From Deroplatys truncata (Eukaryota; Arthropoda; Insecta; Mantodea; Mantidae), in the NCBI GenBank assembly GCA_030765065.1, contig CM060978.1:59300421-59364420 (forward strand): a stretch of 64,000 bases of DNA, written 5' to 3'. The notes beneath the pieces were generated by a model. That model made no database searches. It saw nothing but the letters and a program-made list of their open reading frames with translations, and was not told where the DNA came from. The stretch's first letter is position 1; each line of letters begins with the position of its first letter. Both the position numbers and the translations under genes were made by a program. This document shows positions 1 through 64,000 of this stretch, in pieces.

Positions 1-541
1 TAACACGTAAACTTATTTTTCATCTCACACGAATACATATTAAATCTCTCAAGGACGTATCTTGCACCCGGTTACAATCACTGTGTGCAGGCAACTGAAC
101 TCTAAATTTGTAAAATTTTCTCCTTTTCAGTTTCTGATTGGCTAATCCTACTCCAATAGAGTACCTTCAATTTAACTAAAGCTTTTTCTGGTTGTTGATT
201 GGCTATTTTGTAAACTGTCACTAAAATTACATTATTGTTGCTACAATAATGACTAGTAGCATTTAAACTTTCAAATTCATTATTGCCTCAAGGTTACCTC
301 ATTGTTACCTCATTGTTAGCAACTTTTAACCTATTATTCTCACAGCTCCTACATTATTAAATTACGTTAATACATTCACTTAACATTATTGAACATGTAT
401 ACAATAATATAAGCATATGCAATGACTGTTATACACATTTTACAAATTATCACATACATATATTGCTTCAAGGCGGGCTGTTATTGAATTTACATATTAT
501 ATAATTTGTCTGAAATCATTTAAGTTTTAAAAATCTGCCTC
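1..541 (-). repeat. LTR-like repeat type A, partial at the window edge
   Basis: Read on the minus strand, this matches the repeats at 13.5-14.4 kb (+), 15.3-16.2 kb (-) and 29.7-30.5 kb (+). Shared blocks include the CCAAT-like stretches around 145-215 (gattggcta twice) and the outer edge ending in a gaggcag motif at about 535-541. The rest of the unit lies outside the window. Its outer edge abuts the truncated mariner directly, so one of the two was broken by the other. No coding sequence is seen. Calling it an LTR rests on the PBS-like motifs next to the longer copies. Confidence 0.6.
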
Positions 542-1356
542 ACCATACATCGCCAGATGAAGAAACTTGGAAAACCAAACAGAAGCTGTAGATCTGTACT
601 TCGTGAATTGACGCCTCAACAGGCTCAACGTAGAGTAGATATCTGTCGTAGCTTATCGGTAATCCCATGGATGATAGATTTATCAGGAGAATTGTCACAT
701 TTGATGAAAAATGAGTCTGTTACCTCACCCTGACGCCTCGAAACAGTGGCTCAGGCCCGTCAACCCCGTTAAAGTCGTCCTTAAAAAAATCAGTTCGGCC
801 CCAAAGTAATCTTGTGTGTCTGGTGGAACTTTGATTGTCTGAATAAATGATTCACTGGAATTTGTACCAAGCGGGTGTGCAGTCAATGCGGATCTTTATT
901 CAACAACTGGAACGAATTCATAACATTTTGAGACGGAGATATCCAGCATTAGATAACCGAAATAGAGCTCTCTTGCAGCAGGACAATGCAATACCCCATA
1001 CTGCACGAACAACTGTGACAATATTTCAGAAATTGGATGGATGTGAACTACTACCACACGCAGCATACGACCATGATCTTGCGCCTTCAGATTACCATCT
1101 GTTTCGATCCATGACCTATTTCTTGTGTGGAAGGAATTTCGAAAACATTAAAGCTGTAGAAGTGGGTCTGGCCGAATTCTTCGCATCCAAAAACCAAAGA
1201 CTGGTACCGTCACGGAATAATAAACCTCGCTGAAAGATGGCTAAGGACCACAGGATTTGATGGTTTCTACTTTGAAGAATAATTCAATTTCTTATCAGAA
1301 AACGTTTCAAATAAAGTTTGGCTAAAACACCGACATTACTTATGAGACAACATCTT
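542..1356 (+). pseudogene. mariner transposase, 5'-truncated copy
   Basis: This is the C-terminal two thirds of a mariner transposase, a DDD transposase acting in the nucleus on its own TIRs. It matches the copy at 61,332-63,259 from about 61,788 onward, so the N-terminal helix-turn-helix is missing. The longest open piece is 847-1233. It has the second catalytic Asp in QQDN (codon at 982-984) and the third in APSDYHLF (codon at 1090-1092). There are 35 residues between them by my count, against 34 in typical mariners. The region upstream of 847 is frameshifted or stopped. The right TIR is visible near 1330-1356 (cgacattacttatgagacaa). Not functional. Confidence 0.85.
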
Positions 1357-1429
1357 ATGTAACATCCACATTACTTTCTCTACTACTCTAAAAGGTAACA
1401 GCGACCAAGGTAACAGCGACACTTATCTC

Positions 1430-1565
1430 GAAGACCATGAGTATTCGATATGGCGGGAACAAAGGATCAACCAAAGGGGGTCGACGAAGATTTTCAAGCG
1501 GTATGTGTTGGGGTCTGCGGCCTGTAGATCGCCGGGTTTGAACCCGGACTTCCGAGTGCACGTTA
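1430..1565 (-). repeat. tRNA-derived SINE fragment (family B)
   Basis: The minus strand carries a B-box-like gggttcaaacccgg and an upstream ggcaacgtcttta block. Both recur in the SINE heads at 17.8-18.3 kb and 36.97-37.13 kb. Only the tRNA-like head and a little body are present. Confidence 0.5.
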
Positions 1566-1599
1566 AAGACGTTGCCATCCCGGTAGGTTATTTGACATT

Positions 1600-3763
1600 A
1601 ATTATGTTCTTTAACGAAATCACGAAATACATTTTATTTGAATTGCAAATATCTTAAACTTACAGTATTTTAATAAAAATCTTTAGAGACAACGAAATTC
1701 TTTCCGATGTAAAGGATAGTTCGAAGTGTGAAATTTTCAAGAAGATCTTTGGGTAGCATCCTTAGAATATGCTAAACTTAAATACCAAGTTTGGTATTTC
1801 ACCGAGTTTTCCTTTTTACTTTCTCTACTGAGTATAGTAAGTAGCGCAAGTACTACATTCCACCCAAAAATTCTATACCGAAATTTCACCGGAAATGTGT
1901 GTTTTGAGGAGCCCTGAATCCGAATAAAGCATTTTTCGAAACATGTTCGTGTGTGTGTCTGTCTGTCTGTTAGTCTGTGTACAGCATAACTCAGGAACGA
2001 AAAGTCATAAATAGATTCAGTACCTTCCATAGACGCGACACAAGGATTTTCAATAAAATTCCCCCATTCCTGCCTGCCCTTTACATGGAACATTTTTTGA
2101 TAGTTTTTATTTTCTAAAAAATGGCTCTTACGATTTTGATTAAAATATCATATAACTTTCTCTACTATGCATAGTAAGTAGGGGAAGTATTGTATCCCAC
2201 CCAAAAATTCGATACTGAGATTTCACCGGAAATACATGCTTTGAGGACCCCTAAATCCAAAAAAAGCAATTCTGGAAACATGTCCGTGTGTGTCTGTGTG
2301 TGTATCTTTGAACAGCATAATTCAGAAACGAACAGTCGGATAAACACCAAACTTGGTATTTAGGTTCAGTATCTTCCAGAGATGCGACTCGAAGTTTTCA
2401 AGAAAATCCACCCACCCCAGATTCCCATTTACATGGAAAATTTTTGGAAAATTTTAATTTTCTCAAAAACGGCTGTAACAATTTTGATTAAAATATCATA
2501 TGTTCAAGATATTTTCATAACAAATAAAATGTATATCTCGAATTTTCTGGGAATGTCTCCAAAAGTATTCTTCATTGTCAACAACTTTTGCATAACTGGT
2601 AAACCATAAGAGATAGACAAAATTTTATTACACAAAAATGTAGATCGCTTTAAAATACACAATTTATGTCATATACATTTTTTTTGTTGAGTGAACCATT
2701 TTAGAGATATTTCATTTTATTCCCTTAAATTTTCCAATACTTATACTTTTTCTCAAATTCGGTATTCATTTTGTTTCCTGGCAAAGCAAAGAGAATGGAA
2801 TACTCCACATAGCAACCAGCTCTTAAACTATTTGACTATAGCCTGAAGCCTACCAATTCCCCTTGCATCTACAAGAAAATTAGCAATAAGATTAACATCT
2901 CGATATCTTGACCAACATGAAACATATGGGGAATAAGCGTTTGTAAAAGAGTAGAGAAAGTCATGTTGTTTTGTCTTGGATATGCAAAGAGTATTAATCT
3001 GTGGCAAAGACAATGGTGCTGCACCTATCAACCAGCTATTAAGAGATATGTCTATGCTTAAAGGTTACTGTATTTCTATATTGCCCTTGCAAATACAAAA
3101 CAAGGGGAACATAGTAGGCCTTAAGCGATGGTAAAATATTTTTAGAACTGGTCGCTATGTGTAAAATGCAATTCTCTTTGCTTGTCAAAAGATCGTTTCT
3201 GCAAATATTTATCTCGATTAATATGAAATAGTTGGTGAATAAGAATTTGTAAAAATAGTTTGTACAAGAGAGAGAGAGAGTCGTGTGAGTGTAACACATC
3301 AGATTTTTCTTAGGATATTTTCATGGCAAATGAAATGTATATCCTGGGTTTTCTGGAAATGTCCCCAAAAGTCTTCCATTCTGAATGACTTTTGCATAAC
3401 TGGTAAACCGTAAGATATAGACATTTTACTACACAAAAAATGTATGTCTCACTAAAACACACAATTTATGTCTTATTCACTTATTTTGTCCAGTTAAGTA
3501 CTTTTTCTCAAATGGGAGTTCGTTATTCATTTTTTTATGTCCTGGACATACAAAGAGAATGGAATGCTCCACATAGCAACCAGCTCTTAAAAGATTTGAC
3601 TATCGCTTAAAGCCTTCCATATTTCCCTTGTACCTACAAGAAAATTAGCAATTTCTGTAAATGTTTATCTCGATTAACATGAAGTAAATGGAGAATAAGC
3701 GTTTATAAAAATAAATTCGGCAAGATAAAGTCATGTAGGTAAGTGTAACACATCAGATTTTTT
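1600..3763. repeat. Cluster of five repeat A fragments
   Basis: A minus-oriented fragment (about 1600-1816) abuts a plus fragment (1817-2153). Next comes a nearly complete plus copy (2154-2970), then two plus 3' parts (2971-3309 and 3310-3763). Plus copies start at ACTTTCTCTAC and end at gtagagaaagtcatg followed by catcagattttt. The long copy has the (TG)n tract near 2285-2310. The open frames here are chance frames of the repeat. Confidence 0.8.
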
Positions 3764-4124
3764 GGCTATGCTGTTCACAGACACAAACATACACAAAATT
3801 TTCAAAATGTTTGGTGTTCAAGGAACTGAAACATGTATTTACACGCGAAATGTCGGTATAAGAATTTTGGGACGGAATGATATACTTTCTCTTCTTGTTA
3901 AAAGTAAATACTCGTAGTAGAGAAAGTAATAAGGCACAAGGAGGAGTGGAGGCCATACTAGTAGAGTTTGGGGTTGCATTTGTTGTCACCTACACATGCT
4001 AGACAAGGAACATCAAGGGCACGAAAGGTATAGATATCAGCAGAAGGTTGTGCGTGTATGATACTGATGTGTATAAAAAGTTGTCGATAATGAAACACAG
4101 CTCATTATGTCGTCATCGTTGTTT
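3764..4124. other. Mostly unassigned, with a repeat A end remnant
   Basis: Positions 3840-3930 resemble a minus-oriented repeat A end (ggaatgatatactttctc, then gtagtagagaaagtaata). The remainder to 4124 shows nothing I can identify. Confidence 0.4.
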
Positions 4125-4432
4125 CTAAGGCCCCCCGTATGGCCTATGGCCTTCGGGGGATACCTCATTCCAGGAAACGATGACTGGGCCCATTCCTGAG
4201 GTGGAGGCGGAATCCATTGCCTCCGAGATAGGGTGATGATGAGGATGGCGTTGGAATGAGCGGACCTACAGCTTTTACTACGTTGGGCTATGGAGATACT
4301 TCACATGAGGAAGTCAGAGGAGAAGGCGTGGATAGGGCCGACTTAAAATCGCCACCCCAGAGCCGGAAATCGAACCCAACACTCTCAATACGAGAGCCGG
4401 AAACGAAACCACTGCGCTATCCCTGTGTCCTG
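4125..4432 (-). repeat. tRNA-related SINE, family C, copy 1
   Basis: It shares order and wording with 59,412-59,719: a tacctcattcca block, then cattcctgaggtggaggc, then a ggaatgagcggacctacagc block, ending in cgaaaccactgcgctatcc. On the minus strand that end reads as an A-box-like tagcgcagtgg, with a B-box-like gggttcgatttccgg downstream. The tRNA-like head is therefore at the right, and the element points left. Confidence 0.7.
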
Positions 4433-5040
4433 TGTAGCTGATTATGTTGGTATGACAAATTTAGCCCCACGCTATGCTAGTCTGACCACCTCTAGCCACT
4501 GTATTGGCAGGCTATTATGATCTTCAAATCATGGCCGAACTGCCGAAAGGTAACATTATAAACTAACCCATGTTCTCAATAGCGCAATATCTTAATGCTA
4601 TGTCAAAATTGAGGCAAAATATAATATAATAAAAACATAGAGATAGACGAAAAGCTTTTTGTCTTCGTCTACATGTCACTGATGAATGCTATCATGTAAA
4701 TGTCGTAGCTGTCATTCAGTTTAACGACACATTTAAATAATTATTCTAAAAGGCCAAATTATGTTGCACTGGTCTAACATTACTGTGTGTACCAAACATA
4801 GCGAAAGAGAATATCCGGTGGTATCCGAACCACCCCTTCATATTCACATCAGTAAGAACATCGTTCATTAGTTCCTTTTTCTGGCTCTGAATTGCCTTTC
4901 AAGCGAATTACACAGAGAACTGGGTTGAGTAAAGGATTGGTTACGTGAAAGTGGAAACTTGGGCCAGACATCACACAGGCTGAGTGTACATATCGGGTAA
5001 ACTTGAGGCAGTATTTTATATCACAACACTGTGAATGCCA
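4433..5040. other. No identifiable feature
   Basis: AT-rich sequence without a long frame, a repeat shared with the rest of the window, or an RNA signature that I can see. Confidence 0.3.
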
Positions 5041-5930
5041 GAGTGATTGTAGTGTAAACTAACATTATTTTATGACAATGATTTTAGATGTTTGTTAGCC
5101 ATAAGCATTGTTAGGAAATAAGTTTACACGGCCTCACTGAAACTGACAATAGAGTGGGTAACAATGAAGCGAGGGGGGTGAGTTGTTTATCACTAAGAAG
5201 AGACAAACAAATGACGTCAGCCTTTCTTTATAAATGGAGGGAATATCTTCCCGAGAGCATATGTGTTAGTAATTATGAATGGATGATAAAACAGACGCTA
5301 ATGTTGGCGCGATTTAGTAACCAATATCAGCTCTATTATAATGTTTAGGCATTTCGGGGTGAGAGAGTATAAATTCTTGAGCCAAAAGCAAGTATCACGC
5401 AGTTCCACAGAATCATTCACGAGGTAAACGTCGTGCAGTTCTACAGAATCATTCGCGAGGTACACATCACGCAGTTCTACAGAATCATTCACCAGGTAAA
5501 CGTCGCGCAGTTCTACAGAATCATTCGCGAGGTTACACATCACGCAGTTCTACAGAATCATTCACGAGGTACACATCGCGCAGTTCTAAAGAATCATTCA
5601 CGAGGTACACGTCATACAGTCTGGAGAATCTCTCGCGTCGTAAAGTTAGTTACAAAATGTGAAGTACGCAGCAACTAATACGACAGTATTACAGTTATAC
5701 GAAATATAACAGTTTCAGTCAGGCGTGTATCAGATTAAAGATGTGAAATTAATTAAGTGTCACGGCAATAAAAGTGTAAAAACAAATTCTTTTATCAGTG
5801 TTATCTTTTAGTAACAACTCCTTTCTGTTTAAACGCCCTGCTCAGAGATATTTGCTCAACTGATTAATAATAGCTAGCCGGAGGACAAAGAACCCAAATC
5901 TTAAAATAAGAAAACAATAACAGGCGCCCA
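5041..5930 (+). repeat. LTR-like repeat type B, copy 1
   Basis: It parallels 33.52-34.45 kb. Shared blocks are gtttacacggcctcactgaaactgacaa (compare 33,800), acgctaatgttggcgcg (5297 and 33,973), a caggcat..cggggtg block before a gtataaa TATA-like box (5366-5372), an aataaaagtg poly(A)-signal-like block (5766-5775) and the tagctagccggagga block (5870-5885). A TATA-like box followed by a poly(A) signal is what an LTR looks like. No internal gag/pol follows, so it is probably a solo LTR. The 36-bp minisatellite is an expansion absent from copy 2. Confidence 0.55.
5395..5640 (+). repeat. 36-bp minisatellite, about 7 units
   Basis: Units begin with agttc at 5401, 5437, 5473, 5509, 5546 and 5582, and a diverged unit starts at 5618. 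That is a period of 36 with one unit of 37. The core is cagttctacagaatcattc followed by gcgaggtacac-type ends. The corresponding part of type B copy 2 (34,085-34,130) has one degenerate unit only. Confidence 0.9.
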
Positions 5931-6640
5931 GCAAATAAGATAACACGAGAGATGACCGCGACAAACTATAATGAAATAGATGTTAGATGTTCTGCGTACA
6001 TGCTGAGTTCTTGTTCAGTCAGCATCGCCAGTAGTTTACACAAGAATTTATTTTAAGGCGAGTGTACGAATGTTCTGGGCCGAAGTTTGGTTTTGGTTAT
6101 GTGGTAGCCTGAAGATTCCTCAAGCAATAACTAACAAGCACTGTAAGACAAGGCAGCATGCAGTGCTGCAAGTTTGAGGTCATACAATTTAGGTATGCAA
6201 AGCGAAATTCCTGGAAATCCGGAAACGTTTCCAGTCCAAGGAAATGCCAGCAGCCGAGTCTTGAGGGTTACCACAGTAGTCCATCAGCATGCCACTAAAC
6301 GTCACTTAAGACTGACATGCGCGTTCTGCTCCATTAACGTGCGAACCCTTCACACAAGCTTTTCTTTACAAATTGCACGGCCCCCAGAGCAATATGAGAG
6401 CACAAGCAGCTGTCGAAACGGTTTCCGTAGAATTTCTTTGTCAAAACTATAACCAGGGAATATCTAATAAGTAATAGCTACATAGTTTTCTATATTTCAT
6501 GACATTTCTACAACTTTCTATTAAAAAATCAAATCTAACCTACATTCCTGTTCAATTCCCTCACTGTAACGATATAGTTCATTGTATAGCTCATTTCTTC
6601 GCATATACAGTCTAGAATGAATGAGACAAATGAATTCATT
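5931..6640. other. No identifiable feature
   Basis: A 92-codon open frame at 6174-6452 has no motif I recognise and no second copy in the window. I see no basis to call it a gene or exon. Confidence 0.3.
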
Positions 6641-6646
6641 CATTCT

Positions 6647-8227
6647 TACTTTCTCTACCACGCACATAGTAGTTAAAGAAGGTATTATATTCCACCTAAA
6701 AGAGTTCAACCAAAACAAAACAAAATTGACTCCAGAAATAATAACAATAAAAAAATCTGATGTGTTACACTAACATGACTTTCTCTACTCTTGTACAAAC
6801 TATTTTTACAAACGCTCATTTTCCATCTACCTCATGTTAATCGAGATAGACATTTGCAGAAACTATCTTATTGCTAGTTTTCTTGTAGGTGCAAGAGGAA
6901 TATGGTAGGCTTTAAGTGATAGTCAAATCTTTTAAGAGCTGGTTGCTGGTGGAGTATTCCATTCTCTTTGCATGTCCAGGACATAAAAAAAATAACGAAT
7001 TCCCATTTGAGAAAAAGTATTGGAAAATTCAAAGAAATAACAAGGAATACATCGGAAATGGTTCGCTCCTCAAATATATAAATTGTGTGTTGTAACGAGA
7101 TCTACATTTATTGTGTAGTATAATTTTGTCTATCTCTTGCGGTTTACCAGTTATGCGAAAGTCATTCAAAATGAAGAGGACTTTTGGAGACATTCCCTAA
7201 AAATTCAAGATATAAATTTAATTTGCTATCGTTAAATCCATTTTTGAGAAAAACAAAATTTTCGAAAAATGTTCCAAGTAAAGGATAGTTGGAGTGGAGG
7301 GATTTTCTCGAAACTCTTCGTGTCGCATATTTGAAAGATACTAACCTAAATACCAAGTTTGGTATTTATCCGACTAGAGTTATACTGTTCACACACACAT
7401 ATCCACACATCCATTCGGACCTTTTTCTAAAAATGCTTGTTTTAGATTCAAGGGGTCTCAAAATATATATTTCCGGTGAAATCTCGGTATCGAATTTTTG
7501 GGTGAAATACAATACTTCCCCTACGTACTATACGTAGTAGAGAAAGTAAAAAAAATTAGAAGATGCTCGAGCGTGTGTGTCTGTGTCTGTAAATAGCATA
7601 CCTCAGGAACGAAGAGTCAGATTTGAGTTCAGTATCTTTCAAAGATATGACACAGTGATTTTCCAGGAAATCCCCCCCCCCTAATCTACCCTTGAAAATC
7701 GCTCTAGCGATTTTGATGAGAATGTCATATTAAAGATATTTGCATGTCAAATAAAATATATGTCTTCAATTTTCTTGGAATAGACTGCGTAGTTTTCTTC
7801 ATTTCGAAACAGTTGTGTATAGCTTTGCATAACTGCTGAACATTGAGCCATAAAGGAAAACGTACTACAGAAAAATGTAGATCTCTTTAAAACACACAAT
7901 TTACTTTAAATAATATTTTTGTGGCATTAGCCATTTCTGAGATATCCGTTATTAATGCTTCAAATTGTCCAATGCTGTAATCATTCTTTTAAGTCTTGTC
8001 GCTTTTCAGTTTTTTTTCTCGATGTTATGTAGGGAGTATGGAACTTTAAAAACTATACGCTGGCCTTAAACATTCGACTATCGCTGTTCTCTTTATATAT
8101 ATAACGAAATGTGTAATGCAGCTATTTATGCAAAACTTTATCTCGATTATAATGAAGCCTCTATACTCTCTAAAAAATGATAGTCGTTAGAGAAAGCCAT
8201 GTGAATGCAACACATCAGATATTTTTT
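6647..8227. repeat. Repeat A: plus fragment, full minus copy, diverged plus copy
   Basis: A plus start fragment lies at 6647-6700. A complete minus copy spans 6750-7549, from aaaaaatctgatgtgttac to gtagtagagaaagtaa, with a short (CA)n near 7390-7412. A more diverged plus copy follows at 7556-8227, ending in cacatcagatatttttt. The 82-codon frame at 7289-7537 is a repeat frame, not a gene. Confidence 0.8.
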
Positions 8228-10020
8228 CAACCTAAACTACGATTTTCTTTAAACACTTATCGTTAATATCTTCTCGAATACCTTCCTACATAAGTACAGG
8301 AGGTGTTGCATTTCACCCAAAAAGTCAGTACCGAGACTTCAGTGGAGAATTTTTAGAAAAAGATCCATGTGTATATATGAACATAAGTCATAAACGAAAG
8401 GTCGGAAATATCAATTGTTTAAGAACTGATCGCTATTTGCTGGCCTTAAAATTCCATGCTCTTTTCATGATATCGCGAAAACAACTGAAAATCGACATAA
8501 CTTGAAAAGAATGTCAATATTGAATAAATGGAACCGTTAATAACGGATATCTAAAAAGCCACAAAAAGTTATTTATAATAAATTGTGTGTGTTTTAAAGA
8601 GACCTATACTTTTTGTGTAGTACATTTTCGTCTATCACTTAACGTTTACCAGTTATACAAGATTATATAAAATGCCTTCCGAATGAAGAGGACTTCTAAA
8701 GTTATTCTCAAAAAATTCAAGATATACATTTTATTTGTCATGTAAATGTCTTTAATATGTGGCATTTTAATCAAAATCGTATGAACAATTTTTGGAAAAT
8801 AAAACAGAAAAATGTACCATGTAAAGGGCAATTTTGGGTTTGGGGATTTTCTTGAAAGTCTTCTTGTAGCATCTTTGTAAGGTGGTGAACATAAATACCA
8901 AGTTTGATATTTATCCAACACACACACACACACTAAACATTTTTCTAAATTTCCTTTTGATTCAGTTGGCCCCAAAGCATGTATTTATGGTAAAATTTCG
9001 ATATCGAATTTTTGAGCGGAATGCAATTCCTTTTCTACCTACAATTTACATGGTGGAGAAAGTAAAAAAATCTGATATGTTACATTCACAGGACTTTCTC
9101 CACTCTGGTACAAACTATTTTACAAACTCTTATTCTCCATCTATTTCATATTAATCCAGATAAACATTTGCAGAAACGATCTTTTGACATGCAAAGAGAA
9201 TTACATTTTACACATAGCGACCAGTTCTAAAAATATTTGATTATCGCTTAAGGCCTACTATGTTGTCCTTGTTTTGTATTTGCAAGGGAAATATAGAAAT
9301 ACAGTAGCCTTTAAGCATAGACATATATCTTAATAGCTGGTTGCTGGGTTCAGCACAATTCTTTTTGCCACAGATTAATACTCTTTGCATATCCAGGACA
9401 AAAAATGAATAACAAATTCCCATTTGAGGAAATAAGTATTGAAAAATTTAAGGGAATAACAATCAATATCTCGAAAATGGTTCACTCAACAAAAAAAATG
9501 TCTATGACATAAATTGTGTATTTTAACGCGATCTACATTTTTTGTGGAGTAAAGGTTTGTTTATCTCTCATGGTTTATCAGTTATGCAAAAGTCGTTTAC
9601 AATAAAGTATACTTTTGGGGACATTCCTAGAAAATTCAAGATATATATTTTATTTGTCACAAAAATATCTTAAATACATTATATTTTAATCGGAATCTTT
9701 AGACCCATTTTTGAGACAATTAAAATTTTTGAAAAATGTTGCATGTAAAAGGTAATCTAGGGTAGGGGAATTTTCTTGAAAACCTTCGTGTCGCATCTCT
9801 GGAAGATACTGAACCTAAATAACAAGTTTGGTGTTTATCCGACTGTTCGTTTCTGAGTTATGCTGTACACAGACACACACACAGACACGGACATGTTTCC
9901 AAAAATGCTTTTTTTGGATTCAGGGGTCTCAAGTCATGTATTTTTGGTGTAATCTCGGTATCGAATTTTTGGGCGGAATACAATACTTCCCCTACTTACT
10001 ATACGTAGTAGAGAACGTAA
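8228..10020 (-). repeat. Two minus repeat A copies in tandem, with a plus fragment
   Basis: A plus start fragment lies at about 8290-8400. A diverged minus copy spans about 8416-9064, and a good minus copy spans 9065-10,020 (starts aaaaatctgatatgttac, ends gtagtagagaacgtaa). The second copy follows the first with no spacer: the terminal agtaa of one runs into the A-run of the next. Confidence 0.8.
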
Positions 10021-10583
10021 TATGTTATATAAAGTAACGTAGAACAGTAACTTTATATAACAATGAATGAGATTTTTATTAATTATGTTTCCAGTTACTG
10101 TAAACCACAAAATCTATGCTTCGTATTGCCCTGTAGGAATAGACTGTAGAGGCACTGTGACCAAGCACGGATAACAGTTTCAAATATACAGAAAAGAAAG
10201 AATAAACGTTTTTACAGCACCCTTGTGCTTGTTGCTATGCAACAGTTGTCTGTGAGTGACACTTATTAAACTGTTCCATCATTAATCTCCGCCTTGTAGC
10301 GGTCAACCCGCACTACGCTAGTCACGAGCATTCTCCACCACGTGAACACGTGTCTGCATTGTCAATAACGTGCTTCAATATTTTACCAGAGGTCACAAAT
10401 ATACTATTATACTATTAGCAAAGCAACGCTACAAGATTGTTGATATAAACAGCTTTTACAAACTTAATCCGATATCAAATGAACAATGGATAAAATAATT
10501 TCAGAAAAACCATGGACAGAGAAAGGCGAGCACGAGGAATACTACCAAACGAACATGTCGATCCCATTTCAAATGAATAGTTA
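10021..10583. other. No identifiable feature
   Basis: No frame, shared repeat or RNA signature that I can recognise. Confidence 0.3.
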
Positions 10584-11418
10584 GAAAATCTGATGTGTTA
10601 CACTCACATGACTTTTTCTACTCTTGTACAAACTATTTTTACAAACGCTTATTCTCCATATGCTTCATGTTAATCGAGATATTGAGATGGCGATCTTATT
10701 GCTAATTTTCTTGTAGATGCAAAGAGAATATGGTAGGTTTTAAGCGATGGTTGCTATGTGGCGCATTCCATTCTCTTTGCATGTCCAGGGCATAAAAAGG
10801 AATAACGAATTTGAGAAAAAGTATAAGTTTTGGAAAATTTAAAGGAATAACAAGCAGTATCTCGAAAATAGTTCATTCAACAAAAAAATGTATATTACAT
10901 GAATTGTGTATTTTAAGGCGATCTACATTTTTTGTATAGTAAAATTTTGTCTATTTTTTATGGTTTACCGGTTAAGCAAAAGTCGTTCACAATGAAGAAT
11001 ACTTGGAGACATTCCCAGAAAATTCGAGGTATACATTTCATTTGTCATAAGAATATCTTAAACATATGATATTTTAATCAAAATCGGTATAGCAATTTTT
11101 GAGAAAATTAAGATTTTCGAAAAATATTCCATGAAAAGGGTAGTTTGTGGTGGGAGATTTTCTTGAAAACCTTCGTGTCGCATCTCTGGAAGATACTGAA
11201 CCTAAATACTAAGTTTGATGTTTATCCAACTGTTCGTTTCCGAGTTATGCTGTTCACAGACAGACACACACGCACAGAGACACACACACGGACATGTTTC
11301 TAAAAATGCTTTTTTTGGATTCAGAGGGTCTCAAAACATGTATTTCCGGTGAAATCTCGGTATTGAATATTAGGGTGGAATGCAATACTTCCCCTAATTT
11401 ACATAGTAGAGAAAGTAA
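10584..11418 (-). repeat. Repeat A, nearly complete minus copy
   Basis: It begins at aaaatctgatgtgttacac, has a CA-rich tract at 11,258-11,292 and ends at agtagagaaagtaaaa. It lies immediately upstream of the decayed LINE. Confidence 0.8.
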
Positions 11419-11424
11419 AAATGT

Positions 11425-12480
11425 ACTAGACAATAGTAGAAACAAAAATTCTGCAGGATTAGATAATATAAACACTCAATTAATTAAGCATGCTTTGAGG
11501 CTGTAAAACATCACATTTTAGATTTACGTATTTAATGTCTTTTGGAAGTTTAGCCCTGTACCCGAGGAACGGAGATTAGGGAAAGTATGCCCTATAGTCA
11601 AGTGAGAAGAGCAAGTGTAATAAGTATAGAGCAATAAGTATTTTAAACACTTGTTATAAACTATATGCATTTATAATAAAGAATCCGCTGTAGGTAATAA
11701 TGGATAATGTTATCTCAGAAACCCAAAATGGGCTCCGAGTCCCAGGCCCCCCAGTGGGATGTACAAGCCTGCAGGGGGGAGGGGATCCAGTTGCACCAGC
11801 TGGGAGTTTCAATCTGTAAGAGGTAGGGACTGCACTCTGTAAAGGAAGACCGCATGTTTAGTATTAATCAAATAATTGAAAACCATAGTGAATATAACAA
11901 CGAATATGGCGTTTATAGACTTCGAAGAAGCGCTTGATAAGGCCAATATAAATAAATTATGACATACTAGGGCACAAAAAGGTATACCAAAGCGTTTAAT
12001 AACAATAATAAAAAGTTTGTACATGAAAAATAAAATAATAATAAAACAGGAATAAAGAATAATGTTACAACAGCAACAATTAATAAAGTTCTAAGGCAAG
12101 ATTTTCCGCTTTCGCCACCGCTTTTTAACACATACAGGATGTCATTGGCAAATAGTAGATAAATTTATGAACTCATTTTAAAATTAAGAATGATACAATT
12201 TTAGATACAATTTTATTTGCAGATGGCCATGTTCTAATAGTAACTCAGAAGACAATTTATAAAAAGCCACAAGCTAATTAAATAACTTTTGTATAAAATA
12301 CCTATTAAATACATCTACTACTAAAACAACACTTTTCGTATTTCAAGGGTTCCATACAATTACAGCAAAAATAATTTTAGAAGGAAAAATGATAGAACAG
12401 ATTATTAATGTTAACTATTAGGGTACAATGTTTCGTGTATTGAAAATGAAGATGTATCAAATAAGATATGAACATTTATA
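11425..12480 (+). pseudogene. Non-LTR retrotransposon reverse transcriptase, decayed
   Basis: Broken frames still read as LINE reverse transcriptase, the enzyme that copies the element's RNA at a nicked target. The order is right: SAGLDNINTQLIKHAL (about 11,450-11,500), resembling the SPGPDGI..LIK block; MAFIDFEEALDKANINKL (from 11,905), motif A with FIDFE; GIPKRLITIIKSLY (about 11,978-12,020); and a diverged RQ..PLSP block near 12,095-12,125. The catalytic FADD block survives as LFADGHVLIV (about 12,216-12,245), so the second Asp is lost. Frameshifts and stops are frequent. It continues after an insert at 13,325, then at 16,210. Clade not determined. Confidence 0.8.
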
Positions 12481-13324
12481 GTGTAATAACGTATTAAAAT
12501 CTCTCGGTCTAAGGTCTGTGCAAGGTTTCAGGAGAGATAAATCGTCTCCACTCTGCTTGTCTTTTACCTTTAGCTACTGAATTATCCAATGAGGTGTCAT
12601 AAACGGGAAGTGGGCTGATTCGCGGGGACAAAGTGCCACGTCAATGTTGTGACACAGCAATTTTATAGTATAGAAAAATTTAATAGGATCTTGTTTATAT
12701 CGAAAGAACTCAAAAACTAAAATTATTATTCCAGTTCTGTAACAGCACAGTTTGGAAATGATAATAATGATAACGATAATTATGTGTGATTGGCCTCTCT
12801 ATTAAAAAACCGAGTTTACTTTGTAAAACTTCAACTGAAATAATTTGTAATATAAAAAATCAATTAGCGAGGAACTTTTTTACTTTAAGAGATAGATGAA
12901 GGATGAAAGCTATGAAATACTCCAAAACATGTTAATTATCTTTTGGAAGATTTTCCATGATAATACCGCATGTGTGTGAAATGCTATCGCTAGTTATATG
13001 CAAACACTTGCTTTTACATCCGCTGCAACTTGCTCTTTGCGTGGCCTGTCACAGTAATTCACAAACATAGCATTTTTGTTGCAATGCTCGTGTCTTTAGT
13101 CCTGCCTCTACAGCTAGATAGTAAAAAAGGTGGTGTGATAAACAAGTTTGTAAGAATAAAATAAAACACGGCTAGGCGAAATTATGGCGTGTGCAGCTTA
13201 AGCAGCGACCCAGAGAGAGAATAGTAAAGGCATGCCCGCCCAAGGCAGTTAGAAAGGGGAGATACATGGCAGAGTAAGTTGCCCTCCCAAGGGTTTCTTC
13301 TAAGTTGTTGAACTATAATTATAT
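12481..13324. other. Unidentified insert inside the decayed LINE
   Basis: LINE-like translation stops near 12,480 and resumes at about 13,325 with the next expected segment, so this stretch looks inserted. It has no long frame, no match elsewhere in the window and no obvious inverted termini. I cannot identify a target-site duplication. Confidence 0.4.
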
Positions 13325-13497
13325 ACGCGGTAGGTACAATAAAACGAAGCGTTAAAAGTACTAGGAAAGAAACTAAACTAAAATGTTAAAAATGTTAATG
13401 GCTATGCCCACGTTATTGTATGGCTCAAAAGTTTGGACACTTTACAAAAGAAACAACCACACCTATGTACCATTTTTGAGGCAGCATTTTTAACACT
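13325..13497 (+). pseudogene. Decayed LINE, continuation
   Basis: The translation includes TIKRSVKSTRKETKLK and then an MAMPTLLYGSKVWTLYKRNN block (about 13,395-13,455). This resembles the VMAVPTLLYGSE.WT block that lies C-terminal to the reverse transcriptase in many insect LINEs. The element is then interrupted by the inverted LTR-like pair. Confidence 0.75.
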
Positions 13498-14430
13498 TAA
13501 ATGATTTCAGTCAAATTATATAATATGTAAATTTAATACCAGCCCGCCTTGAAGCAATATGTGTTTGTAATAATTTGTAAAATGTATGTAACAGTCATTG
13601 CATATGCTTACATTATTGTAAACATATTAAATAATGTTATGTGAATGCATTACGTAATTTAATAATGTAGGAGCTGTGAGAATAATAAGTTAAAAGTTGC
13701 TAACAATGAGGTAATCTTGAGGCAATAATTAGTAAGAAAGTTTAACAGTACTACTTCTGATTCTTGGAAGCAATAATGTAATTTTAGTGACAGTTTATAA
13801 AATAGCCAATCAAGAACCAGAGAAAGCTTTAGATAAATAAAGGTATCTATTGGAGTAGGATTAGCCAATCAGAAACTGAAAGGAGAAACGTTTACAAATT
13901 TAGAAATCAGTTGCCTACAAACGGTGTTCCTAACTAGACGTAAAAAGTGTCCTCGAGATTTAAAATGTATTCGTGTGAGACGAAAAATAAATTTACGTGT
14001 TAAAAATCGTAATTAATTAATAAAAAAGTCTCACAGCTCTCTATATCAGTGAGGTGTTATTTAAATCGTGTCAAGCTTAATAAAAGAAGTGAAGTAAAAT
14101 TATAATCTGTGTAAGCCTACATTCTTGTCACATCACAACCCTGCTAAGAGAAACGTGTCTCTATAAAATATACTGACGCAGCCGAGGCAAACATAAATAT
14201 ATAATATTTAAAGAAACAGTCAAATTACAAAGTTAATATCTTTTTAAACTTGGGGCAAAGGCTACCTGAAAGTACATTTGGGGCGAAGGCTACCGGAAAG
14301 CGGGTACTATACGTGCGGTTGCAACTACTACAAGTTTGGCTCCCAGCAGTTGAAATATGATACAACTCCTTCAATACAACCTACTTCAAATTGAAAACTC
14401 CTTCAAAATAATAATACAACGTTTTTCTCA
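13492..14430 (+). repeat. LTR-like repeat type A (left of an inverted pair)
   Basis: It runs from gaggcagcatttttaacac to ctca just before the PBS-like motif at 14,431. It contains two gattggct-type CCAAT blocks on the minus strand, aataaaag (14,081-14,088), tgacgcagccgaggcaaac (14,174-14,192) and ggggcgaaggctaccggaaa (14,280-14,299). It matches 15,317-16,215 in the opposite orientation. Confidence 0.65.
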
Positions 14431-14452
14431 AATTGGCGTCCATACGTGGAGT
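14431..14452 (+). other. Primer-binding-site-like motif after LTR-like repeat
   Basis: aattggcgtccatacgtgga follows the LTR-like repeat. It resembles aatttggcgcctaaacgtgg at 35,262-35,281 and aattggctcccaaacgtggg at 34,595-34,614. An inverted copy (cgtatggacgccaatt) sits at 15,301-15,316. TGGCGCC-type sequences just inside an LTR are typical primer-binding sites. The primer tRNA was not identified. Confidence 0.5.
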
Positions 14453-14587
14453 TAACTTCTTCATTTTCACAAGTGAATTGTTCGCCACCAAGGAAGCTCC
14501 GTCTTATATTAATGAACTGGATAGTGAAACACCTTTTCTTGTCCTCCTTTCATTAATGAAGTTGATCAGTTCCGTCGTTGCATCTTC

Positions 14588-15050
14588 ATGAAGAAAAGAA
14601 TCGCAGTGTTAATCTGGATTCCCTCATACATCGACATACAAAGTAATGATTTGGCCGACAAAGTAGCCAAAGTTGCAACAGATCTTCCAAGTATAAATTC
14701 AAATGTTAAAATTCCATATCAAGACGTCAACACTCATTGACGTGATACATGGAAAAATAAAATCCGCGGCGCCAGAAATAATTCTATAGCACCCTTTTCA
14801 GTCAAGTTCCTAAATCACCGTGACCAGATATTGATAACCAGAGTCCGAGTTGGTCATATTAGCTTACAAACTCCTACATCTCTCTGAAGAAGAGCCAACT
14901 CAATGCACAGTCTGCAATACAAGGAACAGTATCCAGCACCTAATCAAGAACTATCAGTTGTACCATCTTTACAGAAAAAAGCTCAAGATTCCAGGCAATC
15001 TAAACCTATTGAAGTATTCAAATCCATGTAATTGAGTTTTTAGTTTTCAA
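14588..15050 (+). pseudogene. LINE RNase H / C-terminal zinc-knuckle fragment
   Basis: The translation from 14,588 includes IWIPSYIDIQSNDLADKVAK, the W-IPSH-G-GND-AD block near the end of LINE-encoded RNase H. It runs to an in-frame stop at 14,738-14,740, continues in frame, then shifts. A CTVCNTRNSIQHLI..YHLYRKKLKIPGN stretch (about 14,900-15,000) resembles the CxxC..H.L zinc knuckle that ends such proteins. It lies between two LTR-like repeats facing each other and is unrelated to an LTR-element pol. Not functional. Confidence 0.7.
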
Positions 15051-15316
15051 ATTGTAGCTAACCCGCTACTTCGATGTGGGTTATCTGCGTCGTTCTCGTC
15101 CTCTACCTCGTTGAATGGGTAGTCTTCAGGACTCGAAATCGCCGATATCGGTCAGGAAGCACTTGTCGCATCTCAGGGTCAACTGTCAGCGAATCGGCCT
15201 GAAATTCCCTACTGTTATTGTCACAGTAAGATTGCGGGAGTGGTGGCACCAGATATTGTCTTGAAAGAAACACTCTTGAAGCAGTAAATTATTAGCTCCT
15301 CGTATGGACGCCAATT

Positions 15317-16215
15317 TAAAGTAGTTTGTATTGAAGGAGTTGTATTATATTTCAATTGCTGGGGAACCGAACTTGAAATTCGTTGCAACCACACGTATAG
15401 TAACCGCTTTCCGGTAGCCTTCGCCCCAATGTACTTTCAGGTGGCCTTTGCCCCAAGTTTAAAAAAAATATTAACCTTGTAATCTGACTGTTTCTTTAAA
15501 TATTATATATTCATGTTTGCCTCGGCTGCGTCAGTATTATTATTAGAGACACGTTTCTCTTAGCAGGGTTGTGATGCAACAAGAATGTAGGCTTACACAG
15601 ATTATAATTTTACTTTACTCCTTTTATTAATGCTTGATACGATTAACGTAACACTTCACTGATATAGAGAGGTGTGAGATACTTTTTATTAATTAATTAC
15701 ACTTTTTAACACGTAAATTATTCTTTTTTTTGCCTCACATGAATACGTATTAAATTTCTTGAGGACACTTTTTGCGTCTGGTTAGTAACGCTGTCTGCAG
15801 GGAACTGACTTCTGAATTTGTAAAATTTTCTCCTTTTCAGTTTCTGATTGGCTAATCCTACTCCAATAGAATACCTTCATTTAACTAAAGCTTTTTCTGG
15901 TTGTTGATTGGCTATTTTATAAACTGTCACTAAAATTACATTATTGCTTCCAAGAATCAGAAGTAGTATTGTTAAACTCTCAAACTCATTATTGCCTCAA
16001 GGTTATCTCATTGTTACCTCGTTGTTAGCAAAGTTTAACCTATTACTCTCACAGCTCCTACATTATTAAATTACGTAATACATTCACATAACATTATAAA
16101 ACGTGGATACAATAATATAAACATATACAATGACTGTAATATACACTTTTTATATATTGTTACATACACATATTGCTTTAAGCCAGGCTGTTGTTGAATT
16201 TACGTATTATCTTTA
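15317..16215 (-). repeat. LTR-like repeat type A (right of an inverted pair)
   Basis: This is the reverse complement of the 13.5-14.4 kb unit, with an inverted PBS-like motif at its inner (left) edge, 15,301-15,316. The outer edge is shorter than the left copy's by about 30-40 bp: it stops at tttacgtattat, before the gaggcag-type end. Confidence 0.65.
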
Positions 16216-16500
16216 TTAGATAAAAAGAGAATTGACGAGATCAGAAAGAAACTCAGTATTTTTAAGTTAATAGAAAAGATGCACCAATATAGAAACAACT
16301 GGAAGGAACGTGCAGATAAAATGAAAGATTACAGCATCCCAAAATTGGTACTAAATTATAAACTTATAGTCAACAAAAGCATTGGAAAACCGAGGAAGAG
16401 ATTGTCACAGCGGACATTCCATTCATGAGACCGGAGCAAGTCTTTCGAGGCTTAATACCTCAATATGATGATGATGATGATGATGACAGCTTTTACATTA
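16210..16500 (+). pseudogene. Decayed LINE, C-terminal end and (ATG)n tail
   Basis: The translation contains LLDKKRIDEIRKKLSIFKL, then IEKMHQYRNNWKERADKM and IGKPRKRLSQ. These resemble the EI..EL.I..V...I..YR..W..H..RM and GRPRKRW blocks that end many insect LINE ORF2 proteins. It joins the 13,325-13,497 segment across the inverted LTR-like pair. A gatgatgatgatg tract near 16,468-16,488 is a common 3' end for such LINEs. Confidence 0.75.
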
Positions 16501-16562
16501 CCTAGCTCTCTGTTGAAAATTGTCTCATGAGTTTGTTAAACACATTATATATAAAAACAATT

Positions 16563-17790
16563 TAACGTGACTTTCTCTACTCCTCTACAAGCTATTTTTA
16601 CAAACGCTTATTCTCCATCAACTTCATGTTAATCAAGACAAACATTTGTAGAAACTTATGGCTAAGTTTTGGAAAATTTAAACAAATAAGGAATATCTCG
16701 GAAATGGTTCACTCGGCAAAAAGAATGTATATGGCATAAATTGTGTATTTTAACACGATCTACATTTTTGTGTAGTAAAATTTTGTCGGAAACCTATAGT
16801 TTACCAATTATGCAAAAGTCGTTCACAATGAAGAATACTTTTGGGGACATTCCCAGAAAATTCGAGATATACATTTCATTTATTATAAAAATATCTTTAA
16901 CAAATGATATTTCAATCTAAATCCTTAGAGCCTTTTTTGAGAAAACTAAGATTTTCGAAAAATCTTCCATGTAAAGGGTAATCTGGGGTAGGGGGATTTT
17001 CCTGAAAACCTTCGTGTCGCATCTCTGCAAGATACTGAAACTAAATACCAAGTTTGGTGTTTATCTGACTGTTCGTTTCTGAATTATGCTGTTCACAGAC
17101 ACACACACGGACCTGTTTTCAAAAATGCTTCTATTTTGGATTCAGGAGGCCTCGAAACATGCATTTCCGGTGAAATCTCGGTATCAAATTTTTGGGTGGA
17201 ATACAATACTTCCCCTACTTATTTATACGTAGTAGAGAAAGTAAAAATGAATAACGACTAGAAGCTGAAATAAGTATGAGGTGTTTTACAATAATGGAGC
17301 ATATCTTGGAAATGGTTAATGCAGAAACACATTTGACACAAATTGTGTGTTTTAAGGAAATCTGCGTTTTTTTGTGTAGAACTTTTTGTCTATCTCTCTC
17401 GGTTTACAAATTATAGCAAATTCGATCAGAATGAAGAGGAATTCACAGACTATTTGCAGAATGCTTAAGATAGCCACTCAAGTCACTGAATAAAATTTTT
17501 CATGCAAGGAGTATTATGCACTGAAGGGATTTTCTTGAAAGTCTTTGTTTCTCAACCTTGGAGGATGCTTAACAAAAATACCATATATAGTATTCATTCG
17601 AATTTTCATTTTTGAGTTCTGCTGTCCACCACACACACACCCACATACTCGGACTTTGTTCTAAAATGTCTTTTTAAGATTTAGGGAGCCTCAAAACCTT
17701 TATTTTCGCTGAAGCTAGGCACGTATTGAAGTTTTGGTTTGAATGCAATACTTCTTCTACTGACCCTAGTTTAGTAGTAGCATAAAATAG
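16563..17790 (-). repeat. Two minus repeat A copies
   Basis: The first runs about 16,563-17,243. It has an internal deletion after the catttgtagaaac block and ends at gtagtagagaaagtaa. The second, more diverged, runs about 17,280-17,790 with a CA tract at 17,627-17,643. Confidence 0.75.
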
Positions 17791-17805
17791 CGCGACATAC
17801 ATGTA

Positions 17806-18309
17806 GGATGTAATTACCCGTGAGGGACACCTCATCTGCGATCAACTAGATTTATTGTGGCTACACCCCCGGGAAGCAGGGATGAAGTGAAGAAGCCGCA
17901 GCAGGTCGCAGGTCCGCAGGCAGACGCGTTTACGGAGACACACGAATATCGCTATCATTTCTAGTACGAAACACCCGCTTCCGCCAGTAGACGCGGAGTG
18001 CCACGGGAGGGCGACGAAGCGGCCCTTGCGGGCAGTTCAACGGGCTCCGTCATCGGAGGGGAGAAATCTTTCCATAGCGCAGCGACCATACCACCTAGAC
18101 GCACTAAGGAACCCGGAGATGAAATGACAGGAAATGAAGGAAAGGAGAAATTGTGGTAGAATACACCACCCCAGCAAACGTCTAGATAACCAGAGGAAAG
18201 CCGCGAAAAACCCCACCGTAAGAGCGGGTGGACACCGAAAATAGAACCCGGGACCTCCCGAATGCAGATCATAGACGTTGCCACCTGAATCATCCCGCTC
18301 GGTACTACG
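17806..18309 (-). repeat. tRNA-derived SINE, family B, long copy
   Basis: On the minus strand the head reads gtaccgagcgggatgattca, then ggcaacgtctatgatctgca and a degenerate B box (gggttctattttcgg). The body continues for about 400 bp to a GC-rich end. A possible 8-bp target duplication, tacatgta, lies at 17,798-17,805 and 18,310-18,317. That octamer is itself palindromic, so the evidence is modest. The 117-codon minus frame here is a SINE frame, not a gene. Confidence 0.55.
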
Positions 18310-18439
18310 TACATGTAATGGGCATAAATTTCAGTTAATATTTACTTAAATAAATAGGATGTCAAACTGGGACCCAATTAAAGAGCAATACGAGTTGAAA
18401 TTCATTCTAGACTTCTAAATTTACAATATTAATTACTAG

Positions 18440-19010
18440 CTTTGCTGTATATATCGTAAAAGTTTCGTCAAATTCGGTCAAATAGGGACACATTTTAGAA
18501 AAACCGCTGTGATTCCCCTTAATTTCAACACTTTTCAAGGATATGACATGAATATTTTGATGAAATTCCTCTACCATAAATTACTCTTTACAGGTAAATT
18601 TGTTCGTTATTTTTAATTTCCTCTTAAATGGTTCTGACGATTTTGACTGAAGTGCCCTACACTTAAGATACTTACATGTCTCATAGAATGCATACTTTAA
18701 TTTTCCACGAATAGCCTGGAAGCTCTTCTTGATTTTAAATTTATTTTATATAACTTTGTAAACTGTCAAACATAAGAGATAGACGAAAGCTAACTGCTCG
18801 AAAATGTGGACCTTGTTAAAACAAATAACCTATGTCAATTCTTTGTAGCATTAACCATTCCAAGATATTGAATGCTATTGGTTTGTACCTTCCAATAATT
18901 CATCACACATTTGTAAATGTTAAATCACCACTTTTGACTGGCATTTCAAAGCCAGCATACAGGGACCAGCTTTGTAAACTATCTTTTCAAATTCCTGTAT
19001 TGCTTGTGCA
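18440..19010 (+). repeat. Diverged repeat A copy
   Basis: The order of blocks follows plus repeat A: tttacaggtaaatttg, gattttgactgaagtg, acataagagatagacg, tgtcaattctttgtagcattaacc, ccagcatacagggaccagc. Identity is low and both ends are lost. Confidence 0.5.
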
Positions 19011-19422
19011 ACGACAGGAAGAAATCAACCCAGCTTCCCTGGACAAACCGTATTCGTTACCGTTCCTAGGGTACTTAATGACGTCATGACTTCATTTTAT
19101 TGAGTGGAGCCTTGTAGGTGCTATCACGCCTTGTGCTGTGTATCGCACCAATAAGCATACCTATGTTAGCGCGTTCAACTCATTGACTAAACACCAATAA
19201 AAATAGGTGAGCAATGGCGACCTCCCTTAAGTAGAAAAGAGAACGAGAGCTAACTTAAGTCTCATTTTAATATGGTGGAGACCGATTTATTCGATCGTGA
19301 GGTTATACAGCAAATGTCTGTTTGGAAGTGCTCTTGAATATGGGTCAATTCTCGAGATGTTAGCATTTTAGTCCTCAAACATCAGTTACAGGTCCTCGTA
19401 TAAATTAGTGTTACTAGATATT
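19011..19422. other. No identifiable feature
   Basis: No frame, shared repeat or RNA signature that I can assign. Confidence 0.3.
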
Positions 19423-19424
19423 TA

Positions 19425-20287
19425 CGAGGGCTGATCAATAAAGACAGATTGATTTTTTCCTGGAGCATTCTTGAGAGTTTCCTGTCTCTACCATGAGCGG
19501 GGTTTCATGTATTATGTCCATAGGCGGCAGCACTCTCGTATCGGTAGGTTGATAGTAATGCTGTATATTGTTGACCCTAGTTGAATTTCGCATACCACAA
19601 AATGAAGGTGACACAAGAGGAGCAATAAAATTTTGTATTCGTTCAAATCATACAGCCTCAGAAACTTTGGAAAAGCTGAAGCAAGCATACGGTGAAGATG
19701 CACTACCTCGTGCAACAGTGTTCAGGTGGTTCAAACACTTCAAAGTAGAGCGACTCCTCTGTGCTAAGCAAGGTGGGCCTGGTGCTTCGGCTTCTGCTAT
19801 GACTGAAGTCAACATCAACACAGCTGCTGTGGTTGTTGTTCCCACTCACACCACTGTTACAGCAGCATACTACACGTCAGTATTGGCTATACCGAGGAAG
19901 CATATTGCAAGAAAACATCCAGAACTTATCACAACAACGTGCGGCCTCACGTTGCAATTCAAGTCCAGGAATTTTTGGCTAAATTCAACATTACCTGTGT
20001 GCCGCATCTGCCTTATAGCCCCAATCTTGTCCCCTGTGATTTCTTGTTATTCCCATCACTAAAGGGAAAGCTTCGGAGCATTCGATTTGAGAGCACAGAA
20101 GCAGTGCTGAAGAAAAGTGAGGCGATTCTCAAAGACCTGACAAAGAATGGCCTGTACCATGTGTTCGAGGACTGGCAGAGACGCTATAAAAAGTGAATTC
20201 AAGTAGGAGAGGACCATGTCAACATTGAAATGGAGTAATAAACATCTGTGAAAAAAATTAGTCTCAGTCTTTATTGATCAGCCCTCG
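19425..20287 (+). mobile_element. Internally deleted mariner element
   Basis: The ends are inverted copies of CGAGGGCTGATCAATAAAGA, each flanked by TA (19,423-19,424 and 20,288-20,289), the mariner target duplication. Near the left end the frame from 19,568 gives a mariner N-terminal helix-turn-helix (AIKFCIRSNHTASETLEKLK then ATVFRWFKHF). After a deletion and frameshift, 19,939-20,196 gives the C-terminal catalytic end (VPHLPYSPNLVPCDF, then a LKGKLRSIRFESTEA block). The second catalytic Asp before N-V-R-P-H reads Asn, and the third (PCDF) is kept 34 residues on. At 863 bp against about 1.3 kb for an intact element, and with broken frames, it cannot make transposase. It could be moved only in trans. 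Confidence 0.9.
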
Positions 20288-20289
20288 TA

Positions 20290-20800
20290 CATGTTCTTAA
20301 AACAGGCAAGCTATAGCTCGCTTCCTCCTTGAACGCACTAAGGGTGAAGGAGGCGCCAGCGGATAACTTAAGACACGCCCTATTGACGCCCTTACAGATG
20401 ATCAGAAATCGGATGTAGATTACTTCTTGTGGAATGTGTACCTATTACGAAATGTGTAATGAAACATTTTTGGGAACGTTTTCCTGAATTAATAAGAGAG
20501 AGGAAGAGAAACAACGTTTTGTGGGTGTATGTTGCAGAAGAGAGATAAATATAAGCGAAGCGGTCCGAGAAATGGAAGTGACACAATATTTTACCGTGAT
20601 AATACACCGGCTATTCTATTGGTCTATTCCTGGATTTCTGCGTAAGATTTCTGCTTCCTGCATGTGATTGCTTGAACTTTCTATATGTATTTATAATATC
20701 GACCGTTTCCTTGCCAACCAAACTGAGGATTATTCCACGCTTTGAACTTAGTTCCCATGGTAACTTACAGTTGGATTTCAAATGAAAAGAAGCATGCTTG
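20290..20800. other. No identifiable feature
   Basis: Nothing recognised between the mariner element and the next repeat A remnant. Confidence 0.3.
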
Positions 20801-20809
20801 TATGTCGAC

Positions 20810-21215
20810 TATGCAAAGGTATGTACACAATCCCCCTCCAAAACACTATTCTTACAAAATATTATTGTCTTAACCACTTATTGAGATAAACTTTCATTAC
20901 GCATTATCGCTGTAGGTACGAAGAGTACGGCAGGCTAGATAGTCAGATTTTTAAAATGCGGGTGCTTTGAAATTCAAACTCTTTGCATGACCACGGGATA
21001 AAAAAGTAGCGAATTACCACTTAAAAATTATTTGTGTGTTACATTCACATGACTTTCTCTACCCACTATCGTTTACTTTATATAGTTTCTACAAGCTATT
21101 CTTACGAAAGCTTATCTCCAGCCTACGTTAATGAGATACACCTCTGCAGAAAGAGTTTTATTACACATTTTGTTGAAGGTACACTGACGCGCATAAAAAG
21201 TGACCAATTCCCCTA
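20810..21215 (-). repeat. Diverged repeat A fragments
   Basis: Two minus pieces. The one at about 20,810-21,030 includes cttgacat-type Lcaaactctttgcatgacc blocks in diverged form. The one at 21,034-21,215 starts with tgtgttacattcacatgact and tttctctacc. Confidence 0.5.
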
Positions 21216-21880
21216 GATGGCAATAGTGTTTTTATTTCCGTATACTTTCCACTTTCAGGTAACCAATCTTTTGACTCAACCCTGCGGGTAGCAGTTCTCT
21301 ATGTGACTGACCTAAAAAACAACTTCTGGACACAAAGGGAACCAGTGAACAATGTTATAATTGTCGTGAAATGAAGGAGTGGTTCGGTTACCTCCTCTAT
21401 GAAAATAGTTTCACTACGATTGGTACACAAAGAAAGCCTAAACAATATTCAACATAGGTAATTCGTCTTCTATAAGTGGGGGTGAAGAATTACTTGCATG
21501 TGTCGTTAATCTAAATGATTGCTGTGAGAGCTTCCAGCAACATGGAGACACAGGTTAAAGTTATTGCCACTATCGAATAGCAATAAGAAAATGAATATTA
21601 ATAAAACAGTAGTGTAGTACGAAAATGCAAAGTTTAAGCTGTGATATTGCCCTTTGACAGTTCTGTTATATTTTGGGGGAGGTTAAGTACCATTCTAATT
21701 CAGTGGCTAGAATCAATCTTGGAAGAAAGGAGGTCAGGCTGGCAGAGGGTGGGACTGTATTTATCTGTACTAATATAAACAGGTGCGTAAAGTTATGGGC
21801 CACATTTTATGCATGTCAGTATATAAGGAGATAGGAAAACGAAATCATATTCAGATAGTTTAAAATCGGGTCATTGGATA
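21216..21880. other. No identifiable feature
   Basis: Apparently single-copy sequence within this window, with no long frame. Confidence 0.3.
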
Positions 21881-22570
21881 CTGGCCTAGAAATTCTACAC
21901 CCTTTCCATGATATCGCGAGAAACCACTGACACAAAAATTAATTTAAAATTAATTCTGTGTTTTGGACAGCTCTATAGTGTTTGTTAGTAAGTTTTTGCA
22001 TTTATCTCCGGTTTATCAGTTAAAGTAAGTTACCCAAAATTCTCACCGAATGAAGTCGTCTTCACAGATATTTCCAGAATATACTTCATTTCTCATGCAA
22101 TTATCTAAACATTCGCATTTTAATTAAAAATATAGAGCCATGTTACAGAAAATCGAAAATTTCGAAAACTCTTGCATGTAAAGACTAATCTGAGGTGGGC
22201 GAATTTTCTTGAAAGTCTTCACATTTTTGGAAGGTGTTGAACTTAATTTCCAATTTTCATTTTTATTGGAAATTTCGTTGTTGATTTGTGCTGTTGACAG
22301 ATACACTCACATGAAGCTTTTTCTAAAAATGCTTTCTGTTTAGATTGATAACATGTTTCGATATCGATATTGAATTTTTCAGTGGAATACCATATCCTCT
22401 GAATCTACTAAAAAGTCATTTGAACATAAACTGTGCGCTCTAACGAGATATAAATGTTTTTGTGTGGTAAGATTTTATCCACCAAGGTGATTTAGAATTG
22501 AAGAGGACTACACAGGATTTACAGAAAATTCAATATATACATCTTATTTGCCATGTAAATATCTTAAATA
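21881..22570 (-). repeat. Repeat A minus copies, the second interrupted by a mariner
   Basis: A diverged minus copy runs to about 22,420. A second minus copy begins near 22,425 and is cut at 22,569-22,570 (TA) by the mariner. It resumes at about 24,313 after the mariner and a SINE. Confidence 0.65.
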
Positions 22571-23872
22571 CGAGGCACATCCAGAAAGTAAGTTTCCCTA
22601 GTTTTTAAAAACAAAGAAAACATAGTTACATGAAAAACTTTATTGGCAACAGTCGCAGCAATGTTTGAGCTATTTTTCGACATAGTCACTACAAGAATTG
22701 AGACACTTGTCATATCGTGGGATCAACTTTTGTATCTCTGTGTCGTAGATGTCTGCCACCTGTGAATGTAACCAGTGTGTGACAAGCGTTTTCAGCTTTC
22801 GTCGTTGTCAAAACCATGACAGTAGGACAGGTATCTCTTCAGGTGCAAGAAAAGAATGGAAATCGCTGGGAGCAAGATTAGGAATGTATGGTGGATGATC
22901 AGCTCCCAGCCGAACTCCTGCAGAACAGTTGCTGTGCGCCGAGCCGTATATGAACGAGCATTGTCATGGAGCAGCACAGCACCTGCAGTAAGCATTCCAA
23001 GCCTCTTTGTTTTGAAAGACACGTCGCAATTTCCGCAGTGTTTCACAGTAACGGCCAGCGTTCACTCTTTCACTGGGCAGGAAGTCAATGAGCAGAATAC
23101 CTTTCCTGTCCCGGAACACCGTGCACATCACTTTCTGCACGGACACAGTCTGTTTGAATTTCATCTTGACCGGAGATCCACTGTAACGCCAATGCATTGA
23201 CTGCTGCTTGGTTTCCCGGGTAAAGTGGGAAATCTACGTCTCATCATCTGTGACGATGTTATCGAGGAACTCGTCGCTGTCATCATGATACGCTGCAGAA
23301 ATATCAGAGTTGCTCCTAAACGTTTCGGTTTGTGCTGGGGGTCAGGTTTTTCGGCACCCACCTGGCACACAATTTATTGAACAGCAGGTGCTTAGTGGCA
23401 ATTTCAAGCAACAGGAATCGCCATATCTGCGGAAAATGGCTGCTGAGTTCCGTAATCGTGAAGAGACGGTTCTCAACGATGCGCTGTCGCACCAGCTCAA
23501 CAAGGTTATCAATGATAAGGGACGGTCGCCCATTGCGCTCTTCACCTTTGGAAAACTGCCTACAGCAGCGAGGTACCGTCTGTTTGCTCATAATGTTCAA
23601 CCCGTAGACCTGACAGAGATGACGAATTTCGATCGTCACTATGTTTTGTGCAGTAAGGAACCTTATCATTGACCGTACCTCGCAGGCGGCGGGAGAACGA
23701 ATAAGAGCCGCCATTTCGGGTCACTGCTGCCGCGCTACTGGCACCAGGCCAGAACTGTCCGGCTGGCATATGATTGATACGCTATAGATCTGTTAGGCGT
23801 GCGAAATTTTCCAGTCTAAACACGTTTACTTTAAAGAAACAACATCGGGAAACTTACTTTTTGGTTGCGCAC
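22571..23872 (-). mobile_element. Full-length mariner element, transposase frameshifted
   Basis: The ends are imperfect inverted repeats sharing aaagtaagtttccc, flanked by TA at 22,569-22,570 and 23,873-23,874. At 1302 bp the length is normal. On the minus strand, 23,316-23,714 encodes the N-terminal DNA-binding part (VRSMIRFLTAQNI, then MSKQTVPRCCRQFSKGEERNGRPSL and LCARWVPKNLTP). The catalytic core follows in other frames: DDETW-like remnants near 23,245, MHWRYSGSPVKMKFKQT (about 23,150-23,197) and LLHDNARSYTARRTATVL (about 22,935-22,990). The frame is then lost before the third Asp. At least two frameshifts make it inactive. It is a different lineage from the mariners at 0.5 and 61 kb, judging by its TIRs and protein. 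Confidence 0.9.
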
Positions 23873-23876
23873 TAAC

Positions 23877-24312
23877 TACCCCCCAGGAGGAAGGATGAAA
23901 TGAAGGAACCACATGAGGCTACAGGCCGCAGGCAGATAGGCCACGGAGGCGCTCGGAAGTCCGTAACAGTTCCAGTTCCGAAGATCATACCACTGCTGGA
24001 GCTGCCTAGAGAGGCCGATGAACTATCCGTCGACCAAGCAGCCCTCTAGTGTCCACAGGGAGTACTTTTTCGTTTCAGCAAGCATCCGTGCCTTCTGTCC
24101 GGCACCACTATGTCACAAAACATAGAAGTATACCTCAAAGATACAACGGAATGAAAAGCAAAGATAGAAAGGAAATCATAGTAATTGAGAAACCAGGAAA
24201 AACCGCCTACCAACCAGGAAAACCCACAAAAACCCAAGGTTAGGGAGGATAAGTGACGGAACGGTCGCCCGAATGCGACCCTTACACGTTTCTGCGGAGC
24301 TAACTCGTGCGG
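23877..24312 (-). repeat. tRNA-derived SINE, family B
   Basis: The left part (ggatgaaatgaaggaacc, then aggccgcaggcag) parallels 17.88-17.92 kb. The right part, read on the minus strand, has gttagctccgcagaaacgtg and gcattcgggcgaccg, matching the family head. It lies directly against the mariner's right TA. Flanking repeat A resumes at taaacatatgg. Confidence 0.55.
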
Positions 24313-24664
24313 TAAACATATGGTATTCTAATCAAAACTGTTGTAGCCATTTTTGAGAAAACAAAAAATGAAGAAACTAGCTTCCATGTAAAGTATTATC
24401 CGGGCGCGAGTATTTTCATGAAAATCTTCATGACTTGGAAGACAATGAACTTAAATACCAAGTTTGGTATTCAAACGATTATTTGTTTCTTATTTAGGCG
24501 GTTCACAGACAGATGGATACACACACGGACCGTCTACTATATAGCGCATATTTCGGTTTCAGGGAGTCGCAAAGCATGTAGTTTCGGTGAAATTTTGGTA
24601 TCCAAATTTTGATTGTTATGCAACACTTCCTCTGCTTACTATGGGTAAGTACTAGAGAAAGTAA
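24313..24664 (-). repeat. Repeat A, continuation after mariner and SINE
   Basis: It resumes with catatggtattctaatcaaaac and runs to tactagagaaagtaaa. Together with 22,425-22,570 this rebuilds one minus copy. Confidence 0.7.
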
Positions 24665-25060
24665 AAATTAAGATTTCCTCAACCGAGTTGCAAACACAGC
24701 ATCTCCGAAACAGCTCTTATACACTTAGTCTCTGAAAAATTTATCTTCTTTTCTCCAGCTGGAGGAAATATTACTGGCTCTATTTTTAAAATCTCTTTTT
24801 CTTTCTTTTTTGCGGTTCTCTCACTTCTTTATTTGCCTTAATTAATCTTAAAACTTCATCTGTGTCACGTCTGCAGCCCTACAGCAACCCCGCAACCCCT
24901 CCTGCCCTCGTCTTGGTGTCCATTTCCAGTTCAAAATGTCAACCTCAAGTTGTACAGATTAATTCACTAGTGGAGGACTTGCTACGAGTGTTAAAATGTG
25001 TTCCTTTTATGATATGGAAATATGCATATTTAAAGAAGAGAGAATTTTCCCCAGGTTTTT
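24665..25060. other. No identifiable feature
   Basis: A 75-codon frame at 24,862-25,089 runs into repeat A and has no recognisable motif. Confidence 0.3.
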
Positions 25061-25885
25061 TTACTTTCTCTACTACGTATAGTAAGTAGGGAAAGTATTG
25101 TATTCCATCAAAAAATTCGATACCGAGATTTCACCGGAAATACCTGTTTTGAGGCCCCCTGAATAAAAAAGAGCCTTTTTGGAAACATGTCCGTGTGTGT
25201 GTCTGTGTGTGTGTCTGTGAACAGCATAACTCAGTAACGAACAGTCGGATAAACACCAAACTTGGTATTTAGGTTCAGTATATTCCAGAGATGCGACGCA
25301 AGGTTTCCAGGATTACCCTTTACATGGAAAATTTTTCAAAAATTTTAATTTTCTCAAAAATGGCTAACGATTTTGATTAAAGTATCATATGTTTAAGATG
25401 TTTTCATGACAAGTCAACTGCATATCTCGAATTTTCTGGGAATGTCTCCAAAAGTGCTCTTCATTGTGAACGACTTTTGCATAACTGGTAAAACCATAAG
25501 AGATAAACAAAATTTTACAACACAAAAAATGTAGATCGCGTTAAAATACACAATTTATGTCATAATTTTTTTTGCTGAGTGAACCATTTTCAAGATATTG
25601 CTTGCTATTTCCTTAAATTTTCAATACTTATACTTTTTCTCAAATTCTTTATTCATTTTTTTATGTCCTGGACATGCAAAGAGAATGGAATGCGCCGCAT
25701 AGCAACCAGCGCTTAAAAGATTTGACTATCGCTTAAAGCCTACCATATTCCCCTTGCATCTACAAAAAAATTAGCAATAAGATTAACATCTCGATTAACA
25801 TGAAGCATTTGGAGAATAAGCGTTTGTAAAAATAGTTTATACAAGAGCAGAGAAAGTCATGTGAGTATAACATATCAGATTTTTT
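25061..25885 (+). repeat. Repeat A, complete plus copy
   Basis: It runs from tactttctctactacgtata to catatcagatttttt. The (TG)n tract is at 25,193-25,216. The inverted 11-mers ACTTTCTCTAC (about 25,062) and gcagagaaagt (about 25,846) are both present, the second with one change. Confidence 0.85.
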
Positions 25886-26642
25886 AATAAGTTCCTCTGC
25901 ATTCTTGCACACAGGAAACAACCCTCCAACCGTTGCATGTAATTAGGTGTAAATACCATGGAGTTTTGTTATCACATTACAAACTACCTGAAATTTGTAA
26001 AGTAATTAAAGGAGGTTTACACGAAGGATGTTTCGAGGTCCACTATAGCAAATTAGAAAACGCTTCCAGTGTGAGTGTTGAACAATACGATTAAAATCGA
26101 AATTGGAGATGTTCAGCATCTTCCAAACAAAGGCTTTCAGGAAAATACATATTTCCTAAAAAAATGGCTCTAACGTTGATTCTAGTACCATATATTTAAG
26201 ACACTTTTTAGACAGCATGTAATAAAAGTAGAACTTCTAACACAGTACACACGATATAAAAGCTTAGATAATCTTCATTGTGACAAAATTTGGTTTTAAG
26301 TACAATCACATGGAAATTACCCTTTATATTTGCACATGTTCAATAACTCGACATGGTGTAATTGGGTTGTATTTTTCATCATGTATTTTACGTGATTAGT
26401 TTCTGATGGCGATCGCATTATCTGTCCACAATACAAATCCTCATACTTCAATTTATCACAATACGATATAAAGTTAACCTTATTGGCAGCCTTCTGCTTT
26501 CTTTAATCTGACACGTTATTCTTTTATCTAAATAACCTACATAAAGATCAAACTGAAATTGTGAATTCAGAAGAAACTGAATTGGAAGAGCCAGGTTAAA
26601 TTAAAGAAGCAGCAGAAGGAATAGCACTAGAAGTACTTACTC
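25886..26642. other. No identifiable feature
   Basis: No shared repeat or long frame recognised. Confidence 0.3.
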
Positions 26643-28236
26643 AAAAAAAATCTGATGTTACACTCACATGAGTTTCTCTACTCTTGTACAAACTATTTTT
26701 GCAAACTCTTATGCTCCATCTATTTCATATTAATCGAGATAAACATTTGCAGAAGCGATCTTTTGACACAGCGACCAGTTCTAAAACTATTTGACTATCG
26801 CTTAAGGCCCACTCTGTTCCCCTTGTTTTGTATTTGCAAGGGCAATATAGAAATACAGTAGCCTTAAAGCATAGACATATATCTTAATAGCTGGTTGCTA
26901 TCTGCAGCACCATTCTCTTTACCACAGATTAATACTCTTTTGCAAATCCAAGACAAAAAAATGAATAACGAATTCCCATTTGAGAAATTAAGTATTAAAA
27001 AATTCAAGGGAATAACAAGCAATATCTCGGAAAATGGTTCACTCAACAAAAAAGGTATATGACTAAATTGTGTATTTTAACGCGATCTACATTTTTTATT
27101 GTAGTAAAATTTTGTCTATCCCTTGTGGTTTACCAGTTATGCAAAAGTCGTTCACAATCAAGAATACTTTTAAAGACATTCCCAGAAATTCAAGATATAC
27201 ATTTTATTTGTCATGAAAATATCTTAAGCATATGATATTTTAATCGAAATTCTTAAAGCCATTTTTGAGAAAATTAAAAATTCCGAAAAATGTTCTATGT
27301 AAAGGTAATTTGGGGTGGGGGATTTTCTTGAAAACCTTCGTGTTGCATCTCTGGAAGATACTGAACCTAAATACCAACTTTGGTGTTTATCCAAATGTTC
27401 GTTTCTGAGTTAAGCTGTTCACAGACGCACACACACAAACATGTTTCTAAAAATGCTTTTTACTTTCTCTACTACGTATAGTAAGTAGGGGAAGTATTGC
27501 ATTCCACCCAAAAATTCAATACCGAGATTTCACCGGAAATATATGTTTTCAGACCCCCTGAATCCAAAAAAAGCATTTTTGGAAACATGTCCGTGTGTGT
27601 CTGTGTCTGTGTGTCTGTGTGTGTGTCTGTGAACAGCGTAACTCAGAAACGAACAGTCGGATAAACACCAAACTTGGTATTTACGTTCAGTATCTTCCAG
27701 AGATGCGACACGAAGGTTTTCAAGAAAATCCCCCCACCCCAGACTACCCTTTACATGGAACATTTTTCGAAAATTTTAATTTTCTCAATAATGGCTCTAA
27801 CGATTTTGATTAAAATATGATATGTTTAAGATATTTTATGAGAAATAAAATGTATATCTCGAATTTTCTGGGAATGTCTCCAAAAGTGTTCTTCATTGTG
27901 AACGACTTTTGCATAACTGGTAAACTATAAGGGATAGACAAAATTTTACTACACAAAAAATGTAGATCGCGTTAAAATACACAATTTATGTCATATACAT
28001 TTTTGTTTCTGAGTGAACCATTTTCGAGATATTGCTTGTTATTCCCTTAAATTTTCCAATACTTATACTTTTTCTCAAATTCGTTATTCATTTTTACTTT
28101 CTCTACTACGTATATTAAGTAGGGGAAGTATTGTATTCCACCCAAAAATTTGATACCGAGATTTCACCGGAAATATATGTTTTGAGACCCCCTGAATCCA
28201 AAAAAAGCATTTTTGGAAACATGTCCGTGTGTGTGT

Positions 28237-28275
<39 letters not shown>

Positions 28276-29280
28276 TGTGTGCGTGTCTGTGTGTCTGTGA
28301 ACAGCATAACTCAGAAACGAACAGTCGGATTAACACCAAACATGGTATTTAGGTTCAGTATCTTCCAGAGATGCGACACGAAGGTTTTCAAGAAAATTCC
28401 CCTACCCCAAACTACTCTTTACATGGAACATTTTTCGAAAATATTAATTTTCTCAAAAATGGCTCTAACGATTTTGATTAAAATATCATATGTTTAAGAT
28501 ATTTTTATGACAAATGAAATGTATATCTCGAATTTTCTGGGAATGCCTCCAAAACTATTCTTCATTGGGAACGACTTTTGCATAACTGGTAAACCATAGT
28601 AGATAGAAAAAATTTTACTACACATAAAATGTAGATCACGTTAAAATACACAATTTATGTCATATATAATTTTTTTGTTCAGTGAACCATTTTCGAGATA
28701 TTGCTTGTTATTTCTTTAGATTTTCCAATACTTATACTTTTTCTCAAATACGTTATTAATTTTTTTTTGTCCTGTACATGCAAAGAGAATGGAATGCGCC
28801 ACATAGCAACCAGCGCTTAAAATATTTGACTATCGCTTAAAACCTACCATATTCCCCTTGCATCTACAAGAAAATTAGCAATAAGATTGACATCTCGATA
28901 TCTCGATTAACATGAAGCATATGGAGAATACGCGTTTGTAAAAAGAGTTTGTACAAGAGTAGAGAAAGCTATGTGAGTGTAACACAACAGATTTTTTTTC
29001 GTCCTAGTAATGCAAAGAGAATGGACTACTCCACATAGCAACCAGCTCTTAAACACAATAAGATTAACATCTCGATATCTCGATTAACATGAAGCATATG
29101 GAGAATAAGCTTTTGTAAAAATAGGTTGTACAAGTGTAGAGAAAGTCATGTGAGTGTAACACATCAGATTTTTTTGATTCAGGTGGTCTCAAAGCATGTA
29201 TTTCCGGTGAAATCTCGGTATTGAATTTTTGGGTGGAATGTAATACTTCCCCTACTTACTGTATGTAGTAGACAAAGTAA
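26643..29280. repeat. Repeat A cluster: one minus, three plus, one minus end
   Basis: A minus copy (26,643-27,460) is truncated in its ggattcag block. It is followed by a plus copy (27,461-28,094) truncated at cgttattcattttt. A complete plus copy (28,095-28,998) then carries an expanded (TG)n at 28,225-28,275. A plus copy with an internal deletion spans 28,999-29,176, and a minus end fragment spans 29,177-29,280. Successive copies abut without spacer. CA/TG-rich and 'MFHVKG'-like frames here are repeat frames. Confidence 0.85.
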
Positions 29281-29667
29281 CACCTTTAGTAATAATAACT
29301 CGTGTACCCACTAATAAAGGATAGAGGATAGACAAAGTCACGTGCATGTATCATATGTTATTTTAAAGTATTCAATTTATTCTGTTATTGGTTTTTACGT
29401 TTATAGCCTTTATTGTCATTGTTTAAAATTAATAGTTCACTTAGGAATAGCTTTTTGTGGAGAATTTGATTTGTACCTTGTAAATTGCTGAATATTGCTT
29501 CTGCTAATATATTATAAAGAAATAAATGTACGTTATTCTGTACAAACAATTTATATATATTCAGCATTTTGTATTAGTTATATTATTCAGACACACACAT
29601 ATGGACCATTCTTTCTAAAAGAATATTCTTTTATCTTTCTCTACTACGTGTAGTAAGTAGAAGTATT
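29281..29667. other. Mostly unassigned, with a repeat A start remnant
   Basis: A short tctttctctactacgtgtag remnant of a repeat A start lies at about 29,634-29,656. Nothing else is recognised. Confidence 0.35.
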
Positions 29668-30540
29668 TGAGGCAGTATCCTTAACACTTAAATGATTTCA
29701 GTTTAATTATGTAATATATAAATTAAATAAAGCAATATGCGTATGTAACAATATATATAAAGTGTATATTACAGTCATTGTATATGTTTATATTATTGTA
29801 TACATGTTCAATAATGTTATGTGAAAGTATTACGTAATTTAATAATGTAGGAGCTGTGAGAATAATAGGTTAAAAGTTGCTAACAACGAGGTAAAATGAG
29901 GTAATCTTGAGGCAATAATGAATTAGAAAGTTTAAATGATACTGGTAATTATTGGAACAACAATAATGTAATTTTTGTGACAGTTTATAAAATAGCCAAT
30001 CAACAACCAGAAACAGTTTAGTTAAATTAAGGTAATTCATTGGACTAGGATTAGCCAATCAGAAACTAAAATGGAGCAAAATTTACAAATTCAAAAGTCA
30101 GTTGCTTGTAGACAGTCTTCCTAACCGGACGCGTGATGCGTCCTCTAGAAATTTAATACGTATTTTGTGTGAGACAAAAATAGTTTACGTGTTAAAAAGT
30201 GCAAGTAATTAATAAAAAATCTCACAGTTCTCTCTCTCTATATCAGTGAAGTGTTATTTAAATCGTATCAAGCATTAATAAAAGAGTGAAATAAAATTAT
30301 AATCCCTGTAAGCCTACATTCTTAAGCCTACTCCCTGCTAAGACATTCATGTCTCTAAACAATATAAATACTGACGCAGCCGAGGCAAACATAAATATAT
30401 AATATTTAAAGAAACAGTGAAAATACTATACTTAATATTTTTTTTAAACATTTGGGGCGAAGGCTACCGGAAACTTTTCACCATACGTGCGGTTGCTACT
30501 ACTTCAAGTTCGGCTACCCAAGAATTGAAATACAGTACAA
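29668..30540 (+). repeat. LTR-like repeat type A
   Basis: It starts with gaggcagtatccttaacac and follows the 13.5-14.4 kb unit. Landmarks include the poly(A)-signal-like aataaaag (30,277-30,284), tgacgcagccgaggcaaac (30,372-30,390) and tttggggcgaaggctaccgg (30,451-30,470). It lacks the following PBS-like motif because repeat A starts at about 30,565. Confidence 0.65.
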
Positions 30541-30564
30541 CTCCACTTATAATATTAGCATACT

Positions 30565-31263
30565 CATATTGCATTCCATCCAAAAATCCGATACCGAAAT
30601 TTCTCCGGAAATACATGTTCGGAGGCGCCCTGAAGCCAAAAGAAAAAAAAATTCTAGAAAAAGATCCTTGTGTGTCTGTGAACAGCAGAACTCAAAAACA
30701 AAAATTTGGATAAAGACCAAACATGGTATTTAGATTCAGTATATTTCAAAAACTAGACAAGAAGATTTTCAGGAAAATCCCTCCACTCCAGACTACCCTT
30801 TACATGTAAGATTCTTCGAAAATTTTAATTTTCTCAAAAATGGCTCTAACCATTTGGATTAAAATATTATTAAGATATATTCATGACAAAGTGTATGTTG
30901 AATATTCTGGAAATGCCCCCAAAGTCCTCTTCTTTCTAAATGACTTTTGCATAACTGGTAAACCGTAAGAGATAGACAAACTTTTTCTGCCAAAGAATGT
31001 AGAGCTCGTTAATACACACAGTTTATGCTACATACATGTTTTTTGTCGAGTGAAACATTTCCGAGATATTGCATGCTATTTGTTTGAATTTTCCAATACA
31101 TTTTTTATCAATTGGAAATTTGTTGTTCGTTCTTTTATGTCCTGGACATGCAAAAATATTAGCAATAAGATAGTTCCTGCAAATGGTTATCTCAATTAAC
31201 TTGAAGTAGATGAAGAAAAGCGTTTGTAAAAATAGTTTGTACAAGGGTAGAGCAGGTCATCAG
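30565..31263 (+). repeat. Repeat A plus copy with shortened middle
   Basis: It starts at gcattccatccaaaaatccg (first block lost), ends at gtagagcaggtcatcagattt and runs into a (TTTA)n tract. A minus-copy end remnant follows at 31,320-31,382. Confidence 0.7.
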
Positions 31264-31265
31264 AT

Positions 31266-31308
<43 letters not shown>

Positions 31309-31312
31309 TTCA
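31264..31312 (+). repeat. (TTTA)n microsatellite
   Basis: About 12 perfect ttta units in the position where repeat A ends in a T-run. It probably grew out of that terminus. Confidence 0.95.
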
Positions 31313-31382
31313 GGTTCCATTGAGGTTTTTGGTGGAATGCAATACTCCCATTACACACTGGATACGTAGTAGCGAAAGTAAT

Positions 31383-32080
31383 AAAGTTTCCCTGTCCGTT
31401 AATTTGGCTGCTTTTTTAAATTGGAGAAGACTTCTTTCTGGTTTAATTATAATTTGTTTATCCTTTGGTTAGTTACAATTTCTTCAAATCGGATGATAAG
31501 ATGAGAATGAGTATTTCCTTCAACCACTTGTTGAATTATGGGCTGTAGTTGGCAAATAAACAGTGTCGTGTAAATTGAATCAATTGCTAGTGTAAACGAA
31601 AGCAGAACGTCATAACTTTTGACCCTTATTGTGTGTTAATGGTTCAACGGAAAACCACACCCCACTTGAACGTTTGCCAGACCCGTCTTTCTTCATATTT
31701 ATGTGTTTTGGTCGGTCAGAATTATAATCCTACAAGTTAAATGTTGTGTTAATATTCTGGCACTATCAGCATTGTTTTGAAATACGACCTCTGCTTTAAA
31801 CGTTTGCCAAGGTCGTAGAAACTCGAATTACAGATTTTGGTGAAGCTTGGAAACTGGAGGGTTGTTTTTTTAAAGATTGGAGAATGTTTCACTTTCGTTG
31901 GCAGTCACGCAGGTTTAGATAATATAACAGTTATATGTACTATAATATTAATATATTATAGCTTATGTGTCTGATTACACCATTGAAAAGCTCTGTTCTT
32001 CCCGAAAAACACCAAATTTACAATTCTAAACGACTAAAACAGATTTACAAGGCAACTGAATAGCGACGTTAGTTTAAAAA
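31383..32080. other. No identifiable feature
   Basis: No frame or shared repeat recognised. Confidence 0.3.
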
Positions 32081-33290
32081 ATCGAATATATTACATTCTC
32101 ATGACTTTCTCTGCCCTCTATCGCTTATTAGTGAGTATACGAATACAATTATTCTTATGAAAGCTATTTTCCGATCTACTTCATTTTAATCAAGGAAAAC
32201 CTTTCCGGAAATAGCTACATTACACATTTCGTTATACACACAAAGGGAGCAGCGAGGCAAATATATTGAACTGGACGCTACATGCTAGCCATAAGTCTTT
32301 CCATAACATCGCAAGAAACAAGTGAAAATCGACAGGACCTGTAAAGAATGCCTAAGTATTGAACATTAATAACGGTTACCTCTAAAATGACCATGCCACA
32401 ATAAAACTTATTTGATATAAATTTGTATTTTAAAGAGATCTACATTTTTTTATATTATAAAACATTTTCGCCTATCGCTTAACGTGTACCAATTATATAT
32501 TCATTAATTATCTGTTTACCCTCCTCTTATGTAGGACTTACACCCCCCCCAGGACTTACAAACGGGTGCCTGGGGTCAGAGGCCCGTCGAGGTGCAGACA
32601 CTCATAAATCAGACAGAGCATGCAGGATGGGTGATCAGCCCGATGCCTGGTACGGGATGAAGGAAGTAGATGAAACGAAATGTTGGTGAAATGGATGAAA
32701 GGAAAGGTGATGATGGAGCAGTTGGTGGAATGAATGGCGGGGGAAACCGGAGAACCCGGAGAAAACCCGCCCAGACGCCGCTTCGTCCACCACAAATCCC
32801 ACATGCAGGTCCCTGGGATTGAACCCGGGCTGCCTCGGTAGGAGGCGAGTGATCTAACCACTCGGCCACGGCGCCGCGTGTACCAATTATATAGATTATA
32901 AAAAGTTCCTTCCGAATGAAGAAGACTTTACAGGCTATTCCCAGAAAGTTCAACATACACACTTTATTTGTCATGTAAATATCTTTAATATATGCTATTT
33001 TGATATAAATCGTTAAGAGCCATTTAGAAAATAAAATTTTTTAAAAAATGCTCCAATAAAGGTTAGTTTGGGGTTGGGGGATTTTTCTGACATTGTATCG
33101 CATCTTTGGAAGATCTAAACTTAAATTCCAAGTTTGGTGTTGATTCATCTACCTTTTTCTAAAAATTGTTTTTTTGGATTCAGGGGGGCCCCAAAACATG
33201 CATTTCCCGGATCGAATTCGGTATATAATTTTTGGGTGAAATGGAGTTCTTTCAAGTATACCTGCTATGTACACGATAGTGAAAGTAAAA
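32081..33290 (-). repeat. Repeat A minus copy split by a SINE
   Basis: The left part (to 32,499) and right part (from 32,878) join through the duplicated gtgtaccaattatata. The copy ends at about 33,285 (cgatagtgaaagtaaaa). Confidence 0.75.
32500..32877 (-). repeat. tRNA-derived SINE with 16-bp target duplication
   Basis: On the minus strand the head starts gcggcgccgtggccgagtgg, contains an A box (tggccgagtggtta), an anticodon-arm-like tcctaccgagg and a B box (gggttcaatcccagg). It looks like a tRNA head. The body contains the tctccgggttctccggtttc block. Target duplications gtgtaccaattatata lie at 32,484-32,499 and 32,878-32,893. The clean duplication shows target-primed insertion into repeat A. 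A BLAST-type search against SINE libraries would name the family. Confidence 0.85.
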
Positions 33291-33519
33291 ATGAATAAAA
33301 TGAAATATAATTTCTTTTTGAAAATTTTCACCGTTTAGTATGGCCAAATCGATTTCGCGATACAGTGAATGTATTGTTTGTATTATATTTTATACGATAA
33401 ACTCGTTGATTCATCAAGTTCATCGATGTTATGTTTTCTCTGCTATTTTCATCTCAGAAAGAGGTGAGCGGTCGAGGCAAGAAGAATGTCTACCAGTACC
33501 ATCTTTCCAGTGAGGCAGT
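33291..33519. other. No identifiable feature
   Basis: Short stretch between repeat A and the LTR-like repeat. Confidence 0.3.
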
Positions 33520-34614
33520 ATTTTTTATCGCTTAACTGATATTAGTCTAAATAAACAGCATAAAAATAATAGCTCGCCTATAACAATCCGTGCATATTAT
33601 AGCCATTGTATTATGTTTATTTTATTATATATATATGTATGTATAAAATGTTATGTGAATGTATTTCTTAGTTTAATATGATGCAGTAATTTGTATCATA
33701 AATTACTTAAATGTAAAGAATGATTGTAATATGAATATGCATTTTTATGTGACATTGATTTGAGATGTATATTGATTGTAATTATTGTTGAGAAGTAAGT
33801 TTATACGGCCTTACTGAAACTGACAATAATAGCGTGCAATAATCTAGCGAGGGGGTGAGCTGTTTATCATTATTAGAGACGAGGAAGTTTACGTAATGTT
33901 GGCGCGTTTTTCTTAGAATTTGCTGGAACATTCTTCCTAGAGCATATGTATTCATAATTTTCATTGGATATAAAAATAGACGCTAATGTTGGCGCGTTTT
34001 ATTAACCAATAGCAGCTCGGTTATAATCTTTAGGCATATCGGGGTGTAGGAGTATAAAAAGGGCTAGGTTAGAGATAAACCCCGTCAGTTCACCGAAAAT
34101 ATTTGTAAAGTACACGTCGGCTATCGATTCACAAGTTACGCGTAGCAGAGTTATGAAAAATCTAAAGTGTTGTAAAGTTAATTATACAAAAGTTGAAGTA
34201 CGCGAATTAGGAATGATCAGTAATGAAGTTAGTATAACAGTTTCAGTTTCGAGAGTGTCAAGATCAATTTGTAAATGTGATAGTGACTGTGTTCGACAAT
34301 AAAAGTGTAAAACAAGTTCCTTCATCAGTGTTATCTTTGGATAAAAGATTCCTTTCCGTTTACACAACCTGTATAAAGAGAAGTGCTCAACCAAAAAGAT
34401 CATAGCTAGCCGGAGGACAGTGAACAAAAATTAAATAAAATAACAGTAGCATTCTTTCAAACAAACACTAATACTGCCGCAAATTGATAACACCAGATGG
34501 AGCTAACAAACATTATAAAGAATCACGTCACAAAATGGCTTCACCACGTGGAGAAAACACACATACACAAATAACATTATAAATTTACCACCGCAAATTG
34601 GCTCCCAAACGTGG
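33520..34614 (+). repeat. LTR-like repeat type B with PBS-like end, copy 2
   Basis: It holds the blocks shared with 5.04-5.93 kb. It has a clear TATA box (gtataaaaagggc, 34,051-34,063) and a poly(A)-signal-like aataaaagtg (34,300-34,309). At its right edge aattggctcccaaacgtggg (34,595-34,614) resembles the PBS-like motifs at 14,431 and 35,262. No gag or pol frame follows before the next LTR-like repeat. Confidence 0.6.
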
Positions 34615-34663
34615 GGCTCAACAAACAAATTAAATATAACTGAAGTATACCACTCTCAAATAA

Positions 34664-35262
34664 TGTAGGAGCGGTGAGGATAGAAGCAAGCTGCTTTTTG
34701 TAGCAAAAGAGAGTCACAAAGTGGAAGCCGGTCCATGGAACAATATCGATGTAACGTTCAAAACCGTTTGTAAATAGTCACGAGGGTGTAGAAAGCCAAT
34801 CAAAGTAAAACTAAGGGTGTTCTGTTAGAGCAGGCTTAGCCAACCAGAAACTAGAAACATAAAAATGTAGAAATTTAAACTGTGGACGCTTAGAGGTAGC
34901 GTTTCCAAGCAGTACAGTTCAGTGGTTGTATCTCAGAGTGTGCATATGTGAGAATTTAGTGCAGTGCGGATAATAGATAAATTTTGACCTTTTAAAAAAT
35001 GAAGTTAGGAATAATATCTCACAACTCCATATTTAGATACATCAGTAAATTGTTATTCAACTGTCGTGAAGGAGTATAATTGGTGTAAAGTACGTGAAAT
35101 CATTTTGCAACCGTACCACCCCCTATTTAGAGATACTTGCTCTACCAGATATCATTGACGCAGTGAGCCATAAACAAATAAATTTAATAAAAAAATCATA
35201 AGTAATTAAACTTTAAAAAAAATATTACACAAAAACTTTATTAACACAAGACACCGCCGCCA
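34664..35262 (+). repeat. LTR-like repeat, TG...CA, with PBS-like motif
   Basis: It starts tgtaggagcggtgaggat, close to the tgtaggagctgtgagaat inside type A, and ends in CA at 35,261-35,262. It has two ccaatc/ccaacc blocks near 34,795 and 34,850. The next bases, tttggcgcctaaacgtgggg (35,264-35,283), look like a primer-binding site. Internal sequence of the putative retrotransposon is not recognisable beyond about 35.76 kb. Confidence 0.6.
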
Positions 35263-35283
35263 ATTTGGCGCCTAAACGTGGGG

Positions 35284-35769
35284 TGTCCGATACATCAGTA
35301 CCATCTCCTACACGCCACTCCAGTTTTACCATTCATCGATTCGCCACATAACGATTCCCGAGCTTACTAGCATAAATCCTCCTTTTTAGAAGGCGATTCC
35401 AGTTCAATCCCCGGTTTTCAACGTATCTGAAAACAGCAAACGAAACCCGCAGCGTTTTGAGCACCTCGGCACTGTATGTCTTCCGTGAGTGTACCCGCTA
35501 TTTCACAGGTCACGGCCCCACAATAACCGTGTTGCAGCCCGACCTGGTGCACGAGAAGATAGCGTGGAGTGACAGCCGTCAAATGCACCAGGCGCTCGCC
35601 TCGACGTCTTCCCTGCCGGCAAGCCGATATCAATATTTTCTGCTGCAGCTAAGCCTTCCACATCGCGGAGAAAACGTCTGAGCGCTTCAAGGCAATTCAG
35701 GAGATTCTTACCCAGGAAAGAGAACACGTACTGGCGAAATTGTGCCCATTCAAAACAGTCAAACGGGGC
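35284..35769 (+). other. Possible retroelement leader, unrecognised
   Basis: This follows the PBS-like motif, so it could be a gag-proximal leader. It is less AT-rich than its surroundings. Short frames on both strands (60-75 codons) show no known motif. It stops where repeat A begins. Confidence 0.3.
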
Positions 35770-35774
35770 AAATA

Positions 35775-36930
35775 CATTTGTTACTTCCTCTACTACTTAC
35801 CTTAGTAAGTAGGGGAAGTTTTCCATTCCACTCAAAAGCTCTATACCAGGATTCCACCAGAAATATGCGTTTTGCGGCTCTGAATACAAATAAAACATTT
35901 TTAGAAAAGGAGCAGTGTGCTCGAAAACGAAAGTTGTTTAATAATAAAAATACCCACCTCAAAATATTTGTTTGTTGTTTTCGATTTTATAAAATATGCC
36001 TCTATGGGTTTTCATTAAAATACCATGTCAATAGATACTTGCATGACAGACTAATAACCCTAATCACTTTTGTATAACCAGTAAAACATAAGACAAACAG
36101 AAAATCTCACTACAAAAGAAAAGAAATATGATGTGTAATACTCACATGACTTTCTCTACTCTTGTACAAACTATTTTTTTACAAACGCGTATTCTCATCT
36201 ACTTCATGTGAATCCAGATTAGCATTTGCAGTAACTATCTTATTGCTAATTTCCTTGCAAGTGCAAGGGGAATATGGTAGGCTTTAAGCGATAGTCAAAT
36301 CTTTTAAGAGCTGGTTGCTATGAGGAGCATTCCATTCTCTTTATATGTCCAGGACATAAAAAAATTAATAACGAATTCCCATTTGAGAAGAAGTATAAGT
36401 ATTGCAAAAACTCAAACAAATAACCAGGAATATCTCGGAAGTGGTTCATTCGACAAAAAAAATGTATATGGCATAAATTGTGTTGTTTAAGGAGATCTAC
36501 ATTTTTTGTGTAGTAAAATGTTGTCTCTCTCTCTTACGGTTTACCAGTTATGCCAAAGTCATTCAGAGTGAAGAGGACTTTTGGGGACATTCCCAGAAAA
36601 TTCATGATATACCTAAATTTTATTTGTCATGAAAATATCTTAAACATACGATATATTAATCAAAATCGTTAAGTTCATTTCTTAGAAAATCAAAATTTTC
36701 GAAAAATGTTCCATGTGAAGGTTAGTCTGGTATGGGGAATTTTCTTGAAAATGTTCGCATCTTCAAAACACTGAACCTAAATACCAAGTTTGGTATTTAA
36801 TCGACTTTTCGTTTTTGAGTTATGCTGTTCACAGACAAACAAGACCTTTTTTAAAAATGCTTTTTTTTATTAAGTAAACCTTAAAACATGTATTTCCGGT
36901 GAAATCTCGATATGGAGATACGCAGTAGAG
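35775..36930. repeat. Repeat A: plus fragment then full minus copy
   Basis: The plus fragment (about 35,778-36,112) starts acttcctctactacttacc and stops at the cataagaca block. The minus copy (about 36,118-36,930) starts atatgatgtgtaatactcac and ends cgcagtagagaaagtata. Confidence 0.75.
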
Positions 36931-36973
36931 AAAGTATAAATGTAAATCTCGTTAAACACACATTACGAGTATA

Positions 36974-37129
36974 TGTAAATCGAGCCGAATGGCTCAAGCA
37001 GTAACGTCTATGGTGCGCATTCGGGAGTTTGCGGGTTCAAATCCCGTAGGCCGACCTATCTGACTAGTTCTTTTTGTGGTTTCCCTTCAGTCACCAAAGG
37101 AAATAGCGGATTGGATACTTTTAGTAATG
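36974..37129 (+). repeat. tRNA-derived SINE, family B head
   Basis: gagccgaatggctcaagcag gives the A-box region. Next come the family block taacgtctatggtgcgcatt and a perfect B box (gggttcaaatccc, 37,036-37,048). The body is short (ctgactagttc to ggtttccc) and runs into the trinucleotide array. The acceptor arms do not pair well, so it is not a functional tRNA gene. Confidence 0.65.
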
Positions 37130-40064
<2,935 letters not shown>

Positions 40065-40100
40065 AAGAAGAAGAAGAAGAAGAAGAAGAAGAAGAAGAAA
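40065..40100 (+). repeat. (AAG)12 tract
   Basis: Twelve aag units between the AGT array and the LINE 3' end. On the LINE strand this is a (CTT)n tail, from which the AGT array may have grown. Confidence 0.95.
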
Positions 40101-41010
40101 GACTTTTATTTCGTCTACTTTTGTATAACACAACAATCGCATGGGCCTCATTGCCATACATGCTTTTCCTGTCCCTATAATCTAACACTGTACGTGTAAT
40201 ACCAGAGTTATGCCACTATAAGTGTATAAGTGTACTAGTATGTACTATAATACTAACAAGATGAAGGAAAAGAAAAATATAATAATAAGCATGAATTTCA
40301 ATTATATTAAAAATATATACAGCACTTCGACCCTTAAGAACTCGCCCTTCTGTACTCTTCCCGCCCTCTCTTCCTTTCTCCAACGGCAATTAACCTCCTT
40401 TGCCGAATCTTAGACAAAAAAAGAACCCATTTTATTGCAACCCGCGTCCAACATAGGCCTCCATTCCCCTATTGGACTCCAGAAGCTGTGGTAGTAAATA
40501 TTGTTTTCTTAGAAATTCCGTTTCCCTGCACTCAGCCAGGATATGATTACATGTTTACTTTTCACCACAGAGCGGACATATTCTCACTCCGGTGTCATCA
40601 GTTAATTTGTTGCCTTTCCAGGCGCCCAATCTTAGCCACGTCAAACCCCTTCTTTCCTCTCGCGTACAGTTAACTAAATAGACCTCCCTCCCCAAGCTCC
40701 GGGCTATTTCACAGTAAGTTAAGCGAAATTTTAGAAGTACATTGTGATTCTAAATTCTGTCTGTCAATATCACCTAGTCGTCTCTGAATTATTTTGCATC
40801 CGCTACGTCCCATGTCCCTCCCTTAACCAAATGTACCCCATTCCAAATACTTCTAAGCCCCTGCGCAATTTTGTTGCCCAAAAGTATTCCATCCTTCCGT
40901 ACTTGCTCCCTTAAACACATCACGCATTCTAATATCCAGGCACTGCAAATCTTGTAGCCTATGTCCGTCGAGAGGAACAGGGATTTTCAGTGGTGAAAGA
41001 AATATTAAAA
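40101..41010 (-). pseudogene. LINE 3' end (C-terminal zinc knuckle and 3' tail)
   Basis: The minus strand translates in pieces to WNGVHLVKGGTWDVADAK (about 40,790-40,850) and, after stops, VAKIGRLERQQINDDTGVRI then CPLCGE...CNHILAECRETEFLRKQ (about 40,505-40,640). The CxxC...H....C pattern with ECRETE..R is the C-terminal zinc knuckle of jockey/CR1-type non-LTR elements. Several stops interrupt it. The 3' end (aaataaaagtcttt) leads into the (CTT)n tail. The element is 5'-truncated: nothing LINE-like is seen beyond about 41.0 kb. Confidence 0.7.
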
Positions 41011-41690
41011 TCTGTTTACTGGTTTATGATATTACCCTATATACACACATTAATATTAGTATAGGCACTTCGTATGTATGAGAGAAAATTACTGCTTTAA
41101 ATGCATAACTTGTTTGTTCTGAAATGTGATTGCGCATCAGAAGTCAATAACAGAAGACTAAAGGCAAGTGTTATTATTGACATGCCGAAAGTAAGCGAAA
41201 ACTGCTTAGCTACCAGGAATCGGGTTAGATTATATCCGTTCTGCTCGTGACGTCATAACAGGTAACAGAACAATTATGCAAGATTTACTGTGTAGGTGTG
41301 TATACATCTCAGGGGATTTCAACACAAGATCTAGATACCATCAGAAGCTGTACTACGTATTTCTGATGACCAAACCAGAGAAGAGATTATAGGATACAAA
41401 ATGATTCCCTTTATCTGGTTGAAGGTACAGATGTTTTCTGTTTTGTACATTTTCCGAGAGTGAAAAAGGGAGAGCGGAACGAATGCTGCTATCTTTCATC
41501 TCATCAGGTAACCACGTCACAAAGACGGTCCATTAGGGAAGATTATTCCTAGCAGCAAGTGGTTAAGTGCTGCAGCAAGGGATATTCACATAAAAAATGT
41601 CGCTAAAATACCTTCAGTGGCGGCTAGTGAGCAACTCGTATCAATTCACGTTTTCGTACTAAAGGCCCCATTTACATTAAGCATTATGTA
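41011..41690. other. No identifiable feature
   Basis: No frame, repeat or RNA recognised. Confidence 0.3.
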
Positions 41691-41695
41691 AACTT

Positions 41696-42597
41696 AAAAA
41701 TCTGATGTGTTAAACTCACATGACTTTCTCTACTCTTGTACAAACTATTTATACAAACGCTTATTCTCCATCTACTTCATGTTAATCGAGATAAACATTT
41801 GCAGACTCTATCTTATTGCTAATTTTCTTGTAGATGTAAGGGGAATATATATTTACAAGGGCAATATAGAAATACAGTAGCCTTTAAGCACATACATATC
41901 TCTTAATAGCTGGTTGCTAGGCGCAGCACCATTCCCTTTGCCACAGATTAATACTCTTTGCATATCGAAGACAAAAAATTAATAACGAATTCCCATTTGA
42001 GAAAATAAGTTTTGAAAAATTTAAGGGAATAACAAGCAATATCTCGAAAATGGTTCACTCAACAAAAAAATGTATATGACAAATTGTGTATTTTAACGCG
42101 ATCTACATTTTTTGTGTAGTAAAATTTTGTCTATCTTTCATGATTTACCAGTTATGCAAAAGTCTTCACAATGAAGAATACTTTTGGAGACATTCCCAGG
42201 AAATTCAAGAAATACATTTTATTTGTCATAAAAATATCTTAAACATATGATATTTTAATCAAAATCGTTGGAGCCATTTTTGAGAAAATTAAAATTTTCG
42301 AAAAACGTTCCATGTAAAGGGTAGTCTGGGGTGGGGGGATTTTCTTGAAAACCTTCGTGTCGCATCCTTGGAAGATACTAAATCTAAATACCAAGTTTGG
42401 TGTTTATCCGACTGTTCGTTTCTGAGTTATGCTGTTCACAGACAGACACACAGACACACACGGACATGTTTCCAAAAATGCTTTTTTTGATTTCAGGGGG
42501 TCTCGAAATATGTATTTCCGGTGAAACCTCGGTATCGAATTTTTGGGTGGAATACAATACTTCCCCTACTTACTATAAGTAGTAGAGAAAGTAAAAA
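41696..42597 (-). repeat. Repeat A, complete minus copy
   Basis: It runs from aaaaatctgatgtgttaaac to gtagtagagaaagtaaaa. It has a CA tract at 42,442-42,461 and a terminal palindrome ctacttactataagtagtag (42,566-42,585). This is one of the best-preserved copies and is useful as a reference. Confidence 0.85.
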
Positions 42598-42762
42598 AGT
42601 ATTCAATGCCACAAGATCTCAAATTGTATTGAGATGACATACCCCAAATAGCGACCTACAATGTTGTAAGTACTTTAAGTGACGGGTTTCATAGTTTTAA
42701 CCACTATTAGGTCTATTAATGGAAAAATGCGAATCAGTTGGAGAATTTAATGTCGTACCGGT

Positions 42763-42915
42763 ATGTTGCCATGGTAGCTCAGTGGTTAGAGCAACCGGAC
42801 GGAGAATGGGAGATCCGTGGTTCAAATCGCGGCTATAGCATTGAATTTTTCAGTCGTTTGACACTACCTTTCCTACCCTGTCCAACACACGGCTTGTGTG
42901 GAAGAACAATTAATT
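42763..42915 (+). repeat. tRNA-derived SINE, family D
   Basis: The head gttgccatggtagctcagtg has a good A box (tagctcagtgg) and the B box ggttcaaatcg (42,823-42,833). The body is short and unrelated to the other SINE families here. The acceptor stem does not close well, so a functional tRNA gene is unlikely. Confidence 0.6.
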
Positions 42916-42920
42916 CCATT

Positions 42921-43425
42921 AAAAAATCTGATATATTACACTCACATGACTTTCTCTACTCCTGTACAAACTATTTTTACAAACGCTTATTCTCCATATG
43001 ACTCATGTTAATCGAGATGTTAATCTTATTGCTAATTTTCTTGTAGATGCAAGGGGAATATGGAAGTCTTTAAGCGATAGTCAAATATTTTAAGAGCTGG
43101 TTGCTATGTGTAGAATTCCATTCTCTGTGCATTAACAGGACAAAAAAAATGAATAACGAATTTGAGAAAAAGTATAAGTATTGGAAAATTAAAGGGAATA
43201 ACAAGCAATATCTGGAAAATGGTTCACTCAATAAAAAAAATGTATATGGCATAAATTGTATATTTTAACGCGATCTACATTTTTATGTAGTAAAATTTTG
43301 TCTATCTCTTATGGTTTACCAGTTATGCAAAAGTCGTTCACAATAAAGAATACTTTTGGAGACATTCCTTGAAAATTCAAGATATACATTTTATTTGCAC
43401 AAAAATATCTTAAACATATGATATT
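42921..43425 (-). repeat. Repeat A minus copy, part before the palindromic element
   Basis: It runs from aaaaaatctgatatattac to aaacatatgatatt. The next expected bases (ttaatcaaaatc...) appear at 58,697 onward, so the 15.3-kb element sits inside this copy. Confidence 0.85.
43420..43425 (+). other. Target-site duplication, left (GATATT)
   Basis: gatatt occurs once at this place in uninterrupted repeat A copies (for example at about 42,249). Here it is present on both sides of the element. Confidence 0.85.
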
Positions 43426-43449
43426 AGTAGAATATATAAGACAGACCTG

Positions 43450-44330
43450 GGCCAGTTTTTGCGTTTATATGGGAAAGGATAGGGAAAACGAGGGTAGATG
43501 CTAGGCTAGGAGAGCATCCAAGGAGGAAAAATGCGTTTATATGGGGGAGATAGGGATTACGAGGAGAGTTGTCAGGCTAGACAGGGCTCGAGTAGAGTAT
43601 ACAATTATATACGAAAAATAGGGAGTAGATGATAATGCTAGGCAGGTGCTGAAGAAGGGAGAGTATGCGTTTATATGAGAGAGGTAGGGAACAGGAGCAG
43701 GGGTGTTAGGCTAGGCAGAGATCAAGAAGTAGAGTATGCTTTATATGAAAGGTATAGGAAAACGAGGAGGGGTGTTAGGCTAGACAGAGTTGAAGGGTAG
43801 AGCATGTCTTGTATATGAGAGGGCTAGGGAACAGGAGCAGGGGTGTTAGGCTAGGCAGAGATCAAGAAGTAGAGTATGGTTTATATGAAAGGTATAGGAA
43901 AACGAGGAGGGGTGTTAGGCTAGACAGAGTTGAAGGGTAGAGCATGTCTTGTATATGAGAGAGGTAGGGAACAGGAGCAAGGGTGTTAGGCTAGGCAGAG
44001 ATCAAGAAGTAGAGTATGCTTTATATGAAAGGTATAGGAAAACGAGGAGGGGTGTTAGGCTAGACAGAGTTGAAGGGTAGAGTATGTCCTTTATATGAGA
44101 GAGGTTGGGAACAGGAGGAGGGGTGTTAGGTTAGGAGAATTGAGTATGCGTTTATAAGGAGAGACGAGAAAACGGAGAGAGATCCTATGCTAGGATAGAC
44201 AGGTGTTAAAGTTAGGTTAGATAGGAAACCAAGGAGTGATACTCAGCTAGAGGGGGAGGCAGGAGGAATGCGATTTATGAGAGGTAGGGGATACGGGGAG
44301 AAATGCTAGGGAAGACAGGGACTGAAGGTA
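43450..44330 (+). repeat. Subterminal tandem repeats, left
   Basis: Degenerate units of about 70 bp share gcgtttatatg, a tagggaaaac/caggag block and ggtgttaggctaggcagag. In the middle they form a sharper 140-bp period: the acaggagcag block recurs at 43,691, 43,831, 43,971 and 44,111. Noncoding. The position next to the terminus suggests a role in replication or packaging of a protein-primed replicon, but nothing here proves it. Confidence 0.9.
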
Positions 44331-44339
44331 TGTAGGGTG

Positions 44340-45430
44340 TTTTCCAGAAGGGAAGAGCAAGAATTTCAGAGGTATTTAGAGCACAATATAACTATTTTAG
44401 ATCACACTTAGAAGCTTTTTAACAACATGCTTAGCTAACTTTGCAGGTATGCTGATGCTGTTTTAATGCGGTGGAACAGACATTTAACATCCTCTTACTG
44501 GCTTTAAAATATTTTTAGACACAGATACAGATACGTGTTTTAGGGTATTGGTGTAAGCATTTTAGCCAGTGTACTAGGAATTGTGGAGCATTTTGGGCTT
44601 CATTTAGAGACATTTTAGACACAGGTACAGGTATTTTTTGATATGAACAAGGCTTTCAGAACATTCTGGTATGAGGCAGGGGAATTTTAGATGTTTCAAC
44701 AGCATTTGGGGAACTGGAGCAGGTAGACTCAGGGTATTGATATAGACTTCAGAATATTTCGAGGTGTTTTATGATGCTTTTAAGGTATTTTGACAATTTT
44801 AAAGACGTTTTCAAAGCTCGTGCTAGAAGTGTTTGTGGCTCTTTAAAGGTATTTTAGGTTATGGATGGGGCATAGGCACAGACCATTAAGAGTTCCTAAA
44901 GAGACTTTTGGGAAGAGTAGCAGCTGTTTTATAGGCTTTTGAATAAGTGTAGTGGCTGTTTTGTCGGCTTTTGGATAAGTGTAGTGACTGTTTATTGGCT
45001 TTGATAAATGTAGTGGCTGTTTTTATGAGGGCTTTTAGGAAATGGTTTTCAGGCATTCTCTCTTGTTTATAGAGTTTTTCTCTTGTATTACACAGGTCTT
45101 ATGATCTATAACCATTTCTAACGTTTTTACAGTCATATCGGATCCTTTTATGATCTTCTCAATATTCTAATGCTACCATGTATGAAAGTATGTAGAGATG
45201 CCTTTTATAACCCAACCTTAAGATCTGATAGTGATATTATTGTTTTTATTCTGCTTTTCTGTTTTTGTATGGTTAATTGTTGGCTAGGTGTATCGTCTTT
45301 ACCAGTTAATTGGTGCTTTATTAGATAAGGATTGTAAGGGTAGGTGCCTCTCCCCTTTTATCTAGGCTTGAGACTAGCACTAGGATTTGCTCCTAATGGC
45401 AGGGTTACCGCCTCCCTTCTACATTCTTAT
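44340..45430. other. Noncoding part of left arm
   Basis: No frame of note. A run of about three 32-bp units (gtagtggctgttttgtcggc type) lies at about 44,900-45,020, and an equivalent run lies at 57,095-57,220 in the right arm. Confidence 0.6.
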
Positions 45431-45434
45431 TTTT

Positions 45435-45440
45435 ATTTAT
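45435..45440 (-). terminator. Poly(A) signal, left-arm polymerase
   Basis: AATAAA on the minus strand, about 100 bp after the polymerase stop, in the run ataaataaaaat. It mirrors 56,675-56,680. Confidence 0.5.
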
Positions 45441-45539
45441 TCTTAGGTGTCTGCTAGATGTATACACAGTACATGGCAAACTTCCACTTTTTAAAGTTGT
45501 AGACTCACGAGAAAATTATCATCTAAGGATTAGATTCTC

Positions 45540-47729
45540 TTAGGCACTGCTTGTAATGCTGTAATGGCCATATGCATATGTCGTTATTCCATCCTCTGCA
45601 ACGACTCTTTTATCGTCGTATGGAGTCAATGCAATTTTATTCACTTGCACTGTGGTAACAGTATGTTTTCGTGACAGGATCAGATTCATGGGTGTCCTTA
45701 TTATTTCTCTGGCTTTAAGACAGTCTGTATAACTGTCGAATGTGATGTGCTGCTTAATAGCGCCACGTTTTATACCTTTAATCTTTTTTATGATTGAGCC
45801 GTGGATATCTAGCGCATACATCTTAGGTCGCAGTCCGACAAAGCGTTGGATGATTTTACCATTAGCCTCATCTTTAAATTTTCCAAGCACTTTCTTGTTT
45901 AGAGCTGAATAGCATATATGGTTTGTAGGATAATCAGCCGTATCCAGATGCTCAAGAAAACGTAGCTTGTCCTTGTACACATCTTCAGTTGTAACTTGAT
46001 GGATGAATGAATCAGTGTCCATATACATCAGCTTCAGGTTTTCAACTCCATAATGCGGTAACAACACATCATAATGATAGTGGTACATTAATGTCTTGGA
46101 GATGTCCAACACACTCATTCCAATGTATATAGGCTTGTTGAAGACGATCTGTCGGGAGGTCATATGCACAGCAGCTAGATTGGTAGCATATATTGTTCGA
46201 TCGATAAACGTAGGCTTTGCAATTAACTTTTCCAGAGTCTTCTCGTTTGCCACCAACCGTATATCCACACGATTACGAAGGTTCTCCATTGTTTTTCCAA
46301 ACATAGCATTGTTGAACAGTTTGTAGAGATCCTTCTCAAAATCATTTGCAGCCTTTTGTCGGAGTCTATTGTTAAATTCCACATACGGTTTTAACCACTG
46401 TGACTGTCGGAATTGTAGCACACGATGGATTTTTGTTAGTCGTAGTCCATGACTAAGAGCTTGCTTCAAAGTCATGTAATGCACTACATACTTCTTTCGT
46501 GATCCAAGGTGAGGAATTAACTTCTTTGTAGTAGACTCCTTTGGTTTAAGACACTCAGGCAGGAATGGTAAATCATTATGCAGATCATGGAGTTCAGCAG
46601 GATACTCGATGTCAACTTCTAATATGTATCCATGAGGATCATATTCTTCCAGTCTTTGTAAGTTTATTTCTTCAGGTAAAACCCACTGAAATCCACCAAA
46701 AGGAAGGGCGTGACACATTTCCCACCCATATTGGTTATTAGCGTCCTCATATGTGATGAATTGGGTTGGTCTCGACGGATCAAACTTTTCCATGTAAGTG
46801 TTATTAGCCTCTGCATACCGATGGGACGCTTGGCATAAACCTCCTCTTATGCCGGATTCCACCATGAGTAGTTGGTCATAATCCTGTAACAGCTCCAGTT
46901 CGATTCCAGTATACAGTAACATGGCGTCCCATGTAAGTCCTGGAGAGGTAAAATAATGTGCTGGATCAACTTTGTGCGTTTTGAGAGTTTGCTCTCTGAA
47001 TGTCTCAAAGACATCAGCTAGAAGAAGAACATCAGATATTAAGTAGAGATCACTGTATTCACCCAGGTTTCTCACATTGAACAGTCTCCATACATTTCCA
47101 GCATGTTCGTAGTCAGCATCACTAATTTCTTCTTCATTCAGTTTATTGTAGAAGTAGTTCTTAGGAGGCAGGCAGGTATCGTTCAAGACGTCCCATGAAG
47201 TGACGTAATCATAGGGAAATACACCCTTACGTGTCATCAACTTCATCCTGTCTTCTCCGAAGTACTTCAATGTTTCAGGGTACGATGCTAGATTTTTTAC
47301 CAGCTTATCCAAGCTTGTACTCAGGAACCGAAAACTATCTACAAAACGGAGCTTTATATCTCCTACATACTTGGAGAATGAGATATAGCTTTCTTCAGAG
47401 CTAGGAATTACCTCCACACGTTCACTTGTACATCCCAACTCCTTAACAATGAAGTGTGAGTCATACCCACTGAGGTTGTGCATGAAGACAGGAATATATT
47501 TAGGCGTTTTACAGGCTAAATTGCATTCATTATGAAGACTTCCCCGATATTCACCACTGATGTGATCATGGTCGCGTACTTTATAGTTTTCTTCAGTAAA
47601 GGGTTTTCCACACAAGTAGCATACTATAGAAGACTCAAAATCCTTTTGCTGTTGATCTGTAAGTTTCAGGGGCATGACAGATTTGTATATATTATTAATC
47701 TCCTTTGCAAGGAATGACAGGTATTCCAT
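45540..47729 (-). CDS. Family B DNA polymerase, exonuclease II-polymerase part (left arm)
   Basis: A 729-codon frame on the left arm, reading away from the apex. Like the right copy it holds, in order, a treble-clef CxxC...DHDH...HxxC module (residues 37-69), Exo II (N85, Y89-D90), Exo III (Y229, D233), motif A (D329), motif B, motif C (D571-T-D573) and the K636-M-Y block. Motif B here keeps the expected glycine (N-A-M-F-G-K, Gly478), unlike the right arm. Motif A has Glu337 where the right arm has Ala. Eight residues differ from the right copy, all between about 290 and 480. It starts after an in-frame TAG (47,736-47,738), seven bases upstream of this ATG, so on its own it lacks Exo I. Either it is translated by readthrough or reinitiation, or it is a dead gene. 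Product: protein-primed DNA polymerase of the Polinton/Maverick type. Confidence 0.85.
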   Translation of the reverse strand: MEYLSFLAKEINNIYKSVMPLKLTDQQQKDFESSIVCYLCGKPFTEENYKVRDHDHISGEYRGSLHNECNLACKTPKYIPVFMHNLSGYDSHFIVKELGCTSERVEVIPSSEESYISFSKYVGDIKLRFVDSFRFLSTSLDKLVKNLASYPETLKYFGEDRMKLMTRKGVFPYDYVTSWDVLNDTCLPPKNYFYNKLNEEEISDADYEHAGNVWRLFNVRNLGEYSDLYLISDVLLLADVFETFREQTLKTHKVDPAHYFTSPGLTWDAMLLYTGIELELLQDYDQLLMVESGIRGGLCQASHRYAEANNTYMEKFDPSRPTQFITYEDANNQYGWEMCHALPFGGFQWVLPEEINLQRLEEYDPHGYILEVDIEYPAELHDLHNDLPFLPECLKPKESTTKKLIPHLGSRKKYVVHYMTLKQALSHGLRLTKIHRVLQFRQSQWLKPYVEFNNRLRQKAANDFEKDLYKLFNNAMFGKTMENLRNRVDIRLVANEKTLEKLIAKPTFIDRTIYATNLAAVHMTSRQIVFNKPIYIGMSVLDISKTLMYHYHYDVLLPHYGVENLKLMYMDTDSFIHQVTTEDVYKDKLRFLEHLDTADYPTNHICYSALNKKVLGKFKDEANGKIIQRFVGLRPKMYALDIHGSIIKKIKGIKRGAIKQHITFDSYTDCLKAREIIRTPMNLILSRKHTVTTVQVNKIALTPYDDKRVVAEDGITTYAYGHYSITSSA

Positions 47730-47735
47730 AAACTT

Positions 47736-49192
47736 CTAAGCAGCATCAACACCACGATATACATAGGGATGCTTAGGAAGACCAGTTTCCAGATGTTCAA
47801 CGCTGGTTGATGGTTTAACGTAAACACAGAAGCTCATTGCTGTATGCTCTTGATAAGGGGTTGTATAAGAAGTTTCAGGACTGGGTATGCATGTATGACA
47901 TGGAGTGAGAATGCTTTCAAAGTCTGCGTAGATGACGTAAGATAGTTTCAACATCCTTTCAAAATTTTTAAACTGTACAATTGATTTCTCCTTTGTAGGC
48001 ATAACTACCCTTGCAACACCATGCTGATTACAGATGGATACATGTTCTTGCAGCTTTTCCAGTCCACTTCGTCCATACTGATTGTCAAAGTGAGTAAAGC
48101 ACCGCTTGCAGGTATATATCACTCCATCATGCTTAGTTTTCTGACGTCGAACGAGCTTCTCAAAATTCTTGATATATACATAGTGATGTTTTCCACTACT
48201 ATCACTCAATAGTAGGAGGTCACGGTGATCAGATAGCTCAGTGTCAGCAACCTTTGTCGGATACACTTCATGCTTCTCATCCAATCCGAAAACGTTGATA
48301 GACATCCTATTAAGCTTCTCAAATTTAGGTATTTGAGAAAGTGGAGTAGCATAGGAAACGCAGCTGAAGTTGTACTTATCTTGAAGCTGTTTGTATTTAC
48401 TGACGCGTTGAGGCTTGGTGCTGACGAATTTGGCCAATACAGAATATATAAAACATTGCTCATCCTTATAGTTTTGAATGTTAATGCAGGCTTTCCTTGC
48501 TTCAATAGATGGAGGTAGGGGTATGTAGCTACTGCCTCGTAAGGGGTTGTACTTGTTAATACGAAGACGCACCCCTTCCACAGCAAGGAGAGCCCAGTTG
48601 CTTCCCTTCAGTTGTGAATCCTCCATTTCAGTAACCAACTTCTTCATTTTCGTTTCCAGCATAGAGTCCAGATCCGTTTCTAAGAATGCAGCTTGATTCC
48701 GTGTTTTAAATGTTTTGTCACAGGTTTCTCCGATACTGTTTACAAATCGGCACTCAACCAGCAGATTAATTTTCACACTCTTGTGAATACCAAGCTCTTT
48801 ATGCACTGCCTGGATTATTCGTTGTTTGGCCTCATGCAGGTACATATTCAAGTCCTTAGATGAATCGCATCGTATAAAATACGATTTCAATCGTCCTTCG
48901 AACGCTGTCTCGTATTCTTTCATGTCGCAGTCCTCCATTGTGGATAATATGTGATGTTTGGTAGGCTCCAATCTGCTTTTCTTCTGAGGACTGCTTATTT
49001 CACATACGTCCTCGTGCCGCTGTCCCTTATAACCATCATTAAAGGTTACATTACAATGTTTACATTTGAAGAGCTTCTTGCAGCTCATCTCGTGTCTTCT
49101 CTTGTCATAACTTCGGAGGATTCCTTTCTACATTTACTACAAGCTTATCCAGTAGCGCTTGGAATAATATCCTTATACGCTGAGTTATTCAT
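47736..49192 (-). pseudogene. Family B DNA polymerase, N-terminal part, damaged (left arm)
   Basis: This is homologous to 52,923-54,380. The first ATG (49,190-49,192) is followed at codon 16 by TAA where the right arm has TAC. A single T is also missing around codon 25 (ggaatcc against ggaattcc). The open part therefore begins at an internal Met (49,088; Met36 of the right copy). The first of two N-terminal C2HC fingers is lost and the second remains. The rest, including the C-x2-C...H-x3-C module and the Exo I block YADFES, is intact. Four residues differ from the right copy over the shared 450. It ends at the same TAG as the right copy. Confidence 0.85.
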
Positions 49193-49351
49193 CTTTATTC
49201 TTGATGCAATAACGTATTAATCCTTCTTCAAGGGAAATGTAAACCTTTTTGCCTTGATAACACTTTAGAAAGCTGATTATTCTTGGCGAGAACACGATGT
49301 TAACACCGCAAGACTAATTAGCGCAATGAAGTCCAGTGCCCGCGGTCACCC

Positions 49352-49359
49352 TATTTATA
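49352..49359 (-). promoter_or_regulatory. TATA box, left-arm polymerase
   Basis: TATAAATA on the minus strand, about 160 bp upstream of the first polymerase ATG. It mirrors 52,756-52,763. Confidence 0.5.
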
Positions 49360-49483
49360 GAGCTAGCACGAACCTTTTAGATCAATTATATACTGAATTT
49401 TAATAATAAAACGATGATTAAGCGTCTAAACTCTTATATCTCAATACGTTACACAGGTATTCGGACGTTTCCGTAGGTGTTCG

Positions 49484-49790
49484 AACATGTTCGTGTGTTT
49501 GGAGAGGTGCTCGAATGTGTTGTGTATGTCTGCGTATGTATCTGTGTGTGTATGTGTTTTGAACTGTCTCGGGGTGTGCGTGTCTGTGTGTGTGTGTGTC
49601 TGTGTGTATGTGTGTGTATGTCTATGCGCGTCTGTGTGTATGTTTATGTGTGTGTGTTTTGAACTGTCTCGGGGTGTGTATGTCTGCGTGTGTGTGTGTA
49701 TGTCCGTGGGTGTGTGTCTGCGTGTGTGTGTGTATGAGTCTGTGTGTTTATGTCTGTGTATGTGTGTGTGTGTGTGCAGGGCTGTGTGCT
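49484..49790 (+). repeat. TG-rich microsatellite region, left arm
   Basis: Interrupted (TG)n with two copies of a ttttgaactgtctcggggtg spacer (about 49,556 and 49,656), so a compound repeat of about 100 bp. It is followed by an A/G-rich run (49,795-49,865). The Cys/Val-rich frames here are artefacts. It lies upstream of the polymerase promoter. Confidence 0.9.
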
Positions 49791-49869
49791 GATCAAGAAG
49801 AAGAAAGGAATAAAGTAGAAAGGAAGAAGGAAAGAAAGAAAGAATAAAAACAGAAAGAAAGAAAATTAA

Positions 49870-50556
49870 GAATTTTAATTCAGACCTGAGGATACTTAAG
49901 TATACTTATAAATATATATGGGTTAAACACTTTTTATTCCAGCCGTATATGTCTCCTAGTTTAATATTTATGAACCATTAAATTTTTATAAAGATTCGAA
50001 CAAGGACCATAGGTTACCTAAGTACATATCACGGTTTAACACAGATAATGAATTACATCTAATAAATACATTTTTGATCCGTCCATACAACTCCCTTAGT
50101 TTAATAGCTATTGATCATTAAATATTTTGCTCTAAGATAATAGTAAAAAATTAATCCTTAAATAGCTTGATTACAATTATTTTCTAATGATACCTGAAAA
50201 GTCTTTCACTAAGCCTCTTAGTGCTATAAACTTATTCTGATTTTACCATATTTGTCTAAGTCTTTTAACTCATTAAGAATTAAACATTTAGGTTTTACCG
50301 ATTCGAGGTCGGATATGAACTTCGGACTCCTAAATAGTTGTTCAGAGAATCTATCCACTGCTATCAATTTAATGTAATTTGTTCGAAGAGTCTAGCTGCC
50401 CTACTTCGGGAATAATGAAACATCAAAGTTTAAAACGCTGGTGAGACTCGAACTCCGGTCCCTAGAGATATCTTTCCGTAACTAATCAATAATACAAGAC
50501 TATGTGAATCCTTGTTGATGCTAAAAGGGCATAAGTTAGTAGCTTATATTTGGGGT
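49870..50556. other. Apex-proximal noncoding part of left arm
   Basis: AT-rich, without frames. It contains a tRNA-like stretch around 50,440-50,470 (ctggtgagactcgaactccgg), which on the minus strand reads as a B box (gttcgagtctcacc). The same occurs mirrored at 51,660-51,675. The arms stop matching at 50,556. Confidence 0.5.
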
Positions 50557-51556
50557 GTAGAGTATCAATTCTTGGTAGCGATATTTATTTGTAGTTCTAG
50601 TTATTAAAATTATTTTCTTGGTAAATATCGACGTTTTTAGAACGCTTCGGAGAAATGCAGGCAGGACCTTTTAACAAGACATGGGGAGAAGCCACTAGGG
50701 CGAAGCTTGGATACAATAGCCGCTAAATTGTATACAGAAGGGGAGATTGCGATAAGGGTGATGCGTGCTGTATAGTCTGTGCTCCAAAAATTGGTATACA
50801 GAATTTCTTATTCTTCTATACCGCTTACAGAAGGTTTAGCGTTCTTATCAGGGTATTTAAGTACAGAGTGACGCTTGTTAACCGTTAAAGCTAAATATTC
50901 CAATATTTTTTCATCGCTTGTGATTCCACTCTGCAAAATTTCTCATTGTAATAAAGAGGTATGCTTTAGTTAGCGAACATCGCATACTAGCCATTCTACG
51001 ATACCTTTCAGAAACCTCCTGTTGCATTTTAGCGGATAACACTAGCATGTTATCGACCCGTACAAGCAACAAGTCTCGGTAGGATGGTGAAAATTAAACC
51101 TTTTCACTCGTTAGGAGCGTTCGCCACAAAAATTGAAACTTGTATTTTTTTATTTGATGTATATGAGCTGATGGCGTTTAGGTCGGGGTCTTGCTCTAAA
51201 GCCCTCCACGTGGCCGGGAATGACAAACTGTAAACTCTCCAGTATCCTTGTTTTGATGGTGAACTCTCATACACTTTAGGTCGGGTCTTGCACGAAAGAC
51301 CAATTGAAACAATTAAAGACCCTTCCAATACCAAAGATCACGTGTCCTGTGCTGGAAGACTCATGCTACTTGGGTTGGCTTTGCCTGAAAGACCAATTGA
51401 AACAATTAAAGACCCTTCCAATACCTAAGATCACGTGACCTGTGCTAGAAGACTCATGCTACTTGGGTCGGCTTTGCACGAAACACCAATTAAACCCAAT
51501 TAAAATCAATTAAACCCAATTAAAGACATGTTACTTGTGTCGTTCTTGTGCTAGAA
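50557..51556. other. Unique apex (spacer) of the palindrome
   Basis: About 1,000 bp with no inverted partner. It holds no convincing gene; a 76-codon minus frame at 51,104-51,334 spans the tandem repeats. The right third holds 93-bp repeats. This would be the single-stranded loop if one strand folded back on itself. Confidence 0.85.
51175..51545 (+). repeat. 93-bp tandem repeats with CACGTG, in the apex
   Basis: Two good units (gaaagaccaattgaaacaat at 51,294 and 51,387), a third degenerate one from 51,480 and a looser one before 51,275. CACGTG occurs at 51,207-51,212, 51,339-51,344 and 51,432-51,437, in the last case as the palindrome TCACGTGA. Function unknown. Confidence 0.85.
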
Positions 51557-52320
51557 ACCCCAAATACAAGCTACTAACTTATGCCCTTTTAGCATCAACA
51601 AGGATTCACATAGTCTTGTATTATTGATTAGTTACGGAAAGATATCTCTAGGGACCGGAGTTCGAGTCTCACCAGCGTTTTAAACTTTGATGTTTCATTA
51701 TTCCCGAAGTAGGGCAGCTAGAGTCTTCGAACAAATTACATTAAATTGATAGCAGTGGATAGATTCTCTGAACAACTATTTAGGAGTCCGAAGTTCATAT
51801 CCGACCTCGAATCGGTAAAACCTAAATGTTTAATTCTTAATGAGTTAAAAGACTTAGACAAATATGGTAAAATCAGAATACGTTTATAGCACTAAGAGGC
51901 TTAGTGAAAGACTTTTCAGGTATCATTAGAAAATAATTGTAATCAAGCTATTTAAGGATTAATTTTTTACTATTATCTTAGAGCAAAATATTTAATGATC
52001 AATAGCTATTAAACTAAGGGAGTTGTATGGACGGATCAAAAATGTATTTATTAGATGTAATTCATTATCTGTGTTAAACCGTGATATGTACTTAGGTAAC
52101 CTATGGTCCTTGTTCGAATCTTTATAAAAATTTAATGGTTCATAAACATTAAACTAGGAGACATATACGGCTGGAATAAAAAGTGTTTAACCCATATATA
52201 TTTATAAGTATACTTAAGTATCCTCAGGTCTGAATTAAAATTCTTAATTTTCTTTCTTTCTGTTTTTCTTCTTTCTTTCTTTCCTTCTTCCTTTCTACTT
52301 TATTCCTTTCTTCTTCTTGA
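51557..52320. other. Apex-proximal noncoding part of right arm
   Basis: Mirror of 49,790-50,556. No frames. The B-box-like gttcgagtctcacc lies at 51,660-51,673, without an A box that I can recognise. Confidence 0.5.
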
Positions 52321-52640
52321 TCAACACACAGCCCTGCACATACACACACACATACACAGACATAAACACACAGACTCATACACACACACACGCAGACACA
52401 CACCCACGGACATACACACACACACGCAGACATACACACCCCGAGACAGTTCAAAACACACACACATAAACATACACACAGACGCGCATAGACATACACA
52501 CACATACACACAGACACACACACACACAGACACGCACACCCCGAGACAGTTCAAAACACATACACACACACAGATACATACGCAGACATACACAACACAT
52601 TCGAGCACCTCTCCAAACACACGAACATGTTCGAACACCT
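52321..52640 (+). repeat. CA-rich microsatellite region, right arm
   Basis: Mirror of 49,484-49,790, with the ccccgagacagttcaaaaca spacer at about 52,439 and 52,538. One CA unit longer than the left arm near 52,560. Confidence 0.9.
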
Positions 52641-52755
52641 ACGGAAACGTCCGAATACCTGTGTAACGTATTGAGATATAAGAGTTTAGACGCTTAATCA
52701 TCGTTTTATTATTAAAATTCAGTATATAATTGATCTAAAAGGTTCGTGCTAGCTC

Positions 52756-52763
52756 TATAAATA
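52756..52763 (+). promoter_or_regulatory. TATA box, right-arm polymerase
   Basis: tataaata in the context ctctataaataggg, with a plausible start about 25-30 bp on (gcactggacttcatt, 52,777-52,791). That leaves a leader of about 135-140 bp before the ATG at 52,923. This suggests the gene was transcribed by RNA polymerase II. Confidence 0.55.
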
Positions 52764-52922
52764 GGGTGACCGCGGGCACTGGACTTCATTGCGCTAATTA
52801 GTCTTGCGGTGTTAACATCGTGTTCTCGCCAAGAATAATCAGCTTTCTAAAGTGTTATCAAGGCAAAAAGGTTTACATTTCCCTTGAAGAAGGATTAATA
52901 CGTTATTGCATCAAGAATAAAG

Positions 52923-54380
52923 ATGAATAACTCAGCGTATAAGGATATTATTCCAAGCGCTACTGGATACGCTTGTAGTAAATGTAGAAAGGAATTCCTC
53001 CGAAGTTATGACAAGAGAAGACACGAGATGAGCTGCAAGAAGCTCTTCAAATGTAAACATTGTAATGTAACCTTTAATGATGGTTATAAGGGACAGCGGC
53101 ACGAGGACGTATGTGAAATAAGCAGTCCTCAGAAGAAAAGCAGATTGGAGCCTACCAAACATCACATATTATCCACAATGGAGGACTGCGACATGAAAGA
53201 ATACGAGACAGCGTTCGAAGGACGATTGAAATCGTATTTTATACGATGCGATTCATCTAAGGACTTGAATATGTACCTGCATGAGGCCAAACAACGAATA
53301 ATCCAGGCAGTGCATAAAGAGCTTGGTATTCACAAGAGTGTGAAAATTAATCTGCTGGTTGAGTGCCGATTTGTAAACAGTATCGGAGAAACCTGTGACA
53401 AAACATTTAAAACACGGAATCAAGCTGCATTCTTAGAAACGGATCTGGACTCTATGCTGGAAACGAAAATGAAGAAGTTGGTTACTGAAAAGAAGGATTC
53501 ACAACTGAAGGGAAGCAACTGGGCTCTTCTTGCTGTGGAAGGGGTGCGTCTTCGTATTAACAAGTACAACCCCTTACGAGGCAGTAGCTACATACCCCTA
53601 CCTCCATCTATTGAAGCAAGGAAAGCCTGCATTAACATCCAAAACTATAAGGATGAGCAATGTTTTATATATTCTGTATTGGCCAAATTCGTCAGCACCA
53701 AGCCTCAACGCGTCAGTAAATACAAACAGCTTCAAGATAAGTACAACTTCAGCTGCGTTTCCTATCCTACTCCACTTTCTCAAATACCTAAATTTGAGAA
53801 GCTTAATAGGATGTCTATCAACGTTTTCGGATTGGATGAGAAGCATGAAGTGTATCCGATAAAGGTTGCTGACACTGAGCTATCTGATCACCGTGACCTC
53901 CTACTATTGAGTGATAGTAGTGGAAAACATCACTATGTATATATCAAGAATTTTGAGAAGCTCGTTCGACGTCAGAAAACTAAGCATGATGGAGTGATAT
54001 ATACCTGCAAGCGGTGCTTTACTCACTTTGACAATCAGTATGGACGAAGTGGACTGGAAAAGCTGCAAGAACATGTATCCATCTGTAATCAGCATGGTGT
54101 TGCAAGGGTAGTTATGCCTACAAAGGAGAAATCAATTGTACAGTTTAAAAATTTTGAAAGGATGTTGAAACTATCTTACGTCATCTACGCAGACTTTGAA
54201 AGCATTCTCACTCCATGTCATACATGCATACCCAGTCCTGAAACTTCTTATACAACCCCTTATCAAGAGCATACAGCAATGAGCTTCTGTGTTTACGTTA
54301 AACCATCAACCAGCGTTGAACATCTGGAAACTGGTCTTCCTAAGCATCCCTATGTATATCGTGGTGTTGATGCTGCTTAG
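52923..54380 (+). CDS. Family B DNA polymerase, N-terminal and Exo I part (right arm)
   Basis: 485 codons from the first ATG after the TATA box. Two tandem C-x2-C-x12-H-x3-C fingers open the protein (C18, C21, H34, C38 and C44, C47, H60, C64). A third C2HC-type module is at C362, C365, H384, C388. The Exo I block of the proofreading exonuclease is YADFES with D424 and E426. The frame stops at TAG (54,378-54,380), and the next codons continue in the same frame into the rest of the polymerase at 54,387. One in-frame amber codon thus splits the gene, and the left arm has the same one. In this family Exo I and the polymerase motifs are normally in one chain. Zinc-finger N-termini are seen in insect Polinton-type polymerases. 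Whether it is read through is unknown. Confidence 0.9.
   Translation: MNNSAYKDIIPSATGYACSKCRKEFLRSYDKRRHEMSCKKLFKCKHCNVTFNDGYKGQRHEDVCEISSPQKKSRLEPTKHHILSTMEDCDMKEYETAFEGRLKSYFIRCDSSKDLNMYLHEAKQRIIQAVHKELGIHKSVKINLLVECRFVNSIGETCDKTFKTRNQAAFLETDLDSMLETKMKKLVTEKKDSQLKGSNWALLAVEGVRLRINKYNPLRGSSYIPLPPSIEARKACINIQNYKDEQCFIYSVLAKFVSTKPQRVSKYKQLQDKYNFSCVSYPTPLSQIPKFEKLNRMSINVFGLDEKHEVYPIKVADTELSDHRDLLLLSDSSGKHHYVYIKNFEKLVRRQKTKHDGVIYTCKRCFTHFDNQYGRSGLEKLQEHVSICNQHGVARVVMPTKEKSIVQFKNFERMLKLSYVIYADFESILTPCHTCIPSPETSYTTPYQEHTAMSFCVYVKPSTSVEHLETGLPKHPYVYRGVDAA
54378..54380 (+). other. In-frame TAG splitting the polymerase
   Basis: The context is gct gct TAG aag ttt atg. Upstream and downstream frames are the same (54,387 minus 52,923 is divisible by three). 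The left arm has the identical codon at 47,736-47,738. The downstream context lacks the CARYYA readthrough signal. Confidence 0.95.
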
Positions 54381-54386
54381 AAGTTT

Positions 54387-56576
54387 ATGGAATACCTGTC
54401 ATTCCTTGCAAAGGAGATTAATAATATATACAAATCTGTAATGCCCTTGAAACTTACAGATCAACAGCAAAAGGATTTTGAGTCTTCTATAGTATGCTAC
54501 TTGTGTGGAAAACCCTTTACTGAAGAGAACTATAAAGTACGCGACCATGATCACATCAGTGGTGAATATCGGGGAAGTCTTCATAATGAATGCAATTTAG
54601 CCTGTAAAACGCCTAAATATATTCCTGTCTTCATGCACAACCTCAGTGGGTATGACTCACACTTCATTGTTAAGGAGTTGGGATGTACAAGTGAACGTGT
54701 GGAGGTAATTCCTAGCTCTGAAGAAAGCTATATCTCATTCTCCAAGTATGTAGGAGATATAAAGCTCCGTTTTGTAGATAGTTTTCGGTTCCTGAGTACA
54801 AGCTTGGATAAGCTGGTAAAAAATCTAGCATCGTACCCTGAAACATTGAAGTACTTCGGAGAAGACAGGATGAAGTTGATGACACGTAAGGGTGTATTTC
54901 CCTATGATTACGTCACTTCATGGGACGTCTTGAACGATACCTGCCTGCCTCCTAAGAACTACTTCTACAATAAACTGAATGAAGAAGAAATTAGTGATGC
55001 TGACTACGAACATGCTGGAAATGTATGGAGACTGTTCAATGTGAGAAACCTGGGTGAATACAGTGATCTCTACTTAATATCTGATGTTCTTCTTCTAGCT
55101 GATGTCTTTGAGACATTCAGAGAGCAAACTCTCAAAACGCACAAAGTTGATCCAGCACATTATTTTACCTCTCCAGGACTTACATGGGACGCCATGTTAC
55201 TGTATACTGGAATCGAACTGGAGCTGTTACAGGATTATGACCAACTACTCATGGTGGAATCCGGCATAAGAGGAGGTTTATGCCAAGTGTCCCATCGGTA
55301 TGCAGAGGCTAATAACACTTACATGGAAAAGTTTGATCCGTCGAGACCAACCCAATTCATCACATATGAGGACGCTAATAACCAATATGGGTGGGCAATG
55401 TGTCACGCCCTTCCTTTTGGTGGATTTCAGTGGGTTTCACCTGAAGAAATAAACTTACAAAGACTGGAAGAAGATGATCCTCATGGATACATATTAGAAG
55501 TTGACATCGAGTATCCTGCTGAACTCCATGATCTGCATAATGATTTACCATTCCTGCCTGAGTGTCTTAAACCAAATGAGTCTACTACAAAGACGTTAAT
55601 TCCTCACCTTGGATCACGAAAGATGTATGTAGTGCATTACATGACTTTGAAGCAAGCTCTTAGTCATGGACTACGACTAACAAAAATCCATCGTGTGCTA
55701 CAATTCCGACAGTCACAGTGGTTAAAACCGTATGTGGAATTTAACAATAGACTCCGACAAAAGGCTGCAAATGATTTTGAGAAGGATCTCTACAAACTGT
55801 TCAACAATGCTATGTTTGTAAAAACAATGGAGAACCTTCGTAATCGTGTGGATATACGGTTGGTGGCAAACGAGAAGACTCTGGAAAAGTTAATTGCAAA
55901 GCCTACGTTTATCGATCGAACAATATATGCTACCAATCTAGCTGCTGTGCATATGACCTCCCGACAGATCGTCTTCAACAAGCCTATATACATTGGAATG
56001 AGTGTGTTGGACATCTCCAAGACATTAATGTACCACTATCATTATGATGTGTTGTTACCGCATTATGGAGTTGAAAACCTGAAGCTGATGTATATGGACA
56101 CTGATTCATTCATCCATCAAGTTACAACTGAAGATGTGTACAAGGACAAGCTACGTTTTCTTGAGCATCTGGATACGGCTGATTATCCTACAAACCATAT
56201 ATGCTATTCAGCTCTAAACAAGAAAGTGCTTGGAAAATTTAAAGATGAGGCTAATGGTAAAATCATCCAACGCTTTGTCGGACTGCGACCTAAGATGTAT
56301 GCGCTAGATATCCACGGCTCAATCATAAAAAAGATTAAAGGTATAAAACGTGGCGCTATTAAGCAGCACATCACATTCGACAGTTATACAGACTGTCTTA
56401 AAGCCAGAGAAATAATAAGGACACCCATGAATCTGATCCTGTCACGAAAACATACTGTTACCACAGTGCAAGTGAATAAAATTGCATTGACTCCATACGA
56501 CGATAAAAGAGTCGTTGCTGAGGATGGAATAACGACATATGCATATGGCCATTACAGCATTACAAGCAGTGCCTAA
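54387..56576 (+). CDS. Family B DNA polymerase, exonuclease II-polymerase part (right arm)
   Basis: 729 codons. A treble-clef module resembling recombination endonuclease VII (C37, C40, D53-H-D-H56, H66, C69) sits between Exo I and Exo II, as in Polinton/adintovirus-type polymerases. Exo II is HNLSGYD (N85, Y89, D90). Exo III is YLISD (Y229, D233). Motif A is DANNQYG (D329). Motif B is KLFNNAMF-V-K, with Val478 where the left arm has Gly. Motif C is YMDTDS (D571, D573). The KxY-like block is RPKMY (K636). All metal-binding Asp residues are kept, but loss of the motif B glycine would be expected to harm dNTP/template binding. The family replicates linear DNA from a terminal protein. Poly(A) signal at 56,675. 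No other gene follows before the element's end. Confidence 0.9.
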   Translation: MEYLSFLAKEINNIYKSVMPLKLTDQQQKDFESSIVCYLCGKPFTEENYKVRDHDHISGEYRGSLHNECNLACKTPKYIPVFMHNLSGYDSHFIVKELGCTSERVEVIPSSEESYISFSKYVGDIKLRFVDSFRFLSTSLDKLVKNLASYPETLKYFGEDRMKLMTRKGVFPYDYVTSWDVLNDTCLPPKNYFYNKLNEEEISDADYEHAGNVWRLFNVRNLGEYSDLYLISDVLLLADVFETFREQTLKTHKVDPAHYFTSPGLTWDAMLLYTGIELELLQDYDQLLMVESGIRGGLCQVSHRYAEANNTYMEKFDPSRPTQFITYEDANNQYGWAMCHALPFGGFQWVSPEEINLQRLEEDDPHGYILEVDIEYPAELHDLHNDLPFLPECLKPNESTTKTLIPHLGSRKMYVVHYMTLKQALSHGLRLTKIHRVLQFRQSQWLKPYVEFNNRLRQKAANDFEKDLYKLFNNAMFVKTMENLRNRVDIRLVANEKTLEKLIAKPTFIDRTIYATNLAAVHMTSRQIVFNKPIYIGMSVLDISKTLMYHYHYDVLLPHYGVENLKLMYMDTDSFIHQVTTEDVYKDKLRFLEHLDTADYPTNHICYSALNKKVLGKFKDEANGKIIQRFVGLRPKMYALDIHGSIIKKIKGIKRGAIKQHITFDSYTDCLKAREIIRTPMNLILSRKHTVTTVQVNKIALTPYDDKRVVAEDGITTYAYGHYSITSSA

Positions 56577-56674
56577 GAGAATCTAATCCTTAGATGATAA
56601 TTTTCTCGTGAGTCTACAACTTTAAAAAGTGGAAGTTTGCCATGTACTGTGTATACATCTAGCAGACACCTAAG

Positions 56675-56680
56675 AATAAA
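56675..56680 (+). terminator. Poly(A) signal, right-arm polymerase
   Basis: aataaa in aagaataaataaaaataag, about 100 bp after the polymerase stop. Confidence 0.55.
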
Positions 56681-56689
56681 TAAAAATAA

Positions 56690-57780
56690 GAATGTAGAAG
56701 GGAGGCGGTAACCCTGCCATTAGGAGCAAATCCTAGTGCTAGTCTCAAGTCTAGATAAAAGGGGAGAGGCACCTACCCTTACAATCCTTATCTAATAAAG
56801 CACCAATTAACTGGTAAAGACGATACACCTAGCCAACAATTAACCATACAAAAACAGAAAAGCAGAATAAAAACAATAATATCACTATCAGAGCTTAAGG
56901 TTGGGTTATAAAAGGCATCTCTACATACTTTCATACATGGTAGCATTAGAATATTGAGAAGATCATAAAAGGATCCGATATGACTGTAAAAACGTTAGAA
57001 ATGGTTATAGATCATAAGACCTGTGTAATACAAGAGAAAAACTCTATAAACAAGAGAGAATGCCTGAAAACCATTTCCTAAAAGCCCTCATAAAAACAGC
57101 CACTACATTTATCAAAGCCAATAAACAGTCACTACACTTATCCAAAAGCCGACAAAACAGCCACTACACTTATTCAAAAGCCTATAAAACAGCTGCTACT
57201 CTTCCCAAAAGTCTCTTTAGGAACTCTTAATGGTCTGTGCCTATGCCCCATCCATAACCTAAAATACCTTTAAAGAGCCACAAACACTTCTAGCACGAGC
57301 TTTGAAAACGTCTTTAAAATTGTCAAAATACCTTAAAAGCATCATAAAACACCTCGAAATATTCTGAAGTCTATGTCAATACCCTGAGTCTACCTGCTCC
57401 AGTTCCCCAAATGCTGTTGAAACATCTAAAATTCCCCTGCCTCATACCAGAATGTTCTGAAAGCCTTGTTCATATCAAAAAATACCTGTACCTGTGTCTA
57501 AAATGTCTCTAAATGAAGCCCAAAATGCTCCACAATTCCTAGTACACTGGCTAAAATGCTTACACCAATACCCTAAAACACGTATCTGTATCTGTGTCTA
57601 AAAATATTTTAAAGCCAGTAAGAGGATGTTAAATGTCTGTTCCACCGCATTAAAACAGCATCAGCATACCTGCAAAGTTAGCTAAGCATGTTGTTAAAAA
57701 GCTTCTAAGTGTGATCTAAAATAGTTATATTGTGCTCTAAATACCTCTGAAATTCTTGCTCTTCCCTTCTGGAAAACACC
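56690..57780. other. Noncoding part of right arm
   Basis: Mirror of 44,340-45,430. It includes three to four 32-bp units (cagccactacacttattcaa type) at 57,095-57,220. No frame worth calling. Confidence 0.6.
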
Positions 57781-57784
57781 CTAC

Positions 57785-58670
57785 ATACCTTCAGTCCCTG
57801 TCTTCCCTAGCATTTCTCCCCGTATCCCCTACCTCTCATAAATCGCATTCCTCCTGCCTCCCCCTCTAGCTGAGTATCACTCCTTGGTTTCCTATCTAAC
57901 CTAACTTTAACACCTGTCTATCCTAGCATAGGATCTCTCTCCGTTTTCTCGTCTCTCCTTATAAACGCATACTCAATTCTCCTAACCTAACACCCCTCCT
58001 CCTGTTCCCAACCTCTCTCATATAAAGGACATACTCTACCCTTCAACTCTGTCTAGCCTAACACCCCTCCTCGTTTTCCTATACCTTTCATATAAAGCAT
58101 ACTCTACTTCTTGATCTCTGCCTAGCCTAACACCCTTGCTCCTGTTCCCTACCTCTCTCATATACAAGACATGCTCTACCCTTCAACTCTGTCTAGCCTA
58201 ACACCCCTCCTCGTTTTCCTATACCTTTCATATAAACCATACTCTACTTCTTGATCTCTGCCTAGCCTAACACCCCTGCTCCTGTTCCCTAGCCCTCTCA
58301 TATACAAGACATGCTCTACCCTTCAACTCTGTCTAGCCTAACACCCCTCCTCGTTTTCCTATACCTTTCATATAAAGCATACTCTACTTCTTGATCTCTG
58401 CCTAGCCTAACACCCCTGCTCCTGTTCCCTACCTCTCTCATATAAACGCATACTCTCCCTTCTTCAGCACCTGCCTAGCATTATCATCTACTCCCTATTT
58501 TTCGTATATAATTGTATACTCTACTCGAGCCCTGTCTAGCCTGACAACTCTCCTCGTAATCCCTATCTCCCCCATATAAACGCATTTTTCCTCCTTGGAT
58601 GCTCTCCTAGCCTAGCATCTACCCTCGTTTTCCCTATCCTTTCCCATATAAACGCAAAAACTGGCCCAGG
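57785..58670 (-). repeat. Subterminal tandem repeats, right
   Basis: Mirror of 43,450-44,330, with the same 70/140-bp periodicity (cctagcctaacacccctcct recurring). Unit number is the same in both arms. Confidence 0.9.
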
Positions 58671-58690
58671 TCTGTCTTATATATTCTACT

Positions 58691-58696
58691 GATATT
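58691..58696 (+). other. Target-site duplication, right (GATATT)
   Basis: Second copy of the hexamer. It is followed by ttaatcaaaatctttagagc, the expected continuation of repeat A. Confidence 0.85.
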
Positions 58697-58965
58697 TTAA
58701 TCAAAATCTTTAGAGCCATTTTTGAGAAAATTAAAAGTTAAGAAAAATGTTGCATGTAAAGGGTAATCTGTGCTGGGGGGATTTTCTTTAAAACCTTCGT
58801 GTCGATTCTCTGGAAGATCCTGAACCTAAATACCAAGTTTAGTGTTTATCCCACTGTTTGTTTCCGAGTTATGCTGTTCACAGACACACAGACGGACATG
58901 TTTCCAAAAATGCTTTTTTGGATTCAGGGGTCTCAAAACATGTATTTCCGGTGAAATCTCGGTAT
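58697..58965 (-). repeat. Repeat A minus copy, part after the palindromic element
   Basis: Continuation of 42,921-43,425. It stops at ctcggtat, short of the usual gtagtagagaaagtaa end. Confidence 0.8.
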
Positions 58966-58979
58966 CTAGAGTATCCACT

Positions 58980-59873
58980 CGCTAGAAGTTTACACATTTC
59001 ATTGTGGTTATAAAAATAACACAGTAGGCTAACGAGATAGTGAGATTCTTAAACGATACGTCGCTGAGTGGTGGCTTTGAAATTTCAGGCTTTTTACATG
59101 GCGACGAGAAAAAACAAATTCGACCTATTACTTGAGGAAAGTATAAAATAACAAAGCAATGCAAATCTCAAAAATGGTTAACGCTACAAAAAAGTGTCAT
59201 TTCACATAAACTATGTACTTTAATAAAATATACGTCTATTTAGTGTAGTAAGATATTTTTATGTTTCTTAATATTCATCAATTGTACAACATTCATTTCG
59301 ATTGAAGAGGATTTCAGAAAATATTCGTAGAAAATTCCGGATATAGGTACATTTTATTTGCCATGTAAGCTTCCTAAACGCGTCTGTTTTAATAAAAATT
59401 CTCGGCGTTTATAACGTTTCCCATATGGCCCTGCAGGGGTTACCTCATTCCACGAAACGATAATGGGACCCATTTCTGAGGTGGAGGCACCCAGTGGGCG
59501 GAATCAGTTGCCTCCGATGGTAGTGTGATGATGAAGATGCTGGTGGAATGAGAGGACCTACAGCCTTTGCCGTGAACTTCGAACCACGTTGGGCCTTGAG
59601 CAAGCCAGAGGTGGAGGCATGGTTATCGACTTTGAATCGCCATCCCAGGACCGGGAATCGTACCCCGGATTCTTATCACGATAGTCGGACACGAAACCAC
59701 TGTGCTAACCCGGCGCCCTAATCAAAATCGTTATTAGCTAATTTTGAGAAAATTAAAAAGTTCTAAAACGTTTCATATAAAGGGTAGATTGGAGTGGAGG
59801 ATTTTCCTGAAAATCTAAATGTAGAATCCTTGGAATTTGGCATTTAATCGATTTTCATTTTTGAGTTATGCTG

Positions 59874-59906
<33 letters not shown>

Positions 59907-59960
59907 CACACACGTCAAAACGCCATTTCCACTGAAATACCGATATTGAATTGTTAGATG
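58980..59960 (-). repeat. Diverged repeat A minus copy split by a SINE
   Basis: The left part is about 58,980-59,411, the right part 59,720-59,960. A (CA)n tract of about 28 bp lies at 59,877-59,904. The break falls in the ttttaatcaaaat block. Confidence 0.65.
59412..59719 (-). repeat. tRNA-related SINE, family C, copy 2
   Basis: Its minus-strand head is gggcgccgggttagcacagt (A-box-like), with a B-box-like gggtacgattcccgg. It is slightly fuller than the copy at 4.1 kb. A diverged target duplication (ttaataaaaat / ctaatcaaaat) may flank it. Confidence 0.7.
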
Positions 59961-59999
59961 TTGGATTTATTAATTTTCAACAGTAAAAAACACATTGCA

Positions 60000-60806
60000 A
60001 AAATATGATGTATTGCACTCACATGACTTTCCCTACTCTTGTACAAAATATTTTTACAAACGCTTATTATACATCTAGTTCATGTTAATCCCGATAAACG
60101 TGCGCAGAATCTACCTTATTTTCTTGTAGGTACAAGGGGAATTGGTAGGCTTTAAGCGATAGTCAGATATTTTAAGAGCTGGTTGCTATGTGGAGTATTC
60201 ATTCTCTTTGCATTACAAGGACATAAAAAATGAATAACGAATTTTCATTTGAGAAAGAGGATAAGTATTGGAAAATTCAAACAAGGAATATCTCAGAAAT
60301 GTTTCCTCTGAAAAACGTGTGTATGACATAAATTGTGTGTTTTGAAGAGATCTACATTTTTTGTGTAGTAAAATTTTGTCTATCTCTTACAGTTTACCGT
60401 TACGCGAAAGTCATTCAGAATGAAGAGGACTTTTGGGGACATTCCCAGAAAATTAAAGAGACACATTTCATTTGATTGAAAATATCTTAACTATATGATA
60501 TTTTAATAAAAACTCGTTTGAGCCATTTTTGAGAAAATAAAAATTTTCGAAAAATGTTCCATGTAAAGGCAGTCTGAGGTGGAGGGTTTACTTGAAAATT
60601 ATGTTAGGTGCAGAAAGTTATGCTGTTCACAGACTGACAGACACACAGATAGACAGAGACACACACAGACATATTTTCAAAAATACTTTATTGGTATTCA
60701 GGGCACCTCAAAACATGTATTTCCAGTAAAATCGCGCTATCGAATTTTTGGGTGGAATGCATTACTTCCCCTACTTACTGTACATAGTAGAGAAGGTAAA
60801 AATAAA
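60000..60806 (-). repeat. Repeat A, nearly complete minus copy
   Basis: It runs from aaaatatgatgtattgcact to acatagtagagaaggtaaaa. It has a short deletion in the aaccttcgtgtcgcatc block and mixed (CA) tracts at 60,632-60,668. Confidence 0.8.
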
Positions 60807-61329
60807 TCCTTCATAAGTAGATAAACTCGGATAAATAGGGATAAAGAATAAATCACTCCAATTATTCTTTGCTACTATTACTGATCGTGTAAATGGCAAA
60901 TACTTTACACTTAATTTACACCCAATTTTCTTTCTATATGTTTGTTATCAGACATGTTAAATTTAAAAGCTTCTTTCTAAGATTTCACGTAGATTCTTCA
61001 AATGATACCTATGTAATCGTGAAAGCTCAGAAGGTGTTGAACGTTTAATGTAAGATTTGATCTGCATTTAAGAAAGAGACATATTCTTATTCATCATCTA
61101 TTATATTCTAATACGTTCTTTAATCACCGTTAAATAATGTGTTCTTTAAAAAAATGTTGCCCTTCAGCTTTTGAACATCTTATTGGCCAAATTTTCAAGT
61201 CATTATAACTATAATCCTGTTTAGTCATTTCCTTCTTTTCTATTCATGTGTTTCTTTGATAAACTAGAATCCTAACATATCTTACAGGTGAAAGAGGGTT
61301 ATCAATTTTGAAAATAAATAAAATAATAA
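60807..61329. other. No identifiable feature
   Basis: AT-rich. Nothing recognised. Confidence 0.3.
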
Positions 61330-62170
61330 TATTAAGTTGTCTCATAAACGATGTCAGTTTTCTTGTTTGATGTTTTATAAGATAGAATTAGTTTTCTTTG
61401 GGTTTGCCAATGCTATTTACAGGATGCCACAGCTAGTATTGCTTCTATTACGAGAATGTGTCAGTCGTCAGTTGTTAATACACAATCACAAAATGGAAGT
61501 TATAAAGTTTGAGATTAGAGTCCTTCTAAAGCACTACTGGAAACAAGATTATAAAGCTACTGCCGCGGCTCGAAAAATATGTGAAGTGGAAGGAGAAGGT
61601 ATCGTTCGTTAGTGAGCGTGTGGCACAGCGATGGTTCCAAGTTTTAACACTGGAGAAGAAAACACAAAAGATTTACCACGTTCTGGAAGACCTAAATTAT
61701 GCTAAATTCAGAATACACGCAGAGTTTTGGAAGAAAATTCGCAAAAATGTACTCATGTTGTCAGAAGACCTCGGTCTATCAAAAGATACCATACATCACC
61801 AGATTAAGAAACTTGGAAAATCAAACAGAAGCTGTAGATCTGTACCTCATGAATTGACATCTCAACAGGCTCAACTAGAGTTGATTTCTGTCGTCAGATT
61901 CTCGGTAATGCCATGGAAGATAGATGTGATGAAAAATGGATCTATTACCGCAACCCTGACGCTTCGAAACAGCGGCTCAGTCCCCGCCAACCTGCCAAAG
62001 TCATCGTTAAAAAAATAAGTTCGGCCCCAAAGTAATGTTGTGTATCTGGTGGAAATTTGAAAGAGTGATTCACTGGGACTTTGTTCCAAAGGGGCGTGCA
62101 GTCAGTGCGAATCTTTATTCTCAATAATTCGAACGAGTTCATGCAATTTTGAGACGGAGATACCCAGCAT

Positions 62171-62179
62171 TAGATAACC
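62171..62179 (+). other. LINE target-site duplication, left
   Basis: tagataacc. The second copy is at 62,855-62,863. The uninterrupted mariner at 0.5 kb has it once (951-959). Confidence 0.85.
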
Positions 62180-62854
62180 TTCTTCTTCTTCTTCTTCTTC
62201 ATCTAACGCCCATCCTTGGCTGGTCTGCCATTCGACGCCTTGCCTCCCAGTACAGCCGTGAACTTCCTTCCATAGAATCTTCAACTATAACAGTCTGCAG
62301 GGCAGTGCAGGAGGCCAAATGGTCAGGAGTTCCTTCCTCTTGCAAGCAGAGGGGACAAATTGGGCTATCAACCACACCGATTCTATGCAGGTGTTTTTGC
62401 AAATAATCGTGCCCTGTAGTCATCCTAAAGGTAGCTACTGCCAGCTCCCGGGGCAGGTTGTTGGTGATGGGGTTTGAAGCAAGCATTTCCCATCTTTTAC
62501 CAGCTGCCGCTACCTTCCGAGAGTCTACAATTGCTCCTTTGATTCGAGATGTTATGACGCTACTGATGTTTGAGTATGTCATTGGTACAACTGGCTGCTC
62601 CATTGAGCACCCTTCCTTGGCTAAAGCGTCGGCTTTCTCATTTCCGTCAAGGTCGCAGTGGCCCGGGACCCATTGCAAACGAACTTCTGTCAATTCTTGC
62701 AGTTTATATAGCCTGTCTTGGCATTCAGTGACCAGATCGTCCTCATGTTGGTTTCCTTGCGAGCAGAGAGCTTGAATGGCTGAAGTGGAGTCGGATAAAA
62801 AGATCACTTTACACTGTACATTGATTGATATTAAGGCGATAGCTGCCTCACTGA
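62180..62854 (-). pseudogene. 5'-truncated LINE with intact RNase H-domain frame
   Basis: On the minus strand the element ends in (GAA)n directly after its stop codon, and that tail lies at the left against the duplicated target. The frame is open from the 5' breakpoint to the stop at 62,199. It gives FLSDSTSAIQAL (the DS...A block of RNase H), LQWVPGHCDLDGNEKADALA (W-PGH-...GNE-AD) and CPLCLQEEGTPDHLASC, the terminal zinc knuckle. A stop followed at once by a (GAA)n tail and a 9-bp duplication are hallmarks of target-primed reverse transcription. The unbroken frame suggests a young insertion. About 215 codons of ORF2 remain; reverse transcriptase and endonuclease are absent, so it is dead on arrival. 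Confidence 0.9.
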
Positions 62855-63261
62855 TAGATAACCGAAATGGTATTCTCTTGCAGCAGGACACTGCAACACC
62901 CCATACTGCACGAACAATTATGAAAAAAATTCAGGAATTGGAGGAAGTCGAACTCCTACCACACCCAATATATAGCCCTGATCTTGCGCCTTGATATTAC
63001 CATATGTTTCGATCCATGACATATTTCTTGCGTAGAAGAAATTTCGAAAACATTGCAGCTGTGGAGGCCAGGTCTGACCGAATTCTTCGCTTCAAAAACC
63101 AGAGATTGGTACCATCTCGAGATAATAAACCTCGCTGAAACGTGGCTAAGACCCACAGAATCTGATGGTCTCTACTTTGAAAAGTAGTTTAAATTCTTGT
63201 CAGAAAACGTCCCAAATAAAGTTTTGCTTAAAGGCCGACATTACTTGTGACACACCACCTA

Positions 63262-64000
63262 TAATAATTGTTGTATATAATACAATATTTCCTCAACTTA
63301 CAATAGGCACGTGGTACAGAACGTAATAAACCTGTAGCGATATTTCCGCCGATTAAGAACACATAAAAAGGAACTCTATAATAATTATATTTTAGGAATT
63401 ATTAATAATTAATTAATATTCAACTTAATAAATTTCCATAATTTTAAAGCCATAGGATTAAAAATTGTATCAATCAAAGGCCCTTCATAAGCTGTAAATA
63501 TGTTTTAAGTTTCCATAATATTGTAAAATAAATAAAGGCGTAATTGCATGCAAAAAACTGCAAGATTTAGGCAAGAATAAGAGTAGCTTCGTTTTAGACT
63601 GTCCATTATGTTTTCCGAGAGTTGGGCCATAAAAATCGAAAACTTTTGTACTTTGTGGGTGCGAGACAAGTTTTCAAGCAAACAGACGCTATGAGGCAAC
63701 GGACATTTCCTACAGTTAAGATTTGGATTTTCAACCAGGGAACCAATAAACGTAGAGAATAAGTGCGAGAACCAATGAAACATAGGAAGACGCAGTGACA
63801 TGTATAAAATTTGGAGGAGAGCAGTCGTTGAGATTTGGGAATGCGAGAGTGGTTTTGAGACAGTCTGCCATGATTCTCCGGTAAGGAAACACGCAGCACG
63901 TTGAGTCAAAAAAGAAAACAAAAGGATAAATGTTCCAAAATTTACGAAGTGCCGCACCACAATGCAATCATAAAGTAATGCGTGTTGAATAATTATATAG
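63262..64000. other. No identifiable gene, possible LTR-like promoter
   Basis: Two ccaat-type blocks (accaataaac at 63,743; accaatgaaa at 63,771) precede gtataaaat at 63,803-63,811. This layout resembles the LTR-like repeats elsewhere in the window, but I see no second copy of the sequence. Open frames of up to 151 codons on the minus strand have no recognisable motif. Confidence 0.3.

Follow-up and report, generated by a model that had tools for sequence, protein, structure and literature searches.

A palindromic element of ~15 kb at positions 43426-58690 of a 64-kb stretch of Deroplatys truncata DNA (the window) is one copy of a transposon family of several hundred members that is palindromic in nearly every sampled copy. 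Integration as a whole palindrome, as proposed in the initial annotation of this locus, is strongly supported: palindromic copies lie at unrelated sites with 6-bp target duplications of their own, and most of the centres examined have a common apex and common breakpoints. We consider it probable that the family is a Polinton-derived, self-complementary PolB replicon whose arms are re-copied in replication and which is integrated in trans.

Structure and coding content of the focal element

The inverted arms had been described as near-identical, and alignment bore this out, with 29 substitutions and 3 gap columns over 7,134 positions (99.55% identity). The apex between them is single copy at the focal locus, as had been claimed, and related apices are present elsewhere in the genome. 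Termini of the AG...CT type were likewise recovered, with AGTAGAATATATAAGACAG read at both ends of the element, and the 6-bp copies of GATATT noted on both sides directly adjoin it (Table 1). When the two flanks were joined by script, 16 other copies in the window of the interrupted repeat aligned across the junction. Exactly one GATATT was found at the joined junction in 7 of these 16 copies and a diverged version in the remainder, among which one copy was gapped over the whole GATATT site and one had a 5-base gap beside it.

Table 1. Features of the focal palindromic element, in coordinates of the window
Feature	Position	Strand	Remarks
Left target site duplication	43420..43425	.	GATATT
Left terminus	43426..43447	+	AGTAGAATATATAAGACAGACC
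Left arm	43426..50556	+	7,131 bp
Subterminal minisatellite, left arm	43637..44135	+	69-71/140-bp units
PolB C-terminal part ORF, left arm	45540..47729	-	729 aa, outward; PF03175, PF02945
PolB N-terminal part ORF, left arm	47736..49088	-	450 aa; sub-threshold zinc-finger matches only
GT-rich microsatellite, left arm	49516..49776	.	
Apex	50557..51556	.	1,000 bp
93-bp tandem repeats within apex	51279..51504	.	
Right arm	51557..58690	-	7,134 bp; inverted copy of left arm
CA-rich microsatellite, right arm	52337..52572	.	
PolB N-terminal part ORF, right arm	52923..54380	+	485 aa
PolB C-terminal part ORF, right arm	54387..56576	+	729 aa, outward
Subterminal minisatellite, right arm	57981..58462	-	
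Right terminus	58669..58690	-	sequence identical to left terminus
Right target site duplication	58691..58696	.	GATATT

Of the two outward-reading DNA polymerase genes in the initial annotation, the orientation stood, with one correction: the same in-frame stop splits each gene into two ORFs, and therefore neither PolB is intact in this copy. In a 20-row PolB set, this stop was found in both arms of the focal element and in none of the 18 other rows. The PolB matches PF03175 (E 1.8e-25) and resembles adintoviruses in being 47% identical to the PolB of a Megastigmus wasp adintovirus. A PDB search by sequence gave no match; in a fold search with a low-confidence model of the C-terminal part (pLDDT 62), the first nine PDB matches were phi29 polymerase. 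No relative was found in viral contigs searched with the C-terminal part alone, and a search of viral contigs with a 13-sequence alignment found two loci (39-42% identity), both of which lack long inverted repeats.

Besides the four PolB parts, the focal element has no further ORF of at least 150 aa with a start codon. Neither a retroviral-type (rve) integrase nor capsid, ATPase or protease genes were found in the four PolB ORFs and four small arm and apex ORFs, and no terminal protein gene was found in the ORFs of the element. One of the four small ORFs had only a match to YlaH, below the cut-off.

A palindromic family in the host genome

A search of the host genome for the same terminus, which the initial annotation had proposed, was made with a degenerate pattern and returned 311 forward and 291 reverse matches, with 0 + 0 matches for a reversed-pattern control. 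Among the first 100 matches listed, 42 facing terminus pairs were present. Elements were sampled as the first 20 terminus pairs of >9 kb on C1-C2 among 100 rows listed, leaving out C1:218, which had been read earlier, and three pairs of <5 kb. Related copies that are never palindromic would have counted against the initial annotation; the outcome was the opposite, with 18 of the 20 sampled copies palindromic, in a sample drawn with an exact terminus pattern that favours intact copies. Seventeen were inverted-identical at 97-100% over 0.6-1 kb when compared 2.5-3.5 kb inside the element, and the eighteenth at 99.3% when an offset was allowed. In C1:170.06 an inverted match was confined to the stretch 0.8-2.5 kb inward of the right end, more than half of which is minisatellite, and no palindrome was demonstrated in the remaining copy, C1:224.88. 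In the central 3 kb of C1:153.73, short inverted matches only were found.

In most members that were checked, both arms carry the same DNA polymerase gene. Among 40 scored matches for each PolB half, 16 close PolB pairs were identified, all of them in the (-,+) arrangement. The family comprises two subfamilies at ~87% DNA identity. The arm that was read in one palindrome, C1:223.64, lacks PolB, and this palindrome retains its apex together with the outer and inner parts of the arm. In 9 of 13 centres, counting the focal one, a common apex is bounded by the same two breakpoints, and a tenth has this apex with one of them; the 13 are made up of 10 PolB-pair centres (focal included) and three apex matches picked by apex similarity.

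Target duplications of 6 bp were exact in 22 of 25 elements and matched at five of six positions in two, while one had mirrored flanks; in a control with mismatched left and right flanks, five of six was reached in 4 of 272 comparisons. This set takes in 16 of the 20 sampled elements and C2:121.73 from outside the sample. The duplication at C1:170.06 sits in a TATG repeat and hence carries little weight, and C1:223.64 was inserted with an exact duplication. The mirrored flanks, at C1:163.90, are inverted copies of each other at 100% identity over 1 kb or more and suggest that this locus holds either an assembly mirror or an inverted duplication of the chromosome. All 25 elements with ends read have AGTAG... 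at both ends, 17 of them having been picked by the terminus itself.

The initial annotation had also called for a full-length Polinton sharing the 7.1-kb arm, and this search came back empty, as did that for a helper or non-palindromic parent bearing this terminus. Lone PolB matches were considered as candidate non-palindromic parents and dropped: one of them, C1:256.03, proved palindromic at 99.9%, its partner having gone unscored, and such matches are therefore no evidence for parents.

Sequence divergence between arms

The two arms of the same element were sisters in 8 of 8 elements, with arm divergence of 0-0.53% within elements compared with 0.60-4.50% between elements. By separating PolB changes specific to one arm from those shared by both arms, constraint in the mobile lineage was distinguished from near-neutral decay between the arms. 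Arm-specific changes gave a dN/dS of 0.68, which is near neutral (pooled, it falls slightly short of neutrality, p 0.045), whereas arm-shared changes were constrained at about 0.23, with four comparisons ranging from 0.13 to 0.48. The contrast between the two classes gave a Fisher p of 0.0003 by approximate counting, in a set composed of the best matches to the PolB of the window and thus biased toward intact copies. With arm-specific changes near neutral and arm-shared changes constrained, the arms were therefore alike at insertion and have decayed afterwards.

Proposed replication and integration, and related systems

The family would have descended from Polinton/adintovirus-type elements and retained little beyond the termini and PolB, one per arm. 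Its mobile form is the palindrome itself, which integrates in the manner of Polintons by duplicating 6 bp of target, and the arms would be made identical at each mobile cycle. The most likely route would be protein-primed, strand-displacing synthesis from the single type of terminus, in which copying follows fold-back of a displaced or nascent strand at the apex, such that one arm templates the other; after insertion the arms decay separately. Integration probably proceeds via a Polinton-type integrase supplied in trans. We infer that the cycle has an extrachromosomal phase in addition to protein priming, fold-back copying and a trans-acting integrase. Snap-back in protein-primed replication would be a reasonable mechanism, backed by the predicted phi29-like fold and by one copy in which the apex itself is inversely duplicated with a 57-bp spacer left. 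Arm sisterhood and the dN/dS contrast appear, from sequence comparison, to fit replication in which one arm is copied from the other.

Gene conversion keeps arms alike in sex-chromosome palindromes, and the arms of a mobile palindrome could be kept alike by chromosomal conversion after insertion rather than by replication. Sister arms in all eight elements would be expected under conversion as well, and the stop common to both focal arms fits conversion or replication copying. Decaying copies subject to conversion would gain neutral arm-shared changes, however, and the arm-shared changes observed are constrained; the arms of some elements have also drifted to 97%, and conversion is therefore inefficient. 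We regard this explanation as unlikely. It appears quite improbable that the family is a conventional cut-and-paste transposon whose inverted repeats are very long, whose PolB is cargo without a role in mobility and which has no fold-back copying. That reading would account for an element in which no integrase was found, so that some enzyme acts in trans, and for the insertion of C1:223.64 with no PolB in the arm read. Against it, the mobile lineage shows constraint on PolB, a cut-and-paste cycle does not restore arm likeness, and the family has AGT ends and a 6-bp duplication of Polinton type (PMC8097293).

Long palindromes are hard to assemble and C1:163.90 is mirror-like, as would be seen if the palindromes were artefacts of false mirrored joins. 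Such an origin is highly improbable, since 24 of 25 elements lie between differing flanks with target duplications that match, and since the arms have private mutations. The same assembly, moreover, gave Polinton ATPase matches of which 0 of 38 were paired or mirrored; these were matches of modest score (E up to 0.001) from 150 of 1,207 candidates scored, in a search that also gave matches in two of 14 control genomes. Chromosomal inverted duplication of an ordinary inserted Polinton, forming each palindrome in place, is similarly far from credible for the family, although the inverted flanks of C1:163.90 would agree with it. Independent events would not leave 24 of 25 elements directly bordered by target duplications that match at five or more of six bases (of which C1:170.06, in simple repeat, says little), nor would they give 9 of 13 centres one apex and both breakpoints in common. 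In-place duplication is refuted for the family by these data, and may apply at C1:163.90.

If the family is indeed a Polinton-derived replicon with re-copied arms, it may constitute a new class of transposon, for which we see about even chances: a linear replicon, self-complementary and with only one kind of end, that its polymerase would replicate by fold-back, rebuilding one arm from the other every cycle, so that mutations would be purged or fixed in both PolB copies together. Such a replicon would form a stable, diversifying lineage, with two PolB subfamilies and with dependants that lack PolB, and would rely on the integrase of a Polinton. Polintons are thought to connect transposons and DNA viruses, and their mode of replication is hardly known; several hundred inherited palindromes, near-perfect over 10-20 kb and spread across a large genome, would be a natural record of the replication process. 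Like the paired LTRs of a retrotransposon, the arms would mark every round of mobility by their identity, and template switches would be recorded in apex variants. If this is true, products of protein-primed fold-back can form a stable mobile lineage and are not merely dead ends.

Vertebrate Mavericks have the end motifs (AG)3 and (AGT)2 with 6-bp duplications, and intact copies have inverted repeats of 46-1,447 bp (mean 402), according to PMC8097293. No description of a palindromic Polinton was found in titles and abstract openings among the literature matches listed, which lie largely outside the subscription literature, or in the available parts of PMC12747079, PMC12721341, PMC12220804 and PMC8097293. 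The palindromic family resembles Polintons/Mavericks in the Pfam family of its PolB, in termini of AGT type and in 6-bp target duplications. It differs in that 7.1-kb arms make up nearly the whole focal element, where Mavericks have repeats of several hundred bp around a unique gene block, and in that PolB occurs twice without the integrase, capsid, ATPase and protease genes that were sought. Elsewhere in this genome, capsid and ATPase genes are found in Polinton-type elements outside the palindromic family. One that codes for a capsid, at C10:79.07 Mb, combines a double-jelly-roll capsid gene with an ATPase and a PolB (40% identical), and comparison of the two stretches that were read gave no inverted copy.

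Defective adenovirus genomes, by-products in infected cells, are protein-primed linear DNAs with one end inversely duplicated. The fold-back step can be pictured by analogy with them; in contrast, the palindromic family is inherited and integrating and has two subfamilies. Foldback-type elements and MITEs have long inverted repeats and are moved in trans, and we know of none with a constrained DNA polymerase on both arms. As a likeness to these elements, very short palindromic copies are also present in this genome.

Structure and gene content of the window element

Comparison of the window with itself recovered two inverted arms of 99.55% identity, with 29 substitutions and 3 gap columns between them, and the hexamer GATATT is present outside each end of the element. 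The element interrupts a dispersed repeat, and when its flanks were joined, 16 other copies of this repeat in the window aligned across the site. Exactly one GATATT was found at the site in 7 of these 16 copies; the remainder have diverged, one being gapped across the site and one carrying a 5-base gap adjoining it. The coordinates and the GATATT target duplication proposed in the initial annotation are correct.

Coordinates of the palindromic element, its surroundings and selected related copies
Feature	Location	Length	Description
Palindromic element	window 43426-58690	15,265 bp	arms of 7,131 and 7,134 bp, apex of 1,000 bp
Inverted repeat pair (self-comparison)	window 43421-50556 and 58695-51557		
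TAG trinucleotide array	window 37122-40064	2.9 kb	near-pure, ~981 units, then an AGA run; gives spurious ORFs of ~1,000 aa
Ordinary repeats around the element	window 42768-42840, 19559-20059, 62202-62930		respectively, a tRNA match that is weak and may be a SINE, and remnants of a Mos1-type HTH and of RNase H
Copy C1:163.90	C1:163905693-163921568		
Very short member	C1:16965016-16967836	2.8 kb	palindrome, outer 970 bp matching at 99.8%; exact duplication CCCAAT
Very short member	C1:179242050-179242257	208 bp	imperfect palindrome, 81%; five-of-six duplication

Both arms encode a putatively protein-primed DNA polymerase B (PolB) as an N-terminal ORF of 450 or 485 aa and a C-terminal ORF of 729 aa, the latter matching DNA_pol_B_2 (E 1.8e-25, left arm) and Endonuclease_7. 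Two outward-reading polymerase genes had been described from the sequence; the outward direction holds, but neither copy is intact here, as an in-frame stop separates the N and C parts in both arms. Apart from the PolB parts, the element contains no ORF of at least 150 aa with a start codon, and no integrase or capsid domain was found in four small ORFs of the arms and apex. The closest proteins among the matches listed were a protein of the bee Hylaeus and unnamed metagenomic proteins (67-71% identity), with which the window PolB also grouped in a 25-sequence tree that included 22 picked from the 120 listed matches; an adintovirus PolB is 47% identical. The structure model of the PolB C part was weak (pLDDT 62). 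Its first nine PDB fold matches were phi29 DNA polymerase, the terminal-protein complex ranking first (E 1.9e-13), with the next polymerase at 9.5e-6.

Inverted repeats measure 46-1,447 bp in intact vertebrate Mavericks (PMC8097293), several hundred bp in Polintons, which have 6-bp duplications (PMC12747079), 232-858 bp in Oxyrrhis Polinton-like viruses (PMC12721341), and hundreds to thousands of bp in cryptophyte Polinton-like viruses (PMC12220804). By its polymerase, ends and duplication the element is a Polinton relative. However, it is unlike Polintons in gene content and architecture, and because three defining Polinton features do not hold for it, we do not class it as a Polinton.

Palindromic copies in the host genome

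The host genome (4.29 Gb, 818 contigs) was searched with the PolB C part and N part, scoring 40 of 7,813 and 40 of 6,235 candidates, respectively. Each search returned 16 close pairs and 8 singles, and 16 of 16 close pairs were oriented (-,+), i.e., outward. Among 38 scored matches to the Polinton packaging ATPase (PF04665), no two formed a pair within 25 kb. A 22-base terminus pattern occurred 311 times forward and 291 times in reverse (reversed-pattern control, 0 and 0), and 84 of the first 100 matches formed 42 facing pairs, mostly 10-20 kb long. As only the best candidates were scored, repeat counts from the DNA searches are lower bounds. A second subfamily, with the terminus AGTAGGATATATAGG, arms ~87% identical to those of the window and a centre of its own, shares the palindromic form: in one element, two stretches of 5 kb match inversely at 99.94%. 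In C2:121.73, a member of this subfamily named, like other copies, by contig and Mb position, the N part of PolB is divided between two frames, alike in both arms, a further arm-shared change.

From contigs C1 and C2 we sampled the first 20 terminus pairs exceeding 9 kb in length, excluding the previously read C1:218, and compared 1 kb read at 2.5-3.5 kb inside each end. Inverted copies were present in 17 elements (97-100% over 0.6-1 kb), and C1:175.34 was an eighteenth when an offset was allowed (99.3%). The refuting condition named in the initial annotation, that related copies are never palindromic, is contradicted by 18 of 20 pairs. In one of the 18, C1:153.73, the inverted matches across the central 3 kb are all short. 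C1:224.88 carries PolB on one side and not on the other and was not counted as palindromic, and in C1:170.06 an inverse match was shown for the outer part compared, 0.8-2.5 kb inside the right end, more than half of which is minisatellite. Each side of this copy bears a 21-bp minisatellite of at least ~1 kb, and one side alone also has an open frame of 388 aa resembling, by eye, a retroelement fragment.

Exact 6-bp duplications flanked 7 of the first eight elements read, the window's included, and five of six bases matched in the other. Among 17 further elements (C2:121.73 plus 16 from the sample of 20), 15 had exact duplications, that of C1:170.06 sitting in a simple repeat, and one matched at five of six. 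As a control, the left end of one element was paired with the right end of another, and five of six was reached in 4 of 272 pairings. The last of the 17, C1:163.90, also counted among the 18 palindromic copies, has flanks that are inverted copies of each other (100% over at least 1 kb); it may be an assembly mirror or fault, or an inverted duplication made in place. Of 13 centres compared, the window's own included, 9 have the window's apex, in one orientation or the other, bounded by the same pair of breakpoints. In a tenth, C7a, the apex lies at one breakpoint and the inner end of the other arm is lost; central parts are missing from C7b and C7d. One apex and both breakpoints common to unrelated sites mean that the palindrome was inherited as a unit, and together with the 6-bp duplications they uphold the earlier proposal of integration as a palindrome. 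C1:218 shows a second turn-round: its apex is present twice in inverted orientation, leaving a spacer of 57 bp.

Arm similarity and selection on PolB

A tree built from 20 arm pieces, representing 12 elements, placed the arms as sisters in all 8 elements with both arms included, 7 at 100% bootstrap and 1 with identical arms; divergence was 0-0.53% within elements versus 0.60-4.50% between them. Arm-specific differences in the PolB C part comprised 9 synonymous and 31 nonsynonymous changes in these 8 elements (dN/dS 0.92); the corresponding counts for another 14 elements were 29 and 65 (0.61), and the pooled dN/dS was 0.68, slightly below the neutral expectation (p 0.045). Arm-shared dN/dS in four between-element comparisons was 0.18, 0.13, 0.14 and 0.48 (pooled about 0.23), and the contrast with arm-specific changes gave a Fisher p of 0.0003, half counts being rounded and the counting approximate. 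Arm sisterhood and this contrast indicate that PolB was retained by selection during mobility and that arms were alike at insertion, drifting afterwards. Among 20 rows, each a best match, none had a stop in the C-part frame, and the window's in-frame stop was absent from the other 18.

In C1:223.64, PolB is absent from the left arm over the stretch read, which runs from 1 kb inwards as far as the centre, yet the element retains the outer arm, inner arm and apex; the two arms match at 99.6% in the 1-kb pieces. In C2:33.99 the apex is retained, the arms match at 100% and the pieces read contain no PolB. PolB loss was thus apparently carried over to both arms, and these elements apparently moved with help.

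Possible mechanism and helper elements

In protein-primed replication, as in phi29 and adenovirus, synthesis initiates at a terminus, with displacement of one strand. We infer that a displaced strand of the element could base-pair with itself along 7 kb and be copied round the apex. Such fold-back copying would account for the single type of end, the identity of the arms at insertion and the apex variants. Mismatch repair in such a self-paired hairpin would likewise level the arms.

As no integrase was found in the element, integration was probably carried out in trans by a Polinton integrase. The full-length Polinton sharing the arm, which the initial annotation proposed looking for, was not found in the host-genome searches, nor was a helper or a non-palindromic parent. 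Capsid-coding Polintons do exist there: a Polinton-type element at C10:79.07 Mb combines a PolB of 40% identity with a double-jelly-roll capsid gene (E 4.8e-109) and a neighbouring ATPase. It is non-palindromic in the part read, where stretches of 8 kb and 9 kb share no inverted copy; neither of its ends was located, which leaves it as no more than a candidate helper. In the ATPase-bearing Polinton-type elements read from the host genome, an ORF adjoining the ATPase resembles, by its motif, a phospholipase A2.
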